Assembly (NCBI GenBank): GCA_018000995.1
Contig: JAGNIU010000018.1
Coordinates: 1 to 64,000 of the forward strand
DNA length: 64,000 nt
Direction of reading: 5' to 3'
Source of the DNA: Bacteroidia bacterium
Lineage (GTDB): Bacteria > Bacteroidota > Bacteroidia > B-17B0 > Aurantibacillaceae
Below, one piece after another: positions 1 through 64,000 of the stretch. The notes under the pieces are model-generated. The model saw nothing but the letters and a program-made list of their open reading frames with translations. It made no database searches and was not told the DNA's origin. Positions within the stretch are counted from its first letter, which is position 1. Every line of letters starts with the position of its first letter. A program made the position numbers and the translations under genes.

Positions 1-2299
1 TATTACTTAAACGAATTTCCTGATCAAAATTACCAACGCCGCCGTAAATTTTATAACCACCTGGAGGAGTTTGCCGGATGAAACCTAATGAATAATCTTT
101 TTGTAGTGTTAGCTTTTCGCGGAAGGTTGGGAAAATGCCTGCCGAGGAGAAATCACCTTCAAACACTAAACCTTGTTTGGTGAAGTTATCCAAACTATCA
201 ATGGTAAACGGATCGAGTCTGAAATAAAATTTATCTCTGTTGTAAACACCTTTAAAAATGGTACGCTTATCATAAAACGAATAACTTTCTTTAAAGCTTT
301 GGAAAGCAGGGTAGGTTGGCGCCTTACCCCAACCGGATTTATTTTTGGGCGCATCTATCCGTAATTCTCCGTTTGCATTTTCAATAACGGTTTGTACTTT
401 CTTAAAAGGAATATTTCCATTTACATCGGGTTCGTAGGCCTCTACATAAATTTTAATGGAGTCGATGGTTTTCATTTTCACTTTAAATAGATCGTAATCA
501 AAAACAAAATCTTTTCCGTGGAATTCAAATTTACCGGAAGCTACTACACCAGAGAAATCCATGTTGCGATTTTTCTTTAGTACAACATCTTGTCCGGTAG
601 GAAACATAAATACTTTTTGAGTATCACTCAACAAAACATTTTTCACACCGTGAATGGTTAAATCCCAGTTTAATAAATTGAGTGTTGCGTTTTCTTTACC
701 TGGTGTAACGGAGTGAATGGTTAAAATATCGTAATCACGTTTGTGTTTGCCGTTTTCCATGTAATCAAACAACCGTTGTCTAATGGTTATTAAATCGCTT
801 TCCGGATCGAAATAAATAACACCAAGAATGGCCATTTTAAAAATGATGGGTCTTAAGTCAACCGCTAAATATTTAATATACTTTGCAAAATCAACAACGG
901 TAAAAGGTTGCTTGTCGTTTGCTAAATAATATTCATTTAATTTTTGTGTTAAGCTAACACTTTCATTTCCTCTAATGGCAGCGGCTCTATCGGCATTATA
1001 AAAATCCATCGACTCAAAATAAGCTTCGCCCTGAAAGTTATTGGGAAGAAAACCAAATGATAAATGCGGCTCTTCAATATTCCAAAGCAATTGCTCGAAG
1101 TACATATCAAATTTATGGAAGGTGTTAGAGATCGGTGTTTTTTGTAAACCATCGTCCCCACGTAAAATAGTCACCGATTTTTTATCTACCTGATAAGTAA
1201 AACTTAATCCCGGGTGATAAATGGAATCTTTTTCCATAAATAATTTTACAGTTCCGGGATTGGCGACAACACGCTCTTTACTCATAGCAAAAGCGCGCGC
1301 GGAAATCTCCATAAACTTTTTACCTTCTCTTCTGAAAATGATTTTTGCCGGATTGGAAGCGTTACCCGAACCCACAAATTTTGGTCCGCGCATACCAAAT
1401 CCACCGTCGTAATCCACATCAGGATAAATGTTTTTTACTAATAAACGTTTGCTATAAGAATCAAATCGCGGATAGGTTGTTTCTGCATTTTCAGTGATAA
1501 TCCTGTCGTTTAATCTTCCTAATTGTGGTTTGTCGAAATATTGTTTCCCATAAAAGGTTGAAGAATCAGAACTATAATTTCCTGTTTTACAATCAATGGT
1601 GTAACGTTTTATTTCGGCATACACATCATCACCTAATCCGGCACGAATCCATTCTACTTTTCCGCCTTTTCCAACAAATCGTCCCCAAGTTGGATAGAAA
1701 ATTCCTTTGGTATTTTCAATCGACATAGAATCACCTCTTGGATTTTTTCCGACTAAAGTAAAATCGGTAAATACTAGCTTTGGAATAGAATCATATTCGA
1801 ATTTGTAATTCGGTTCCATGCTTTTGTAGATGTAAGAAGGTGATTTGTAAAAGATGTTTCCGGCAAACACACTTTCACTCATCTCCAAAAAGTCGGAAAT
1901 GCCCCGTATGCTTTTTGCTTTCAGCATCTTCTCTAAACATTTTTGCCAGGTCTCTCGGTTTTCTTCAGGCTGTCCCGAATTAATAAAATTAATCATGGCA
2001 TTATAGTAACTCACAAAGTATGGGTAAGGCTTTAAACGCTTTTGTAAAAAGAGATTGCTCGTTTCAATAATTACTTTTTTATAGGTACCGGCCAAATCGG
2101 GAGTTTTCCATTTTTTGGCAAATTCTAAAACGTAAGTCTCAGCATCTTTTTTATTGGCAGAATTATCGTAGAAAAAATCATTTAACTCTTTAATGAATTT
2201 AATAGTATCACCTGAAAACTGAGAAAGTTTTTGCGCTTTATAGCTTGAAACAAATAAAAGACAAGGAATTAGAATACGGTAAAAAGCCTTTTTTGACAT
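1..2299 (-). CDS. Large exported protein of unknown function (N-terminal part, runs off the window)
   Basis: The reading frame is open from the ATG at 2297-2299 to the left edge without a stop, giving about 766 residues; the C-terminus lies outside the window. The protein starts MSKKAFYRILIPCLLFVSSY followed by KAQ, a clear signal peptide with likely cleavage after about residue 22. The rest is soluble, rich in aromatic and charged residues, with no transmembrane segment and no motif that I recognise. I checked the codon phase at both ends and it agrees, so there is no net frameshift. Long exported proteins of this kind are common and uncharacterised in Bacteroidota. A perfect TATATTTG -7 element lies 17 bases upstream of the start. 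No function is proposed. Confidence 0.85.
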   Translation of the reverse strand, partial: MSKKAFYRILIPCLLFVSSYKAQKLSQFSGDTIKFIKELNDFFYDNSANKKDAETYVLEFAKKWKTPDLAGTYKKVIIETSNLFLQKRLKPYPYFVSYYNAMINFINSGQPEENRETWQKCLEKMLKAKSIRGISDFLEMSESVFAGNIFYKSPSYIYKSMEPNYKFEYDSIPKLVFTDFTLVGKNPRGDSMSIENTKGIFYPTWGRFVGKGGKVEWIRAGLGDDVYAEIKRYTIDCKTGNYSSDSSTFYGKQYFDKPQLGRLNDRIITENAETTYPRFDSYSKRLLVKNIYPDVDYDGGFGMRGPKFVGSGNASNPAKIIFRREGKKFMEISARAFAMSKERVVANPGTVKLFMEKDSIYHPGLSFTYQVDKKSVTILRGDDGLQKTPISNTFHKFDMYFEQLLWNIEEPHLSFGFLPNNFQGEAYFESMDFYNADRAAAIRGNESVSLTQKLNEYYLANDKQPFTVVDFAKYIKYLAVDLRPIIFKMAILGVIYFDPESDLITIRQRLFDYMENGKHKRDYDILTIHSVTPGKENATLNLLNWDLTIHGVKNVLLSDTQKVFMFPTGQDVVLKKNRNMDFSGVVASGKFEFHGKDFVFDYDLFKVKMKTIDSIKIYVEAYEPDVNGNIPFKKVQTVIENANGELRIDAPKNKSGWGKAPTYPAFQSFKESYSFYDKRTIFKGVYNRDKFYFRLDPFTIDSLDNFTKQGLVFEGDFSSAGIFPTFREKLTLQKDYSLGFIRQTPPGGYKIYGGVGNFDQEIRLSN

Positions 2300-2315
2300 A
2301 GAAAATGAATTTTAT

Positions 2316-2323
2316 CAAATATA
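2316..2323 (-). promoter_or_regulatory. Promoter -7 element (TATATTTG) for the exported protein gene
   Basis: On the minus strand this reads TATATTTG, a perfect match to the Bacteroidota consensus TAnnTTTG. A weaker TTTA, one base from the -33 consensus TTTG, lies 17 bases upstream. The ATG follows 17 bases downstream. The rest of the 2300-2553 spacer shows no gene or strong hairpin. Confidence 0.45.
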
Positions 2324-2553
2324 AAATTATACGGGGATATTAAAGGAGAGTTTGAATAATTTGTTAATAGATATTTTTAAGGTTTTTAACTAAATTCTCC
2401 ATTGCTTGCTTGAGTCTGATGAACTGTTAAGGAATCTTAAATGGCCCCACTTGAGCGGTTAAAACAACCACTTATTAAGAGCTTCAAAAACTAAACCATT
2501 TCAGTTGTTTTGTGGCACGCCAATTGAAAGGTATCCTGTATAAAACAAACAAA

Positions 2554-3291
2554 ATGAAAACGATTACAACAATTTCAGCTCTGTTAATAGCCTTAAGCAT
2601 TAACGTAACTGCACAGGTAAAAGTAAAGGAACGTGGTATTAGTCCGAAACAAGGAACGTACATTCCGCGCAACCAACCACAAAATAATCCTGCGCCTCAA
2701 AACAACAATCAATCATCAGCACATTGGGGTAATGGTGGTTGGAATTATGGTGGCGGTTCATACGGAAGCATTACCGTTGGTTTTGGTAATCCTTATCCTA
2801 ATAACTTTTATTATGGAAATGGTTACAGTATTAAAAAAGCCTCGCGTTATTCTATTCGTGCGGCGGGACAAATAATTAACCAAGCCATAGCTTTTGATAG
2901 TTGGAATGATATTTATTCGCCCTTATTGGCGAAAGCAATACGTCACTATAATTATTCGCGTCAATTGTATTGGTGGGGAAATTATAATGCAGCTCATAAT
3001 CATGCTGAGCGTGCCAGATATTTAGCTTGGTATAGTTTACAGTATTTTCAAAACCCGGGCTGTGATAATGGATATGGTGGAGGATACAATCAACCGAATC
3101 CGTATAGCGACCCATACAATCCTTATTACAGAAGCAATCAAGCGGGTGGTGCAAATACAAATGGTAACCAAGGATATAAAACCCAGGAGATACCAAATGA
3201 TGAGGGCTTAGATAAAAAATTACCCGGTTCTGATACCAATGATAAAGAATTGATTCGGAGCTTTGATAAATCAGAATTAAAGGATGAATAA
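2554..3291 (+). CDS. Small secreted Gly/Asn/Tyr-rich protein, unknown function
   Basis: About 245 residues. The start is placed at ATG 2554 because MKTITTISALLIALSINVTA is a clean signal peptide; the in-frame ATG at 2512 would add 14 polar residues in front of it. After a Pro/Asn/Gln-rich stretch (about residues 30-55) comes a Gly/Tyr-rich stretch (GNGGWNYGGGSYGS), then a more ordered part around residues 85-160 with several His and Trp residues. The tail is acidic and lysine-rich. It could be an envelope-associated structural protein, but no family is recognised. It is followed by a good terminator, so it is probably a single-gene transcript. Confidence 0.75.
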   Translation: MKTITTISALLIALSINVTAQVKVKERGISPKQGTYIPRNQPQNNPAPQNNNQSSAHWGNGGWNYGGGSYGSITVGFGNPYPNNFYYGNGYSIKKASRYSIRAAGQIINQAIAFDSWNDIYSPLLAKAIRHYNYSRQLYWWGNYNAAHNHAERARYLAWYSLQYFQNPGCDNGYGGGYNQPNPYSDPYNPYYRSNQAGGANTNGNQGYKTQEIPNDEGLDKKLPGSDTNDKELIRSFDKSELKDE

Positions 3292-3294
3292 AAT

Positions 3295-3323
3295 AAAACG
3301 TCCCGTTTAGGCGGGGCGTTTTT
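3295..3323 (+). terminator. Rho-independent terminator
   Basis: An 11-bp stem, AAAACGTCCCG (3295-3305) with CGGGGCGTTTT (3312-3322), contains one G-T pair and has a 6-base loop, followed by a T-rich run. It begins 3 bases after the stop of the secreted-protein gene. This is the clearest terminator in the window. Because of it, the TTG at 3322 is an unlikely start for the next gene. Confidence 0.85.
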
Positions 3324-3345
3324 GTTTTTTATTATTTTTAAGGTC

Positions 3346-5370
3346 TTGATTGATTTTAAAAATAGTCCGTTTGTTAGAATTCTGATTCCCTTTGTAAGCG
3401 GCATTTTGATTTGCGTTAGCTATAATCTTAATGTAAATGTGTTTTACCCATTGCTTATTTCGCTTTTAACAGTAGGTGTTCTTTATTTTGGTAACCGAAA
3501 AACAACCTCACAACAAAGTAAGTGGTTATATATTTTTGTTTCGGATGTATTTTTGGTATTGGCTGGGTTGCATTGTTGTTATTTGTATGATGTAAAAAAT
3601 AATGCAGAGTATTACGGACATTACGTAAACTTCGAATCTCAAACTTGGGTTGGAGAAGTGAAGGATTTGCCTGTTGAGAAAGAAAAGTTTTACAAAGTGC
3701 AGATGGAAGTAAAGGCACTTCAAAACAAACAGCACTTATCCGGAAAAGTATTGGTGTATCTAAAAAAGCCTTTTGATGTAGCTCTTTTGAAGCCCGGAAA
3801 CAGTTTAAGCATCTCAAGCATTTTTAATTTAGCAAAACCTCCTTTAAATCCACATGAATTTAATTATAAAGAATTTTTAGAGCGGAAAAATATCTATTAC
3901 CAAAGTTTTATCGACGCCAATGAAATTACGTTGTTAAGTAAACCAACTAATTTTTCCTTGCTAAATTTTGGTTTAGAAATAAAACAAAAAATTAAAACTG
4001 CTTTCGAATCAAGTTCTTTAAATAAAGAAGCTGCCCAATTGTGTATTGCTTTGTTAACGGGTTATGATGATGAAATTAATTCGGAAACTATAAATGCATT
4101 TGCGCATTCTGGCACTTTACATGTGTTGTCGGTCTCAGGATTACATACCGGTATTTTATATGCAGTTTTGGTTTTTCTATTGGGAGTTATTGATAAGCAT
4201 AAGCAATATAAAATCCTTCATTTAATAGTTATTACTTTAAGTTTATGGTTTTTTGTTTTAATTACGGGTTTCTCTCCGCCGGTTTTAAGAGCGGTTATCA
4301 TGTTAAATTTAATAGCACTTGGCAGATTTTATTATTCGTATTCATCTTTGCACGCCGTTAATATTTTAGCGGTTTCGGCTTTTGTTTTATTGGTATTTAA
4401 TCCTTTATTGATTTTTGATACGGGTTTTTTGTTGAGTTATTCGGCTGTACTAGGAATTTTATATTTTGAACCCGTTTTTACAGCGCTCGTTAATTCAAGA
4501 TTCAGTTTTATAAATAAGATTTGGCAATTAACCAGTGTATCATTAGCAGCACAAATCACTACTTTACCAATAACATTATTTCTCTTTCATCAATTTCCAT
4601 TGTGGTTTATCTTTTCTAATTTGTTGGTTATTCCTCTATGTACAATAGTCATGTTTCTTGGTATTTTATTATTGTTGAAGTTAAGTTTTATAGCGCCTGT
4701 CGTTAACTTTTGTACCACATTAATATTTAATTGCATTCATTTAACGGATGCTCCCGGCATTGGTTATATTGATCATATCGATTTTGGATGGAGAGATCTT
4801 TCTTTCTTAACTGCATTTATTATCGCCACTACTTTTTTTATAAAACAACGAACTTATGTTTATGCAACAGGAGCGACGGTATTGCTTATTGTTTGGCAGT
4901 TAAGTTCTTTAGTAGAAGTGATTGATAAAAAATCATCGTCTCATCTTAGTATTTATCAGATAAACAAACAGTCGGCTGTCGATTTAAAAAATACTCAGCA
5001 TGTTTATTTTAATGCAAATACGAGTGCTAGCAATTACAGTTATCACATTAAAAATAATCACACTTTTTACAATTACCCAAGTATCGAAAGTTTGAACTAT
5101 GACTTTGTAAAATCTAATCGGTTTTCATTACTTAAATTAAGTGCTGCAAATCAAAAAGCATTAATTTCATTTTTAAAACCCGACTATTTATTGGTTTCAG
5201 ATAATCTTGAAGTAGATGAAAGTTATTTCTCGGCAGTTAATTTAAAACTTGTTATTGCCGATGGTTCAAATAAATATTGGAATATTAAGAAACTTAGGTC
5301 GCTTTGTGATAAATTTGCAATACCATTTCATTCAACCGCCGAAAAAGGGTATTTGCAATTGGATTTATAA
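3346..5370 (+). CDS. comEC: ComEC/Rec2-family DNA-uptake channel without metallo-beta-lactamase domain
   Basis: About 674 residues. ComEC forms the inner-membrane channel that brings single-stranded DNA into the cytoplasm during natural transformation. The N-terminal part (first about 180 residues) fits the DUF4131/OB-like periplasmic region with two or three membrane helices. The competence core follows, marked by GTLHVLSVSGLHTGILYA near residue 265, and then many hydrophobic helices to about residue 520. The C-terminal 150 residues lack the HxHxDH motif of the metallo-beta-lactamase domain seen in longer ComEC proteins; a remnant (PDYLLVSDNLE) suggests decay of that domain. The start is uncertain. 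TTG 3346 is preferred since TTG 3322 lies inside the terminator tail. The gene overlaps the Smr gene by one base (TAATG). Confidence 0.85.
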   Translation: MIDFKNSPFVRILIPFVSGILICVSYNLNVNVFYPLLISLLTVGVLYFGNRKTTSQQSKWLYIFVSDVFLVLAGLHCCYLYDVKNNAEYYGHYVNFESQTWVGEVKDLPVEKEKFYKVQMEVKALQNKQHLSGKVLVYLKKPFDVALLKPGNSLSISSIFNLAKPPLNPHEFNYKEFLERKNIYYQSFIDANEITLLSKPTNFSLLNFGLEIKQKIKTAFESSSLNKEAAQLCIALLTGYDDEINSETINAFAHSGTLHVLSVSGLHTGILYAVLVFLLGVIDKHKQYKILHLIVITLSLWFFVLITGFSPPVLRAVIMLNLIALGRFYYSYSSLHAVNILAVSAFVLLVFNPLLIFDTGFLLSYSAVLGILYFEPVFTALVNSRFSFINKIWQLTSVSLAAQITTLPITLFLFHQFPLWFIFSNLLVIPLCTIVMFLGILLLLKLSFIAPVVNFCTTLIFNCIHLTDAPGIGYIDHIDFGWRDLSFLTAFIIATTFFIKQRTYVYATGATVLLIVWQLSSLVEVIDKKSSSHLSIYQINKQSAVDLKNTQHVYFNANTSASNYSYHIKNNHTFYNYPSIESLNYDFVKSNRFSLLKLSAANQKALISFLKPDYLLVSDNLEVDESYFSAVNLKLVIADGSNKYWNIKKLRSLCDKFAIPFHSTAEKGYLQLDL

Positions 5371-6362
5371 TGAAACTAAGAATAGGAGATAAAGTACGTT
5401 TTTTGAATGAAACCGGAGAGGGTGTAGTCACCCGTTTTGGTGATAAAAACACGGCTTATGTTGAGATGCCCGATGGTTTTGAAATTCCTTATGCGGTTAA
5501 TCAATTAGTCCCCATTCACACCGAACTTATTATTAATTCGGAAGCCGAAAATCTGGATTTAAATCCTGAAAGCGGTGTAACCGATGCTATTTATTTTGTA
5601 TTGGAACCCGATCATGAATTACCGCTTTTGGTGCGCGATTATAATATTTATTTATTCAATTCCTCCTCTTATAATGTGATGTTTGCGTATTCAATAAAAG
5701 ACGAAGCTTATTTCCAAACCTTAAAACATGGCGAGATTGGAGCTTATCAAAAAATTTTATTGAAAACCGTAAAGTCAAGTTTTTTAAAAGAGTATCCGTA
5801 TCATAAAATAGAATGTATGTTTTTTAAAAATGTACATTACAGGGCCCAAATTCCAATTTCTGAAACTGTTTTTGTGAATCCCTCTAACTTAAATCACACC
5901 ACTTTAATTAAACACGAAGAATTTAAATTACCCGTGTATGCGTTTTTAATTAAAGATGAATTTATTGTTGGACAAAATGTAGAGCAAGACTTATCGAATG
6001 AAGATATTGAGAGATTAAAGAAATTAAAGGAGGCAAATTCCTTCCAAAAAACCTCAAAATCGCACAAAGAGCAGCTAAAAAATCTGGAAAAAGAAATCGA
6101 TTTGCACATTGATGAACTGGTAGATAATACTAACGGTTTAACCAATCACGACATGCTTTCTATACAACTCGAACGCTTCGAAAAAGAACTGGATAAGGCC
6201 ATTGAAAGCGGCGTTAAAAAAATTGTTTTTATTCATGGCGTAGGTAACGGTCGACTAAAGACGGAAATTCACAAAGCCCTGAAAGCCACGTCTGGTGTCA
6301 CTTTTCAGGATGCCTCCTATAAACTTTATGGTTTTGGGGCCACTCAGGTAAACATTTTGTAG
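5370..6362 (+). CDS. DUF2027 and Smr-domain protein (MutS2-like C-terminal nuclease domain)
   Basis: About 330 residues with no signal peptide. The N-terminal segment (MKLRIGDKVRFLNETGEGVV) is an SH3-like DUF2027 region. A middle beta-rich part (about 70-205) is followed by a charged helical linker. The C-terminal Smr domain begins with IDLHIDELV (about residue 247) and contains IVFIHGVGNGRLK (about 286-298), the expected HGxGxGxL signature. Smr domains bind or nick nucleic acid; the specific role of this Bacteroidota-type protein is unknown. The ATG overlaps the stop of comEC, so the two are translationally coupled, although a shared function is only inference. Confidence 0.85.
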   Translation: MKLRIGDKVRFLNETGEGVVTRFGDKNTAYVEMPDGFEIPYAVNQLVPIHTELIINSEAENLDLNPESGVTDAIYFVLEPDHELPLLVRDYNIYLFNSSSYNVMFAYSIKDEAYFQTLKHGEIGAYQKILLKTVKSSFLKEYPYHKIECMFFKNVHYRAQIPISETVFVNPSNLNHTTLIKHEEFKLPVYAFLIKDEFIVGQNVEQDLSNEDIERLKKLKEANSFQKTSKSHKEQLKNLEKEIDLHIDELVDNTNGLTNHDMLSIQLERFEKELDKAIESGVKKIVFIHGVGNGRLKTEIHKALKATSGVTFQDASYKLYGFGATQVNIL

Positions 6363-6428
6363 ACTCAATTTCTTCCTTTGTTGGCAATATTTCTGTAACC
6401 AATTGCCGAAAATTCCGTAAATTTAAAT

Positions 6429-6802
6429 GCAGGTTGTTTTATCGCCTAAATAGCAATATTTGGGAGGAAAGTCCGGGCAACATAGGGTAATCCGCCGCAT
6501 GAAAATGCGGGCATATTTCCCGAAAGGAAATTTTGACAGAGAGTGCCACAGAAACAAGGTAGCCCCGTAGGATCTTTGGATCCAACGGGGTGATAGTGAA
6601 AATGTGAGGTAAGAGCTCACATGTGTAAGCAGTAATGTTTGCACAGGGTAAACCTCGGGTGTTGAAAGGCCAAATAGGTCACGGTTTTAGAGCGACCCGT
6701 TCTATCCGCAAGGTAACCGTGACGGGTAGGTCGCATAGATAAATGATAGATATATTCAAGTGGCAACATTTGGATGAAACAGAACCCGGCTTACAAACCT
6801 GC
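6429..6802 (+). ncRNA. rnpB: RNase P RNA
   Basis: This is the catalytic RNA that trims 5' leaders of tRNA precursors. The universal core is visible: GAGGAAAGTCCGGGC at 6463-6477 and ACAGAACCCGGCTTACA at 6779-6795. The outer helix P1 is formed by GCAGGTT (6429-6435) with AACCTGC (6796-6802), which sets the ends. Between them lie stem sequences such as GCCCCGT/ACGGGGT and the paired GGTCACGGTT/AACCGTGA arms. The length of about 374 nt is normal for the bacterial A-type. The open reading frame on the other strand here is a shadow. A short CCGC/GCGG hairpin after P1 may be a weak terminator. The next coding start is only 41 bases away. Confidence 0.97.
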
Positions 6803-6842
6803 ACCGCTTAGGCGGAAAAGATTTTGAGTACTGAACTAAAAA

Positions 6843-9800
6843 ATGAACATGACTAAAAAACTACTAATAGTTTTTTTCTTTTTGGGAACATTCTTTGCTA
6901 AAGCTCAATGCCCGCAAGTGTTCGATTATCTTGGTGTGCCTAGTAACAAGCCCTATTTTATTAATTGTAGCGGAACGGGTTCTTATCTCATGAACATTCA
7001 GTCTCCGCTTGCTTGGGGCTCTTACACTATTAATTGGGGTGATGGCTCACCGAATCATGTAGCAGGTGCGTATACTGCCAATTCATTAGTTCCACATACG
7101 TACACAACAATTGCAACCGATACTTTCATTGTAACATTAATGATTCCATCTTTAAGTTGTACTATGACCGGAGTTGTGGTTATGGAAAAGCCAGTTAACT
7201 CATCCATACAAATTCCTATTGGTGGAGTAACTCAAGCCTGTGCGCCTGCAACGCTTCAATTTATAAATTCAAGTACAGATGTTTCTGCCACAACAACTTT
7301 TACCTGGAATTTTGGTGATGGTTCTCCTCCTGTAATTTTTAATTATACGAATGCGGCACAAACCATTTCGCATACGTATAGCGTTGGTACCGTTAACTGT
7401 CAAACCGCTGTTACATTAATGGCAATGAACTATTGTAGTTTCGGTAATCCAACTACAGCCAATTTTAACCCCATTCAAATTTACGATAGAGATGTTGCGG
7501 CAATTACTCCTGATGCTTTTGTAAAATGTTTGCCTAACACCAGTTTTACTTTTAGCAATACAACGACACGTAATTGTTTAGCGCAGGGTAATACTTTTCA
7601 ACGACAAGAAGAATGGAATTTCGGCGATTATTGGGGAATGGGTCATGACTCAATTTTACCTTGGCGACCATGGCCACCAACAACACCAATTACTATAAAT
7701 TATCCCGGTATTGGAACTTATTCAGTTGTTTTGCGCGACAGTAATTTATGCGGAGTAAGTACTCGAACAATTAACGTTTCAATTATTGCGGCACCAATTG
7801 CTAATTTTAATGTGCCACCAAATCCATTATGTCAAAATGCTCCTGTTACTTTTACCAATACAAGTACTACAGGTTATTTTTATAAATGGGATTTTGGAGT
7901 TGGAGCAGGTTATGTGAATACATCTTATGCACCTCAAACATTTACCTATACAACACCGGGAACTTATACTGTTATGAATGTTGTTTATTTTGCAGCGGGT
8001 TGTTCTGATACCGCGAAGCAAGTAATTACAATTTTACCGGCACCAACTGCCAGTTTTGTTATGACTCCAACTGTTGGGTGTAATACACTAACTGCAGTGT
8101 CGTTCACAGATGTTTCAGTAAGTGCAATTGCTTGGAACTGGAATTTTGGAAACGGAAATACATCAGCCAGTCAAACTCCCCCTGCACAAACTTATACAAC
8201 CATTGGAAATAGTGTAATAACTCTCACTGTAACCGGAGCAAATTCATGTAGGAATATCAGAACTTCAACTGTTACAGTTTTTCAGAGTCCGGTTGCGGCG
8301 TTCTCACCAACATCTTCCTGTGTCGGTTCGGCAGTCACGTTTACAGATCAGTCAACAGCAGCTTCAACAAATACAATTACAAATTGGAATTGGAATTTTG
8401 GTGATGGTTCGCCAACAACAGTTTTACAAAATCCTGTTCATACATTTACTGCAAATGGAACTTACACAGTTACTTTAGTAGTGAATTCAGCAGTTTGTTC
8501 AAGTACTTTAGCACAAAATTTTCTGGTGAACGTTAAACCTACAGCTGCATTTACGGTTAGTCCTTTAAGTGGTTGTCCAACCTTAACGGTGAATTTTACA
8601 AATGGTTCAGCTAATGCTACAAGTTTTTTATGGGATTTCGGAACAACACCAACTTTCACATCAAACGCAACCAATCCTGTTTTTAATTACACTAATTCAA
8701 CAGCAAGTGCAATTTCCCCAACAATAACTTTAATTGCTATGACAGGTGCTGGTTGTAGTGATACCGCAACTCAGTCTATAAATGTTTTCCCTAAACCTAT
8801 AGCTTCTTTTACTGTAAATACAACACCGGGATGTTCACCTTTAGCTTTAACATTTACAAATACATCAACAGGCGCACTAAATTATAATTGGGATTTTGGT
8901 GATGGTAATAATTCCATCTTAACAAGTCCGGTACATACTTACACTAACGCCACTTTATTTGCGCAGACATTTACTGTACAATTAATCGCCACAAACTCTA
9001 ACGGTTGTACGGATACAACAACGCAAGTGATTACTACTTTCCCAAAACCACTATTTACGTTTACAATGATTCCTGCCAGTGGTTGTTCGCCTCTAAATGT
9101 AAACTTCCCAACAATTCCGGGTGCTGTTACAACTAATTGGGATTTTGGTGATGGAAATACTTCTACATCTTTAAATCCTACTCATACATTTACAAACACA
9201 ACACTTTCTAATTTAACTTTTACGGTAACGCTCATTGCGCAAAACGCATTTATGTGTGTAGATACAGCTTACGGTATGCCGATTGTTTTTCCAAAACCAA
9301 TCGCCAATTTTTTACGAAACCCGGTTAGCGGTTGTTCACCTTTGCTTGTGAACTTTGTAAATACAAGCACTTTAAATGTGGGGAACAATTGGGATTTTGA
9401 TGATGGCAATTTATCTACCTTAACAAATCCTGCGCATACTTTTACAACTAACAATACATCTTCTAACACTGTTTACAATGTGCAATTATTAGTGATTAGC
9501 GCAGATGGTTGTCGTGATTCAGTACAAAAAACAGTAACGTTATTGCCTTTACCGCAAGCTGACTTCTCAGTGGATACACCGGCTTGTTCTCCAAAAATAT
9601 TAACCTTTACCAATTTATCTTCAGGTGCTAATACATACAATTGGAATTTCGGAAATAGTAATACATCAACAGCGACAAGTCCAACGCAACAGTACATTAA
9701 TAATTCAGGCATTAATCAAACTTATACGGTACAATTAATTGCAACAAATGCTGTAAACTGTAAGGATACTCTTGAAGTTCCTATTGTTGTACATTCACAA

Positions 9801-10613
9801 CCAAATTACAATATTACACCTTCACCAACATCAGGCTGCGCACCTTTAACAACGAATTTCCCTGCGGTTGCCGGTGCAATCAGTTACAATTGGAACTTTG
9901 GTGATGGTAATACTTCAACATCAGCGCCTGTGTTGCACACTTTTGTGAATGTGACCACTGCCAATGTAGTTTATACAGTTCAGTTAATCGCATCTGATGC
10001 GTATAGTTGTGCTGATACAGCTTTTGCACAGGTAACAGTTTTCCCTCAACCGGTAGCTAATTTTCAAATCACACCAACAACAGTTAATATTCCAAATGAT
10101 CCAATTCATTGCACAAATCTTTCAACAGGAACTATAACAAGTAATTATTGGACGTTTGGTGATGGAGGTACATCAACAGCTACAAATCCTGACTACGACT
10201 ATACTACAGAAGGAGAATATCAGGTAACTTTAATTGTTACGAGTTCAAATGGCTGTAAGGATACATTTAGTCTGCCAACAAAAATTATTGTTTTAGAAGA
10301 GGCAAGTGTTGTAATACCAAATGCATTTACACCAAATCCATTAGGTTCGCCAGGAACTACATACAGCGCCACTGATTTAAGTAATGATATTTTTCACCCA
10401 ATAGTGAAAGGGGTCGACAAAGACCGCTACGAATTAAGTATATACTCACGATGGGGTGAACTTTTATTTATGACTAAAGAAACAAATGAGGGTTGGGATG
10501 GCTATTACAAAGGTAAAATCTGCACGCAGGATGTTTACGTTTGGAAATTGAAAGCTATTACATTGGATGGAAAAATAATTAATAAAACCGGGGATGTGTT
10601 GTTGTTGAAGTAA
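6843..10613 (+). CDS. Giant PKD-repeat surface protein with gliding-motility C-terminal domain
   Basis: 1256 residues. A signal peptide (MTKKLLIVFFFLGTFFAKAQ) is followed by about a dozen Ig-like PKD domains, each visible by a W(N/D)FGDG-type motif roughly every 80-100 residues. The last about 95 residues match the gliding motility-associated C-terminal domain (CHU_C, type B T9SS signal): IPNAFTPNPLG, ELSIYSRWGELLF, WDGYYKGK, QDVYVWKL. Such proteins are exported by the type IX system and act as adhesins or gliding and surface-layer components. Most repeats contain paired cysteines (GCSPL near the domain start and GC(T/S/R)DT near the end). It is followed by a PorE-like gene and a PorP/SprF gene at 4-bp and 2-bp spacing, the usual trio for type B cargo. 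Confidence 0.92.
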   Translation: MNMTKKLLIVFFFLGTFFAKAQCPQVFDYLGVPSNKPYFINCSGTGSYLMNIQSPLAWGSYTINWGDGSPNHVAGAYTANSLVPHTYTTIATDTFIVTLMIPSLSCTMTGVVVMEKPVNSSIQIPIGGVTQACAPATLQFINSSTDVSATTTFTWNFGDGSPPVIFNYTNAAQTISHTYSVGTVNCQTAVTLMAMNYCSFGNPTTANFNPIQIYDRDVAAITPDAFVKCLPNTSFTFSNTTTRNCLAQGNTFQRQEEWNFGDYWGMGHDSILPWRPWPPTTPITINYPGIGTYSVVLRDSNLCGVSTRTINVSIIAAPIANFNVPPNPLCQNAPVTFTNTSTTGYFYKWDFGVGAGYVNTSYAPQTFTYTTPGTYTVMNVVYFAAGCSDTAKQVITILPAPTASFVMTPTVGCNTLTAVSFTDVSVSAIAWNWNFGNGNTSASQTPPAQTYTTIGNSVITLTVTGANSCRNIRTSTVTVFQSPVAAFSPTSSCVGSAVTFTDQSTAASTNTITNWNWNFGDGSPTTVLQNPVHTFTANGTYTVTLVVNSAVCSSTLAQNFLVNVKPTAAFTVSPLSGCPTLTVNFTNGSANATSFLWDFGTTPTFTSNATNPVFNYTNSTASAISPTITLIAMTGAGCSDTATQSINVFPKPIASFTVNTTPGCSPLALTFTNTSTGALNYNWDFGDGNNSILTSPVHTYTNATLFAQTFTVQLIATNSNGCTDTTTQVITTFPKPLFTFTMIPASGCSPLNVNFPTIPGAVTTNWDFGDGNTSTSLNPTHTFTNTTLSNLTFTVTLIAQNAFMCVDTAYGMPIVFPKPIANFLRNPVSGCSPLLVNFVNTSTLNVGNNWDFDDGNLSTLTNPAHTFTTNNTSSNTVYNVQLLVISADGCRDSVQKTVTLLPLPQADFSVDTPACSPKILTFTNLSSGANTYNWNFGNSNTSTATSPTQQYINNSGINQTYTVQLIATNAVNCKDTLEVPIVVHSQPNYNITPSPTSGCAPLTTNFPAVAGAISYNWNFGDGNTSTSAPVLHTFVNVTTANVVYTVQLIASDAYSCADTAFAQVTVFPQPVANFQITPTTVNIPNDPIHCTNLSTGTITSNYWTFGDGGTSTATNPDYDYTTEGEYQVTLIVTSSNGCKDTFSLPTKIIVLEEASVVIPNAFTPNPLGSPGTTYSATDLSNDIFHPIVKGVDKDRYELSIYSRWGELLFMTKETNEGWDGYYKGKICTQDVYVWKLKAITLDGKIINKTGDVLLLK

Positions 10614-10616
10614 TCT

Positions 10617-12185
10617 ATGAAATTTTTAATCCGCATACATATTTTGTTGTTGTTAAGCTCTACGGTTTATAGTCAGGCGCCATCACAAAAGCAAATTAAC
10701 AAGCAGTTAAAGGAAGCTGCTTTTTATTTTGATGGTGAAGATTATTTAAACGGACTTAAAGAATACAATAAAGTTCTTGCCTTAGATAAGAAAAACGAAA
10801 CAGCCAATCTAAACGCTCTAATTTGTAAATTGAAATTGGGTCAGTCTGTTGATTCTGTTAAAGCCAACGCCTCAATTATTCAGGATTCTAAATTACCGGA
10901 AACGATGTTTTATTTGGGAAAAGTAAATCATCAGCTAAAGAATTTTGATAAGGCTATCGACTATTTTAGTAAGTACAATCTGATCGACCCTAAAAAGAGA
11001 ACTATAAATGCTGATGAAACCAATCGTATGATTGAAGTTTGTAATAATGCAAAAAAAGAAATTTCTAATCCTCATCGTTCTATAATTACCAATATGGGAG
11101 CGGAAGTTAACTCTCCTTATCCTGATTATGTTCCTGTTATTACTCCTGATGAAAGTGTAATGTATTTTACTTCCCGTCGTGAAGGAAGTTCTAATAATGT
11201 GAAGGATGCTTACGGTAATTATCACGAAGATGTTTATATTAGTTATAACACCTACGGTAAATGGAGCAAGCCTGCAAATATTGGTAAACCAATCAATACC
11301 GAAACACACGATGCTTGTGTGGCATTGAGTCCGGATGGTCAGAGAATGATTGTTTACCGTACTGCACCGGATTTAATCACAGGCGATTTATTTGTAACTA
11401 GATTAATTGAAGGTGTGAATGGAAAAACATGGGGACCGCTTCAAAAATATGGTAACGAAATTAACTCTCAGTTTATTGAAACGAGCGCTTGTTTTAGTAA
11501 TGATACCAGTGAAATTTATTTCAGTAGTAACCGTCCGGGTGGTTACGGCGGAAAAGATTTGTATCGTATAAAAAAATTACCTAACGGACGATGGGCAATG
11601 CCTTTTAATTTAGGAAAAGACATTAATACGCCATACGATGATGACGATCCTTATTTGCATCCTGATGGGATTACTTTGTTTTTTAGCTCAATGGGGCATA
11701 ATACTATTGGTGAGTATGATGTCTTTAAATCGGTGTTAGATCAGGAGACGAATAAATTTTCGAAGGCAGAAAGTTTAGGATATCCTATTAATTCGGTAAA
11801 CAACGATAGATTTTTTGTTTTAAGTGGTGATGGTAAACACGGATATTACTCCTCTGTAAAAGATGATAGTAAAGGTTCATCAGATATATATGTTATTGAT
11901 ACACGTTTTGGTGATAATGATATTATAGTGAAATCGGCTTATATTTATAATGATGGTGTTCCGGGTAAAGCCAAAGTAACTCTATTAGATAGTGAAACAA
12001 AACAAGTAACGGGTGTGTTTAGTTCGAATGCAAAAACAGGAAAGTTTGTTTTGGCCTTGAACCCATTGAAGTATTACAAAATAATTGTAGAAGAGGATGG
12101 TTTTAATACCGTTGCAATGGATTTAGATCCTGTAGCTTTCGAAAAACAGGAAACAGACTTAATTATAAAAATGACAAAAAAATAA
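10617..12185 (+). CDS. PorE-like TPR/PD40-propeller periplasmic protein without OmpA domain
   Basis: 522 residues with a signal peptide ending YSQA (residue 21). Residues about 25-140 form tetratricopeptide-like helices. About 150-430 form a WD40-like PD40 propeller, seen in repeats such as PDYVPVITPDESVMYFTSRR, CFSNDTSEIYFSSNRPGGYGG and PDGITLFFSSMG. Residues about 435-520 form a carboxypeptidase-regulatory-like fold. This matches the T9SS accessory protein PorE (PG1058) except that the peptidoglycan-binding OmpA domain is absent; the protein stops at ITKKMTKK-like residues right after the regulatory fold. Its place between the PKD/CHU_C cargo and PorP/SprF suggests that it helps dock that cargo at the outer membrane. 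Confidence 0.88.
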   Translation: MKFLIRIHILLLLSSTVYSQAPSQKQINKQLKEAAFYFDGEDYLNGLKEYNKVLALDKKNETANLNALICKLKLGQSVDSVKANASIIQDSKLPETMFYLGKVNHQLKNFDKAIDYFSKYNLIDPKKRTINADETNRMIEVCNNAKKEISNPHRSIITNMGAEVNSPYPDYVPVITPDESVMYFTSRREGSSNNVKDAYGNYHEDVYISYNTYGKWSKPANIGKPINTETHDACVALSPDGQRMIVYRTAPDLITGDLFVTRLIEGVNGKTWGPLQKYGNEINSQFIETSACFSNDTSEIYFSSNRPGGYGGKDLYRIKKLPNGRWAMPFNLGKDINTPYDDDDPYLHPDGITLFFSSMGHNTIGEYDVFKSVLDQETNKFSKAESLGYPINSVNNDRFFVLSGDGKHGYYSSVKDDSKGSSDIYVIDTRFGDNDIIVKSAYIYNDGVPGKAKVTLLDSETKQVTGVFSSNAKTGKFVLALNPLKYYKIIVEEDGFNTVAMDLDPVAFEKQETDLIIKMTKK

Positions 12186-12186
12186 A

Positions 12187-13188
12187 TTGAAAAAGATATT
12201 CTACATAATTACATTTTTATTCACCTTACTGGATGTATCGGCGCAAGATCCGCAGTTCACACAGTTTTATGCGGCACCTCAATATTTAAATCCAGCATTT
12301 ACCGGATTAACTACTGAGCATCGCTTTGTAGCTAATTACCGTAATCAATGGCCGGGCGTTCGGAAAACATATCAAAGCGCAATGGCAGCCTACGATTATA
12401 ATTTAAGTGATGTAAGCAGTGGTATTGGTGTTTTCGCTATGCAGGATATAGCAGGAACAGCAGGATTAAAACACACACAAGCAGGATTAAGTTACGCATA
12501 TCGTTTTACGGTTCGTAAGGTAAGTGAAATTAGAGCCGGACTTAGTGTATCATACAATCAAAGAAGTTTAGGTTTTAATAAATTAATGTTTAACGATCAA
12601 TTGGTAACGGGTTCGGCTGTTTCGTTGGATGGCACAACTTACGGACAAAGAAGTTTTGTGGATATTGGTGCAGGTGCATTATATAATAGTGCTAAAGTTT
12701 GGTTAGGTGTAGCGGTTAAACATTTAAACCGACCAAACGTAAGTTTAATTGGTAATCAGGAGCCATTGCCTATGCATATAGGGGTACATGGTGGTTACCG
12801 TTATGTAATTGAAGCAAGAGGAAATTCAAAATCACAATTAAAAAAATATATCGCGGCTTCATTTAATTATAAGCGTCAATTGAAATACGATCAGTTTGAT
12901 GTAGGGCTATATTATTTCCACATGCCAATCAATATTGGATTTTGGTATCGTGGTATTCCATTTAAAAATTATGCACCTGGTTTTGTAAACAATGAAAGCA
13001 TTGCTTTGTTAGTGGGCTTCGAAATCCCTAAACGTAATTTACGTGTGGGTTATAGTTACGATATGACTATTTCTAATTTGGGAATTAATAATACCACCGG
13101 TGCGCATGAAGTATCGTTGGTGTATGAGTACGCTCAGAAAAAGAAAAGAAAAGCCAAACGAGTTTTAGTTACTTGCCCGAAATTTTAA
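12187..13188 (+). CDS. PorP/SprF family T9SS outer-membrane protein
   Basis: 333 residues. It starts at TTG 12187, two bases after the preceding stop. There is no nearby ATG, and the TTG gives a good signal peptide (MKKIFYIITFLFTLLDVSA). The mature start DPQFTQFYAAPQYLNPAFTG is the hallmark of the PorP/SprF family, which forms 14-strand barrels that pair with specific CHU_C-type cargo such as SprB. The rest alternates beta strands consistent with a barrel. The basic tail KKKRKAKRVLVTCPKF is unusual after the last strand. The 3' end overlaps the convergent amidase gene by 20 bases. Confidence 0.93.
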   Translation: MKKIFYIITFLFTLLDVSAQDPQFTQFYAAPQYLNPAFTGLTTEHRFVANYRNQWPGVRKTYQSAMAAYDYNLSDVSSGIGVFAMQDIAGTAGLKHTQAGLSYAYRFTVRKVSEIRAGLSVSYNQRSLGFNKLMFNDQLVTGSAVSLDGTTYGQRSFVDIGAGALYNSAKVWLGVAVKHLNRPNVSLIGNQEPLPMHIGVHGGYRYVIEARGNSKSQLKKYIAASFNYKRQLKYDQFDVGLYYFHMPINIGFWYRGIPFKNYAPGFVNNESIALLVGFEIPKRNLRVGYSYDMTISNLGINNTTGAHEVSLVYEYAQKKKRKAKRVLVTCPKF

Positions 13189-14470
13189 TCTCAGGTTCCT
13201 TAAAATAGTTTACAATGGCCTCGTAATACGATTTGGCTACCAAGTAAACACGCTCAGATGTTTTTACACCGTAATCATTATAGTTGCATACACTTAACAT
13301 GTTGCACTCTTTGGCGTTATCCTGATAAAGACTCTCACCATAAACTAAAGGCGAATTAATGTAACGTGTTAAAATTAAATTTCTACAAAATACGCCTTGA
13401 CAATTTGTACTTAATGTATTGTGCATTAAATAATCCGTGTCGGTTTGTTTAGCTTTTGTGACTTTTAAATTTTTCTCAAATGAATTCATGGTTAAACGAC
13501 TAATAGTTTCTGATTGCTGGACCTGTTTTCCTAACAGTAAACGTAAGAAATGTAATTTATTAGCAGGTTTCGCTAAATCCTTTGTTCCAAATGCGCCACT
13601 AATAAAACACATACTATTATTACGTTGACTGGCGGTTGTCCAAGGTGAATTTTTATCATCTACATTGTAATGAATAATAACTGAAAGGTGAGGATAATAC
13701 GAATTCATCTTTTTTGCCCGCTCCAGTAATTCATAGTCTCTGAAAAAAGCCCAGAATAATTTTTCCTTTGGAAATTGTTTTAGGATTTTATATTTATCAT
13801 CATTTAATTCTTTCTTTTGTTTCAAGCTATCCAATACTTTGTTTCTTCTGTATTTATACCAATCGTTATAGGTTTGATTAAAAGCAGTCATGTTTTCTTT
13901 ATTCCTACTCAGAATTACTTTTGCACCTTGTTCTTCCAACATATTTTTTAAAACCTGCGCGGTTAAAAAAGTTAATTGACCTTCAACTAAAGTTATGGTG
14001 TCTTTTTTTCTTGATTTTTCATTTACTAATTTCACATATTTACCTTCCACCTTCGAATCTTCGTAATTAGAGGAGAAATGTCCGGGGTCGATAGCAATTC
14101 TGATATTTTGTAAGGGTTTAGATGAATTTGATTTTGGCAATTTACTATCGTCATTCATAGTCATAACCAAACTATCGAGTTGTTTTTTCGAGAGTTTATT
14201 TACGCCTTTAAGTTTGTACAATTTGGATTGTTCTGTAAGTGACGAATTCTCAAAAAAATCAGCCAAAACTTTAGTTTCATTGGCATAAACAGCAAATTCC
14301 TTTTCCTTTTTCTCGTTTAAAATGTAAAAAGCATTGCTTTCAAATTGAACGTGATCACTTAAAGCCCCCTTTAAATTCAGGTATTTGTCAAAGCGATGCT
14401 TACAATCGGCTATGGTTTGTGCCATTCCGGTTTGGGCAATAAACAATACTATGGGTATAAGATACCTCAT
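13169..14470 (-). CDS. N-acetylmuramoyl-L-alanine amidase-like exported protein (Amidase_3)
   Basis: 433 residues from ATG 14470, chosen because MRYLIPIVLFIAQTGMAQ is a signal peptide; the upstream in-frame ATG at 14500 lies above the likely -7 element. The zinc-binding signature of amidase_3 is visible: IAIDPGHFSS (His131), a conserved Glu in LVEGQLTFLT (Glu163), and LSVIIHYNVDD further on. The family cleaves the bond between muramic acid and the stem peptide. Here the catalytic domain has long insertions (a Lys-rich segment around 215-245). No cell-wall binding repeats are visible. It is transcribed alone and convergent to the PorP/SprF gene. Confidence 0.82.
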   Translation of the reverse strand: MRYLIPIVLFIAQTGMAQTIADCKHRFDKYLNLKGALSDHVQFESNAFYILNEKKEKEFAVYANETKVLADFFENSSLTEQSKLYKLKGVNKLSKKQLDSLVMTMNDDSKLPKSNSSKPLQNIRIAIDPGHFSSNYEDSKVEGKYVKLVNEKSRKKDTITLVEGQLTFLTAQVLKNMLEEQGAKVILSRNKENMTAFNQTYNDWYKYRRNKVLDSLKQKKELNDDKYKILKQFPKEKLFWAFFRDYELLERAKKMNSYYPHLSVIIHYNVDDKNSPWTTASQRNNSMCFISGAFGTKDLAKPANKLHFLRLLLGKQVQQSETISRLTMNSFEKNLKVTKAKQTDTDYLMHNTLSTNCQGVFCRNLILTRYINSPLVYGESLYQDNAKECNMLSVCNYNDYGVKTSERVYLVAKSYYEAIVNYFKEPEIKISGK

Positions 14471-14475
14471 TATAA

Positions 14476-14483
14476 CAAATATA
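14476..14483 (-). promoter_or_regulatory. Promoter -7 element (TATATTTG) of the amidase gene
   Basis: The minus strand reads TATATTTG, a perfect TAnnTTTG, with only five bases before the ATG at 14470. If transcription starts the usual few bases after this element, the message would be leaderless or nearly so. No good -33 TTTG is visible at the usual spacing. Confidence 0.4.
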
Positions 14484-14536
14484 TGTTTTAGCGCATTCAA
14501 GAATTTTGTAACTTCAAGCTTGTTATTAAAACGACA

Positions 14537-14947
14537 ATGTTAGCAACAGCACAAATAGAACTTATTAAGAAGGAATTCGGCTTCAAAACCTCACGTTCGG
14601 GCGGTAAAGGCGGACAAAACGTGAATAAGGTAGAGACAAAGGTAGAGCTAAGTTTTAATATTTCTAATTCAAAAGTGTTAAATGAAGAACAGAAAGAGCG
14701 TTTGTTACAGAAATTACAGTCGAGAATTACCGAAAGTGGCGAATTAAAAGTGACAGAAGAAAAACACCGTTCGCAATTGGAAAATAAATTGGAGGTGATT
14801 GAGAAGTGCATCACTATTTTAAATAAGGCTTTGCATATTCCTAAAAAGCGAAAAGCTACAAAGCCAAGTAAAGCCAGTAAACAAAAACGGATTGAAGGAA
14901 AAAAGAAAAGAGGAGAAGTAAAACAAAATCGCAGAAAATTATTTTAA
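14537..14947 (+). CDS. arfB: Alternative ribosome-rescue factor ArfB (YaeJ-type peptidyl-tRNA hydrolase)
   Basis: 136 residues. The RF-1 catalytic domain carries SRSGGKGGQNVNKVETKVEL (about residues 19-38), with the GGQ that hydrolyses peptidyl-tRNA. The C-terminal tail from about residue 95 is Lys/Arg-rich (KKRKATKPSKASKQKRIEGK), which in ArfB enters the mRNA channel of stalled ribosomes. The length matches ArfB and is too short for a true release factor. It is divergent from the amidase gene. The following membrane-protein gene starts within 20 bases, so co-transcription is possible. Confidence 0.93.
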   Translation: MLATAQIELIKKEFGFKTSRSGGKGGQNVNKVETKVELSFNISNSKVLNEEQKERLLQKLQSRITESGELKVTEEKHRSQLENKLEVIEKCITILNKALHIPKKRKATKPSKASKQKRIEGKKKRGEVKQNRRKLF

Positions 14948-14962
14948 GAATTGGAACAATTA

Positions 14963-16075
14963 ATGACAAACCTTGAAAAACTTATACAAGGAAAATATTT
15001 CTGGATACTTGCTTTTGTTTTGCACTTACTGGTTCTTTTTGTCTTGTTTTCTAAATTCGGAATTAATACTTCAAACGAGGGAGATAAATATATTAGTATA
15101 GCCCGGCAATTGAATGCAGATAATTTTTCAGATTCATTTAGGTATTTGTGGTTTTATAGTACTTATATTTTATTTCTGACGGCATGTTTTAAAATAGGAT
15201 TGTCAATTTACGCGATTCTCTTTATTCAGTATGTTTTTTCCTTATTTGGATTTTATTATTTCTATAAGCTAATTTCAAAACAATTGTTGCTGTCTGAATT
15301 TTATGCACGATTATGTATTTTGTTGATTGCAACTTGCCCGATCATTCTGTATTGGCAACTTACTTTTTATACAGAAAGTTTTTTCTTGGCTTTAGTGATG
15401 ATGACAACTTATTTAACCATTAGCGCCTCAAACAAAAAACAATATCTAATAGCAGCACTCTTCGCTCTAGCTTTACTATTTTGTAGGGCTGTTGGAATTT
15501 TTTATGTTATAGCTCTGGTTTTTGTTCTGATGAGAGCGAATAAAATGAAATACTCTCTTTTGTTTTTATGGAGCACTTTTGTTTTAGTATTTATCGGCGT
15601 TTTGTTTTTTGTGCCATTACACTTTAAGTATTTTGCGCTTCCTGTCTATCAAGGTTCGATTATTTGTGGTTTCCCTTTGTATCCCAATAATTTTCTCCTG
15701 GAAGGAAATTATACTTTAGCTGAAGTGTATGCGGCGTTTTTGCAGGAGAATAGTTTCAGTACTCTTCTTAATTTGTTCTTTAAAAAGGCCACGTCATTCT
15801 TCACGCTTACTCGTCCTTATTATTCACTTAGCCATAATATTTTAAACGCATCGTATTATGTTTTTATAGTAGGTGGACTCTTTGGTACTTACAAATTGAT
15901 AAAGAATAAAGTCAATTCACTATTTGTAATTTACTTTGTAAGTATATTGCTGTCAAGTTTAGTTATTGTTATTTTGATTTATAACGAGTGGAGCGAACGG
16001 TTTTTGGTACCACTACTACCGTTTTTCATTTTAATTACTTTAATGAGTTTTAGTAAACAAAAAAGTGCTATTTAA
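14963..16075 (+). CDS. Polytopic membrane protein, probable GT-C type glycosyltransferase
   Basis: About 370 residues with roughly nine or ten hydrophobic helices. The first extracytoplasmic loop carries acidic residues in NTSNEGDKYISIARQLN (about residues 34-50), the position of the catalytic acidic motif in GT-C transferases that use polyprenyl-phosphate sugars. PIG-V/GT39-like features such as LYWQLTFYTESFFLALVM support this but do not prove it. ATG 14963 is used; TTG 14951 would add four residues. The 3' end overlaps the MBOAT gene by 11 bases, so it likely belongs with the two following surface-modification genes. The sugar and acceptor are unknown. Confidence 0.6.
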   Translation: MTNLEKLIQGKYFWILAFVLHLLVLFVLFSKFGINTSNEGDKYISIARQLNADNFSDSFRYLWFYSTYILFLTACFKIGLSIYAILFIQYVFSLFGFYYFYKLISKQLLLSEFYARLCILLIATCPIILYWQLTFYTESFFLALVMMTTYLTISASNKKQYLIAALFALALLFCRAVGIFYVIALVFVLMRANKMKYSLLFLWSTFVLVFIGVLFFVPLHFKYFALPVYQGSIICGFPLYPNNFLLEGNYTLAEVYAAFLQENSFSTLLNLFFKKATSFFTLTRPYYSLSHNILNASYYVFIVGGLFGTYKLIKNKVNSLFVIYFVSILLSSLVIVILIYNEWSERFLVPLLPFFILITLMSFSKQKSAI

Positions 16076-17471
16076 TTCCATCATATTCACTATATTTTTA
16101 CCAATAGTATTTGGTATTTACTGGATGGTGCCTGTTAGATTCAGGAATTTATTTCTTTTAGTTGCTTCTTATTTTTTTTACTTCTCCTATAATCCTTGGT
16201 TTTTACTTTTGTTAATTGGCACATCGGGTTTCGATTATTTTTGCGCAAGGCAAATTTCCAATGGCAATCATAAAAAACTATTTGTCGTTTTGAGTGTAGT
16301 AACAAACATAGGTGTGTTGTTTGCTTTTAAATATTTTGTACCTATTGCTAATTATTTTATTGATGAATTTAGCAGGGCGGAATGCGATTACGACTCCAGT
16401 TATTTGCTAACAACTATTATTATTCCGGCCGGTTTATCATTTTACACCTTCCAATCTTTAAGTTATACGATTGATGTTTACAGAGGGAAATACAAGGCAG
16501 CCGATAGGTTTTACGAGTTTCTTCTTTATGTTTCTTTCTTCCCACACATGGTAGCCGGACCAATTGTTAGGTATGCAGATTTAATGCCGCAATTTAAAAT
16601 CGTTCAATTTTTCAAGAATATAGATTGGGAGAGTTTTGCTAAGCTCACCATTTGGGGTTATTTCAAAAAGATTGTCATTGCCGATAATTTGAGTCAACTT
16701 GTTACGCCTGTATTTAATGATGTAAATGCTTTTAATTCATTAGAAATTTTACTCGCCGGTTTTTTATTTGTTGTGCAAGTGTATTGTGATTTTAGCGGCT
16801 ATTCTGATATTGCAACAGGAATCTCAAAATTATTTGGCATTAACTTATCATTGAATTGGAAACGGCCTTTATTATCAAAATCATTACACGAATTCTGGAC
16901 CCGCAATCATATTAGTATCACCACCTGGTTCCGCGATTATTTATATATTTCTTTAGGAGGAAATCGTGTCACTTATGTAAGATGGTTGTTAAATATTTTT
17001 CTGGTATTTGTAATTAGTGGAGCATGGCATGGCGCCAATTTAACTTTTGTTATTTGGGGAACGATGCATGGAGTTCTTTATATAATAGAAATTCTTGTCC
17101 TTAAAAAATGGCCTTCATTTAAAGTGAACAGTTTCTTGGCTTGGTTGTATTTAATCTTTTTTCATGCTATTTCTTTAATGGCATTTAGAGCTTTGTCGGT
17201 TGACGATTTAAGCATAATGTATTCTAAACTCTTTTGTAATTGGAATTTTGAGGGTGGTATTCAAAATATAATTTTACTGAACGACCGCTTGTTTTTTTAT
17301 ATCTGTATTTTTTTAGTTGGGATTTTATTTGCAAAAGAATTAGTTGAAGAATATTCAGGAAAGACTGTATTAAAGCAAAAGCTGAAACCATTATTTTATA
17401 TTTTGATTTTGATTGCTTTGTTTTTAATTGGTGATTTTAATGCTAACGAATTTATTTATTTCCAGTTTTGA
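16065..17471 (+). CDS. MBOAT family membrane O-acyltransferase (AlgI/DltB-like)
   Basis: 468 residues, starting at GTG 16065 inside the previous gene. The AlgI-type features are all visible: MLFNSIIFTIFLPIVFGIYW at the start, SFYTFQSLSYTIDVYRG, FFPHMVAGPIVRY, the HEFWTRNHISITTWFRDYLY segment and the presumed catalytic His322 in ISGAWHGANLTF. MBOAT proteins of this type pass an acyl group, often acetyl, across the membrane to a surface polysaccharide. The following gene is an SGNH-like exported partner, as with AlgI-AlgX/AlgJ or DltB-DltD. The acceptor polymer is unknown. Confidence 0.92.
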   Translation: MLFNSIIFTIFLPIVFGIYWMVPVRFRNLFLLVASYFFYFSYNPWFLLLLIGTSGFDYFCARQISNGNHKKLFVVLSVVTNIGVLFAFKYFVPIANYFIDEFSRAECDYDSSYLLTTIIIPAGLSFYTFQSLSYTIDVYRGKYKAADRFYEFLLYVSFFPHMVAGPIVRYADLMPQFKIVQFFKNIDWESFAKLTIWGYFKKIVIADNLSQLVTPVFNDVNAFNSLEILLAGFLFVVQVYCDFSGYSDIATGISKLFGINLSLNWKRPLLSKSLHEFWTRNHISITTWFRDYLYISLGGNRVTYVRWLLNIFLVFVISGAWHGANLTFVIWGTMHGVLYIIEILVLKKWPSFKVNSFLAWLYLIFFHAISLMAFRALSVDDLSIMYSKLFCNWNFEGGIQNIILLNDRLFFYICIFLVGILFAKELVEEYSGKTVLKQKLKPLFYILILIALFLIGDFNANEFIYFQF

Positions 17472-18412
17472 TTAAGAAAGTAGGTTTATATTTCATCATT
17501 TTTGTAATCGGCATTTTTGCAGTGCGCGAGTTTGTGTATATAGGTATTCGCAAAAACAAACAGGGGATTTTCGAAAAGTTCAACACTATGTTTTTAAAGC
17601 AAAACGCTTATGATGTTTTATTTTTAGGTTCTTCGAGAGCTGAAACCCATTTTAACCCAAGAATTTTTGATTCTGTTACCGGACATTTTTCTTATAATCT
17701 GGGTGTTACCGGTGCAACACCAAGAATTGCTTTTGCCGTTTTGAAAGCGTATTGTTCTAAAAGTAAAACTCCCAAACATTTAATTTTTGATTTAGATTTT
17801 CATTTCTTGAAACACGGTGTAGATACTATTCGTTATTTCCCAAGGTATTTTGCGTATTTAGGAAATGAAGTTTTATTACAAGAGTTTAGTAAAATTGATA
17901 GTCGTTTTAATTCGTTTAAATACAACCCTCTTTATTCCTTGCCTTATTCAAATATCAGAAATTTAGGAGCATCGTTACACGGATGGTTAAATAAAACCGG
18001 AAAGTATGATACCATTTACTATAAAGGTTATGTGAGCGATGTGTTTCAGGACCTCCCAAAAACAAGAAAACAAAGTTCGTTTTACGGATTTATTCATCCG
18101 CTAGAGCGACAATATGTCGACTCAATAATCCAGTTTAGTAAGCAAAATAATATCAATTTAGTACTGGTCAGTTCGCCCATGTTTAAGGGGGCAGAGGAGG
18201 AAATGTTAAATAAAAAAGCAGTGGTATCCCAGCTAAAAAACATCGCTAAAATTAACAAATTGGAGTACTGGGATATGTCGAAAGAAGCCTACAGTAACAA
18301 GCAGGATTTCTTTCTTGATAGCTACCACATGACCGCCTCGGGAGCCCGTTTATTTACCTTAGGATTTGCCTATAACTTTCAACAATATTTTGATAAAAAA
18401 CCCGTTAACTAA
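17468..18412 (+). CDS. Membrane-anchored SGNH-like protein, partner of the MBOAT acyltransferase
   Basis: 314 residues. It starts at TTG 17468, which overlaps the MBOAT stop (TTGA), a translational-coupling arrangement. One N-terminal membrane helix (about residues 4-21) anchors it. The block-I motif VLFLGSSRAETHFNP (Gly54-Ser55-Ser56) and the late D284-S-Y-H287 motif fit the SGNH hydrolase catalytic residues. In AlgJ/AlgX and DltD, such proteins receive acyl groups from the MBOAT partner and transfer them to the polymer outside the membrane. The same job is inferred here from fold and position. Confidence 0.8.
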   Translation: MIKKVGLYFIIFVIGIFAVREFVYIGIRKNKQGIFEKFNTMFLKQNAYDVLFLGSSRAETHFNPRIFDSVTGHFSYNLGVTGATPRIAFAVLKAYCSKSKTPKHLIFDLDFHFLKHGVDTIRYFPRYFAYLGNEVLLQEFSKIDSRFNSFKYNPLYSLPYSNIRNLGASLHGWLNKTGKYDTIYYKGYVSDVFQDLPKTRKQSSFYGFIHPLERQYVDSIIQFSKQNNINLVLVSSPMFKGAEEEMLNKKAVVSQLKNIAKINKLEYWDMSKEAYSNKQDFFLDSYHMTASGARLFTLGFAYNFQQYFDKKPVN

Positions 18413-18452
18413 GAGGGTATTTCCCAAAATATTAACTAAATTTAGATAGTTT

Positions 18453-19532
18453 ATGCGTAAAGTAATAGTGTTCGGTTTTTTGGCTTTCTCAACTGTTGTT
18501 TCCGGCCAAATAGCAAAATATAGCAACGAGTTTTTAAACGTTGGGGTTAGCGCCCGCGCAATGGCTATGGGTAATGCCAATGTTTCATCGGTTAATGATG
18601 TTACGGCAGGTTACTGGAATCCATCAGGATTATTGTATCAACAAAGTAATTTACAATTAGGTTTAATGCACGCCGAATATTTTGCAGGTATCGCAAAGTA
18701 CGATTACATCGGCGCTTCAAAACGTATCGATAGTAATAGCGTAGCCGGAATTTCGTTTATTCGTTTTGGTGTAGATAATATTCCGAACACATTAGAATTA
18801 GTGGATGCAAATGGTAATGTTGATTACTCTCGTATTAAATCATTTAATGCGGTAGATGCTGCAGTTTTAATTTCTTACGCCCGCAACATGCAAAAAGTAA
18901 AAGGACTAAAACTAGGGGGTAATTTTAAAGTTATCCGTCGTAAGTTAGGTGAGTTTGCCGGTGCGTGGGGTTTTGGTCTAGATTTAGGCGCTATGTACGA
19001 TTATAAAAAATGGCATTTCGGTGTAATGGGCAGAGATATTACCGGAACGTTTAATGCATGGACTTATAATTTAACCGAAGACGAAAAAAATACTTTGGCT
19101 GTAACTGGAAATGAAATTCCAACCAACTCAGTTGAAGTTACTGTTCCGAAATTAATTTTAGGAGCTTCCCGTCAGTTTTTAGTTTGGAATAATCGCATCT
19201 CCATTTTAGCTGAAGCAAATTTTATAAACACTTTTGATGGTAAACGTAACACAGTTATAAAAACAAAAACCTGGAGTATGGAACCAAACATGGGAACAGA
19301 AATTGGTTATAAGAACATTGTATTTTTAAGAGCAGGTATTGGTAATATTCAAAAAGCATTAAATGCTAAAGGCGATGCTTTTGTTACAACCTTTCAACCA
19401 AATATTGGAGCAGGGGTTAAATACAAAATTTTTGCTCTTGATTATGCCTTTACAGATATTGGTGATAGATCCATCGCTTTGTATTCTCACATTATCTCAC
19501 TCAAAATCGATATCAATAAAAAGCCCAAGTGA
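18453..19532 (+). CDS. porV2: PorV2-type outer-membrane protein of the type IX system
   Basis: 359 residues. The signal peptide MRKVIVFGFLAFSTVVSG precedes QIAKYSNEFLNVGVSARAMA and VSSVNDVTAGYWNPSGL, which are typical of the PorV/LptO branch called PorV2. The rest is beta-strand rich (FadL-like barrel). PorV shuttles T9SS cargo from the SprA translocon to the PorU sortase. The pairing with the next gene, a PorU2-type sortase, supports this assignment. The stop TGA overlaps the GTG start of that gene, so expression is coupled. Confidence 0.85.
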   Translation: MRKVIVFGFLAFSTVVSGQIAKYSNEFLNVGVSARAMAMGNANVSSVNDVTAGYWNPSGLLYQQSNLQLGLMHAEYFAGIAKYDYIGASKRIDSNSVAGISFIRFGVDNIPNTLELVDANGNVDYSRIKSFNAVDAAVLISYARNMQKVKGLKLGGNFKVIRRKLGEFAGAWGFGLDLGAMYDYKKWHFGVMGRDITGTFNAWTYNLTEDEKNTLAVTGNEIPTNSVEVTVPKLILGASRQFLVWNNRISILAEANFINTFDGKRNTVIKTKTWSMEPNMGTEIGYKNIVFLRAGIGNIQKALNAKGDAFVTTFQPNIGAGVKYKIFALDYAFTDIGDRSIALYSHIISLKIDINKKPK

Positions 19533-22500
19533 AGCGCATAATCCATACTATGCTGTTTTTAGCTTTGGCAGTTTCGCTAAAAGCTCAGGTGTATAGTAAC
19601 GAGTGGATAAATTTTTCGAACAAATATTACAAGTTTCCCATTGGTAAAACAGGCTTTTACCGAATCGATTCATTAGCCCTCGCTAACAGCGGCATCAACG
19701 TAAGCTCTCTAAATCCTAAAAATTTCCAGTTATTTATTAAAGGAAAAGAAGTGCCATTGTTTATTTATGGAGAAAGCGACAACATGTTAAACGATACGGA
19801 TTACGTTGAGTTTTACGCCGAAAGAAACGACGGACAATTTGATTCCAGTCTTTATTACAACATCACTTATCTTCCTAACCGCTACATTTCTTTATTCAAT
19901 GATACCATTTACGGATTCTTAACCTGGAATAATTTAACTACCAATAAACGTATTATTCAAGAAACAGATACAGCAACATCTTCTTATACACCCGCACCGT
20001 ATTTTTATACAGAGCGGATTTGTACTGGTAGAAACGAGTATAATTTTGTTGAAGAATTTTATTCAAACACAAGCGACCCGCGTTATACACAAGCCGAAGG
20101 ATATGGAATATTTTTGAATGAAGGCCAAGTTTACAACACAAATATCAGCCCTGCAAATATTTATACCCAAACAGCTTTACCTATACAAATTGATATAAAA
20201 TTTTCGGGCTCGAATAATGATGTTAATATAAGCGGAAATTACGAGCATGAAATTAAAGGTGTGATTTATGATGCTTCTAACATACCTGTACAGTTGTTTG
20301 ATACTTTATTTAGAGGATATAAGCACTTTAAGTACAGTTTTACTGTACAATCTAATACCCTTGGTCCAGCATCAAACATAGAAGTATCTTCTATTATAAA
20401 TCCTCTATTTACTGGGGTTGATAACAGAACATGTTTACATTCAATTTATGTAAAATACCCTCAGTTGCCTGATGTAGGCGGAACTGGAATTTATAATTTG
20501 TTTGTTGATGATAACACAGTATTATCTAAATCCTATTTGCGGATAACTAGTGTTAACACAGGGACAAATAACACAATTTTATTTTACGACCTAAGCAATA
20601 ATAAAAAAATAGAAGTAAAGGTTGTAAGCGGAACGGCACATCTCTTGGTCCCTAATTCAGGTTCTCAAAAAGCTTGCTTTATGTCGGCTGAATCGATTGT
20701 TATTAATGTTCCTAAATTGAATCCTGTTAATCAAACCGGATTTTTTGTGAATCATAAAACAATGGATGATTCGGCATTTGTGATTGTTACACCACAAAAA
20801 TTTAGTACGCAAGCAGCCGATTATGCGGCTTATCGTCAAACAGCTTTAGGCGGTTCACATGATGTGATTGTGGCAGTGATGGAAGAATTAACCGACCAAT
20901 TTGCGTATGGTATTCAAAAGCACCCAACAGCTTTACGAAACTTCTTCAGGTTTTTAATTGACAGCTTACCTACACCTCCCAAAAATATATTTTTAACCGG
21001 AAAAAGTGTTCAGCATCGCGATATGTACGCCAGCTCTCCGGGTTGGGCAAAATCTTTAATTCCTTCAATGGGAATTCCTTCTTCTGATAATCTGCTAACA
21101 GCTGCTTTAAAAACATCTGATTATTTTGTCCCAGAAATTCCAATCGGACGATTAGCAGTGCAATCCGTTTCCGATTACACACTTTACCTTGCTAAAGTAC
21201 AACAACACGAAGCGCCATTAACCGGTCCGTCTGAAACGCATGATTGGAAAAAGCATGTATTGCATTTTGCAGGAGGAACGGATTTAGGTCAGCAGTTATT
21301 ATTCCAGTCTTTTTTAAACACCTACAAGGGCATTATTCAAGATACAGCTTATGGTGGAAAAGTATATGACTTTAAAAAAACAACAACGGCTCCAATACAA
21401 ATTACAATTAGCGATTCGGTAAAAGGTCATTTTAGTTATGGCACCAGCTTAGTCACTTTTTTTGGACATGGTTCTTATACCGGATTTGATCAGGCTATTG
21501 ATGACCCTAATGCTTACAACAATGCCGGAAAGTATCCGTTGTTTATTGCTAACTCTTGTTACTCGGGTAATATTCATACGCATGATATTTTTAGTAATTC
21601 CGAGAAATTTGTTTTAGCTAATCAAAAGGGAAGCATTGCTTTTTTAGCAGCTAGTTCTTTAGGTTTTGTTAGTCCACTACATAATTATACTGAAAGTATT
21701 TATCGCGGCTTATCGCATTTAAAATACAATAAAGGTATTGGTGAAATCATACAGAATGCTTGTATATTAAATAATTTTGGCGACCAACAGCAGTTTACAA
21801 ATGTAGATATGACTTTACACGGCGATCCTGCATTAAGAATTGCTGCCGGCGTTTTGCCCGATTATTTTATTAATAACAGTCGTGTTTTTTTTGATACTAA
21901 ATCCTATGTTGATTCAATCGGAATTTCAATTGATATCAGTAATATGGGACGAGCAAGAAAGGATACTTTCATTGTTAGAATAGAGCGCTATTTCCCAACA
22001 GGCGATTCAGTTACTATATTCAAAAATATTCCGGCGCCATATTTTAGAGATACTTTACAGTTTTATACACCAATTGATTTTACCCGTGGTTTTGGTTTGA
22101 ATAAATTTAAAGTGATTGTAGATGCATACAGTGGAATAACTGAATCCAACGAAAATAACAATAGCACAAGTGGTACTGTTGATGTATTTATTCAAGGTGG
22201 AGATTTGGTACCGATTTATCCTTATAAATACGCAGTCATACCAAGTACACCTACCATAACTTTAAAAGCCAGCACCTCCAATCCTTTTGCCACAACTCGT
22301 AATTACAGATTACAATTAGATACTACCGATTTATTTACATCGCCATTAACTACAACTTTAATTTCGAGTTCGGGTGGTGTAATTGAATGGACAGTAAATT
22401 TACCTTTTGCAGATAGCACCGTGTATTACTGGCGGGTGAGTAAAGATTCTCTTAACGCACAAGAAACTTTTGTTTGGAGAGAAAGTTCATTTCAAACTAT

Positions 22501-24556
22501 TACCAATAAACATGGCTGGGGACAATCTCACTTCTTCCAATTTAAAAACGATGCTTATCAGTTTGTAAAATACAAACGACCGATAAGACAATTCACTTTT
22601 GAAAACGATAAGTCATCTTTGTTTTGCACTACTCGTAAGACTGTTCTGCCAACCGATTTCGCTAATATAATTTATTCAATTAACGGTTCGGTGAAACATA
22701 CCTATTGTTGTACATTGGATGGATGGACAATAGCTGTGTTCGATTCTATATCCGGGCAACCATGGCAGTCGAATAAGAATGTATTTTCAGCTCCTGTTTT
22801 TGCGCCGGAAGGAAATTGTCTTTGTGCGTATATACCGCAGGCATTATATGCTTATGATTTCGGTGGCGGTCTAAGCGCTTGTCCAATGACCCCAAATTGG
22901 CAGACTACTTTAGGGAATTTTATTAATTCTATACCCCCCAACAATATGATATTAGCATACTCTATTCAAACTCATATGTCATCCACCTTTACTAATACTT
23001 TGTATACGGCTTTCGAAAGTTTTGGAAGTGCAAATATCAGAACGGTAAAAGATACAACGCCGATGATTATTTTCGGCCGCAAAGGTGGAGCAATTGGAAC
23101 TGCTAATGAAGTTATTTCTCCTAACAGCATTGGTCCAGTAAGTTTAAACGATACTATAAAAACAAGATGGAATAATGGATTCGTAGCTTCTGAATTAATT
23201 GGTCCGGGTTATAAATGGAATAGTTTTCATTGGAAAGTTAAAAGTTTAGATGCAGCTGCAGGCGATACAACTATTGTGAAAATTGTGGGCTACAAATCAA
23301 ATGGAACTATTGATACTTTAGTAACCTTCACAGAAGATAGTTTAAATGTGTTGGATTTGTATAATTATGCCGACGCCAATGTGTATCCATATTTAAGATT
23401 GGTAGCTTTTAAAAAGGATAATATCCATCGCACGGCACCACAATTAAAAAATTGGTATGTATTGTACGAGGAAGCACCGGAATGCGCTATCAATCCTAAA
23501 AAAGGATTTGTGGCCATTAATGATACTTTGCAGGAAGGTGATAATGTAACATTAGTTTTACCAATAGAAAATGTGGGAATCGTTCCGTTTACGGATAGTT
23601 TGGTAGTAACGTATTGGATTGAGGATGCCAATCGCGTTAATAATTACTTACCACAAAAAATGAAAGCCAAACCTTTTGCTGCGGGTGCGATTATTTTGGA
23701 TTCTATAAAAATCAATACTTATTTGTATCCCGGTAATAATGCTTTATGGGTAGATGTGAATCCACCACAAAATAGTAAATACCAAAAAGAACAATATCAT
23801 TTTAATAATATAGCACGTTATCCTTTTTCGGTTAGTAAAGATATTACCAACCCCTTATTGGATGTAACATTTGATGGGATAAGAATTATGAATGGGGACA
23901 TAGTTTCTGCCAAACCTCACATTTTAGTAAATTTAAAAGATGAAAATAAATTCTTAGCCTTAAACGACACTAGTGCCTTTAGAGTGTTTATAAAAAAGCC
24001 AAGCGATTTAAGCGAGCAACGTATTTATTTTGCCAACGGCTTAGTATTTACGCCTGCACAATTACCAGGCAACAGTTGCAAAATAGAATACGATGCTATT
24101 TTGCCTGAGGACGGTAAACATGTTTTAATTGTACAAGCCACCGACAGAAGTAATAATATTTCGGGCGCCGTTGATTATAGAATTACGTTTGATGTTATTA
24201 ATAAATCAACCATCACACAAGTTATAAATTATCCTAACCCATTTAGTACATCCACCCGTTTTGTATTTAATTTGACAGGAAGTGAAGTGCCTGAAATGTT
24301 TAATATACAAATCATGACCATCACCGGTAAAATTGTAAAAACAATAATGCGTGATGAATTAGGTCCGCTGCATGTAGGTAGAAATATTACCGAATATGCT
24401 TGGGATGGTAAAGATGATTTTGGAGATAAATTAGCAAATGGAGTTTATTTGTATAAAGTTCAAACTAAAATAAACGGACAAAGCATAGAACATAAATCTA
24501 CCGAAGCTGATGGTTTTTTTACAAAGGAATTGGGTAAAATGGTTATAATGAGATAA
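19529..24556 (+). CDS. porU2: PorU2-type gingipain-like (C25) sortase of the type IX system
   Basis: 1675 residues, starting at GTG 19529 overlapping the porV2 stop. A signal peptide (MKRIIHTMLFLALAVSLKAQ) leads into an N-terminal region with KYYKFPIGKTGFYRID. The C25 caspase-like fold spans about residues 415-770, with catalytic His647 in TFFGHGSYTG and Cys677 in FIANSCYSGN, followed by GDPALRIAAG. The 30-residue His-Cys spacing fits gingipains. Several Ig-like domains follow, and the C-terminus has a FlgD/T9SS-like segment (INYPNPFSTSTRFVFN, LANGVYLYKV). It is longer than PorU (about 1100-1300 residues), as expected for PorU2. PorU-type proteins cut the sorting domain off cargo and attach it to A-LPS; the precise role of PorU2 is not established. 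Confidence 0.88.
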   Translation: MKRIIHTMLFLALAVSLKAQVYSNEWINFSNKYYKFPIGKTGFYRIDSLALANSGINVSSLNPKNFQLFIKGKEVPLFIYGESDNMLNDTDYVEFYAERNDGQFDSSLYYNITYLPNRYISLFNDTIYGFLTWNNLTTNKRIIQETDTATSSYTPAPYFYTERICTGRNEYNFVEEFYSNTSDPRYTQAEGYGIFLNEGQVYNTNISPANIYTQTALPIQIDIKFSGSNNDVNISGNYEHEIKGVIYDASNIPVQLFDTLFRGYKHFKYSFTVQSNTLGPASNIEVSSIINPLFTGVDNRTCLHSIYVKYPQLPDVGGTGIYNLFVDDNTVLSKSYLRITSVNTGTNNTILFYDLSNNKKIEVKVVSGTAHLLVPNSGSQKACFMSAESIVINVPKLNPVNQTGFFVNHKTMDDSAFVIVTPQKFSTQAADYAAYRQTALGGSHDVIVAVMEELTDQFAYGIQKHPTALRNFFRFLIDSLPTPPKNIFLTGKSVQHRDMYASSPGWAKSLIPSMGIPSSDNLLTAALKTSDYFVPEIPIGRLAVQSVSDYTLYLAKVQQHEAPLTGPSETHDWKKHVLHFAGGTDLGQQLLFQSFLNTYKGIIQDTAYGGKVYDFKKTTTAPIQITISDSVKGHFSYGTSLVTFFGHGSYTGFDQAIDDPNAYNNAGKYPLFIANSCYSGNIHTHDIFSNSEKFVLANQKGSIAFLAASSLGFVSPLHNYTESIYRGLSHLKYNKGIGEIIQNACILNNFGDQQQFTNVDMTLHGDPALRIAAGVLPDYFINNSRVFFDTKSYVDSIGISIDISNMGRARKDTFIVRIERYFPTGDSVTIFKNIPAPYFRDTLQFYTPIDFTRGFGLNKFKVIVDAYSGITESNENNNSTSGTVDVFIQGGDLVPIYPYKYAVIPSTPTITLKASTSNPFATTRNYRLQLDTTDLFTSPLTTTLISSSGGVIEWTVNLPFADSTVYYWRVSKDSLNAQETFVWRESSFQTITNKHGWGQSHFFQFKNDAYQFVKYKRPIRQFTFENDKSSLFCTTRKTVLPTDFANIIYSINGSVKHTYCCTLDGWTIAVFDSISGQPWQSNKNVFSAPVFAPEGNCLCAYIPQALYAYDFGGGLSACPMTPNWQTTLGNFINSIPPNNMILAYSIQTHMSSTFTNTLYTAFESFGSANIRTVKDTTPMIIFGRKGGAIGTANEVISPNSIGPVSLNDTIKTRWNNGFVASELIGPGYKWNSFHWKVKSLDAAAGDTTIVKIVGYKSNGTIDTLVTFTEDSLNVLDLYNYADANVYPYLRLVAFKKDNIHRTAPQLKNWYVLYEEAPECAINPKKGFVAINDTLQEGDNVTLVLPIENVGIVPFTDSLVVTYWIEDANRVNNYLPQKMKAKPFAAGAIILDSIKINTYLYPGNNALWVDVNPPQNSKYQKEQYHFNNIARYPFSVSKDITNPLLDVTFDGIRIMNGDIVSAKPHILVNLKDENKFLALNDTSAFRVFIKKPSDLSEQRIYFANGLVFTPAQLPGNSCKIEYDAILPEDGKHVLIVQATDRSNNISGAVDYRITFDVINKSTITQVINYPNPFSTSTRFVFNLTGSEVPEMFNIQIMTITGKIVKTIMRDELGPLHVGRNITEYAWDGKDDFGDKLANGVYLYKVQTKINGQSIEHKSTEADGFFTKELGKMVIMR

Positions 24557-24560
24557 GCTA

Positions 24561-25826
24561 ATGAGAAATTTTTTATTTATAATTTCCACTTTCCTTTTTG
24601 CATTCAACACAGCATTTAGTCAATCTATAGGTCCTTACAAAATTGGCGATATTGTAAACGAAACTATTGAAGTTTACGATACTAATAAAGTTGCTGTTCA
24701 ATTAAAAATTCCGGCCGGAGATAATTATTTAGTGGTTTACAATTACCGTTGGATTAATGCAGGGAAAGGAGTGGATATTCCGGATTCACTAAAATTATTA
24801 GAGGAGAAACTAGCCGAAATTATTATTGGCGGAATGATTGGAAAGCTGAATGTGGTTTGTATTGCTTACGATAAAAACGAAAAGTTTGACGAATGGATTA
24901 GTTTAATTAAAAAAGGAAAGCCGGTAAAAGCCAATACAAGATATAAAGTAGATTATTATAATTTATACAATAATGGAATTGGCGAAATTAAAGCTAAGCA
25001 ATTATTAAGCAAGCTAACTATTTTTGGTCCTGATGGAAAAATTTTATGTTGGTCGAGTTCTATTGGCGCATTTAAATATCACAAAACAAATGCAAGAATA
25101 AGTTTAAAGGCAAAGTTGGTAACATCAGATAGCAAGGGAAAGAAAACGCCGTTAAACAACGCCTTGGTTCATGTGGATTCAGGAAATCAGTTTGATACTA
25201 TCGCACAAACCAGAACGGATAAGTATGGTGATTTTGAATTAAATCTCCCAAACGATAAAAAGAAATATAAAATCAAGGTAAAGCCGGAAGATGAGAAAGT
25301 AAAGAACATTTCCATTTTAACTCGTCAAGGAGCAGAAGTTCAGAGAATGGAATTAAAAGCAACAGGTTTTGAATACGAATTACTTAATGCTGATATAATT
25401 TATTTGGCCGAAATTCAAACGGAGGATATTGCTTTAAAATACGATTTGTTTAATTCTGCAGCGCGGATGAAAGAATTGGATACCGACGAAATTATTTTTT
25501 ATGAAACAGCAAAAAGCGATATAAGAAAAGAATCGGAAGTAATTCTGAATAAAATCGTGAAAATATTAAACGATAATCCTAAAGTGAATGTAGAAGTTAT
25601 ATCTCACACTGATGCTAACGGAGATGAAGCTGCTAATATGGAACTTTCTACTAAAAGAGCTATAGCGGTAGCAAATTATTTTATTAAAAGCGGTATTTCT
25701 GATATACGAATTAAAACAGCCGGAAAGGGCGAAACCCAAATTCGGAATCGCTGTGGTAATGGGGTGGCTTGTCCTGATAAAGAGCACGAATACAACCGCC
25801 GTACGGAGTTCAAGTTTAGTCGCTAA
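24561..25826 (+). CDS. OmpA-family exported protein with N-terminal thioredoxin-like region
   Basis: 421 residues with a signal peptide ending FSQS (about residue 22). Residues about 25-175 resemble a redox-like alpha/beta domain but lack a CxxC pair. Residues about 180-260 look like a carboxypeptidase-regulatory beta sandwich. The C-terminal about 120 residues are an OmpA peptidoglycan-binding domain: IIFYETAKSDIRKESEVILN, VEVISHTDANGDEAANMELS and a final YNRRTEFKFSR. It lies 4 bases after porU2 and probably forms an operon with porV2-porU2. It may anchor the outer-membrane complex to the wall; this is inferred from position. Confidence 0.82.
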   Translation: MRNFLFIISTFLFAFNTAFSQSIGPYKIGDIVNETIEVYDTNKVAVQLKIPAGDNYLVVYNYRWINAGKGVDIPDSLKLLEEKLAEIIIGGMIGKLNVVCIAYDKNEKFDEWISLIKKGKPVKANTRYKVDYYNLYNNGIGEIKAKQLLSKLTIFGPDGKILCWSSSIGAFKYHKTNARISLKAKLVTSDSKGKKTPLNNALVHVDSGNQFDTIAQTRTDKYGDFELNLPNDKKKYKIKVKPEDEKVKNISILTRQGAEVQRMELKATGFEYELLNADIIYLAEIQTEDIALKYDLFNSAARMKELDTDEIIFYETAKSDIRKESEVILNKIVKILNDNPKVNVEVISHTDANGDEAANMELSTKRAIAVANYFIKSGISDIRIKTAGKGETQIRNRCGNGVACPDKEHEYNRRTEFKFSR

Positions 25827-26038
25827 GTTTTCCCGGTTTTCGCATACAAAAAAGGCCGAAATATCTCATTTCCTCTCTTTTTACCATAATAATGGCTTAA
25901 TTTGAAATTAACGAAGGATTTACATTTAGTTAACGTCTAACAGATCTATAACCTTAGTTCTATTATTAAAAGGTGAGTATTGTTTATTGAGTTGAAATCT
26001 AAACGGGTTTTAGTTATGAAAAGGCTTGTTATGAGTCT

Positions 26039-26070
26039 TTTTCAATAAATTAATAATTTACTTATCTTTA
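26039..26070 (+). promoter_or_regulatory. Possible promoter of the CotH-VTC cluster
   Basis: TTTT (26039-26042), 20 bases, then TATCTTTA (26063-26070) matches the Bacteroidota -33 TTTG / -7 TAnnTTTG pattern with one mismatch in each element and correct spacing. The ATG of the arylsulfotransferase gene is 28 bases downstream. The 272-base spacer 25827-26098 holds no other gene and is the largest gap before the 26.1-38.6 kb cluster, so a promoter is expected here. Confidence 0.35.
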
Positions 26071-26098
26071 GTTAATATTACTATTAAACTAATTTAAC

Positions 26099-27787
26099 AT
26101 GCGTAACGTAAAATTTACATTTACTCTTTTCTTAGCTTTAGTATTAACCTTTACAATTAAAGCTCAGCAATGGAATGGCTTAACTTATTATGGTAACAGT
26201 GGGTCAAACTTTGGTTACTTAATCGATACCAACGGAACTACCGTTAAAACATTCAGTTATTCGGGTTTTGGCACCAACGGATATTCAACTCACATGATGC
26301 CCGGGGGCGATGTGTGGCGCTCGGTTTCTAATAGTTCAGGTAATATTTTAAGCGGTGGGGGCATGACAGGCCGTATTCAAAAATGGAGTTACAACAACGT
26401 TTTATTGTGGGATTACACTTACTCTACTTCAACGTATTGCTTACATCACGATCATTGCCCGTTACCAAATGGGAATGTTTTAGTAATTAGTTATGATGTA
26501 AAAACAGCTACAGATGCAAATCTTGCTGGCGCTACAAGTTCTATTACTATTTGGTCGGAAAAAATTATGGAATTAAAACCGGTTGGTACTAATTCGGCTA
26601 TTGTGGTTTGGCAATGGAATGTTTGGGATCACTTAGTTCAGAACTTATATCCAACAAAAAATAATTATCAAACCTCTATCGTAAATAATCCCGGTCGTTT
26701 CAATATAAATTACCAAACCGCTAAAGATTGGTTGCACATGAATGGAATTGATTACAATCCGGTGCTCGATCAAATTGCTTTAAGTACTCATAATTTAAAT
26801 GAGTGGTATATTATTGATCATAGTACCACAACTGCAGAAGCTGCAACTTCAACCGGAGGAAATGCCGGTAAAGGTGGAGATTTATTATACCGTTGGGGAA
26901 ATCCGGCAGCATATCAGGCAACAGGAACAAAAATTTTGGATGTTACGCACGATGCACATTGGATCCCGGAAGGATGTCCAAACGAAGGGTTCTTAACGGG
27001 ATTAAATAATAAAGGTGCAACAGGACCAAAAACAACAGTGGATAATATTTCTATTCCGCGCGCTGATTATAATTATACAATTGCTTTAGGTAATGCGTAT
27101 ACACCGGCAACATTTAATAACCGCCATACATCTTCGGGTTACACCAGCAATATGGGAAGCGTTGATCAATTTCCAAATGGAAATCAAATGATTTGTTTGG
27201 CAATGGTGGGAAGTATTTATGAAATTAATGCAGCAGGAACTGTACTATGGACAAAAAGCACTGGCGGTTCAACGCCTCAGTCTCATCGTTACACAACTTG
27301 TTTTATAAATAACGCAGCACCTCCTCAACCAACTGTTTCATTAAGTGGAAGTGATTTATTGTCGACAAGCGCCGTTTCTTATCAATGGTATGTAAATGGA
27401 AATTTAATTCCCGGCGCTACTTCACAATTATATACGCCAATTCAAAATGGAATTTACGTTGTTAAAACAACCGATAGTAACGGTTGTGTGTATGTTTATT
27501 CAGCCGGATATAATTACGCTTTAATTACAGGAATAAAAGGATTAGTTGTTAATAACGATATTAGTATTTATCCGAATCCAACAAATGGCTTGGTAAGTAT
27601 TGCGACTAATTTATTAAAGCATGAAAATTATACTGTAACTGTTTTTGATAGTTTCGGTAAACTTTTAATAAATGTAGAGAATACAAATACTTTAGATTTA
27701 ACTGAATTGCAGAATGGTGTTTATTTCATTTCAGTAATAACTGAAAGCGGAACAGTATTAAATAAAAAAATCGCCTTAGCGAAATAA
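26099..27787 (+). CDS. Secreted arylsulfotransferase (ASST)-family protein with T9SS sorting domain
   Basis: 562 residues with signal peptide MRNVKFTFTLFLALVLTF. The body is a WG/WN-rich propeller with HHDHCPLPNGNVLVISYDVK (about residues 120-140) and WLHMNGIDYNPVLDQIALST (about 205-225), typical of the ASST family, which moves sulfuryl groups between phenolic compounds through a histidine. DVTHDAHWIPEG (about 281-292) is another conserved His segment. The C-terminus (ISIYPNPTNGLVSIATN, LQNGVYFISVIT) is a type A T9SS sorting domain, so the protein should be exported and probably surface-bound. It is the first gene of the long cluster. The biological sulfate donor and acceptor are unknown. Confidence 0.85.
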   Translation: MRNVKFTFTLFLALVLTFTIKAQQWNGLTYYGNSGSNFGYLIDTNGTTVKTFSYSGFGTNGYSTHMMPGGDVWRSVSNSSGNILSGGGMTGRIQKWSYNNVLLWDYTYSTSTYCLHHDHCPLPNGNVLVISYDVKTATDANLAGATSSITIWSEKIMELKPVGTNSAIVVWQWNVWDHLVQNLYPTKNNYQTSIVNNPGRFNINYQTAKDWLHMNGIDYNPVLDQIALSTHNLNEWYIIDHSTTTAEAATSTGGNAGKGGDLLYRWGNPAAYQATGTKILDVTHDAHWIPEGCPNEGFLTGLNNKGATGPKTTVDNISIPRADYNYTIALGNAYTPATFNNRHTSSGYTSNMGSVDQFPNGNQMICLAMVGSIYEINAAGTVLWTKSTGGSTPQSHRYTTCFINNAAPPQPTVSLSGSDLLSTSAVSYQWYVNGNLIPGATSQLYTPIQNGIYVVKTTDSNGCVYVYSAGYNYALITGIKGLVVNNDISIYPNPTNGLVSIATNLLKHENYTVTVFDSFGKLLINVENTNTLDLTELQNGVYFISVITESGTVLNKKIALAK

Positions 27788-27805
27788 TTTATAAAAGAAT
27801 AGAGT

Positions 27806-28816
27806 ATGAAAAAAATAATTGTAGTATTAGTTTTAGTATTAGCTTGTACAAATCTATCAGCAAAAAAAGTAAGATTTGCCGTCGATATGGGAACTCACAC
27901 GATTAGTCCGATGGGTGTACATTTAATGGGCGATTTCCAAGCATATCTTGGTTTACCATTAGGCGATTGGCAGTCGAACACCTTAAGACTATGGCAAGTG
28001 GGCACTTCAACTGTTTATGATACAGTTTTAGATTTACCTGCTTTTGCGAAATACGAATTCAAATTTATAAGTGGTGATCAAGGTTACGAGGCAGAGTTTG
28101 TTCCAAACGTATCGCGTGTAGAACCTTTTTTATTTAACGATAACCGCTGGATATATCTGGATTCTTTATCTAATGACACAACTTTTGTAGGCGCGATTCC
28201 TTTTTCAGGAACTGCACCCGCAGGTAAATCCCTAATTCGTTTTATGGTGGACATGTCAAGCGTTGGAACTATTTCACCGAATGGTGTTCATGTTGCTGGC
28301 ACATTCCAATCTTCTGTATGGAACACAAAGGATAATATTCTGTATAGTTTTGGTTCAGGTATTTATGAGATTATAGCTTATGCTGTGAATGGAAATTATA
28401 GTTTTAAATATTATAACGGAAATGTTATTGGTAATACTGAAACAGTTCCGACGCCTTGTGCAACAACGGGTAATCGTACCCATAATTTGCAAAAGGATAC
28501 TATTTTGGAAACAGTTTGTTTTAGTGCTTGTGTAAGCTGTGCATTAGCCGGTATGAAAGAATACACCACCGATATATCAGGCATCAAAATATTCCCTAAT
28601 CCAACAGCTTCTTCTTCAGTTATGGAATTTGAAAACACTGAAGTTAATTACAATGTGGCTATTATGGATTTAACCGGACGGGTTTTAAAGACTTATTATA
28701 GTTCTAATGGAGAAAGTATTACTATTAAAAAAGACAACTTAAGTTCAGGTTTGTATTTTGTGAATGTAATTGATTCAAGAAATGCAACGGCCTCGTCCAA
28801 ATTAATTATCGAATAA
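27806..28816 (+). CDS. Secreted protein with two starch-binding-like modules and T9SS sorting domain
   Basis: 336 residues with signal peptide MKKIIVVLVLVLACTNLSA. Two homologous modules start at KVRFAVDMGTHTISPMGVHL (about residue 21) and LIRFMVDMSSVGTISPNGVH (about 138). Each begins with a VDM segment and ends with aromatic-rich strands, as in CBM/AMPK-like carbohydrate-binding Ig folds often found in Bacteroidota surface proteins. The C-terminus (IKIFPNPTASSSVMEFE, LSSGLYFVNVID) is a type A T9SS sorting domain. It is tightly spaced (18 bases and 10 bases) to its neighbours, so it is probably co-transcribed with the sulfotransferase and CotH genes. Ligand unknown. Confidence 0.75.
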   Translation: MKKIIVVLVLVLACTNLSAKKVRFAVDMGTHTISPMGVHLMGDFQAYLGLPLGDWQSNTLRLWQVGTSTVYDTVLDLPAFAKYEFKFISGDQGYEAEFVPNVSRVEPFLFNDNRWIYLDSLSNDTTFVGAIPFSGTAPAGKSLIRFMVDMSSVGTISPNGVHVAGTFQSSVWNTKDNILYSFGSGIYEIIAYAVNGNYSFKYYNGNVIGNTETVPTPCATTGNRTHNLQKDTILETVCFSACVSCALAGMKEYTTDISGIKIFPNPTASSSVMEFENTEVNYNVAIMDLTGRVLKTYYSSNGESITIKKDNLSSGLYFVNVIDSRNATASSKLIIE

Positions 28817-28826
28817 GTTTTTTCTA

Positions 28827-31100
28827 ATGAGATTTAAATTTTATTTTTTTATTGTACTCTTTTGTTTGGCTGGAAGTAATCTTACCAGCCAAACTTTTTA
28901 TAACACTTCTGCCATTCAAAAAATTGAAGTTCAATTTGCACAGGCTAATTGGGATTATATGCTGGATACTGCCAAAATGGGAAAAGAAAACTACATTATG
29001 GCCCAATGGGTAAAAATTAATGGGGTTTTGTTGGATAGCGTAGGTGTAAAATACAAAGGCAATAGCTCATTCGATTCTACTTACAAAAAAAATCCTGTAC
29101 ACATTGAGTTAGATACTTACAAAAATCACTCGTATCAAGGTTATCAGGATATTAAATTAGGAAATGGTTATTCCGATCCCTCTATCATCCGTGAAGTATT
29201 AGCTTATGATATTCTTAAAAATTACATGCATTGTCCGCAAGCTAATTTCGCTCAGCTTTACATAAACGGAAATTACATTGGCGTGTATTCAAATGCAGAA
29301 TCAATTAATAAAAAATTCTGCTCCGATCATTTTTATACGTCTAACAACATATTTGTAAAGTGTAATCCAATTGTAATTCCAAGTACAAATTCAAAAAGTA
29401 ATTTGCGTTACATTCCTTTAGCAGATAGCAGCGGATACACGAATTATTACGAGTTAAAATCAAATTACGGATGGAATCAATTAAAAAATTTATGTGATTC
29501 TGTTACTAATAACGCCAACAGCATTCCTAATGTTATAGATTTAGACCGCGCCATTTGGATGCTAGCGTTTAATAATGTGGCCGTTAATTTAGATAGTTAT
29601 AGCGGTGCGTTTTGTCAGAATTATTATTTGTATAAAGATAACACAGATCATTTCAATCCAATTATTTGGGATTTGAATATGTCTTTTGCGGGATTTCCTC
29701 ATTTAGGAGTTTCAAATTCAAGTATGGCAAGTTTAACAATACCACAATTACAACAATTGCCAAGCGCTATTCATAACACCGACCAATATTGGCCGCTCAT
29801 TAAAAACATTATGAGTAATAATATGTATAAACGCATGTACACCGCTCACATGAAAACTATCGTTAACGAAATGTTTGTGAGTAATTATTATTCAACAAAA
29901 GCTGCAGCATTACAAACTGTTATTGATACCGCAGTTCAATCCGATGTAAATAAATTTTATTCATATCCGCAATTTCAAAACGGATTAACAGCCAATGTTT
30001 CGGTGGGAAGTTATTCTGTTCCCGGTATTAGTACTTTAATGTCGGCAAGAATTCCGTTTTTACAAGCTACTGCCGATTTCACTTATACAGCGCCTGCAAT
30101 TACTTCAGCTTCTGCTGCAAATACGCCAAGTTTAAATGCAGCTGTTACTATTACTGCAAATGTTACCAACGCAAATAGCAATGCAGTTTATTTAGGATAC
30201 AGATTCGCCGTAGCAGAAAAATTTAAGCGTATTTTAATGTTTGATGATGGTTTGCATAATGATGGGGCGGCAAGCGATAACAAGTTTGGTGTTACTTTTA
30301 CTATGACGGCTTCTTCAGCACAATATTACATTTATGCCGAGAATAACAATGCGGGTATGTTTGCTCCCGAGCGCGCCGAACACGAGTTTTACACTTTGGT
30401 GGCTGTTCAAACCGCTTCTGTTGGTCAGGTAAAAATAAACGAATTCTTGGCCGATAATCAAAATGATGTGGTAAATGAAATGTTTCAGTACGAAGATTGG
30501 ATTGAACTCTATAACACTACATCATCACCTTTAGAATTGTCAGGATTATTTTTAACGGATAATTTTTCTGTACCAACAAAATTCACAATCCCACAAAATA
30601 CCATTATACAACCGAATGGTTATTTAATTATCTGGGCTGATGAAAATCCTTCAACACCTTCTTATGTACACTCTAATTTTAAACTAGCTGCAGGTGGTGA
30701 GCAATTAATGCTAAGCGGACCAGGTGGAGTAGTACTCGATAGCATTTCATTTGGTGCTCAGGTTACTGATAAATCTATGGCGCGTTGTCCGGATGGTGTT
30801 GGTACATTTAGCACTTCAACTTTCCCAACTTTTAAATTATCGAATTGTGCTATTGGTGTTAATGAATTGAATTCTGATGTTAATAGCGCTTCAGTGTTCC
30901 CAAACCCTGCTAATGCTTATTTACACGGACAAAGCACCTTAAATTGTGAGCAAAAACTAGAGGTTTTTAATCTATTAGGTCAAGTAATTTTTTCGACCAC
31001 CTTTTTAAACCAATTTGAAATTTCAACGTCAAATTGGGAGCCTGGTCTTTATTTTGTTCATATTGATAATAGTGTAGTAAAAATTGTAGTTAATCATTAG
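28827..31100 (+). CDS. Secreted CotH-kinase / lamin-tail protein, copy 1
   Basis: 757 residues with a signal peptide. The CotH-type atypical kinase fold covers about residues 30-430: VGVKYKGNSS (73-81), YQDIKLGNGYSDPSIIREVL (106-125), then the two presumed catalytic and metal-binding aspartates in NLDSY (Asp256) and WDLN (Asp282). CotH of Bacillus phosphorylates spore-coat proteins with ATP and Mg. A beta-sandwich (about 430-520) and a lamin-tail domain (QVKINEFLADN to about 665, with EDWIELYNTTSSPLELSG) follow. The C-terminus FPNPANAYLHG and EPGLYFVHID is a T9SS sorting domain. It is the first of three tandem paralogues, 12 bases before the next. Export of a kinase fold is notable; the substrate and outside ATP source are unknown. 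Confidence 0.88.
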   Translation: MRFKFYFFIVLFCLAGSNLTSQTFYNTSAIQKIEVQFAQANWDYMLDTAKMGKENYIMAQWVKINGVLLDSVGVKYKGNSSFDSTYKKNPVHIELDTYKNHSYQGYQDIKLGNGYSDPSIIREVLAYDILKNYMHCPQANFAQLYINGNYIGVYSNAESINKKFCSDHFYTSNNIFVKCNPIVIPSTNSKSNLRYIPLADSSGYTNYYELKSNYGWNQLKNLCDSVTNNANSIPNVIDLDRAIWMLAFNNVAVNLDSYSGAFCQNYYLYKDNTDHFNPIIWDLNMSFAGFPHLGVSNSSMASLTIPQLQQLPSAIHNTDQYWPLIKNIMSNNMYKRMYTAHMKTIVNEMFVSNYYSTKAAALQTVIDTAVQSDVNKFYSYPQFQNGLTANVSVGSYSVPGISTLMSARIPFLQATADFTYTAPAITSASAANTPSLNAAVTITANVTNANSNAVYLGYRFAVAEKFKRILMFDDGLHNDGAASDNKFGVTFTMTASSAQYYIYAENNNAGMFAPERAEHEFYTLVAVQTASVGQVKINEFLADNQNDVVNEMFQYEDWIELYNTTSSPLELSGLFLTDNFSVPTKFTIPQNTIIQPNGYLIIWADENPSTPSYVHSNFKLAAGGEQLMLSGPGGVVLDSISFGAQVTDKSMARCPDGVGTFSTSTFPTFKLSNCAIGVNELNSDVNSASVFPNPANAYLHGQSTLNCEQKLEVFNLLGQVIFSTTFLNQFEISTSNWEPGLYFVHIDNSVVKIVVNH

Positions 31101-31112
31101 TTAATTTATATC

Positions 31113-33347
31113 ATGAAAAGTCTAAAATTCACATTGTTCTTTCTGGTACTTATTATCGCAAATAATTTAAAGTCGCAAGCATTTTACGACGTAACAAAAA
31201 TTCAAAAAATAGAAATTCAATTTTCTCAATCTAACTGGGATTACATGTTAGATACCTCAAAAGCTGGTAAAGATAATTACGTCTTATCGCAGTGGGTAAA
31301 AATAAATGGCGTGCAATTTGATAGCGCAGGCGTTAAATACAAAGGCAACAGTTCCTACAATGTTAACAACGCCAAAAACCCTTTTCATATTGAATTAGAT
31401 TTTGTAAAAAATCAGGATTATCAAGGCTACAAAGATATTAAGTTAAGCAACGGTTTTAAAGATCCGTCATTTGTACGTGAGGTATTATCGTATAATATTT
31501 TAAATAAATACATGCCTTCACCACTTTCTAATTATTGTCAGGTGTACGTAAATGGTGTTTACATTGGTGTTTACGCGAACACTGAAGCTGTTTCAAAAAC
31601 TTTCGTTGATAGCAGATTTTATTCAAAGAACAATTCTTTTTTCTTTATGGATAATTTTAATTGTCCACTTAAGTATAACGGACCGGATAGCGCTTCTTAT
31701 ACAACGTATACCATTAAATCTACAACAGGCTGGAAGGCCTTAATTAATTTATGCGACACGTTGGTAAATAAACCAAGTTTTATAGAATCTATTTTAGATG
31801 TCGACCGCTCATTATGGATGATGGGATTTGATAACGTATTGGTAAACTTAGATAGTTATATTGGAGCACCAACCCACAATTATTACGCTTACCGCGATGA
31901 TAACGGTCGTTTTAATCCAATTGTATGGGATGTTAACGAAGCGTTTGGAAATTTCACGAACGCAGGTGGCGGTCCGCCTTTAACTTTAGCGCAAGAACAA
32001 GTGATGTCGCCTTATTTACACCTCACCGATCCTAACTGGCCATTAATTCAAAATCTATTGGCAAACCCAATGTTTAAGCGGATGTACATTGCGCACATGC
32101 GTACTATTGTGAATGAAAATTTCGCAAATGGATCTTACACAACAACCGCTTATAATTTACAAAGTGTAATTGATACAGCCCTTCAATCGGATCTAAATAA
32201 ATTTTATACTTATTCCCAATTTACTGTAAATGTAAATACAAACGTTACTTCAGGTCCGTCGACTATTGCAGGATTAAGTGTTTTAATGGGACCGCGTGTA
32301 AATTATTTACAAAGTTCAACAGATTTTACTTTAACACCACCAACTATTACTTCAGCAACAGCAGCTACTACACCAAGTTTAAATGCAGCTGTTACAATTA
32401 CAGCAAACGTAACCAATGCCAATAGCAATGGTGTTTATTTAGGCTACAGATTTGCCGTAACACAACGATTCAATCGTGTTTTAATGTATGATGATGGTTT
32501 AAATAATGATGGTGCAGCTGGCGATAATGTGTTCGGTGCCACTTTTACTATGACAGCTTCATCAGCACAGTATTATGTTTACGCAGAAAATAACAATGCC
32601 GGTATGTTTGCTCCTGAGCGTGCGGAATATGAATTTTATACTTTAGCAGCAATTCAAACTGCAAGTGTTGGTCAGGTGTATATAAACGAATTTTTAGCTG
32701 ATAATGCAGGTGATGTAAGTAATGAAACGTTTCAATTCGAAGATTGGATCGAATTGTATAATACTACTTCTTCACAACTCGAATTGTCCGGTTTGTATTT
32801 AACTGATAATTATTCGGCACCAACTAAATTTCCTTTTCCACAAAACACACTTATACCTGCCAATGGCTATTTAATTATTTGGGCTGATGAAAATCCATCT
32901 ACTGCATCTTATTTGCATTGTAATTTTAAATTATCTGCTGGAGGCGAACGATTAATGCTAAGTAACGGAAGCGGAACAGTTTTAGATAGTATTACGTTTG
33001 GTCCGCAAACAACCGATAAATCAATGGCACGTTGTCCGGATGGCGTGGGTTCGTTCTCAACATCGGCTTTTCCTTCGTTTAAATTATCAAATTGTGCGAT
33101 TGGTGTTAATGAGTTAAACAATAATGGTAATCAGATAAGAGTATATCCAAATCCTGCTAAAAATTATTTTGTGGTTAGGAGTAATACAAATAAAGAAGAA
33201 AGTATTACTGTGTATAATACCATTGGTGAACAAATTTATAAAGGCTCGTTTACTAATGAAACAGTTATTAATACATCCACATGGGTGTCGGGTATTTATT
33301 TTGTAAGAACGGATTATGCAGTTAAAAAAATAATCGTGAACCATTAG
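31113..33347 (+). CDS. Secreted CotH-kinase / lamin-tail protein, copy 2
   Basis: 744 residues with the same architecture as its neighbours: signal peptide, CotH fold with GVKYKGNSSYN, Asp247 in NLDSY and Asp273 in WDVN, beta-sandwich, lamin-tail domain and T9SS sorting domain (IRVYPNPAKNYFVVRS, VSGIYFVRTD). The beta-sandwich (TPSLNAAVTITANVTNANSN) is nearly identical to copy 1, whereas the C-terminal TTDKSMARCPDGVG(S/T)FSTS block is shared by all three. Both aspartates of the kinase centre are kept, so the copy appears functional. It differs most from copy 1 in the loop at residues about 175-200, near the presumed substrate cleft. Confidence 0.88.
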   Translation: MKSLKFTLFFLVLIIANNLKSQAFYDVTKIQKIEIQFSQSNWDYMLDTSKAGKDNYVLSQWVKINGVQFDSAGVKYKGNSSYNVNNAKNPFHIELDFVKNQDYQGYKDIKLSNGFKDPSFVREVLSYNILNKYMPSPLSNYCQVYVNGVYIGVYANTEAVSKTFVDSRFYSKNNSFFFMDNFNCPLKYNGPDSASYTTYTIKSTTGWKALINLCDTLVNKPSFIESILDVDRSLWMMGFDNVLVNLDSYIGAPTHNYYAYRDDNGRFNPIVWDVNEAFGNFTNAGGGPPLTLAQEQVMSPYLHLTDPNWPLIQNLLANPMFKRMYIAHMRTIVNENFANGSYTTTAYNLQSVIDTALQSDLNKFYTYSQFTVNVNTNVTSGPSTIAGLSVLMGPRVNYLQSSTDFTLTPPTITSATAATTPSLNAAVTITANVTNANSNGVYLGYRFAVTQRFNRVLMYDDGLNNDGAAGDNVFGATFTMTASSAQYYVYAENNNAGMFAPERAEYEFYTLAAIQTASVGQVYINEFLADNAGDVSNETFQFEDWIELYNTTSSQLELSGLYLTDNYSAPTKFPFPQNTLIPANGYLIIWADENPSTASYLHCNFKLSAGGERLMLSNGSGTVLDSITFGPQTTDKSMARCPDGVGSFSTSAFPSFKLSNCAIGVNELNNNGNQIRVYPNPAKNYFVVRSNTNKEESITVYNTIGEQIYKGSFTNETVINTSTWVSGIYFVRTDYAVKKIIVNH

Positions 33348-33350
33348 ACT

Positions 33351-35591
33351 ATGAAAAAGATTAAATCAATTCTTTCGTTTTTGTTTATTGGTTCGGTGTT
33401 GTGCTTAAAATCACAAACATTCTATGATCTTAATACCATTCAACGCATTGAAATTTCTTTATCTCAATCTAATTGGGATTATATTCTGGATACTGCAAAA
33501 GCCGGAAGTGATGGTTATCTTATGTCGGTGTGGGTAAAAATTAATGGCGTACAATTTGATAGTGCAGGCGTAAAATATAAAGGCAATAGCTCTTATAATC
33601 CAAATAACGTAAAGAATCCACTGCACATCGAGCTCGACCATTTTAAAAATCAAAATTATCAGGGCTTTAAGGATATTAAACTAAGTAATGGCTATAATGA
33701 ACCTTCATTTGTTCGTGAGGTTCTGTTGTATTCATTGTTTCAGAATTATTCAGAAGCATCAAGAGCCAATTTTGCACAGGTTATAATTAACGGACAATAC
33801 ATGGGCGTTTATACCAATGTAGAAGCTATTACCAAAACTTTTTTAGATGATCGTTTTTCTTCTGATAAAAATACTTTTGTATTTGCTGATAATGGTGGTT
33901 GTAATTTAAGATACAAGGGCGCTGATACAACTTTGTATTATACACCATACACTTTAAAGTCGGATGCGGGTTGGACGCATTTAATGCAGCTGTGCGATAC
34001 ATTAAGAAATAATATTTCTGTTATTGAAAACACTTTGGATGTTGACAGAACGTTATGGTGGTTAGCTTATACCAATGGATTTGTAACATTGGATAGTTAC
34101 TTAGGTAATAGCACGCACAACTATTATATGTACCGCGATCACAACAAGCGCTTTAATCCGATTATCTGGGATTTAAACGGAGGTATCGGAATTTTTAGTA
34201 AAGCAGATTTCGGGCCATCGTTAACTATTCCTCAAATGGAGAATTTGTCGCCGATGTTGCATGCTAACGATACGATGTGGCCGCTGGTAAAAAACTTAAT
34301 GGCAGTGCCAATGTATAAACGGATGTACATAGCGCATTTAAAAACTTTAATGAACGAGAATATCGCTAACGGAACTTATTCTGTTTTTGCACAATCTATA
34401 CAAGCAATTGCAGATACAGCTGTGTTTTCTGACCCTAATAAATTTTGTACTTATACTCAGTTTCAAAGTAGCTTAACAAATACAGTTGTGTTAGGGCCAA
34501 AAACCGTTCCTCCCATTATACCATTCATGAATGCGCGTTTGGCATATTTAAACACAACGCCTGAGTTTTTAGCAGTAGCTCCAACTATTACCAATGTTTT
34601 ACCTTCAAACACATCTCCAAGCTTAACCACTAATGTTTTTATTACTGCGGATATAACTACAGTAACAGCAGCTTATATTGGTTATAGATATTCTCCTCTT
34701 GATAGATTTAAACGTGTAGCGATGTTTGATGATGGATTAAACGGTGATGGTGCTGCAGGCGATGGAAAATTTGGAGTATCAGTACCGGTTAGTAGTTTGC
34801 AAGTGCAATATTATATTTATGCAGAGAATGCAAATGCAGGAATGTTTTCACCACAAAGAGCAGAACACGAATATTATCTTTTAAATGCTTTGGGTAGTCC
34901 AACCATTGGGCAATTAGTTATAAATGAATTTTTGGCTGACAATGTAGGCGATGTAAGCAATGAAACGTTTCAATACGAAGACTGGATTGAATTGTATAAC
35001 ACAACCAGTAATCCTCTCGAATTAGCAGGTTCTTTTTTAACGGATAACTTTTCGTCGCCAACTAAATTTCAATTTCCTGCTGGGACAATTATTCCCGCAA
35101 ATGGATATTTAATTATTTGGGCGGATGAAAATCCATCAACAGCAACTTACGTTCATAGTAATTTTAAACTATCGGCTGGTGGCGAACAATTAATGTTACG
35201 AAACGCAAGTGGAGTGGTGTTAGATAGTATTACTTTCGGTCCGCAAACTACCGATAAATCAATGGCGCGTTGTCCGGATGGTGTGGGTTCATTCTCAACA
35301 GCTGCTTTTCCTTCTTTTAAATTATCAAACTGTGCTATTGGTGTTAATGAGTTAAATGGGAATGAAACTATTGTAAAAATATTTCCAAATCCGGCGCATA
35401 ATTATTTTGTAGCTCGTAGCAGTAGTAGTAGTAGTAAATCAGAAAACTTAGTTGTGTATAATACTTTAGGAGAAGAAACGTATAAAACAAGTTTTATGAG
35501 TGAAACCACAGTAAACACTTCTTCATGGGCATCTGGAATTTATTTTGTTCATTGTGGTTCTAAGGTTAAAAAAATAGTAATTTCACATTAA
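33351..35591 (+). CDS. Secreted CotH-kinase / lamin-tail protein, copy 3
   Basis: 746 residues with the same domain order as copies 1 and 2. Kinase-centre residues are Asp248 in TLDSY and Asp274 in WDLN. The middle beta-sandwich (TSPSLTTNVFITADITTVTA) has diverged, whereas the lamin-tail domain (GDVSNETFQYEDWIELYNTT) is close to copy 2. The T9SS domain is KIFPNPAHNYFVARS with ASGIYFVHCG, and it carries a short serine run from an AGT trinucleotide repeat at 35418-35435. The gene starts 4 bases after copy 2. The three copies probably arose by tandem duplication and were partly homogenised afterwards. Confidence 0.88.
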   Translation: MKKIKSILSFLFIGSVLCLKSQTFYDLNTIQRIEISLSQSNWDYILDTAKAGSDGYLMSVWVKINGVQFDSAGVKYKGNSSYNPNNVKNPLHIELDHFKNQNYQGFKDIKLSNGYNEPSFVREVLLYSLFQNYSEASRANFAQVIINGQYMGVYTNVEAITKTFLDDRFSSDKNTFVFADNGGCNLRYKGADTTLYYTPYTLKSDAGWTHLMQLCDTLRNNISVIENTLDVDRTLWWLAYTNGFVTLDSYLGNSTHNYYMYRDHNKRFNPIIWDLNGGIGIFSKADFGPSLTIPQMENLSPMLHANDTMWPLVKNLMAVPMYKRMYIAHLKTLMNENIANGTYSVFAQSIQAIADTAVFSDPNKFCTYTQFQSSLTNTVVLGPKTVPPIIPFMNARLAYLNTTPEFLAVAPTITNVLPSNTSPSLTTNVFITADITTVTAAYIGYRYSPLDRFKRVAMFDDGLNGDGAAGDGKFGVSVPVSSLQVQYYIYAENANAGMFSPQRAEHEYYLLNALGSPTIGQLVINEFLADNVGDVSNETFQYEDWIELYNTTSNPLELAGSFLTDNFSSPTKFQFPAGTIIPANGYLIIWADENPSTATYVHSNFKLSAGGEQLMLRNASGVVLDSITFGPQTTDKSMARCPDGVGSFSTAAFPSFKLSNCAIGVNELNGNETIVKIFPNPAHNYFVARSSSSSSKSENLVVYNTLGEETYKTSFMSETTVNTSSWASGIYFVHCGSKVKKIVISH

Positions 35592-35605
35592 TTTATAATA
35601 CGAGT

Positions 35606-36019
35606 ATGAAAACAAGCATAGTATCTTTTAAAAACATAGTTGCCATACTGGCCATTACATTAATTTTCGTTTCCTGCAAAAAGCCGGCTGGTGAGGGAGG
35701 AAAAGTGAGTATTAAAGGAACGCTTTGGGCAGAAGACTGGAATGGCTCCTTTACCGTAAAGAATGGCGAATACGCAGCCTATGATGAAGATGTTTATATA
35801 ATTTATGGAGATGATGTAAGTTATAGCGATAAAACGAAAACTAATTATAATGGCGAGTACGAGTTTAAATATCTCCGTAAAGGGAAATACAAAATTTATG
35901 TTTATTCTAAGGATAAAACCTTGACGTCTCCTTCAGGAGATGTTTCTATTGTGAAGGAAGTGGAAATAACAGAAAAAAAGGGAGTAAAAACTGTTGATCA
36001 AATTATCATTTACAAATAA
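35606..36019 (+). CDS. Small lipoprotein with carboxypeptidase-regulatory-like fold
   Basis: 137 residues. The N-terminus MKTSIVSFKNIVAILAITLI ends in a lipobox (FVSC, Cys25), so it should be lipid-anchored. The remaining about 110 residues form a beta-sandwich like CarboxypepD_reg/SdrD B-like domains (KVSIKGTLWAEDWNGSFTVK, TNYNGEYEFKYLRKGKYKIY). It lies 14 bases after the third CotH copy and before a small exported repeat protein. It may be a periplasmic or outer-membrane accessory of the cluster; no direct evidence for a substrate. Confidence 0.75.
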   Translation: MKTSIVSFKNIVAILAITLIFVSCKKPAGEGGKVSIKGTLWAEDWNGSFTVKNGEYAAYDEDVYIIYGDDVSYSDKTKTNYNGEYEFKYLRKGKYKIYVYSKDKTLTSPSGDVSIVKEVEITEKKGVKTVDQIIIYK

Positions 36020-36021
36020 GT

Positions 36022-36498
36022 ATGGTTAAGAAACTAATAATCGCTTTACTAATTACAACTTCTGTTACGGCATTTTCTCAAAAGAAAAAGGAAGTAAAAA
36101 AGTATAAAATTAAAGGCCTCACCGAGACGGAAACTACCAATGGAAAAACTATTTTCGATGGTAAAAAAACGTTTGATGCTAATGGCGAAGTAGCAGAAGA
36201 ATTTAATTACGATAAAGACGGCACTGTTAAAAGCAGTCACAAATACAAATACAACTCAGAAGGTGATGTGATCGAAGATTGTGAATACGATGCTAAAGGT
36301 CAATTAAAAGATAAACACGTTTTTAAGTATAATAGTTTGGGAGAGAAAATAGAAGAATCAACTTACGATAAAGATGGAAAGCTGACTAAAAAAAGTATTC
36401 ACACCTACGATGCGAAGGGATTAAAATCGGAACGTAAAACGTACGATGGGGCTAATAATTTAATTTCTGTAAAAAAATACATTTACGAGTATAAATAA
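36022..36498 (+). CDS. Small exported repeat protein (YD/RHS-like repeats)
   Basis: 158 residues with signal peptide MVKKLIIALLITTSVTAFSQ. The mature part is a run of about five 20-22-residue repeats of the form (Y/F)D.(D/K)G....K.YKYN..GD, resembling YD/RHS-type or MORN-like beta-hairpin repeats, rich in lysine, tyrosine and aspartate. There is no membrane segment. It begins 2 bases after the lipoprotein and ends just before the VTC gene, so it belongs to the same operon. The function is unknown. A highly charged periplasmic repeat protein next to a polyphosphate polymerase and secreted kinases could be a binding partner or substrate, but this is speculation. Confidence 0.7.
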   Translation: MVKKLIIALLITTSVTAFSQKKKEVKKYKIKGLTETETTNGKTIFDGKKTFDANGEVAEEFNYDKDGTVKSSHKYKYNSEGDVIEDCEYDAKGQLKDKHVFKYNSLGEKIEESTYDKDGKLTKKSIHTYDAKGLKSERKTYDGANNLISVKKYIYEYK

Positions 36499-36499
36499 A

Positions 36500-37273
36500 T
36501 TGAAATCGGTAGCCGACATATTAAATTCATTTGAATCCATCACTTTAGCTGAAATGGATAAAGCTAAATTAATGGATAGAACTGATACTAAATTCACGTT
36601 TTCGGAGGAGAATTTGAAAAAAGTGCTCAGCGAAGTGAAGTCGGATTACAAAATTCTAGAAATTGAAAATTGTAGGATGTCAACCTATCAAACTTTGTAT
36701 TACGATACAAGTGATTTGAGTTTGTATTTAAAACATCACAATGGTAAATTGAATCGTTATAAAATCCGTCACCGCACGTATGTTGAAAGTAAATTGGGAT
36801 TTTTAGAAGTAAAATTTAAGAATAACAAAGGCCGCACCATAAAAGTGCGTATTAAAAAACAAGAAGTTCCGAAAACTTGGACAGAAGACACCTCCGAATT
36901 TTTAGCAGCTAAAACTCCTTTTAATCCTGAAGTATTGGTGCCAAACATTTGGATTAATTATAAACGGATTACGTTGGTAAACAATGCCAATGCCGAACGT
37001 GTAACGATTGATACGGAATTGGAATTCGTAAATAAAGATTTCACTAAGAAAATGGATAATCTTGTTATTGCAGAAGTAAAACAAGAAAAAAGAGCGGGCT
37101 CAGCATTTTTAGGAGCTATGAAAAAATTCAGAATCAGAGAAGGCTCAATAAGTAAATATTGCTTAGGTGTTGCTTTAACCAATAAAGAAGTCAAGAAAAA
37201 TAATTTCAAAGAAAAAATTTCATCCTTAAACCATATAATTTATGCTGGCAACCATATTACTGCAAATAGCTGA
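36500..37273 (+). CDS. VTC-domain polyphosphate polymerase-like protein
   Basis: 257 residues, starting at TTG 36500 right after the previous stop; a later ATG would remove the first helix. It shows the triphosphate-tunnel features of the VTC domain: MDRTDTKFTFSEENL near the N-terminus, TLYYDTSDLSLYLKHHNGKL, YKIRHRTY, LGFLEVKFKNNKGRTIKVRI and VIAEVKQEKRAGSAF. Yeast Vtc4 uses this fold to make polyphosphate from ATP. There is no signal or membrane helix, so it should work on the cytoplasmic face, probably with the DUF4956 membrane protein whose gene overlaps its 3' end by 32 bases. CotH, VTC and DUF4956 genes are frequent neighbours in other phyla. Confidence 0.85.
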   Translation: MKSVADILNSFESITLAEMDKAKLMDRTDTKFTFSEENLKKVLSEVKSDYKILEIENCRMSTYQTLYYDTSDLSLYLKHHNGKLNRYKIRHRTYVESKLGFLEVKFKNNKGRTIKVRIKKQEVPKTWTEDTSEFLAAKTPFNPEVLVPNIWINYKRITLVNNANAERVTIDTELEFVNKDFTKKMDNLVIAEVKQEKRAGSAFLGAMKKFRIREGSISKYCLGVALTNKEVKKNNFKEKISSLNHIIYAGNHITANS

Positions 37274-37892
37274 TGAAACAGTTGTAACAACAGGCTTCGA
37301 TGCGTTTCAAAAAATCGGAGCTAAACTTGGCTTACGTTTTTTAGTCGACCTTGTTTCTGTATTCGTTTTAATTCGTTTGGTGTATTTTCCAATTTACAAG
37401 CGACGTGAATTATTTTTCACGTATTTCATTTTCAACATCGTTATCTTCTTAATTTGTTTCCTGTTAAATAAAGTAGATTTAAGTATGGGAGCAGCTTTCG
37501 GTTTATTTGCTGTATTTAGCATGTTACGTTACCGTACTGAAGATATCAGCATGAAAGACATGACTTATTTATTTTTAGTAATTGCGATGGGATTAATTTC
37601 AGCTGTTACAAAAATAAAAGGTGCAGAGGATACCGTAGAAAGTTTATTCGTAGTTGCCATAAACGGTGCTATTATTTTGGTGGCTTTTCTTTTAGAAAGT
37701 ACGGTGCTGATGAAAAAGGAAGGTGCGAAAGTAATTATTTATGAAAATATTAATTTAGTGAGTGCAGACAGAGAAGCTGAGCTTATTGCGGATATTAAAT
37801 TACGCACCGGAATTAATGTACATCGCGTAACCATTCAAAAAATAGATTTTTTAAGAGATTCTGCACAAATAAAAATATTTTACTTTGAGTAA
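37242..37892 (+). CDS. DUF4956 membrane protein, partner of the VTC protein
   Basis: 216 residues. Four hydrophobic helices cluster at about residues 35-140 (LVSVFVLIRLVYF, FIFNIVIFLICFLL, AAFGLFAVFSMLRYRTEDIS, MGLISAVTKI). A soluble C-terminal domain with IIYENINLVSADREAELIADI and FLRDSAQIKIFYFE follows. This matches DUF4956, which commonly accompanies VTC-type polymerases; a channel or membrane anchor for polyphosphate is plausible but unproven. The 32-base overlap with VTC implies coupled translation. Its stop overlaps the TTG start of the next gene. Confidence 0.85.
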   Translation: MLATILLQIADETVVTTGFDAFQKIGAKLGLRFLVDLVSVFVLIRLVYFPIYKRRELFFTYFIFNIVIFLICFLLNKVDLSMGAAFGLFAVFSMLRYRTEDISMKDMTYLFLVIAMGLISAVTKIKGAEDTVESLFVVAINGAIILVAFLLESTVLMKKEGAKVIIYENINLVSADREAELIADIKLRTGINVHRVTIQKIDFLRDSAQIKIFYFE

Positions 37893-38568
37893 ACTGTTTA
37901 AATATAGTTTTGTATTGCTTCTGATGATTTCAGTTTCAACTTCGCATGCTCAAGAATTTGAGGATGACGCTGCACTTTGGTTGAATCTTAATCTGGAGAA
38001 AAAAATAAACGATCATTTTGATATCCATTTTTCACATAGTAGTCGTATTAATAATAATGTTTCTCAGTACGGTTTAGGGTATGGTGATATCGGTGTTTCT
38101 TATAAACGCAACGATAATATTAAAGTAATGCTGGATTATGTTCTCCGTCAAAGAAGAAATTTAGACGGTTCTTATGGTACTCGTCACAGAGCTTATTTTG
38201 CAGTGATACTAAAGAAAGAAATTTCCCGTTTTACCTTTTCTTACCGTTACCGTTTTCAAGCCGAGCTAAGAGATTTATATAAAAGCGAAGACGGATTAGC
38301 CCCAAGATATTACGATCGTCATAAAATAAGCGTAAAATATGAATTGAATAAACGTTTTGAAGCTTATGTTTCAGAGGAACTTTATTATCCGTGGTATCAG
38401 GCAAAGAATAAAGGTTTCGATCGCTCAAGAAGTGCAATAGGCTTGATTTACAAACTTTCTAAAAGAAAAAGTATAGAAGGAAATTTCACTTACCGTCACG
38501 AATTAAATGCCTTTAACCGAACTAACCGCGATTTTATTTATAGTCTTACGTACTCTTACGAATTCTAA
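37885..38568 (+). CDS. DUF2490 outer-membrane-like protein
   Basis: 227 residues. It starts at TTG 37885, overlapping the previous stop. A signal peptide (MSKLFKYSFVLLLMISVSTSHA) leads into a beta-strand-rich region with alternating aromatic residues and a terminal aromatic (YSLTYSYEF), typical of a barrel. Motifs such as DDAALWLNLNLEKKINDHFD and HRAYFAVILKKE fit DUF2490. It is the last gene of the cluster and could be the outer-membrane exit for a product of it. The adjacent peroxidase gene is convergent, with only 2 bases between them and no visible terminator. Confidence 0.75.
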   Translation: MSKLFKYSFVLLLMISVSTSHAQEFEDDAALWLNLNLEKKINDHFDIHFSHSSRINNNVSQYGLGYGDIGVSYKRNDNIKVMLDYVLRQRRNLDGSYGTRHRAYFAVILKKEISRFTFSYRYRFQAELRDLYKSEDGLAPRYYDRHKISVKYELNKRFEAYVSEELYYPWYQAKNKGFDRSRSAIGLIYKLSKRKSIEGNFTYRHELNAFNRTNRDFIYSLTYSYEF

Positions 38569-38570
38569 GT

Positions 38571-39539
38571 CTATTTCTTCTTTGCTTCGGCTACTACTTT
38601 TTTTGTAAATCTCCTATCAGTTAAACTCAATAAGAAATTTTCTAAATCTTTTTTCTCACCTTCAGTTAATCCCAACGGTTTGTTTAATAAAGTATCACGG
38701 TTAATACTATTCTTCACAAAATTATCAGGCGTATCATAGTAATCAATTACCTCGCGCAAAGTTTTATGCATACCATTATGCATATAAGGTGCAGTCATAG
38801 CAATATTCCGTAGTCCAGGCGTTTTAAATTTACCTAAATCACTTAATTTACGGGTCACTTCGTAACGTCCACTATCATTTAAGTCTTTACCATTAAACAA
38901 ACCAAGATTTCTGAATTGATCGTTAGTGAAATCAGGACCAAAATGACAATCAAAACATTTTCCTTTATTATTAAAAATATCTTGTCCGCGTTGTTCAGAT
39001 TTTCCGAAGCCCGTTGTGTCATCGTTTTTCATGTAATCATCAAAAGGGGTATCGTTGGTTTCTAAAGTACGTTCATAAGCTGCAATAGCCATTGCAATAT
39101 TTTTACGGCTCGGTTTTTCACCATAGATATCTTTAAAAAACTGCATGTATTGTTTGTGTTTGTATAACCGGGTGATGACTTCGCTCACAGGTAAATTCAT
39201 CTCTACAGGGTTTTCTATAGGACCTAAAGCTTGTTCCTCTAAAGTTTCCATACGACCGTCCCAAAATTGAAAATTGCGGGCGCTTTGGTTCATTGCACTT
39301 GGTGTATTGCGGTCGCCCATTCTTCCATGCACCCCTTTACTGGTTGGTGTATTATCAGCAAAAGCAAACTCCGGTTTATGGCATGAGGCGCAGGAAATAG
39401 TACTATCGCTCGATAAAATAGGGTCGAAAAACAAGAGTTCTCCAAGCGAGGCCTCGTCATAAGGAGTTTTTAATATTGGTTCAGAATCGCCACACGCAAA
39501 ATAAAACGGGGCTAAAAGGAGGATAAGAAGTCGTTTCAT
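38571..39539 (-). CDS. Di-haem cytochrome c peroxidase-family lipoprotein (CcpA/MauG-like)
   Basis: 322 residues from ATG 39539. The longer start at 39590 would put 17 polar residues in front of MKRLLILLLAPFYFACGDSE, a lipoprotein signal with Cys16. Two haem c sites are visible: CASCHKPEF (about residues 48-56) and CFDCHFGPD (about 196-204). GDRNTPSAMNQSARNFQFWD, TPGLRNIAMTAPYMHNG and the calcium/electron-transfer segments are typical. The family reduces hydrogen peroxide or oxidises partner substrates in the periplasm. A good promoter (TTG, 20 bases, TATTTTTG) sits four bases before the ATG. Confidence 0.92.
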   Translation of the reverse strand: MKRLLILLLAPFYFACGDSEPILKTPYDEASLGELLFFDPILSSDSTISCASCHKPEFAFADNTPTSKGVHGRMGDRNTPSAMNQSARNFQFWDGRMETLEEQALGPIENPVEMNLPVSEVITRLYKHKQYMQFFKDIYGEKPSRKNIAMAIAAYERTLETNDTPFDDYMKNDDTTGFGKSEQRGQDIFNNKGKCFDCHFGPDFTNDQFRNLGLFNGKDLNDSGRYEVTRKLSDLGKFKTPGLRNIAMTAPYMHNGMHKTLREVIDYYDTPDNFVKNSINRDTLLNKPLGLTEGEKKDLENFLLSLTDRRFTKKVVAEAKKK

Positions 39540-39543
39540 ATGG

Positions 39544-39574
39544 CAAAAATACTGTAAGTTTTGTTGAGGAACAA
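39544..39574 (-). promoter_or_regulatory. Promoter of the cytochrome c peroxidase gene (leaderless candidate)
   Basis: On the minus strand TTG (39572-39574), 20 bases, then TATTTTTG (39544-39551) match the Bacteroidota -33/-7 pattern without mismatch in the -7. Only four bases separate the -7 from the ATG at 39539. The transcript would start at about the start codon, so the start choice and a leaderless message support each other. Confidence 0.5.
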
Positions 39575-39610
39575 TGATATTTGTTAGCACGAAAAAGTTA
39601 AATTAGCACA

Positions 39611-40582
39611 ATGGAACCGAACGAACCTATAGTTGAAAAAAAGCTCCCGTTTAATAATCTGTATTTAAATGCAGGTGTTGTAAACGGACTAAACGACTGG
39701 TGGATGTATGTGATGGGAATTGTTGCGGCGATGTTCGGTTATTTCTTATTTCAAATTTTTATGGTATTTCCATTAATGGCAGCTGCCAGTAATAATGGTT
39801 TAACCATGGCGGATATTCAGGAAAATCCGGAAATTTTATTCGACCCGGAAAAAATTGGAATGAACAAAAACATTTTACTTGCGCTTTTGTTCAGCATGTT
39901 TGTATTTACTTTTTTGGGATTATTTATTGTAATAAAACGGGTACATAAAAAAACACTCACTTCCGTAATTACAGCTTACGATAAAATCCGGTTTAGTCGT
40001 TTCTTTTTTGCTTTTGCCATTTGGGGCGTCTTTTTAATTATATCTGTTTTACTAGCTTATTTTTTGAATAAGGACGATGTAAAAATTCAATTCGACCCGA
40101 TTAATTTCTTTTTCCTTGTTTTAGTTTGTGTAATTTTAATGCCCATTCAAACAACAACGGAAGAATTAATTTTTCGCGGATATTTAGTGCAAGGATTATC
40201 ACAAGTGTTTAAAAATGGTATCGTGCCATTAGCTATTACCTCCCTGCTATTCGGTTTGGTACACATGACTAACCCTGAGGCAAAAGCTTATGGTTGGATA
40301 ACCATGTTGCCTTATTATGCGATTTTTGGTTTCTTTTTAGGCGCTATTACGTTATTAGATGAAGGATTAGAATTAGCCATGGGAATACACTGCGCCAATA
40401 ACTTAATATCAAGCTTATTAATTACATCACCAAATGGTGTTTTAAAAACCGATGCGATTTTTGTTGCATCAAGCGAAAATCCGGGTTCCGAATTCATCAC
40501 TTGGTTCGTAATGGCATTGCTTACTTTTATCATTTTTTGGCAAAAATATCGCTGGAAAAACTTTAACTTGCTTATTAAATAA
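39611..40582 (+). CDS. CPBP-family intramembrane metalloprotease (Abi-like)
   Basis: 323 residues with about eight membrane helices. The CPBP signature TTEELIFRGYLVQGL places the catalytic Glu184-Glu185 and Arg189. The second and third metal-binding motifs are seen in LLFGLVHMTNPEAKAYGW and LAMGIHCANNLISS. These proteases cleave within membranes (as in CAAX prenyl proteases) or act in bacteriocin self-immunity and signalling; the substrate cannot be named. The gene is divergent from the peroxidase and 4 bases upstream of an M61 peptidase gene, so the two proteases are likely co-transcribed. Confidence 0.87.
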   Translation: MEPNEPIVEKKLPFNNLYLNAGVVNGLNDWWMYVMGIVAAMFGYFLFQIFMVFPLMAAASNNGLTMADIQENPEILFDPEKIGMNKNILLALLFSMFVFTFLGLFIVIKRVHKKTLTSVITAYDKIRFSRFFFAFAIWGVFLIISVLLAYFLNKDDVKIQFDPINFFFLVLVCVILMPIQTTTEELIFRGYLVQGLSQVFKNGIVPLAITSLLFGLVHMTNPEAKAYGWITMLPYYAIFGFFLGAITLLDEGLELAMGIHCANNLISSLLITSPNGVLKTDAIFVASSENPGSEFITWFVMALLTFIIFWQKYRWKNFNLLIK

Positions 40583-40586
40583 TTGT

Positions 40587-42434
40587 ATGAAGAGTATCAC
40601 CTTTTTAACTTTGTTTTTCTTTGCTTCTGCAATTAGTTTTGCCGATAAAGATTACCACTACTATATTAATCTTAATAAAGTAATCGACGATAAGTTAACT
40701 ATCGAATTAACCCCTCCTGATATTACCGATGCAGAAGCAACTTTAAATTTCCCTGCTATGGTACCGGGTACTTATGAGGTTTATAATTTTGGACGTTTCA
40801 TTAGCAATGTAAAAGCTTTCGGAAAAAACGGTGTTAATGTTATCGTTACTAAAATCAGCAACGATACTTATAAATTTTCTCCTGCTAACCAGATACAAAA
40901 AATTACCTACGAAGTTGAAGATTCTTGGGATACAAAAATAAAAGAGAAAATAGTTTTTGAACCTGCCGGAAGTAATATCGAGGATAATAAAAATTTTGTA
41001 TTCAATACCCATTGCTTCTTTGGTTACTTTAAGGGTATGACCGACCGTAAATATGTTTTGGAATTCGATAAGCCAAAAGGTTTTTATCCTTCAACAGGAT
41101 TAAATGATATGAAAACGGGTGAGACAAAAGATATTGTTACCGCATCCGATTACCATGCACTTGTTGATTCTCCCATCATGTATTCTCAACCTGATACAAC
41201 AACTATTATGGTGGCGAATACAAAAGTATTAGTCGCAGTGTATTCTCCTAACGGAATCATCACTTCAAAATTTGCAGCCGGAAAGTTAGGTCGTTTGTTA
41301 GATGCGCAACGCGATTATTTAAATGGAGAATTACCTGTAGATAAATATGCATTCTTATTTTATTTTACAGATAAATCTACTTTGTCAGGAGCTTCAGGAG
41401 CTTTAGAACATTCTTATTCTTCAATGTATGTGTTGCCTGAAATGGATACAGCTTCCATCGCACAAACAATTGATGATGTATGTGCTCATGAATTTTTTCA
41501 TATTGTAACACCACTTAATATTCACGCAGAGGAAATCGGAAATTTTGATTTCAATAATCCTGTTATGAGTGAACATTTGTGGTTGTATGAAGGTTTAACT
41601 GAATACGCCGCACATCATGCGCAGGCAAAAGCAGGTTTAATTGGTTACGATTATTTCTTTCAAACCATGATGGATAAGTATCGCAATTCGATAACAGAAT
41701 ATAACGATACTGTTCCCTTTACATTTATGAGTAAACATGTTTTAACGCCGCATTATCATAAGCAATACAACAACGTTTACGAGAAGGGCGCTGTAATAAG
41801 TATGTGTTTAGATATTATGATGCGCTATTACAGCGATGGTAAATACGGCACACAAGAATTGATGCGCGATTTGGCTAAGCAATACGGAAAAGATAAATCG
41901 TTTAAGGATAAAGATTTGTTTAGCGACATAGAAAAATTAACCGGCCCGGAAGTGAGAAAATTTTTAAATGAACATGTAGCCGGACCAAAACCATTACCAT
42001 TAGTAGAAATATTTAAAATGGTTGGTTTAGATTTAATTAAGCAACGCGAAACAGAAACTGTAACACTGGGTGGTTTTGGAATAGGTTATAGTGAAGAATC
42101 AAAGCGATTAACTGTTATTGATGTATCGAATGTGGATGTATTTGGGAAACAATTTAAATATAAAGTTGGAGATGAATTATATTCATTTAACAACCGTTTG
42201 CTCACCATTGAAAATGCACAAGAAGTGATTGGGGATTTTATGTCGAAAACCAAAGTGGGCGATAAATTAGTTGTGGAAGTGTACAGAAAAGATAAAAAAG
42301 GAAATTCTAAACTTAAAGCTTTAAAGGGAAAAGTGAAGAAAGTGAAAGTGATGGAAGAAAATGTAGTAGATATTTCAAAAAACCCAACTGATAAACAAAT
42401 AACCGCCCGCCGAACTTGGTTGGGGATAAAATAA
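40587..42434 (+). CDS. M61 family (glycyl aminopeptidase-like) exported metallopeptidase with PDZ domain
   Basis: 615 residues with signal peptide MKSITFLTLFFFASAISFA. A beta-sandwich N-terminal domain is followed by the gluzincin core: HEFFH (301-305), and Glu335 in LWLYEGLTEYAAH as third zinc ligand, about 30 residues later as in M61. A PDZ-like domain is seen near the C-terminus (GGFGIGYSEESKRLTVIDVS, about 494-590), with a Lys-rich end. It probably works in the periplasm on short glycine- or alanine-containing peptides. A CHVERSRDV-type repeat starts 5 bases after its stop. Confidence 0.9.
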   Translation: MKSITFLTLFFFASAISFADKDYHYYINLNKVIDDKLTIELTPPDITDAEATLNFPAMVPGTYEVYNFGRFISNVKAFGKNGVNVIVTKISNDTYKFSPANQIQKITYEVEDSWDTKIKEKIVFEPAGSNIEDNKNFVFNTHCFFGYFKGMTDRKYVLEFDKPKGFYPSTGLNDMKTGETKDIVTASDYHALVDSPIMYSQPDTTTIMVANTKVLVAVYSPNGIITSKFAAGKLGRLLDAQRDYLNGELPVDKYAFLFYFTDKSTLSGASGALEHSYSSMYVLPEMDTASIAQTIDDVCAHEFFHIVTPLNIHAEEIGNFDFNNPVMSEHLWLYEGLTEYAAHHAQAKAGLIGYDYFFQTMMDKYRNSITEYNDTVPFTFMSKHVLTPHYHKQYNNVYEKGAVISMCLDIMMRYYSDGKYGTQELMRDLAKQYGKDKSFKDKDLFSDIEKLTGPEVRKFLNEHVAGPKPLPLVEIFKMVGLDLIKQRETETVTLGGFGIGYSEESKRLTVIDVSNVDVFGKQFKYKVGDELYSFNNRLLTIENAQEVIGDFMSKTKVGDKLVVEVYRKDKKGNSKLKALKGKVKKVKVMEENVVDISKNPTDKQITARRTWLGIK

Positions 42435-42439
42435 TAAAT

Positions 42440-42463
42440 TGTCATGTCGAGCGTAGTCGAGAC
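42440..42463 (+). repeat. Dispersed short repeat (CHVERSRDV type), copy 1
   Basis: This 24-base element starts TGTCATGTCGAGCG and ends AGTCGAGAC. One copy on the other strand at 62964-62987 differs by one base. It has TCGA inverted repeats and lies between a stop codon and the next ATG. If translated, it adds a false N-terminus (INCHVERSRDV) to the PorE-like gene. The function is not known. Confidence 0.75.
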
Positions 42464-42481
42464 GTGAGAAAATATAGCATA

Positions 42482-44455
42482 ATGGCAAAACACAAAATCA
42501 TATTTCTATTCTTAGTTTCTTTTTTCCTTAACGTATTTCCGCAAGGCAATCTCCCTCCCGGAACTTATACCAGCAGCAATAAAAAAGCTATTAAATTTTA
42601 CGAAGAAGGTAAAAAATATTACGAAGTTCGCAGAGACAAGGAAGCTGAGGAAGTATTAAAGAAAGCCCTTAAGGAAGACGATAATTTTGTTGAAGCACAT
42701 TCAGCCCTTGCGTATTTATTAATGGGTTACAATCGTTCTGAAGAAGCTATTGTTCATTTTGAGAAGGCGGTGGCTATTAACGCAAAATTTTATCCGCAAA
42801 ATATTTATTTTTTAGCAAACGCATATATGTCGGTTGGTAAATACGACGACGCTATTAAATCTTACGAAATGCTTTCTAAGTTCGATCGTATTAGTCCTGC
42901 AACAAAAGAAGCGGCTGCAAAAGAATTAATCAATGCAAAGTTCGGTTCTCAGGCAGTGAAAAATCCAAAACCATTTAAACCGGTTAATATGGGACCCGGT
43001 GTAAATACCAATTTCGCTGAGTATTTCCCTTCTATAACAGCTGACGGTAAACAATTTTTATTTACCCGTGAAATTGTTTTAAGTGAGATGTCGCGACAAG
43101 AAGATTTTTATTTAAGTAAAAAAGAAAACACTAATTCCGAATGGAAAGATGCAATGCCTGTTGTTGGTGTGAATACGATGGGTAACGAAGGAGCGCCAAG
43201 TATTTCAGCTGATGGAAATTTTATGTTCTTCGCTTCTTGTATGGAACAGTCAGGCGATTATGGTAGTCCGGATAGAAAAGGATATGGCAGTTGTGATATT
43301 TTTTATTCTCAGAAACGGGATGGTAAATGGACGAAGCCTGTAAATATTGGTCCAACAGTTAATACAGCCAATTGGGAAACGCAACCATCTTTCTCGAGTG
43401 ATGGCAAGACTTTATATTTTGTGCGTGGTTTAATTAGTCGTGGTGCTATTAAAGAACAAGATATTTACATGAGTGTGATTGGTGCGGACGGAAAATTTGG
43501 TGCACCCGTAAAATTGAGTGATAAAATAAATACGCCTGAGCAAGAAGAATCTGTTTTCATACATCCGGATAATCAAACTTTGTATTTCAGTAGTGCCGGT
43601 CACCCTGGTATGGGTGGTTTGGATATTTTTATGAGTCGTCGTCAGCCAGATGGTTCTTGGGGCGAAGCTATTAATTTAGGATATCCAATTAATACTTATG
43701 CTACAGATAATAGTTTGTTAGTTGATCCCGCTGGAAAGTTGGCTTATTTTGCCAGTGATAGAGCAGGTGGTTTTGGCGCTTTAGATATATACCAATTTGA
43801 ATTACCTGAAGATGTAAGGCCTGAGAAATTAACTTACGTAAAAGGAAAAACTTACAATGCAAAAACAAAAATTCCTTTATCAGCAAAATTTGAGTTGATT
43901 GATTTAGAAACACAACAAAGTGTAACGGAATCTTATTCAGATAATGCCGGACAATTTTTAGTAACGCTTACGGGGAACAAAAATTACATTGTGAACGTAA
44001 GTAAAGATGGCTATTTATTTTACAGCGATAATTTTTCGTTGAAAGGAAAAGAAACAGATTTTAATAAACCTTATTTGTTAGATATTCCTTTACAACCAAT
44101 TGACACTGGAAGTGTTGTTGAATTAAAAAATGTATTCTTTGATGTAGACAAATGGGAGTTGAAGCCCGAGAGTAAAGCTGAATTAGATAAATTAGTTTTC
44201 TTCTTAAATAAAAACCCGAGTGTAAAAATTGAATTAGGCGGACATACAGATAACAGTGGAAAAAAGGAATGGAACAAAACTTTATCTACCAACCGCGCCA
44301 AATCGGTTTACGATTATATTTTGACTAACGGAAAAATTGCCGCTACTCGTTTAAGTTTTAAGGGCTACGCCGAAACGAAACCAAAAGTACCAAACGATAC
44401 GCCTGAGAATAAGGCCAAGAACAGAAGGACGGAGTTTAAGGTAACGGGGAAGTAG
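42482..44455 (+). CDS. PorE-like T9SS protein: TPR, PD40 propeller, regulatory fold and OmpA domain
   Basis: 657 residues from ATG 42482. An upstream in-frame ATG at 42416 would translate the repeat at 42440-42463. Signal peptide MAKHKIIFLFLVSFFLNVF. Residues about 25-145 form TPR helices, about 170-430 a PD40 propeller (SADGNFMFFASCM, SSDGKTLYFVRG, PDNQTLYFSSAGHPGMGG), about 445-540 a carboxypeptidase-regulatory fold, and about 545-657 an OmpA domain (KNVFFDVDKWELKPESKAEL, GGHTDNSGKKEWN, KNRRTEFKV). The domain order matches PorE, which links the T9SS outer-membrane ring to peptidoglycan. No cargo gene is adjacent. Confidence 0.9.
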   Translation: MAKHKIIFLFLVSFFLNVFPQGNLPPGTYTSSNKKAIKFYEEGKKYYEVRRDKEAEEVLKKALKEDDNFVEAHSALAYLLMGYNRSEEAIVHFEKAVAINAKFYPQNIYFLANAYMSVGKYDDAIKSYEMLSKFDRISPATKEAAAKELINAKFGSQAVKNPKPFKPVNMGPGVNTNFAEYFPSITADGKQFLFTREIVLSEMSRQEDFYLSKKENTNSEWKDAMPVVGVNTMGNEGAPSISADGNFMFFASCMEQSGDYGSPDRKGYGSCDIFYSQKRDGKWTKPVNIGPTVNTANWETQPSFSSDGKTLYFVRGLISRGAIKEQDIYMSVIGADGKFGAPVKLSDKINTPEQEESVFIHPDNQTLYFSSAGHPGMGGLDIFMSRRQPDGSWGEAINLGYPINTYATDNSLLVDPAGKLAYFASDRAGGFGALDIYQFELPEDVRPEKLTYVKGKTYNAKTKIPLSAKFELIDLETQQSVTESYSDNAGQFLVTLTGNKNYIVNVSKDGYLFYSDNFSLKGKETDFNKPYLLDIPLQPIDTGSVVELKNVFFDVDKWELKPESKAELDKLVFFLNKNPSVKIELGGHTDNSGKKEWNKTLSTNRAKSVYDYILTNGKIAATRLSFKGYAETKPKVPNDTPENKAKNRRTEFKVTGK

Positions 44456-44490
44456 AAAGATTCTTCAATTGAAAAATCACCACTAATTTT

Positions 44491-47400
44491 TTAAAGTCGG
44501 ATACCAATTAGTAATAAGTCATCCACCTGCTCGCAATTCGCCATCCAGGTATTAATATCGTTTTTAAAGAACTGCATTTGTTCATCCATTGGTAGATGAC
44601 AATTTTGAATAATCAAATTCTTTAAATTCTTGCTCATATATTTTTTTCCGTCTTGTCCGCCAAACTGATCAGGGTAACCATCGGATGTAGTATATAATAA
44701 ATCACCTTTCTTAAGGTTTAGGTTTGTTTGTTGGTATTCAAAATCAAATTCAGTAAAACTGGCGATGCTTGCTTTTGTTGGTTTTATTTCTGTTAGTTCT
44801 TTTGTTTCACCATCAATTACCCAAAGTAAACGATTAGCGCCGGCATAGGAAACTTGTTGCGTAGCAGTGTTCACTCTAATTAAACAAACCTCCATACCGT
44901 CTTTATTTTTCCCTTCAATTTCGGCGTGTTGACGAAGAGAAATTTTAACAGCGTTATTTGTTTTGCTTAATATCTGAGCAGGTTCATTAGTTTCTTTAGC
45001 AGAGTCGTGTAATTTGTCTGAACAAATCATACTCATAAATCCACCGGGTACACCATGACCAGTACAATCCGCGCAGGCAATTAAAAATTCGTCTTTATTA
45101 ATTCGTTGGAACCAGTAAAAATCACCACTCACTATATCTTTTGGTTGAAAAAACACAAATACATCTTTCCATGCCGCGTTAATATCAGAAATAGGAGGGA
45201 GCATTGCCGCCTGTATTCCCTGAGCATAATTAATACTATCCGTTATTTCTTTGTTAATCTCTGCTAAATGTTCTTTCTGTACTTCTACTTCGTGTGTGCG
45301 TTCTTTTACAATTACCTCTAGCACTTCTTTTTCTTTTACTAATTTTTTCTCACGCCATTTAATGTAGCCGTAAATTAATAGTATTAGAAGAATGATTACC
45401 GTAGCATAAAATAATTTAGTCCTGTACCAAGGTGGCGTAATAGTAAAACTGAATTTAGCAGGTTCTGACCACAAGCCCGATTCATTTTGAGACGTTACCA
45501 TAAAGGTATAATCACCCGGTTCTAATCCTGAAAAAGTTTCCTCGCTGTTTTTTCTTGGTGGCGACCAGTTTTTATCGCGGCCTTCTAATTTAAATTTGTA
45601 TAAAATGCTTTCAGGATTAGAAAGGTTATTGGTGTGGAATTTAAAAGTTAAGTGGTTTTCAAAATACGGTAATGTTAGAGTGGTGGGAATATTAAACCAA
45701 TTCTTTTGACTCGTGTTTTTTGTACTCCAATCAACATCTTTAAAAAATAATTGAATATCAGTAATGAAAACTTCGGGAGTTGTAGTTTGTTTATTGTCTA
45801 AGCTAGGACTGTATTTTGTTATTCCGTTAACTGTACCAAACCAGACATTTTTTTCAGTATCCAAAAACAAGGCGTTGTCATTACATTCTACGCCTAAAAA
45901 ACCTTGACCTTCTGTGTAATGCTTCACTTTAATAATCTTAAAATTCTTATCAAAACTAATTTTATCGAAACCATTTAACATGCCGGCTACTAATGTGTAA
46001 TCGTCAATAAATTTTAGTGAACGAATCGAATTAGATAAAAGAATACTATCGTTAGCCACAAACTCGATAGCATTGGTGTCGTTTTTTAAAGGATTGTATT
46101 TGAAAAGTCCGCCTGTATTTGTGCCGATGTAAACATCCCCATTAACACAACTAGCCAATGAATTTACATCTTTAGATTTTAAACCTTCTACTTCATCAAA
46201 TGTCCGTATAACTTCTTTTCCCTGATATCTTACCACTCCACCTGATGTTCCAAACCAGATAGTATTCTTATTATCTTCAACAATGGTTTTAACGCCTTCG
46301 TTTTGCATCATTAATTTTTCGGTGGAAGTGCTTAAGAATTTAACACCATCATAACGGCTAATCCCATCAGACGTTCCGGCCCACACTATCCCTTTTGTAT
46401 CAACATAGATGCTGTAAATTCTGTTATTTACCAGTCCGTCATTCTCTGTGTAATTTGTAAATTTTGAATCTTTAAAGCGTACTATCCCGTTACCTATGGT
46501 TCCAAACCAAATATTTTTATTGTTTTTATTCCCAAGTGCAACGCAAGAAATAAAATTGGTGAGCCCTTTTTCATCAACGAAGTTTTTCGACGCCAATGTA
46601 TTATTTGTAAAGGTTAATTGGGTTAAACCTCCGTCGGTTGACCCTAACCAATAGTTTTTTGCAGAGTCTTGTTGGATAGATTGAATTTTATTGGAAGGCA
46701 GGCCATCGGCTTTACTGTAATGAGAAAAATATTCCCCCAGTAATAGATTTAAACCGTTTCCATTGGTGCCAATCCAAACATTTTCCTGCTTATCTTCATA
46801 TAAACTTAACACTTGATTATCGCTTAAGCCGTTGTTTTTTGTAAAGCCGGTGTTTATGAAATCCGAACCGTTTTTTTCTAACCGACTCACGCCATTCTCT
46901 AAGGACGCTAACCAAACTTTTTTATCTTTAGTAATTAGTATATCCCAAACATCATTTGAATTTAGTCCGTTTTTTGTGTTGTATATTTTAGGCGAATTGT
47001 AATTTTCGTTAAGTAAATTTTTTATTGAAAATATTATTAAACCTGCATCTTGAGTGCCAAGGTAAATGTCGTCGTTATAAATCTCAACACTAAACAGAAG
47101 GTCGCTGTTTAATTTACCAAAACCTTTAATAATTTTGCAGCTATAGTTTCCACTGTTATTGTTTAAAATATTTAACCCTCCTCCGTAGGTTGCAAGCCAA
47201 ATATTTTTATTTGAGTCAATCGCAATATCAAAAATGGGATTGTTGCTTAATCCGTTCGACTCGTTTAAATTTTTTACTTCAATGGAATCCTCATTAAATT
47301 TAATAATATTTAATCCGCCATCATCAGTCCCAATGTAGATGTTTTTATTTTTATCTTCTGCAAAACATAATGCACTGGCTCCCTTAAAATTTTTATTGTT

Positions 47401-47736
47401 AAGATTAAAGAACTTTAATCCGTTATAAAAACAAACACCTTCATTCGTTCCAAACCACATTCTTCCTTCTGAGTCTTCAAATAAACATCTTACTACATTA
47501 CCACTAAGTCCATCTTTTTTTGTAAAATGTTTAAACTTTATTCCGTTAAAAACAGAAACGCCACCACCGCTCGCTAGCCATAAATACCCTCTCGAGTCTT
47601 GTTTAATGTCGTAAATATCAGACTGAAGTAGTCCGTTTTTCACCGACCATTTTTTAAAATTATTAAATTGAGAGTAACTACTTTTTAAAATGAATAATAA
47701 ACAAATAAGTGCGGTAATTCGGAGGGCTTTTGACAT
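44491..47736 (-). CDS. Two-component-regulator propeller sensor with SpoIIE/PP2C phosphatase output
   Basis: 1081 residues from ATG 47736; the earlier GTG at 47754 adds only six residues. A signal peptide or anchor (ALRITALICLLFILKSSYSQ) is followed by about a dozen Reg_prop propeller repeats (for example QDSRGYLWLASGGGVSVFNG, EDKQENVWIGTNGNGLNLL), then a Y_Y_Y Ig-like domain (about residues 690-765), a single membrane helix (about 776-793) and a helical linker (about 795-840). The output is a PP2C/SpoIIE serine/threonine phosphatase with Asp872 in SGDFYW, Asp890 in ADCTGHGVPGG and the final DDLLLIGI. It senses an outside signal and probably dephosphorylates an anti-sigma antagonist or similar partner; no such partner is adjacent. 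Confidence 0.9.
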   Translation of the reverse strand: MSKALRITALICLLFILKSSYSQFNNFKKWSVKNGLLQSDIYDIKQDSRGYLWLASGGGVSVFNGIKFKHFTKKDGLSGNVVRCLFEDSEGRMWFGTNEGVCFYNGLKFFNLNNKNFKGASALCFAEDKNKNIYIGTDDGGLNIIKFNEDSIEVKNLNESNGLSNNPIFDIAIDSNKNIWLATYGGGLNILNNNSGNYSCKIIKGFGKLNSDLLFSVEIYNDDIYLGTQDAGLIIFSIKNLLNENYNSPKIYNTKNGLNSNDVWDILITKDKKVWLASLENGVSRLEKNGSDFINTGFTKNNGLSDNQVLSLYEDKQENVWIGTNGNGLNLLLGEYFSHYSKADGLPSNKIQSIQQDSAKNYWLGSTDGGLTQLTFTNNTLASKNFVDEKGLTNFISCVALGNKNNKNIWFGTIGNGIVRFKDSKFTNYTENDGLVNNRIYSIYVDTKGIVWAGTSDGISRYDGVKFLSTSTEKLMMQNEGVKTIVEDNKNTIWFGTSGGVVRYQGKEVIRTFDEVEGLKSKDVNSLASCVNGDVYIGTNTGGLFKYNPLKNDTNAIEFVANDSILLSNSIRSLKFIDDYTLVAGMLNGFDKISFDKNFKIIKVKHYTEGQGFLGVECNDNALFLDTEKNVWFGTVNGITKYSPSLDNKQTTTPEVFITDIQLFFKDVDWSTKNTSQKNWFNIPTTLTLPYFENHLTFKFHTNNLSNPESILYKFKLEGRDKNWSPPRKNSEETFSGLEPGDYTFMVTSQNESGLWSEPAKFSFTITPPWYRTKLFYATVIILLILLIYGYIKWREKKLVKEKEVLEVIVKERTHEVEVQKEHLAEINKEITDSINYAQGIQAAMLPPISDINAAWKDVFVFFQPKDIVSGDFYWFQRINKDEFLIACADCTGHGVPGGFMSMICSDKLHDSAKETNEPAQILSKTNNAVKISLRQHAEIEGKNKDGMEVCLIRVNTATQQVSYAGANRLLWVIDGETKELTEIKPTKASIASFTEFDFEYQQTNLNLKKGDLLYTTSDGYPDQFGGQDGKKYMSKNLKNLIIQNCHLPMDEQMQFFKNDINTWMANCEQVDDLLLIGIRL

Positions 47737-47906
47737 CGTTTTATATATTAGCACAGAGTTACTTTATTGTATGACTTAAATATACAAAATAATAAAAACC
47801 CATTACAGACTTATTCTTTATTACTGAATTTTCATCTTTTATTTATTCGATTTTGACGAAAACCCTAAGAATTGCCTCGGTTTTTGAGTAAATCCATTCT
47901 CTTTTT

Positions 47907-47923
47907 TAAAAGCATAGCTTTTA
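47907..47923. promoter_or_regulatory. Palindrome in the intergenic region, possible operator
   Basis: TAAAAGC-ATA-GCTTTTA is a perfect 7-bp inverted repeat with a 3-base centre. The gap 47737-48043 holds no gene. It lies 70 bases upstream of the -7 element of the oxidoreductase gene and could be an operator or a weak hairpin. This is a low-confidence site. Confidence 0.3.
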
Positions 47924-47992
47924 GGTTATAAATGAGTAAAAGAAGTGCATTTTGGATTAAGTAGATATCCTTCCTTATCCCAAAAACTATCT

Positions 47993-48000
47993 TATATTTG
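47993..48000 (+). promoter_or_regulatory. Promoter -7 element (TATATTTG) for the oxidoreductase gene
   Basis: TATATTTG is a perfect TAnnTTTG match with the ATG 43 bases downstream. No TTTG is found at the usual 19-23 base spacing, so the -33 element is weak or absent. Confidence 0.4.
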
Positions 48001-48043
48001 TTTAAAGAGAAATTATCTTACCATCCTTTCCCTTTAGCGTTTA

Positions 48044-49648
48044 ATGAAAAACCTGTATGCGTCAACACTTGCCAATGAGCGCTATGATGCCATTGTTATT
48101 GGTTCTGGTGTTGGAGGATTAACGGTGGGAGTTTGCCTCGCTAAAGGAGGAAAAAAGGTTTTAGTATTAGAACGGCATTACGTTCCTGGCGGTTTCTCTC
48201 ACAGTTTTAAACGCAAGAATTTTGAATGGGATATTGGCGTGCATTATGTTGGTCGTGTTGAAGATCCTAAATCCACTTTAAGAAAAACATTTGATTACGT
48301 TACCGATGGGAAATTACAATGGACCGGCATGGGCGATATTTATGATAAAGCGATTATTGATGGGGATGAATATCATTTTGTAATTGGTGTCGAGAATCAA
48401 ATTAATAAAATGATTTCTTATTTTCCGAAGGAGGAAAAAGCGATCCGTTCTTATTATGACCTTATAAATAAAACAGCAGATAGCTCCACAACATTTTTTT
48501 CCGAAAAAGTAATGCCGCACTGGGTAAGTTGGATTTTTGGAAAATTAATGAAGAAGGGTTTCGAAAGTCAATGTCATCGCACAACTTATGATGTGATCCG
48601 TGAATTAACTTCCAATGAAAAATTGATTTCCGTGTTATGTGCTCAATGTGGTAATTACGGTTTACCCCCGCGTAAAAGCAGTTTTGCTATTCATGCTATG
48701 GTGGTGCATCATTATTTAGATGGCGGCAGTTACCCTGTTGGTGGCGCAGCAAGTATTCATCGTTTAATGTTGAAGTCGCTGGAAAAAAACAAAGGACAAT
48801 TGGCAATCAGAGCCGGCGTGAAACGAATTCTCCTTGAAAAGAACAAAGCTATTGGTGTGGAGATGGAGAATGGTGATAAAATTTATGCAAATCAAATTAT
48901 CAGTAACGCGGGCGTTCATAATACATTCAACACTTTATTAAAAGATGATGAAGCCGGAAAAGAACTTTGTGTTTCTTATAATAAAGTAAAAGCATCTGTT
49001 GCCCATGTGTGTTTGTATATTGGTTTAGATGCAAGTGATGAAGCATTAAATTTACCGCGTTATAATTTTTGGATGTACGATAGTTATGATTTTGATGACA
49101 CATACGCAAAACATATTATTGATGAGGGAAGTGATTTACCATTGGCTTATATTTCATTCCCATCTGCAAAAGATCCTGAATGGTCAAGCAAACATCCAGG
49201 CACTGCAACTATTCAGGTGATGACGGTTTGTCCGTATGAATGGGTAGCCCAATGGGAAGAAACCCGCTGGCAAAAACGCGGTGATGAATACGATACTTTC
49301 AAAGAAAAATACACAAATCAATTACTCGAAAAATTATACAAAGCAGTGCCGCAAGTAAAAGGACATATCATCGCGTCCGAACTAAGCACGCCATTATCCA
49401 CTAAACATTTCAGCAACTACGGCAAAGGCGAAATTTACGGACTAGAGCACACGCCTTACAGATTTGGTTTAAAAAGTTTACGTCCTGAAACAGTATATAA
49501 AAATTTGTATCTCACAGGACAAGACATTGTAACGGTTGGAGTAGGAGGGGCACTCTTCAGTGGTATTATCGCTTCAACAAGAATACTAAACCGTAATATG
49601 CTTTGGCGTATTAATAAGTTTAGTCAGGGTTTATCTAAGGGAAATTAA
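48044..49648 (+). CDS. FAD-dependent carotenoid/retinol saturase-like oxidoreductase
   Basis: 534 residues. The N-terminal dinucleotide-binding motif DAIVIGSGVGGLTVGVCLAK (about residues 15-34) is followed by ERHYVPGGFSHSFKRKNFEW, typical of the CrtI/retinol 13,14-reductase group. Further motifs are YPVGGAASIHRLMLKSLEKN and YLTGQDIVTVGVGGALFSG at the C-terminus. The length and GIHYVG-like GVHYVG support the RetSat branch. Family members desaturate, saturate or isomerise polyene substrates. No other carotenoid gene is nearby, so the substrate is unknown. The 3' end overlaps the convergent MFS gene by 4 bases. Confidence 0.85.
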   Translation: MKNLYASTLANERYDAIVIGSGVGGLTVGVCLAKGGKKVLVLERHYVPGGFSHSFKRKNFEWDIGVHYVGRVEDPKSTLRKTFDYVTDGKLQWTGMGDIYDKAIIDGDEYHFVIGVENQINKMISYFPKEEKAIRSYYDLINKTADSSTTFFSEKVMPHWVSWIFGKLMKKGFESQCHRTTYDVIRELTSNEKLISVLCAQCGNYGLPPRKSSFAIHAMVVHHYLDGGSYPVGGAASIHRLMLKSLEKNKGQLAIRAGVKRILLEKNKAIGVEMENGDKIYANQIISNAGVHNTFNTLLKDDEAGKELCVSYNKVKASVAHVCLYIGLDASDEALNLPRYNFWMYDSYDFDDTYAKHIIDEGSDLPLAYISFPSAKDPEWSSKHPGTATIQVMTVCPYEWVAQWEETRWQKRGDEYDTFKEKYTNQLLEKLYKAVPQVKGHIIASELSTPLSTKHFSNYGKGEIYGLEHTPYRFGLKSLRPETVYKNLYLTGQDIVTVGVGGALFSGIIASTRILNRNMLWRINKFSQGLSKGN

Positions 49649-50859
49649 GTTTTAAGGTTATTCAATCTCCAAAACCCAAAAGCAGTCAGTAAAAAAACAA
49701 CCGCACAAACAATAAACATTACATTAAAATTAGTGTGTTCAACAAGTGTAGCACATAAATAAGGACCAAGTGTTTGTCCAATTCCCCAAGCCATTGTAAA
49801 TAATGCAGCGTATTGTCCACGGTTTTTTTCGTTGGTGCGGCTTATCATAAAGGTACTCATGAATGGCATGGCGATAATTTCCCCAATGGTAATTAGTACG
49901 ATCATCAACAAACAAATTAATTTTGCATTGCCGGGAATTATTAAACTTAAAAATGATAACGCACAAATTACAGTTCCAATAGCCATGTAAATTAAATTGT
50001 TTCGTTTGCCTTCGAGTTTGTAAATCAAAACCATTTCCATTATCACAATTAAAATACCATTGAGCGCCATAACAAAGCCAATGAACTCCTCACTCAAATG
50101 CATATTATCGCGGTAAAATTTTGGTACGGTGGTGAATAATTGAAAAAAGCACATGCCAAATAGCACCACTAAAACAATAAACCATAAATATTTTTTGTCT
50201 TTGTAAGCCGATTGTTTTGGTGGAGGAGTTTCGTTTTCTCCGCCGGCGGCGGATTTTGGTTTTAAATTAACAGGAGTTCGAAAAGCTAAGAACATAATTA
50301 CGGCAGCAGCAATATTTGTTAAGCCATCAACCCAAAATAATAATTCATAACTACGCGCTGCAATTAATCCTCCTATAGAAGCACCAACAGCCCATCCTAA
50401 ATTTACCGCTAAACGATTTAAAGAATAAGAACGGGTTCTGTTTTCGGGTTTACTGTAATAAGCAATGGCTGAAGAATTAGCAGGACGAAAAGCTTCATTT
50501 ACAAAACTTAAAATAAAAGTGGCTAAACAAATTAATCCGTAAGAGTGAATTTGTCCGAGTACAATAAACATAACACCTCCTAAAAACAAAGTCATTACTT
50601 GTACTTTCTGAAATCCAATCTTATCACTCAGTTTTCCACCAAAATACGCACCAATAATAGAACCTAATCCCCATAAACCCATTACAGTTCCGGCATCGCT
50701 TAAACTGCGTTGCATTTCTTTGCCTGTTAAATACAAAGTCATAAACGGCAATACCATCGTGCCGCTGCGGTTTATTAAAATGATGAGTGAAAGTAACCAG
50801 GTTTGAGGGGAAAGCCCTGTGAAAGATGTTTTGTAAAGCGAGAGTGTTCGTTGTATCAT
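49645..50859 (-). CDS. MFS transporter
   Basis: 404 residues with about 12 membrane helices and a mid-protein charged loop (residues about 195-215). GGKLSDKIGFQKVQVMTLFL matches the loop 2-3 signature GxxxDRxGxR-like motif, and LFTMAWGIGQTLGPYL fits the C-terminal half. The substrate is not identified. The downstream RetSat-like gene is convergent with a 4-base overlap. It follows a small basic secreted protein gene on the same strand (overlapping ATGA). Confidence 0.85.
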   Translation of the reverse strand: MIQRTLSLYKTSFTGLSPQTWLLSLIILINRSGTMVLPFMTLYLTGKEMQRSLSDAGTVMGLWGLGSIIGAYFGGKLSDKIGFQKVQVMTLFLGGVMFIVLGQIHSYGLICLATFILSFVNEAFRPANSSAIAYYSKPENRTRSYSLNRLAVNLGWAVGASIGGLIAARSYELLFWVDGLTNIAAAVIMFLAFRTPVNLKPKSAAGGENETPPPKQSAYKDKKYLWFIVLVVLFGMCFFQLFTTVPKFYRDNMHLSEEFIGFVMALNGILIVIMEMVLIYKLEGKRNNLIYMAIGTVICALSFLSLIIPGNAKLICLLMIVLITIGEIIAMPFMSTFMISRTNEKNRGQYAALFTMAWGIGQTLGPYLCATLVEHTNFNVMFIVCAVVFLLTAFGFWRLNNLKT

Positions 50860-51137
50860 TCGCTAATCTTTTTCTTACCCTTTTTTATTTGTCTTCTATA
50901 CTCTTTACGTTGCTTACGGATTTCTTTTTTTTGTCCGCGCGCTAATTTGCTGCTTACTTTATCTTCTTTTTTCTTTTTTAAATATGGATTGTAAGGATTA
51001 TCACCTTTACCTTTTTTACGACGCCATTTACGCCATACTTTCTTTTGTCCTCTTTTACCCTGCATCATAGCATCTTGCTGAGCAGGTAATTCGGTGTAAA
51101 TGAACAAACTGATTAATATGGCGATGATATATCTCAT
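50856..51137 (-). CDS. Small Lys/Arg-rich exported protein
   Basis: 93 residues from ATG 51137, chosen since MRYIIAILISLFIYTELPA is a signal peptide; an earlier ATG at 51182 adds 15 unlikely residues. The mature chain is very basic (for example KRGQKKVWRKWRRKKGKGDN) and ends with KKGKKKISE. No domain is recognised. It overlaps the MFS gene start by 4 bases. It might bind nucleic acid or acidic polymers in the envelope, but no function is known. Confidence 0.65.
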   Translation of the reverse strand: MRYIIAILISLFIYTELPAQQDAMMQGKRGQKKVWRKWRRKKGKGDNPYNPYLKKKKEDKVSSKLARGQKKEIRKQRKEYRRQIKKGKKKISE

Positions 51138-51219
51138 TATGAATACAAATAACGGGCTAAAATCATAATAGTAACAGCCCAAAAAACAATACTTTTTAAC
51201 GAATAATGTTTATTATTTG

Positions 51220-51251
51220 TTTGTAAGCCCAAAGGCTTATCTTTATCTTTG
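51220..51251 (+). promoter_or_regulatory. bioB promoter with palindromic operator candidate
   Basis: TTTG (51220-51223), 20 bases, then TATCTTTG (51244-51251) is a complete Bacteroidota -33/-7 promoter. A perfect inverted repeat TAAGCC-CAAA-GGCTTA (51224-51239) fills the spacer, an ideal place for a repressor. The bioB ATG is 15 bases after the -7. The in-frame TTG at 51249 overlaps the promoter, so it is not the start. Confidence 0.6.
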
Positions 51252-51266
51252 AAAAAAGCATTTTTT

Positions 51267-52241
51267 ATGATAAAAGAGTGGACCAAACAAGAGATTTTAG
51301 ATGTGTACAATACCCCATTAATGGAGTTAATGTACCGTGCTGCTGAAACCCATAAAGCCAACCATAAAGTAGGCGAGGTGCAGGTGAGCTCATTGTTATC
51401 TATTAAAACCGGTGGTTGTCCTGAAGATTGCGCTTATTGTCCACAAGCTGCCCGTTATCATACCGAAGTAAAGGTTCATAAATTAATGGATGTGGCTGAA
51501 GTTACCGAAGCTGCAAATAATGCAAAAAACGGAGGCGCCAGTCGTATGTGTTTAGGTGCAGCTTGGAGAGAAGTTCGCGATAATAAGGATTTTGATAAGG
51601 TGTTGGATATGGTAAAAACCATTAACAGCAAAGGATTAGAAGTGTGTGCCACTTTAGGAATGGTTACAGAAGATCAGGCAAAACGTTTAGCAGAAGCAGG
51701 TTTATATGCTTACAATCACAACTTAGATACATCAGAAGAAAATTATAACAATATTATTTCAACTCGTAATTACGATGATCGTTTAAATACTATTAAAAAT
51801 GTACGTAAAGCAGGATTAACTGTTTGTTCGGGTGGTATTATCGGAATGGGAGAAGCAATTGAAGATAGAGTAGGAATGTTATACACTTTAAGTTTATTAC
51901 GCCCTCAACCGGAATCAGTTCCTATTAATGCATTGGTTGCTGTTGAAGGAACGCCATTGGCAGATCAACCTCCTGTTCCTATTTGGGATATGGTGCGAAT
52001 GATTGCAACAACAAGAATTATTTTACCGAAGACCGCAGTGCGTTTATCGGCGGGCAGACAAGAAATGAGTTTAGAAGGACAAGCTTTATGTTTTTTAGCA
52101 GGAGCAAATTCTATTTTCGCAGGTGAAAAATTGTTAACGACTCCGAATCCTGATTTTAATCAAGACATGGAGATGTTTAAATTATTAGGTTTGAGTCCTA
52201 AGAAAGCGTTCGCGGATAAACCAAAAGAAGAATTAGTTTAG
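51267..52241 (+). CDS. bioB: Biotin synthase
   Basis: 324 residues. Radical SAM enzyme that inserts sulfur into dethiobiotin, the last step of biotin synthesis. The cluster-binding [10 protein letters not shown] motif gives Cys51, Cys55 and Cys58, and the family signatures [42 protein letters not shown] and [20 protein letters not shown] are all present. The ATG at 51267 is chosen because the TTG at 51249 lies inside the promoter. Other biotin genes follow in the same direction after one inserted WG-repeat gene. Confidence 0.98.
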
Positions 52242-52288
52242 TCTGTAGGACTGAAATAAATAATTAAAAATAGAGAGTCCAACGGACT
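52240..52288 (+). repeat. Two short hairpin repeats (AGTCNNNNGGACT) after bioB
   Basis: AGTCTGTAGGACT (52240-52252), overlapping the bioB stop, and AGTCCAACGGACT (52276-52288) share the AGTCNNNNGGACT pattern; the second has 5-bp arms with a 3-base loop. They lie in the short spacer between bioB and the WG-repeat gene. They may be a dispersed repeat or weak processing or termination hairpins; the role is unknown. Confidence 0.5.
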
Positions 52289-52306
52289 AAATTTAAATTA
52301 GAAATC

Positions 52307-52771
52307 ATGAAGAAAATTATTTTTGTTTTATGTGCATTGATTGGATTCAGAGCTGCTGCACAAAAAGAAGTATCTGCTCAATACGATCACATTGGTCATT
52401 TCTTTTACGGCATTGCGATTGTTGAATTGAATGGTAAAAAAGGCGCCATTGATTCTACAGGAAAGGAAGTCATTAAAACGGAGTGGGAAAATTTGACCGG
52501 ATTTGGTAAAGATGGCATTGGCTTCGCCCGAAAGAATGGAAAAGTAGGATTAATTAAATCTGACGGAACATTATTATTAGAGCCAAAATACGAGCGTATT
52601 AGTGGATTCAAAAACGGACGTGCTATTATTAGTCAAGGTATTTTTAAAGGCTTAGTTGATTTTAATGGTAAGATAATAATTGAACCAAAGTACGAACACT
52701 TAAAATTTGAAGAAAGTGGATTAGTTCGTGCACGTCAAAACGGAAAAGAAGTTCTTTTAAAAATAGATTAA
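52307..52771 (+). CDS. Secreted WG-repeat protein
   Basis: 154 residues with signal peptide MKKIIFVLCALIGFRAAA. The mature part has four to five repeats of about 23-25 residues resembling WG beta-repeats: GIAIVELNGKKGAIDSTGKE, GIGFARKNGKVGLIKSDGTL, GRAIISQGIFKGLVDFNGKI. Such repeats form beta-solenoid or sheet structures of unknown function. It sits between bioB and bioF, 12 bases before bioF. Its link to biotin synthesis is likely only positional. Confidence 0.8.
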   Translation: MKKIIFVLCALIGFRAAAQKEVSAQYDHIGHFFYGIAIVELNGKKGAIDSTGKEVIKTEWENLTGFGKDGIGFARKNGKVGLIKSDGTLLLEPKYERISGFKNGRAIISQGIFKGLVDFNGKIIIEPKYEHLKFEESGLVRARQNGKEVLLKID

Positions 52772-52782
52772 GAAATAAAGAA

Positions 52783-53886
52783 ATGATTAAGGGCCCTTTG
52801 CATTTAGTTCAGGCAATTGAAGAACGTAAGCGCAAAGGGCTTTTTCGTTCTCTAAAATACAATTACCCAAAAATTGATTTCAGTAGTAATGATTATTTAG
52901 GCTTCTCGAAGGAAGGTTTAATTGAGAAAGAAATCAAAAACCACAAGTTTTCCAATTCCGGTTCTACAGGTTCACGTTTAATTTCCGGAAATTCAAAATT
53001 CACTGAAGAATTAGAAACTTCCATTGCTAAATTTCATTCAGCAGAAGCCGCTTTAATTTTTAATTCAGGTTACGATGCAAATGTTGGTTTATTGTCGTGC
53101 ATTGCCGGTAAACGCGATTTGGTTTTATATGATGAATTAATTCACGCTTCCATTCATGATGGAATTCGAATGGGTTATGCCAAATATTATAAGATCAAGC
53201 ATAATAATATCGAACATCTAAAAGTTTTAATAGAACGGAATAAAGATTTAGTAGATAATATTTTTATAGTAGTGGAGAGTGTTTACTCTATGGATGGCGA
53301 TTCTGCTAAATTAAAGGAGCTCGCGAAAATTTGTGACAACAAAAGAATATTTCTAATAGTAGATGAAGCTCACGCTATTGGTGTTTTTGGTAAAAACGGA
53401 AGGGGTTTGTGTAATGAATTGGGAATTGAAGATAAATGTTTTGCCCGTGTTTATACTTATGGAAAAGCAATGGGTTGCCATGGCGCCGCAATAGTAGGAA
53501 ACCAAATACTAAAAGACTATCTTGTCAACTTTGCCCGTTCTTTCATTTACACTACAGCCTTGCCTCAACATAGTTTAAGGATGATTAAAGCAGCGTATGA
53601 ATTATTGCACGAAGGAAAATTACAGAAGCAATTAAGAGAAAACATTGATTACTTTAATTCCTTAACCAAAGATTTTATTGAAAGTACCAGTGCTATTCAT
53701 TGTAAATTGTTCCCGGGTAATCATAATGTAGATATAATTGAGAGTAAATTTGAAAAAGAGAATTTGTTTGTGAAAGGGATTAAAAGTCCAACAGTAAAAG
53801 AAGGAGCAGAGCGCGTAAGAATTTGTCTGCATGCGTTTAACACAAAAGAAGAAATTAAAAAATTAGTAGATATAATACATGAATAG
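52783..53886 (+). CDS. bioF: 8-amino-7-oxononanoate synthase
   Basis: 367 residues. PLP-dependent enzyme that condenses pimeloyl thioester with alanine in biotin synthesis. The KBL/AON synthase pattern is present: DFSSNDYLGFS, TGSRLISGNSKFTEELE, LIVDEAHAIGVFG (Asp194, His197) and the PLP lysine Lys228 in YTYGKAMGCHGAAIVG. It is slightly short at the C-terminus relative to E. coli BioF but complete. The 3' end overlaps bioD by 8 bases. No bioC, bioH, bioW or bioZ is visible for pimelate supply. Confidence 0.92.
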   Translation: MIKGPLHLVQAIEERKRKGLFRSLKYNYPKIDFSSNDYLGFSKEGLIEKEIKNHKFSNSGSTGSRLISGNSKFTEELETSIAKFHSAEAALIFNSGYDANVGLLSCIAGKRDLVLYDELIHASIHDGIRMGYAKYYKIKHNNIEHLKVLIERNKDLVDNIFIVVESVYSMDGDSAKLKELAKICDNKRIFLIVDEAHAIGVFGKNGRGLCNELGIEDKCFARVYTYGKAMGCHGAAIVGNQILKDYLVNFARSFIYTTALPQHSLRMIKAAYELLHEGKLQKQLRENIDYFNSLTKDFIESTSAIHCKLFPGNHNVDIIESKFEKENLFVKGIKSPTVKEGAERVRICLHAFNTKEEIKKLVDIIHE

Positions 53887-54496
53887 ATTTTTTATAACCG
53901 GAATTGGCACAAACGTTGGGAAAACGGTGGTATCAGCAATTTTATGCGAAGCCATGCAAGCTGATTACTGGAAACCTATTCAATGTGGAATAGAAGATGG
54001 AAGAGATAAGGATACTGTAAAGAAATTACTCTCTAACAGCAAAAGTGTTTGTCACGACGAAACCTATTTGCTTCAAGAGCCTGCTTCTCCGAATATCGCT
54101 GCAAAAAAAGAAAATATAAAAATCACAATAGATAGTTTACAGTTGCCTCAAACCCTAAATAAGATTTGTATTGAAGGTGCGGGTGGACCAATGGTTCCGA
54201 TTAATGATTCTTATTTTGTTATCGACATTGCCAAGCAAAATGGATTGGCAGTTGTTCTGGTTATAAGTTCATATTTGGGCTGCATCAATCATTCATTATT
54301 GGCTATTGATTATTTATTAAACAACAATTATAAATTGCATGGTTTAATATTTAATGGTGATTTTGATGAGGGAGTGAAAAATTCAATTATCAATTACAAA
54401 CGTGTTCCTGTTTTAGGTGAAATTCCTAAGGTTGAAAAACCGGATAAAAAATTTGTTAGCGAACAGGCTTCTAAAATAAATATTTCTTTATTGTAA
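53879..54496 (+). CDS. bioD: Dethiobiotin synthetase
   Basis: 205 residues. ATP-dependent carboxylase that closes the ureido ring of dethiobiotin. The P-loop FITGIGTNVGKTVVSAILCE has Lys15 and Thr16. YWKPIQCG and EGAGGPMVPI are the usual substrate and phosphate contacts. It overlaps bioF by 8 bases and touches bioA by one base (TAATG), so the three genes are an operon. Confidence 0.95.
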   Translation: MNRFFITGIGTNVGKTVVSAILCEAMQADYWKPIQCGIEDGRDKDTVKKLLSNSKSVCHDETYLLQEPASPNIAAKKENIKITIDSLQLPQTLNKICIEGAGGPMVPINDSYFVIDIAKQNGLAVVLVISSYLGCINHSLLAIDYLLNNNYKLHGLIFNGDFDEGVKNSIINYKRVPVLGEIPKVEKPDKKFVSEQASKINISLL

Positions 54497-55764
54497 TGAG
54501 TACTAGTAAAAAAGATCAGAATTTTGTTTGGCATCCCTTCACACATTTAAAATTTCAAGGCGAAAACATTTGTATTGAAAGAGCAGAGGGTTCTTATTAC
54601 TTCGATGAAAAAGGAAACAGATACATTGATGCCATTTCAAGTTGGTGGGTAAATTTACACGGACATTCACACCCATACATTTCACAAAAAGTATCAGAGC
54701 AATTATTAAAATTTGAACATACGATGTTCAGTGGCTTTACCCATAAACCGGCTGTTGAATTAGCAGAACGTTTATTAAATCATCTCCCCAAAAATCAAAA
54801 CAAAATATTTTATTCCGATAATGGTTCAACCGCTGTTGAAGTCGCTTTAAAAATGACTTTGCAGTTTTGGGATAATAAAGGAGAGAGTAAACCTTTATTC
54901 ATTGCCTTTGAAAATGCTTATCACGGTGATACATTTGGCGGTATGAGTGTAGGTGAGCGAAATGTGTTTAATAACGCCTTCGAGAAATTATTATTTGATG
55001 TAGTTCATATTCCATTACCAAATTCTGAAAATATTGAACGTTTAGAAGGTGAATTAATTTCGTTAGTGAAAAATCATTCAGTAGCCGGATTTATTTTTGA
55101 GCCTTTAGTTCAAGGTGCAGCCGGAATGTTAATGTACGAAGCACAATATTTAGATAGATTAATAAAAATATGTAACGATAATAAAGTGATAACTATCGCT
55201 GATGAAGTAATGACAGGCTTCGGAAGAACAGGAAAGTTTTTTGCATCTGATTATTTGCAAAATAAACCTGATATCATTTGTTTGTCGAAGGGTTTAACCG
55301 GTGGTTATATGCCATTGGGAGTTACAAGTTGCGCTCAATTTATTTATGACGCTTTTGTGAGTGATGATAAAGCCAAAACTTTTTTTCACGGACATAGTTA
55401 CACCGGAAATCCAACGGCTTGTTCGGCTGCATTAGCCAGTATGGATTTGATGGAGAAAAAAGAAACTTGGAATAACATCGACCGCATTTCCAAAAAACAT
55501 TCCACATTCTTAAATAAAATAAAAGGACATAAAGCAATTAAATCCATCCGTCAAACCGGAACCATTTTAGCAATAGAATTGAATACAGATGAGCATACAC
55601 ACTATTTGAATAATGCCTCTGAAAAAATAGCAGCATTCTTTATGAAACACGGAATTTTGATTCGTCCACTCGGAAATGTGTTTTACGTTTTACCACCGTA
55701 TTGTATTAACTTTTCTGATATGGATTTGATTTATTCTAAAACTGAAGAATTTCTCAATCAATAA
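54496..55764 (+). CDS. bioA: Adenosylmethionine-8-amino-7-oxononanoate aminotransferase
   Basis: 422 residues. PLP enzyme that makes 7,8-diaminononanoate with S-adenosylmethionine as amino donor. VWHPFTHLKFQ, ISSWWVNLHGHSHPYI, NAYHGDTFGGMSVGE, IADEVMTGFGRTGKFFA and Lys265 in LSKGLTGGYMPLG are characteristic. It is the last gene of the biotin operon. An 8-nt tandem repeat follows its stop immediately. Confidence 0.96.
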   Translation: MSTSKKDQNFVWHPFTHLKFQGENICIERAEGSYYFDEKGNRYIDAISSWWVNLHGHSHPYISQKVSEQLLKFEHTMFSGFTHKPAVELAERLLNHLPKNQNKIFYSDNGSTAVEVALKMTLQFWDNKGESKPLFIAFENAYHGDTFGGMSVGERNVFNNAFEKLLFDVVHIPLPNSENIERLEGELISLVKNHSVAGFIFEPLVQGAAGMLMYEAQYLDRLIKICNDNKVITIADEVMTGFGRTGKFFASDYLQNKPDIICLSKGLTGGYMPLGVTSCAQFIYDAFVSDDKAKTFFHGHSYTGNPTACSAALASMDLMEKKETWNNIDRISKKHSTFLNKIKGHKAIKSIRQTGTILAIELNTDEHTHYLNNASEKIAAFFMKHGILIRPLGNVFYVLPPYCINFSDMDLIYSKTEEFLNQ

Positions 55765-55788
55765 CTTTGCGTCTCTGCGTCTTTGCGA
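55765..55788. repeat. Tandem 8-nt repeat (CTTTGCGT-type) after bioA
   Basis: Three tandem octamers: CTTTGCGT, CTCTGCGT, CTTTGCGA. They start at the base after the bioA TAA and lie between two convergent genes. Similar sequences are scattered in many bacterial genomes. No hairpin is obvious. Confidence 0.65.
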
Positions 55789-55792
55789 GAAA

Positions 55793-56230
55793 CTATTGCA
55801 CAAACTTACTTTTAGCAACGACTGTACAAGTAAATCTACTCACACAAACCAATTCGTTTTGGTCGTTATAAATTTTAATATCCCACACATGATTTTTACC
55901 TGTGACATGAATTGGCGTGCAAATTCCCGTCACAATTCCACTCATTACAGCTTTAACGTGGTTAGCGTTAATTTCAATCCCAACGCCAATAAATAAATCT
56001 CTATTAACAGCACACCAGCTCGCCACACTTCCAATAGTTTCAGCTAAAGCCACAGAGGCGCCGCCGTGTAAGAGTCCGAAAGGTTGCTTAGTTCTGTTAT
56101 CAACCGGCATCGAGGCTTTAATGAAATTATCACCTATTTCGGTAAAGGTAATATTCATGTATTCGCCTAAGGTTCCTTCATTTAAGGCGTTAATTTCGGT
56201 TAAGGAAGGGGTATTATGCCAAATGCTCAT
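55793..56230 (-). CDS. PaaI-type hotdog thioesterase
   Basis: 145 residues. The hotdog core LLHGGASVALAETIGSVASW (about residues 53-72) is typical of PaaI/4-hydroxybenzoyl-CoA thioesterases, with the conserved HGG and catalytic-region Glu. The C-terminal strands VWDIKIYNDQNELVCVSRFT match. The natural CoA or ACP ester is unknown. The gene faces bioA and is divergent from the glutathione peroxidase gene. Confidence 0.85.
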   Translation of the reverse strand: MSIWHNTPSLTEINALNEGTLGEYMNITFTEIGDNFIKASMPVDNRTKQPFGLLHGGASVALAETIGSVASWCAVNRDLFIGVGIEINANHVKAVMSGIVTGICTPIHVTGKNHVWDIKIYNDQNELVCVSRFTCTVVAKSKFVQ

Positions 56231-56237
56231 ATTTAAC

Positions 56238-56245
56238 TAACTTTG
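56238..56245 (+). promoter_or_regulatory. Possible -7 element for the glutathione peroxidase gene
   Basis: TAACTTTG is a perfect TAnnTTTG match located 41 bases upstream of ATG 56287. No TTTG at the usual distance was seen. Confidence 0.3.
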
Positions 56246-56286
56246 TATGATATTAGCAAATGTCGCTATTTATTAAATTCTACACA

Positions 56287-56850
56287 ATGAAAAAACTCAC
56301 CCTTTTAATTTTAATTATGCTATTCGGACTATCATTTATATTCAAGAAAAAAGACAATGGTCCAAAGCCAAGTATTCACGGTTTTAAAGTAAAAACTATC
56401 GAAGGACAAGAATTCGATATGGCTTCTTTAAAAGGTAAGAAAGTATTAATCGTTAATACGGCCAGTGAATGTGGTTTAACACCTCAATACAAACAATTAG
56501 AAGAAGTATTTGAAAAATATAAAGACAAAAACTTTACTATACTTGGTTTTCCTGCTAATAATTTTGGTTCTCAAGAGCCGGGTTCTAATACAGAGATAAA
56601 AGCGTTCTGTACAAAAAACTATGGCGTTACTTTTCAAATGATGGAAAAAGTTTCTGTTAAAGGTGATGATATGTGCGAACTTTACAAATGGTTAACACAA
56701 AAAGAAAAAAACGGAGTAGCGAGTAGTTCTGTGAAATGGAATTTTCAAAAATATATGATTGATGAAGAAGGTCATTTAGTGGATAGCGTTTCTCCAACAA
56801 AAAAACCAAATTGTGATAAAATTATTAATTGGATAGAAGGGAAGAAGTAA
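56287..56850 (+). CDS. Glutathione peroxidase-family thiol peroxidase
   Basis: 187 residues from ATG 56287; the TTG/ATG start nine residues earlier is less likely, since MKKLTLLILIMLFGLSFIF is a signal peptide or anchor. The family motif NTASECGLTPQYKQLEEVF places the peroxidatic Cys62. GFPANNFGSQEPGSN and VKWNFQKYMID give the partner Gln, Trp and Asn. It reduces peroxides with a thiol donor, probably thioredoxin. Secretion to the periplasm is suggested by the leader. It precedes bshB1, a gene of bacillithiol synthesis. Confidence 0.9.
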   Translation: MKKLTLLILIMLFGLSFIFKKKDNGPKPSIHGFKVKTIEGQEFDMASLKGKKVLIVNTASECGLTPQYKQLEEVFEKYKDKNFTILGFPANNFGSQEPGSNTEIKAFCTKNYGVTFQMMEKVSVKGDDMCELYKWLTQKEKNGVASSSVKWNFQKYMIDEEGHLVDSVSPTKKPNCDKIINWIEGKK

Positions 56851-56878
56851 TTCAAGACTTAAAATTCAAGATTCAAAT
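56851..56878. repeat. Tandem 7-nt repeat (TTCAAGA-type) before bshB1
   Basis: Four heptamers: TTCAAGA, CTTAAAA, TTCAAGA, TTCAAAT. They start right after the peroxidase stop and fill the spacer to bshB1. The second is degenerate. Such A/T-rich tandem repeats are seen scattered in Bacteroidota. Confidence 0.5.
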
Positions 56879-56881
56879 ATT

Positions 56882-57598
56882 ATGAAAATTGATATATTGG
56901 CAATAGGTGTTCACCCTGATGATGTTGAATTATCGTGTGCCGGAACAATTTTAAAGCATATTGCGTTAAAGAAAAAAGTTGGCATGCTTGATTTAACCCT
57001 AGGTGAATTAGGAACCCGCGGTTCAGCTGAAATCCGTACAAAAGAAGCAAAGAAAGCAGCAAAGATTTTAGGCGTTTCTTTCCGTGAACAATTAGATATG
57101 GCAGATGGTTTTTTTGCCAATGATGAAAAACATCAAACGCAAATCATCGAAATAATTAGAAAGTACCAGCCCGAAATTATTTTATGTAATGCAGTAAGTG
57201 ATCGTCACCCCGACCATGGCCGCGCCGCGAAATTAGTAGCAGATGCTTGTTTTTACAGTGGCTTGGTGAAGATTGAAACAAAGCAAGGAAAGAAAAGTCA
57301 GCAAGCTTGGCGACCGAAAGCTGTTTATCATTATATACAAGATAATTTTATTCATCCTGATTTTGTGATTGACATTACAAAGCACATGGATAAAAAAATG
57401 GAAGCGATTCACGCTTTCGAATCTCAATTTTATAATCCGAATTCAAAAGAACCTGCAACTGCAATTTCAAGTCCGGAATTTATGGAAGCAGTAAAAGCAA
57501 AAAGTTCTATTTTCGGAAGAAGTATTGGTGTTCGTTATGCAGAAGGTTTTATAGTAAACAGAACAATTGGAGTAGATTCTTTATTCCATTTAAAATAA
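56882..57598 (+). CDS. bshB1: Bacillithiol biosynthesis deacetylase BshB1
   Basis: 238 residues. PIG-L-type zinc deacetylase that removes acetyl from GlcNAc-malate to give GlcN-malate in bacillithiol synthesis. AIGVHPDDVELSCAGTI (with the HPDD zinc motif at about residues 11-14), LTLGELGTRGS, and RHPDHGRAAKL place the metal ligands. FDPNS-type AFESQFYNPNS and the FGRSIGVRYAEGF end are typical of BshB1. It suggests that the cell makes bacillithiol as its low-molecular-weight thiol; bshA and bshC are not in the window. Confidence 0.92.
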   Translation: MKIDILAIGVHPDDVELSCAGTILKHIALKKKVGMLDLTLGELGTRGSAEIRTKEAKKAAKILGVSFREQLDMADGFFANDEKHQTQIIEIIRKYQPEIILCNAVSDRHPDHGRAAKLVADACFYSGLVKIETKQGKKSQQAWRPKAVYHYIQDNFIHPDFVIDITKHMDKKMEAIHAFESQFYNPNSKEPATAISSPEFMEAVKAKSSIFGRSIGVRYAEGFIVNRTIGVDSLFHLK

Positions 57599-57602
57599 AT
57601 TG

Positions 57603-58289
57603 ATGAGCGATATAACTCATAAAATATTATTAGTGGATGACGAGCCCGACATCCTTGATTTTTTAAGTTATAATTTAAAAAAGGAAGGTTACACGGTTTT
57701 TACTGCAAGTAATGGAATTGAAGCCATTGAAAAAGCTAAGAAAGAAGTGCCGCATTTAATTGTATTAGATGTGATGATGCCGGAAATGGATGGCATTGAA
57801 ACTTGTCGGCAAATGCGAGAGATTCCTTCTTTAAATGGTTCAGTCATTACTTTTTTAACCGCCCGTAACGAAGAGTACACGCAAATTTCGGGATTTGATG
57901 TGGGTGCAGATGATTTTATTACCAAACCAATTAAACCTCGTGTGTTTTTAAGCAGAGTAAAAGCTTTGTTACGCCGATATAAGAGTGATAAGCCAGTTGC
58001 TTCGGTAATCGTTGATTTAGGAGAAATAAAGATTGATAACGAAAAGCACATGGTTTATAAAAGCGGTGTAGCTATTGAATTGCCTAAAAAGGAATTTAAT
58101 TTATTAAGCTTACTCTCCAGCAAACCCGGAAAAGTTTTTAAGCGTGAAAATATTTTGGATTTAGTTTGGGGTGATGAAGTAGTGGTTGGCGATCGTACCA
58201 TTGATGTTCACATCCGTAAACTCCGAGAAAAATTAGGAGAAAATTATATCAAAACCGTAAAAGGAGTAGGGTATAAGTTTGAATTTTAA
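57603..58289 (+). CDS. OmpR/PhoB-type response regulator
   Basis: 228 residues from ATG 57603. The receiver domain has Asp12-Asp13, the phospho-acceptor Asp56 in LIVLDVMMPEMDG, and Lys in ITKPIKPRVF. The winged-helix output domain has KEFNLLSLLSSKPGKVFKRE, VGDRTIDVHIRKLREKLG and TVKGVGYKFEF. It binds DNA to control transcription. No histidine kinase gene is adjacent; the next gene is convergent, so its partner is elsewhere. Upstream it is only 4 bases from bshB1. Confidence 0.93.
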   Translation: MSDITHKILLVDDEPDILDFLSYNLKKEGYTVFTASNGIEAIEKAKKEVPHLIVLDVMMPEMDGIETCRQMREIPSLNGSVITFLTARNEEYTQISGFDVGADDFITKPIKPRVFLSRVKALLRRYKSDKPVASVIVDLGEIKIDNEKHMVYKSGVAIELPKKEFNLLSLLSSKPGKVFKRENILDLVWGDEVVVGDRTIDVHIRKLREKLGENYIKTVKGVGYKFEF

Positions 58290-58298
58290 TCCATTTAG

Positions 58299-58354
58299 TC
58301 ATGCTGAATTTATTTCAGCATCTTTGAATATCCCGAAACGAGTTCGGGATGACA
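58299..58354. repeat. Double-hairpin intergenic repeat (REP-like)
   Basis: Two perfect 8-bp stems lie in tandem: ATGCTGAA/TTCAGCAT (58302-58322, loop 5) and ATCCCGAA/TTCGGGAT (58331-58351, loop 5). An outer GTCAT/ATGAC pair (58299-58303 and 58350-58354) encloses both, so a cloverleaf-like or cruciform structure is possible. It lies between convergent genes and may also work as a bidirectional terminator. Confidence 0.75.
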
Positions 58355-58364
58355 GCAACAAACA

Positions 58365-58847
58365 TTAAACTCTCACGTACTTCTGAAAAGTATAATCGTA
58401 AGGATTTTTTTCATCGGCCCAATGTTCTTCTTCCCAAACTAAATTGAACTCAGCAAATTTTATTTCCGGATAGAATGTATCCGCTTCAAATTCGTGTTTT
58501 ATTAAAGTGCGGTAAATTTCGGTTGTATAAGGCATTGTTAAGTTATATATCTCAGCCCCGCCAATAATAAAGGCTTTGTCAACTTTACAATGTTTTGCCA
58601 TTTCTTCTAACGAAGGATATACTTCAGCACCTTCAATTTTCAAATCTTTGTTTCTTGAAATAATAATGTTCTTTCTTCCGGGTAGAATTCTACCAATAGA
58701 TTCAAATGTTTTTCGTCCCATTATAATGGGAGAACCCATTGTAGTGGCTTTAAAAAATTTAAGATCAGTCGGTAAATGACAAAGTAATTTATTGTCTTTG
58801 CCAATGGCATTATTAAGATCGGTGACAACTACGGCTGCTAAAATCAT
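58365..58847 (-). CDS. folA: Dihydrofolate reductase
   Basis: 160 residues. NADPH-dependent enzyme that makes tetrahydrofolate for one-carbon metabolism. MILAAVVVTDLNNAIGKDNK, LLCHLPTDLKFFKATTMGSP, IIMGRKTFESIGRILPGRKN and AFIIGGAEIYNLTMPYTTEI follow the family pattern, with the active-site acidic residue at Asp28 in HLPTDLK. No thymidylate synthase gene is seen near. It starts 1 base downstream of the peptide transporter gene on the same strand. Confidence 0.96.
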   Translation of the reverse strand: MILAAVVVTDLNNAIGKDNKLLCHLPTDLKFFKATTMGSPIIMGRKTFESIGRILPGRKNIIISRNKDLKIEGAEVYPSLEEMAKHCKVDKAFIIGGAEIYNLTMPYTTEIYRTLIKHEFEADTFYPEIKFAEFNLVWEEEHWADEKNPYDYTFQKYVRV

Positions 58848-58848
58848 A

Positions 58849-60483
58849 TTATTGTTCTTTAAATACCCTGTTTAAACGTTTCAGTAATACAAACATGATG
58901 ATGGTAGCCACCATTAACAAAGCAAAGTTTAACCAGAAATAGTGGGCTTTGTTATCGAATTTATCCCAGTTCTTTGCAAGAACACCGCTTAATTTATTTC
59001 CAATAGAAGTTGCTAAACTCCAGCCGCCCATCATTAACGCTGTTAAACGCACTGGAGAAAGTTTTGAAACCATGGATAATCCCATTGGACTTAACAGTAA
59101 TTCTCCAATAGTTACAACGCCATAACTCCCAATTAACCACCACGCGCTGGCTTTGTGCATTCCGTTATCGCTAAAGTTAACAGCAAGTACCATAACTAAT
59201 GTTGAAAGGGCACTAATTAATAAACCCCAAGCGATTTTTGAAGCTGTAGTGGGTTCTTTATTTCGTTTACGCATGAATGCGAAGAAGGCAATAATTAAAG
59301 GTGTGAGTACAACCACAAAAAACGGATTAACCGACTGAAAAATTTCTGTGTTCACTAAACTAACCGATTCACCTTGTGCTGGAATTTTTGAAGCATCCAG
59401 ATTTTTAAAGTATGCAGGATAATCCAAACACTTTAAAACTTTCCCATCCGGTCCTTTTATTTTTCTGAATTGTTCGTCGATTTGATTTACTTCTAAGTTC
59501 TCTGCAACTAATTTTTCTGAGAAATATAATTTGTCAGTAAGAGCTGTGATTGCAGGAGGGGACTCTCTATCGGTATAAAATTCGGCGTAATTAGTTAAGG
59601 CAGTTCCGTTTTGTTTAAAGATGGCCCAGAATAAAATAACGATAATGAAAATGGTGAACATCGTTCCCAACGGTTTTTTCTCTTCTGCATTGGCTTTGAA
59701 ATAAATACTTGAGAAAAAATAAATAACAGGAATACAAAACATAAAGAAAGCATCCGTACTATCGCTTCCCATAATATTTCCCGGAATCATCCAGCCAATA
59801 ATGCTAAACAATAAACCAACACCTAACACTTTTGCGAATTGCATTAAAAATGGTCTGTCTTCAGGCGACGGTTCTCTTCTAACGTCAACATGTTTGTAAT
59901 GTTTCATACCCATCCAAAAAGTTATAACGCCTAAAAACATACCGCAGCCCGCAGTAATAAATGCTGCATCCCAACCAATTTTGTTACGCATGATCGCGGC
60001 AATAAAATTGCAAATGAAAGCCCCAACATTAATACCCATGTAAAAAATATTGTAGCCTGTGTCTTTTTTGTGACGATAACGTGGGTCGTTAAATAAATTT
60101 CCTAAGAGAGTAGAGATGTTGGGTTTAAAGAATCCGTTACCAACAACCATTACAGCAAGTGCAGTATAAAAAGCCCATTTTTCAGGAATAGCCAACATAC
60201 AATAGCCAATACCCATTAAAATTCCACCGAGTGTAATAGAGAAGCGATATCCTAATTTTAAATCAGCTAATAAACCACCCATGAAAGGGGTTAAATAAGC
60301 AAGTGCAATAAACGTTCCAAATACATCGGCTGCATCGGAGTTGTCCCATCCTAAACCTCCTTTTGAAGGGTCGCTTATCATGTAAAGGGTAAAAATCCCA
60401 ATCATTAAATAATAACCAAAGCGCTCCCAAAATTCGGTGAACACTAAAAAAAACAGTCCGGCAGGGTATTTGGATTCCTTCAT
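58849..60483 (-). CDS. POT/PTR2-type proton-coupled oligopeptide transporter
   Basis: 544 residues with 12-14 membrane helices. FTEFWERFGYYLMIGIFTLY is the E-x-x-E-R-F motif at the start of the family, and GNGFFKPNISTLLGNLF and YNIFYMGINVGAF are the two PTR2 signatures. Between about residues 310 and 370 a soluble loop of about 75 residues is inserted, which is longer than in enteric DtpA. It likely imports di- and tripeptides. It may be co-transcribed with folA on its 3' side. Confidence 0.93.
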   Translation of the reverse strand: MKESKYPAGLFFLVFTEFWERFGYYLMIGIFTLYMISDPSKGGLGWDNSDAADVFGTFIALAYLTPFMGGLLADLKLGYRFSITLGGILMGIGYCMLAIPEKWAFYTALAVMVVGNGFFKPNISTLLGNLFNDPRYRHKKDTGYNIFYMGINVGAFICNFIAAIMRNKIGWDAAFITAGCGMFLGVITFWMGMKHYKHVDVRREPSPEDRPFLMQFAKVLGVGLLFSIIGWMIPGNIMGSDSTDAFFMFCIPVIYFFSSIYFKANAEEKKPLGTMFTIFIIVILFWAIFKQNGTALTNYAEFYTDRESPPAITALTDKLYFSEKLVAENLEVNQIDEQFRKIKGPDGKVLKCLDYPAYFKNLDASKIPAQGESVSLVNTEIFQSVNPFFVVVLTPLIIAFFAFMRKRNKEPTTASKIAWGLLISALSTLVMVLAVNFSDNGMHKASAWWLIGSYGVVTIGELLLSPMGLSMVSKLSPVRLTALMMGGWSLATSIGNKLSGVLAKNWDKFDNKAHYFWLNFALLMVATIIMFVLLKRLNRVFKEQ

Positions 60484-60519
60484 AAACGAGTTAGATTTTG
60501 ATAAAGATAATAATTTATT

Positions 60520-61005
60520 TTACCTGTAATAAAAGGTGTTATTAAGAAGAGTTTCCTTCGAGTTGAAGTTGTAAATCTGAATAGTGATAGTTCTTCCGTT
60601 TCCATCAATGGCGCCGTTAATATGACTTACAAACTTATGACAGTTACGGTTTTTGTCTTTGGGATTAGCTTTATTAGCCACAAATACCGAATCCATAAAA
60701 TAATGTTCGTATTGAATATTGGTTGATCTTTTAAGTTGAAAAATGCTATCGTTGGCTGTTTTGTAAAGTCGCCCGTTTACTACTTCGATACGCGCATTGC
60801 AACGTAAAGTACCGTTAAATTTTAAATAGAATAAATCGTTTTTGTTAGCTGAGATAGTGTCCGATTTTGGTCCCACCTGAAAAAAGAAGACTGCATCTTC
60901 TTTCTGGATTTTTATTTTATCAGGGGTTTGAGCAGAAACTAAAAACGGCAAAATACAGAATACAGAATATATTATATATTTGTAATACCTAACTGATACA
61001 GACAT
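60520..61005 (-). CDS. Exported protein of unknown function
   Basis: 161 residues from ATG 61003-61005. A long upstream extension to 61194 would be inside the divergent gene and lacks a signal peptide. The segment YKYIIYSVFCILPFLVSAQ is a signal peptide. The mature part is beta-rich with DAVFFFQVGPKSDTISANKN, IEVVNGRLYKTANDSIFQLK, and an end IYNFNSKETLLNNTFYYR. No family is recognised. The start codon overlaps the start codon of the divergent gene by 2 bases (CATG). Confidence 0.7.
   Translation of the reverse strand: MSVSVRYYKYIIYSVFCILPFLVSAQTPDKIKIQKEDAVFFFQVGPKSDTISANKNDLFYLKFNGTLRCNARIEVVNGRLYKTANDSIFQLKRSTNIQYEHYFMDSVFVANKANPKDKNRNCHKFVSHINGAIDGNGRTITIQIYNFNSKETLLNNTFYYR
60975..60982 (+). 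promoter_or_regulatory. -7 element (TATATTTG) for the barrel gene, inside the divergent CDS
   Basis: TATATTTG is a perfect TAnnTTTG match, 21 bases before the ATG at 61004. It lies within the first codons of the gene on the minus strand, since the two genes abut head to head. No good -33 is seen. Confidence 0.45.
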
Positions 61006-61840
61006 GAAGAATTTTTTCATCTTAATAATCTCATTATTATCTATAAGCTTTATTAAGGCACAAGATAATAAAACCTTACCTGAAAAAGAATTTTCGTTAA
61101 TTATCGGCCCTTCCTTTACTAATATTAAAAACGATAACATTGAATTTGATAAGTACGCATCACCGAAAGGAACAATTTGGTTTAATGCAGGCATTAATTA
61201 CTGTAAATGTTTTAATAAGAATCTGGGATTTATTACGGGTTTGGAATACTCGATGTATAAAAATGTGACGACATATAAGGGTGCATTTAGAAGTGAAGAA
61301 AAATCTGTTGATTCGGATGGCTACTTGTATTATGCAGTATCTGAAGCAAATTACAAGGATACACGAACCGTTCATTGTGCGGAAGTGCCACTGGGCTTGC
61401 GATTACAAGTGCCGGGAAATGATAATTTTCAATTTTTTGTTGATTTAGGATTGAGATTAAACTTCATAGCCACTGCAAAAATTGAAAAGACCGGAACTCT
61501 CGATAAAAAGGGAGCCTATCCGCATAATGTTTACGATAATGTTTATATCTATATTGAAAGAGATCCTTATTATGGCTTCACAAATACTACGTATAGCTCC
61601 AAAATAGATATACCCGTTAATAGACTTGGCTTAGGTTATTTTGTTGGTGGGGGATTAAAAGCGAAATTAGCGGAGAATAAGTACATTGTAATAAATCCGA
61701 CTTACATTAGTGGAATAACTGATTTTGTGAATAAGAGTAATCAATCGGATTACGTAAATGTTTTCGGTGAAAAGTCAGCTTACAAAAAATTCACACTCAC
61801 ACAGTTTGCTTTAAGAATTGGAATTGTGTTTGCGCTATAG
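61004..61840 (+). CDS. PorT-like outer-membrane beta-barrel protein
   Basis: 278 residues with signal peptide MKNFFILIISLLSISFIKAQ. Strand-rich sequence with aromatic ends (FITGLEYSMYKN, VPLGLRLQVPGNDNFQFFVD, RLGLGYFVGGGLKAKLAE, FALRIGIVFAL) fits the PorT/OMP_b-brl family. No specific role is known. It is head to head with the exported-protein gene, sharing the CATG start overlap, and abuts tatA tail to tail at the 3' end. Confidence 0.8.
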   Translation: MKNFFILIISLLSISFIKAQDNKTLPEKEFSLIIGPSFTNIKNDNIEFDKYASPKGTIWFNAGINYCKCFNKNLGFITGLEYSMYKNVTTYKGAFRSEEKSVDSDGYLYYAVSEANYKDTRTVHCAEVPLGLRLQVPGNDNFQFFVDLGLRLNFIATAKIEKTGTLDKKGAYPHNVYDNVYIYIERDPYYGFTNTTYSSKIDIPVNRLGLGYFVGGGLKAKLAENKYIVINPTYISGITDFVNKSNQSDYVNVFGEKSAYKKFTLTQFALRIGIVFAL

Positions 61841-62092
61841 TTACTCTTTATCAATTTCCTTTTTTACTTCTTGTACTTGCTCTTGAATTTGTTTGGTGAT
61901 GCCACCTGTACTTTCCTGAATATCTTTTTTAATCCCGTCAGTAGCATCTTTAAATTCGCGAATACCTTTTCCTAAAGCTTTAGCAACATTGGGAATACCT
62001 TTACCTCCAAATAATAAAAGGATAACGAAGAGAATAAGCACCACTTCGCCACCGCCAAGATTTAAGAATAATATGTATAAACTAGTTGTCAT
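61841..62092 (-). CDS. tatA: Twin-arginine translocase subunit TatA/E
   Basis: 83 residues. One membrane helix (VVLILFVILLLFGGKGIPNV, about residues 17-36), the FGGKGIPNVAKALGKG hinge and amphipathic helix, and a charged C-terminal coil. It builds the pore of the Tat pathway for folded proteins. The FG pair after the helix is present. No tatC is seen in the window. Confidence 0.93.
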   Translation of the reverse strand: MTTSLYILFLNLGGGEVVLILFVILLLFGGKGIPNVAKALGKGIREFKDATDGIKKDIQESTGGITKQIQEQVQEVKKEIDKE

Positions 62093-62104
62093 GTTATCTT
62101 TTTT

Positions 62105-62149
62105 GTCCCTTCAATCTCTTCTGTCCCTTAAGTCCCTTTAGTCTTTTTT
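62105..62149. repeat. Tandem 9-nt repeat (GTCCCTTNA-type)
   Basis: Five 9-base units in phase: GTCCCTTCA, ATCTCTTCT, GTCCCTTAA, GTCCCTTTA, GTCTTTTTT. The last units overlap the 3' end of a 39-residue ORF on the other strand. The function is unknown; it could affect termination or folding of the transcript. Confidence 0.65.
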
Positions 62150-62257
62150 ATTCCGCATAAATTTAAAAACCACTACAGCACCGGTCACAAAAATAATGGC
62201 AACAAATACTACGATAAAAATGTCGCTCATATCTATACTGCTGCTCGCTTTTTCCAT
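62138..62257 (-). CDS. Small single-pass membrane protein (39 residues)
   Basis: ATG 62255-62257 to TAA 62138-62140, 39 codons. The sequence starts MEKASSSIDMSDIFIVV, continues with a long hydrophobic helix (about residues 14-31), and ends with a positive tail FMRNKKD. A second ATG at residue 10 would give 30 residues. It sits between the ABC ATPase gene and tatA on the same strand; a TATCTTTA resembling the -7 motif lies just upstream. It is too short for standard gene calls and no family is known, but single-pass proteins of this size are common. Confidence 0.55.
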   Translation of the reverse strand: MEKASSSIDMSDIFIVVFVAIIFVTGAVVVFKFMRNKKD

Positions 62258-62299
62258 GGGTTAAAGATAGAGAAAATCTCTTGTTTTTAGCTGTTAAAA

Positions 62300-62938
62300 T
62301 TATTTATAATCCATCACATTTAACTCCTTATTACAGAACTCGTATTCCTCTTTTACAGAGTTAGAGCACACAACAATGGTTTTATCTGCACCGTACCAGC
62401 CAACCAATTTAATGTACCATTCAATAGCGTTTTTATCAAGGTTAGAGGCGGGTTCGTCAAGTAGCAACAACGGACAATCAGCCAAAATAGCCAAAGCCAA
62501 TTTAGCGCGTTGTTTCATGCCACTCGAATAGTTTTTAATGTGTTTATTTTCGGCGTGTTTTAATTCGGCTATTTCAATAATTTCTTTCGCAGTTAATTTA
62601 TTTAGGAAAGGTTTGTAAACGGCGCAATGTTCTATTAGTTCAGTTAAGGTATAATCTTCAATTAATTCTAAATAGGGTGTAGCAATGCTTAAATGATTTT
62701 TGTAATTCTCGTTTTCTTCAGTTTGTTCTCCGCTTCTGAAAATCACTTTTCCGGCATTTGGCAATACATATCCTGAAATAATTTGTAATAGAGTTGATTT
62801 ACCCGAACCATTTCCGCCAAGCAGAACTAGTTTGTCAGTCGGATTTAAACTTAAATTAAGATTTTTGAAAATCCACTCCGAACCAAATTTTTTACCAATG
62901 CCTTCGAGTTGGATATGTAGATTATTTTGGGAATTCAT
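62300..62938 (-). CDS. ABC transporter ATP-binding protein
   Basis: 212 residues from ATG 62938. A longer start at 62983 would be encoded by the dispersed repeat (MSSEVETLDESQ), so it is rejected. Walker A LLGGNGSGKSTLLQI (about 39-53), signature NYSSGMKQRAKLALAILADC and Walker B LLLLDEPASNLD. It resembles small CcmA/LolD-like ATPases, but no permease is adjacent, so the substrate is unknown. It lies downstream of lpxA on the same strand. Confidence 0.9.
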   Translation of the reverse strand: MNSQNNLHIQLEGIGKKFGSEWIFKNLNLSLNPTDKLVLLGGNGSGKSTLLQIISGYVLPNAGKVIFRSGEQTEENENYKNHLSIATPYLELIEDYTLTELIEHCAVYKPFLNKLTAKEIIEIAELKHAENKHIKNYSSGMKQRAKLALAILADCPLLLLDEPASNLDKNAIEWYIKLVGWYGADKTIVVCSNSVKEEYEFCNKELNVMDYK

Positions 62939-62963
62939 TTTTTTTAATTGGCTTTCATCTAGT

Positions 62964-62987
62964 GTCTCGACTTCGCTCGACATGACA
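62964..62987 (-). repeat. Dispersed short repeat (CHVERSRDV type), copy 2
   Basis: On the minus strand the 24 bases match 42440-42463 at all but one position. It starts right after the lpxA stop and ends 25 bases before the ATG of the ABC ATPase gene. Both copies have the same orientation relative to the next gene. Confidence 0.75.
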
Positions 62988-63761
62988 TTAGATACCTTTC
63001 ACAATCCCGTCTTTACTATCTCTGATAAAACCCAGGATTTCTTTTTTGATAGCACTATCCGGAATTTCAGCTTCAACAATGTCTAATGCTTTTGAAATGG
63101 CATGTCCTCTTACAAAAATGATACGGTAAATATCTTCGATCTCTGTAATGGTTTCTTTACTAAATCCTCTTCTGGTTAAACCAATTGTATTTACACCAAT
63201 ATATTGTAGCGGTTCACGTGCAACACGCATGTAAGGTGGAATGTTTTTCCGAACCAAACTACTTCCTGCAACAAATGAATGTTTTCCAATTCTAACAAAC
63301 TGCTGAGCCGCTACAATTCCTTCGCAGATAACAAAATCTTCAATAGTGATATGTCCTGCTAATTGAACATTATTAGCTAAAATAACATTGTTGCCAATTA
63401 AACAATCATGACCTAAATGCGCATAGCACATAATTAAACAATTGTCGCCAACTTTTGTAGTGTTGCGATCAGTTGTTCCTTTATGAATAGTAGCAAATTC
63501 GCGGATGGTGGTGTTTTTACCAATAACAGTAGTAGTTGGCTCACCTTTGTATTTCATATCTTGATTTACCGCACCAACAGAAGCACCATTAAAAATTTTA
63601 CAACCTTCACCAATAAAAGTATCGGAATAAATAGTAGCATTTGGACCAATCCAACAATTGTCGCCAATTTCAACATTCCCGTAAATAACAGCAAAGGGCT
63701 CAACAGTTACATTGTTTCCTAATTTAGCTTTCGGATGTATGTATGCAAGATTTGAAATCAT
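62988..63761 (-). CDS. lpxA: Acyl-ACP--UDP-N-acetylglucosamine O-acyltransferase
   Basis: 257 residues. First enzyme of lipid A synthesis. Left-handed beta-helix hexapeptide repeats (for example AVIYGNVEIGDNCWIGPNAT) and the catalytic-region LIMCYAHLGHDCLIGNNVIL (active-site His). The C-terminal helical domain carries GFSKETITEIEDIYRIIF. It follows the FabZ-type gene by 10 bases, the usual order of the lpxC-fabZ fusion and lpxA in Bacteroidota. Confidence 0.97.
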   Translation of the reverse strand: MISNLAYIHPKAKLGNNVTVEPFAVIYGNVEIGDNCWIGPNATIYSDTFIGEGCKIFNGASVGAVNQDMKYKGEPTTTVIGKNTTIREFATIHKGTTDRNTTKVGDNCLIMCYAHLGHDCLIGNNVILANNVQLAGHITIEDFVICEGIVAAQQFVRIGKHSFVAGSSLVRKNIPPYMRVAREPLQYIGVNTIGLTRRGFSKETITEIEDIYRIIFVRGHAISKALDIVEAEIPDSAIKKEILGFIRDSKDGIVKGI

Positions 63762-63771
63762 ACGCTATAAA

Positions 63772-64000
63772 CTACGCTTCAGTTGGAACCTTTTTTTCTA
63801 AACCTCTTACTTTCACAATTTGCGCAGTCATATCTGCTTCACAAACTAATTTATTGCCAACAAAGGCAAGTCCTTTCATGTGACACATTCCTCTGCGAAT
63901 TGGTTCTACCAAATCCATTCTTAAAATCAGCGAATCGCCTGGAACAACTTTTTGTTTGAATTTAGCGTTTTCTATCTTCACAAAATACGTCTGATAATTC
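63772..64000 (-). CDS. FabZ-type 3-hydroxyacyl-ACP dehydratase end (probably LpxC-FabZ fusion), partial
   Basis: The frame is open to the right edge, so the N-terminus is missing. QTYFVKIENAKFKQKVVPGD and DMTAQIVKVRGLEKK match the C-terminal half of FabZ. The GTG at 63981 lies in the middle of the hotdog strand, so it is not a start. In Bacteroidota FabZ is usually fused to LpxC as a bifunctional protein and followed by lpxA, as here, but the LpxC part lies outside the window. This entry covers only the last about 76 residues. Confidence 0.85.
   Translation of the reverse strand, partial: NYQTYFVKIENAKFKQKVVPGDSLILRMDLVEPIRRGMCHMKGLAFVGNKLVCEADMTAQIVKVRGLEKKVPTEA

Follow-up and report, generated by a model that had tools for sequence, protein, structure and literature searches.

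The window analysed here, a 64,000-nucleotide stretch of DNA from an uncultured Bacteroidota bacterium, contains ten open reading frames on the forward strand between positions 26099 and 38568 (Table 1). In order, they encode an ASST-family protein and an X25-like protein, both with T9SS tails, three CotH-LTD-T9SS proteins, a lipoprotein, a YD-repeat protein, a VTC-type polymerase, a DUF4956 protein and a DUF2490 protein. Genes one to eight are separated by gaps of 18, 10, 12, 3, 14, 2 and 1 nt, while VTC and DUF4956 overlap by 32 nt, and DUF4956 and DUF2490 by 8 nt. The ORF coordinates thus bear out the original prediction of ten same-strand genes with spacers of at most 18 nt and several overlaps. 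The ends of the cluster are clear, because 272 nt separate the upstream forward-strand gene from the ASST gene, and the DUF2490 gene is followed after 3 nt by a convergent gene. A sigma-70-type promoter scan, whose model does not cover Bacteroidota promoters, gave fewer matches than shuffled sequence. Pfam and NCBIfam profiles confirmed the domain assignments of the ten genes and agree with the domains first read from the sequence (ASST, three CotH, lipoprotein, repeat protein, VTC, DUF4956 and DUF2490), weakly so for the lipoprotein and the YD protein. A role in anti-phage defence was rejected, as there was no PADLOC match.

Table 1. Features of the ten-gene cluster and its upstream spacer (positions in the window).
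Feature	Position	Strand	Evidence
272-nt spacer, likeliest site of an operon promoter (putative)	25827..26098	.	
ASST-family (PF05935/PF14269) protein with T9SS type A tail	26099..27787	+	Arylsulfotrans 5.5e-11; tail 5.5e-14
Secreted X25/starch-binding-like protein with T9SS tail	27806..28816	+	X25 1.1e-3 (sub-threshold); tail 2.2e-11
CotH-LTD-T9SS kinase-like protein, copy 1	28827..31100	+	CotH 3.5e-47; tree; catalytic motif
CotH-LTD-T9SS protein, copy 2	31113..33347	+	CotH 1.1e-45; 5jd9 match; tree
CotH-LTD-T9SS protein, copy 3	33351..35591	+	CotH 3.4e-43; tree
Small lipoprotein, Ig/carboxypeptidase-regulatory-like	35606..36019	+	weak Pfam matches; lipobox-like FVSC
158-aa secreted YD/RHS-like repeat protein	36022..36498	+	weak RHS/YD matches; directly before VTC
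VTC-type polymerase domain, cytosolic, TTG start	36500..37273	+	VTC 5.3e-27
DUF4956 inner-membrane protein, MgtC-like membrane part and ACT-like cytosolic tail	37242..37892	+	1e-49
DUF2490 outer-membrane beta-barrel	37885..38568	+	DUF2490 9e-23; AlphaFold pLDDT 93.4; Foldseek

A type A T9SS sorting domain (Por_Secre_tail) forms the C-terminus of five proteins (ASST, X25-like and the three CotH). Their N-termini, judged by eye, are hydrophobic and signal-peptide-like, and after several of these putative signal peptides comes AQ/SQ, a pattern often seen in Bacteroidota; PMC5837995 deals with this Q-rule. A SprA_N match (4.6e-159) reveals SprA, and therefore a T9SS, in this genome. The window itself holds further T9SS-related genes, namely a PorP/SprF protein at 12187-13188 and, just upstream of the cluster at 19529-24556, a 1675-aa C25-family (PorU/gingipain-like) peptidase with a FlgD-like end.

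The ASST gene is the sole PF05935 match in this genome and scores 42.5 bits against a curated cut-off of 24.2. Several histidines are invariant among the ASST proteins of 15 relatives, none of them matched to the catalytic histidine, and no sequence match to solved ASST structures was found. The second gene, originally read as a two-module binding protein, owes that reading solely to its X25 match, which falls below the Pfam cut-off; it does travel with ASST and CotH in relatives. In seven relatives, ASST is immediately preceded by two same-strand genes, for a histidine kinase of the LytS type and a response regulator of the LytTR type (L036, L038, L039, L043, L045, L080 and L201; domains checked for L080). 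This pair, which the window does not carry there, is a candidate regulator of the operon.

The three CotH proteins score 162, 157 and 149 bits for PF08757 (curated cut-off 23.8), and copy 2 matches the Bacillus cereus CotH structure 5jd9 in the PDB (2.8e-9). In a tree built on the first 520 residues, the stretch that includes the kinase part, copy 1 clusters with the single copies of relatives and lies closest to the first copy of a congener (G047), and copy 2 with the second copy of that congener. Copy 3, on a long end branch (0.88), was found only here; relatives have one or two copies. Because of these placements, the tripling looks like a recent, nested and local stepwise tandem expansion and not a defining feature of the locus. 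Identity among the copies is 37-80% in blocks of the kinase part and 77-88% over the LTD domain, with direct repeats, which suggests gene conversion or constraint in the LTD. All three copies keep a GVYxxxE motif, an NLD/TLD...WD motif and both catalytic aspartates; the aspartates and GVYxxxE are also kept in many relatives. Asp228 and Asp251 are the inactivating positions in B. subtilis CotH (PMC7821199), and we assigned their equivalents from these positions and from the spacing of 23 residues that the B. cereus chain shows, with copy 2 aligned to the structure. Since the equivalents of both residues are retained, all three copies look active at the sequence level. Copy 3 is perhaps a fast-evolving addition with a different substrate.

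The VTC protein matches PF09359 with 95 bits (cut-off 23) over positions 2-234 of 235, and its profile hits the structures of yeast Vtc2 and Vtc4. R90 and R92 align to Vtc4 R264 and R266 and are invariant in 28 homologues. E192 is also invariant and, while not itself aligned to Vtc4, probably corresponds to E426; R264/R266 and E426 mutated together inactivate the yeast VTC complex (PMC9911596). The protein has neither a signal peptide nor a T9SS tail. Both this genome and 11 relatives encode PPK1, so bulk polyphosphate does not need VTC, and VTC as the sole polyphosphate source was rejected.

DUF4956 is predicted to lie in the inner membrane and has no T9SS tail. Its AlphaFold model, of moderate confidence (pLDDT 76), shows several membrane helices and a beta-alpha-beta-beta tail. 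Searches of the fold against the PDB and viral models gave nothing significant and no full-length structural relative, only weak ACT-type matches to the C-terminal part. The window protein did not match the MgtC profile, and the best intermediate reached 29.3 bits against a cut-off of 31.4. Intermediates do weakly tie DUF4956 to MgtC (1.2e-6 for a protein of L205, 5.4e-4 for one of L206) and to ACT_4 (0.07), in agreement with the description of a streptococcal DUF4956 relative (PMC12345266). A second DUF4956 type, nearer to MgtC, occurs at L205:9515-12300, near a 378-aa CotH and with no VTC nearby. Dismissing weak phylum-level DUF4956 matches as MgtC noise proved wrong for those adjoining VTC (for example in G257, G217 and G177).

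The high-confidence DUF2490 model is an outer-membrane barrel, with an N-terminal helix followed by 11 long strands. By TM-score, the best Foldseek matches were NanC (0.51/0.56) and the barrel of PgaA (TMq 0.53), which are channels for an acidic sugar and a polysaccharide, respectively. As barrels all look alike, this likeness would indicate the location of DUF2490 more than its cargo. Both the modest similarity (TM around 0.5) and a lumen-facing net charge of only +5 count against polyanion export.

In the order to which the window belongs, DUF4956 is present in 56 of 70 genomes. For 60 of these genes, we annotated some 20 kb of surrounding sequence, using profiles built up from the genes of the window, and 52 loci had enough context. 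VTC lies immediately upstream of DUF4956 in 44 of them, and the YD gene at most two genes upstream in 43, its position directly before VTC being conserved. DUF2490 is found in 32 loci and CotH in 20, always with a T9SS tail, and relatives of the lipoprotein gene are present as well. ASST occurs in ten loci, each time followed by the X25-like gene and then CotH-LTD. T9SS-tagged CotH and ASST do, as the original prediction proposed to check by comparing neighbourhoods, recur beside VTC-DUF4956 in relatives. A family search returned 129 CotH genes in the order, of which 29 lie within 12 kb of DUF4956, where 0.7 would be expected from density; owing to contig ends and relatedness these numbers are approximate, yet not by such a factor.

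Other neighbours are also found in the order. YD-VTC-DUF4956 ends a conserved glycosyltransferase/acetyltransferase cluster without CotH in L055, L063, L067 and L081, which suggests a connection to exopolysaccharide like that of Pel loci. YD-DUF4956 ends a glycosyltransferase/FemAB-like cluster in L085, L086, L088 and L090, in genomes without any VTC gene. In L042, L044, L053, L061 and L075, a T9SS-tagged protein of 553-566 aa with DxR...DIYAQ repeats precedes YD-VTC-DUF4956, often at the place of CotH. These exported proteins were considered as hidden CotH and rejected, being repeat proteins.

Among 198 genomes drawn across the phylum, VTC is present in 37, and all 37 carry DUF4956 and CotH. 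Together with the Gram-positive Pel loci (PMC7112168), this upholds the initial statement that CotH, VTC and DUF4956 occur together in other bacteria. CotH is present in 44 of the 161 genomes without VTC (Fisher p = 8e-18, ignoring relatedness). The relation is one-way: VTC implies CotH, and CotH does not imply VTC. The same parts appear in another order in L193, from another class (VTC, DUF4956, DUF2490, ASST-T9SS, X25-T9SS, CotH-LTD). L203 has two tandem CotH-LTD-T9SS genes beside VTC-DUF4956 and L207 has one, and in L196 an X25-ASST-CotH unit lies away from VTC. Across the wider phylum, some CotH proteins (those of L179, L180 and L188) have no T9SS tail. Large upstream genes of L176, L182 and L190 were rejected as CotH. 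The ten-gene arrangement is beyond chance, and the recurrence of the gene combination across the phylum marks it as a real cell-surface system.

We read the ten genes as one envelope unit that would make and export a polyanion, probably polyphosphate judging from the sequences, with CotH and ASST modifying material at the surface; we hold this reading tentatively, with slightly more doubt than belief. Read from the sequence, its parts span the envelope, with VTC in the cytosol, DUF4956, its predicted membrane partner, in the inner membrane, the YD protein, lipoprotein and DUF2490 in the periplasm or outer membrane, and CotH, ASST and X25 at the surface. VTC would polymerise phosphate from ATP and feed the chain through DUF4956, or under its control, much as in yeast, where the polymerase domain passes the chain to a membrane channel of its own. 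The polyanion would then cross the outer membrane via DUF2490, while CotH and ASST may phosphorylate or sulfate surface or matrix material held by X25. The net effect would be a modified cell surface and altered aggregation or biofilm. The tight packing and overlaps, the near-constant YD-VTC-DUF4956 core, the clustering of CotH at DUF4956, the kept catalytic residues of CotH and VTC and the DUF2490 barrel all speak for such a unit. Aggregation phenotypes in Streptococcus intermedius, where the trio of CotH, polymerase and DUF4956 was deleted gene by gene, do so as well: aggregation in one medium dropped by over 50% when DUF4956 or CotH was deleted, and the Pel level changed (PMC12345266). Against it stand the moderate confidence of the DUF4956 model and the lack of an obvious phosphoryl donor outside the cell. 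The proposal of a surface system exported through T9SS stands for CotH, ASST and X25, which carry the tails, and not for polyphosphate itself: with VTC devoid of a signal peptide and DUF4956 placed in the inner membrane, nothing indicates that polyphosphate leaves by this route.

The main rival, which we consider rather unlikely, is that DUF4956 and VTC form a sensor or regulator of phosphate or nucleotide status and not a polymer exporter. VTC would bind or turn over phosphorylated ligands, and the pair would control surface proteins and exopolysaccharide made elsewhere. It is the main rival because of three observations that also weigh against a simple polyphosphate reading: the presence of PPK1, the loss of VTC from four relatives that keep YD-DUF4956 (G002, G003, G026 and G035), and the S. 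intermedius deletions, in which loss of DUF4956 raised Pel, and aggregation and Pel were still present after loss of the polymerase, for which no change was reported (PMC12345266). The MgtC region shared through intermediates and the position of the core at the end of glycosyltransferase clusters in many relatives point the same way. However, the polymerase residues of VTC are invariant, VTC adjoins DUF4956 in most order-level loci, and the outer-membrane barrel and exported partners point toward a transport route.

It is improbable, in our view, that the system only decorates the surface, with ASST, X25 and CotH acting on a surface polymer and VTC-DUF4956 being a loosely associated, co-transcribed phosphate-metabolism module. 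The separate unit of L196 and the many CotH genomes without VTC would fit, but every VTC genome among the 198 also has CotH, and distant classes combine the two parts in differing orders.

As for the missing donor, ATP is scarce outside the cell. Polyphosphate made by VTC-DUF4956 and pushed out could be the phosphoryl donor for the T9SS-displayed CotH, or become attached to surface proteins, which would amount to a self-fuelled extracellular phosphorylation machine. This is a long shot; the finding that every genome with VTC has CotH agrees with it, and the many CotH genomes without VTC mean that such a donor is no general requirement of CotH. Very improbable, too, is that the CotH proteins are pseudokinases with an adhesive or structural role at the surface, comparable to the use of fungal CotH proteins in binding to hosts: CotH here has no known substrate and sits in large LTD/T9SS proteins, with copy 3 evolving fast, but each of the three copies, like many relatives, keeps the catalytic aspartates and GVYxxxE.

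Returning to the envelope unit, several of its parts have known counterparts. The polymerase shares with the yeast VTC complex the VTC domain, the arginines equivalent to R264/R266 (PMC9911596) and a membrane protein, here encoded by an overlapping gene; it differs in having no SPX and no fused TM domain. Unlike the yeast membrane channel, DUF4956 is MgtC-like, with a putative channel role. The CotH proteins belong to the kinase family of the Bacillus spore-coat CotH (5jd9; PMC7821199) and share both catalytic aspartates; they differ in being T9SS-exported, with LTD and sorting domains, and in lying outside a spore coat. The ASST protein shares PF05935 above the curated cut-off with bacterial ASST and differs by its T9SS tail.

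The closest system is a set of accessory genes at the Pel loci of streptococci, clostridia and bifidobacteria, in which CotH, a polyphosphate polymerase and DUF4956 are found together (PMC7112168), at times with DUF4832 or DGC-PDE (PMC7112168, PMC12345266). In a Clostridium perfringens locus, two VTC-domain genes are each followed by a gene named tubulin/FtsZ, and then by CotH (PMC2879425); we would guess that these "tubulin/FtsZ" genes are misnamed DUF4956. The Pel set and the window both have a secreted CotH, the polymerase between CotH and DUF4956, and a DUF4956 with four TM and an ACT-like tail. In the window, two small genes separate CotH from VTC. In contrast to the Pel set, the window has a Gram-negative envelope, T9SS tails and LTD on a tripled CotH, and the additional ASST, X25, YD, lipoprotein and DUF2490. 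No PelG match was found in this genome, and neither was the pelDEADAFG linkage, so Pel was rejected as the target. A 2025 streptococcal study did not find the three-gene arrangement outside Pel loci (PMC12345266), but the trio does exist outside them, in this genome. The original claim that this form was undescribed therefore holds for the T9SS/ASST form, for which we found no description in the literature covered in part, and not for the trio. What is new is the T9SS/ASST/X25/DUF2490 form without Pel; the CotH-polymerase-DUF4956 set itself is already known. That set is thus a wider system, which Bacteroidota also have, in their case with no Pel and with kinases displayed through T9SS, a sulfotransferase-like protein and an outer-membrane barrel. 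The Bacteroidota form gives independent ground for asking what bacterial VTC-type polymerases do, whether DUF4956 acts as a polyphosphate channel or as an MgtC-like regulator, and how kinases outside the cell get their phosphate.
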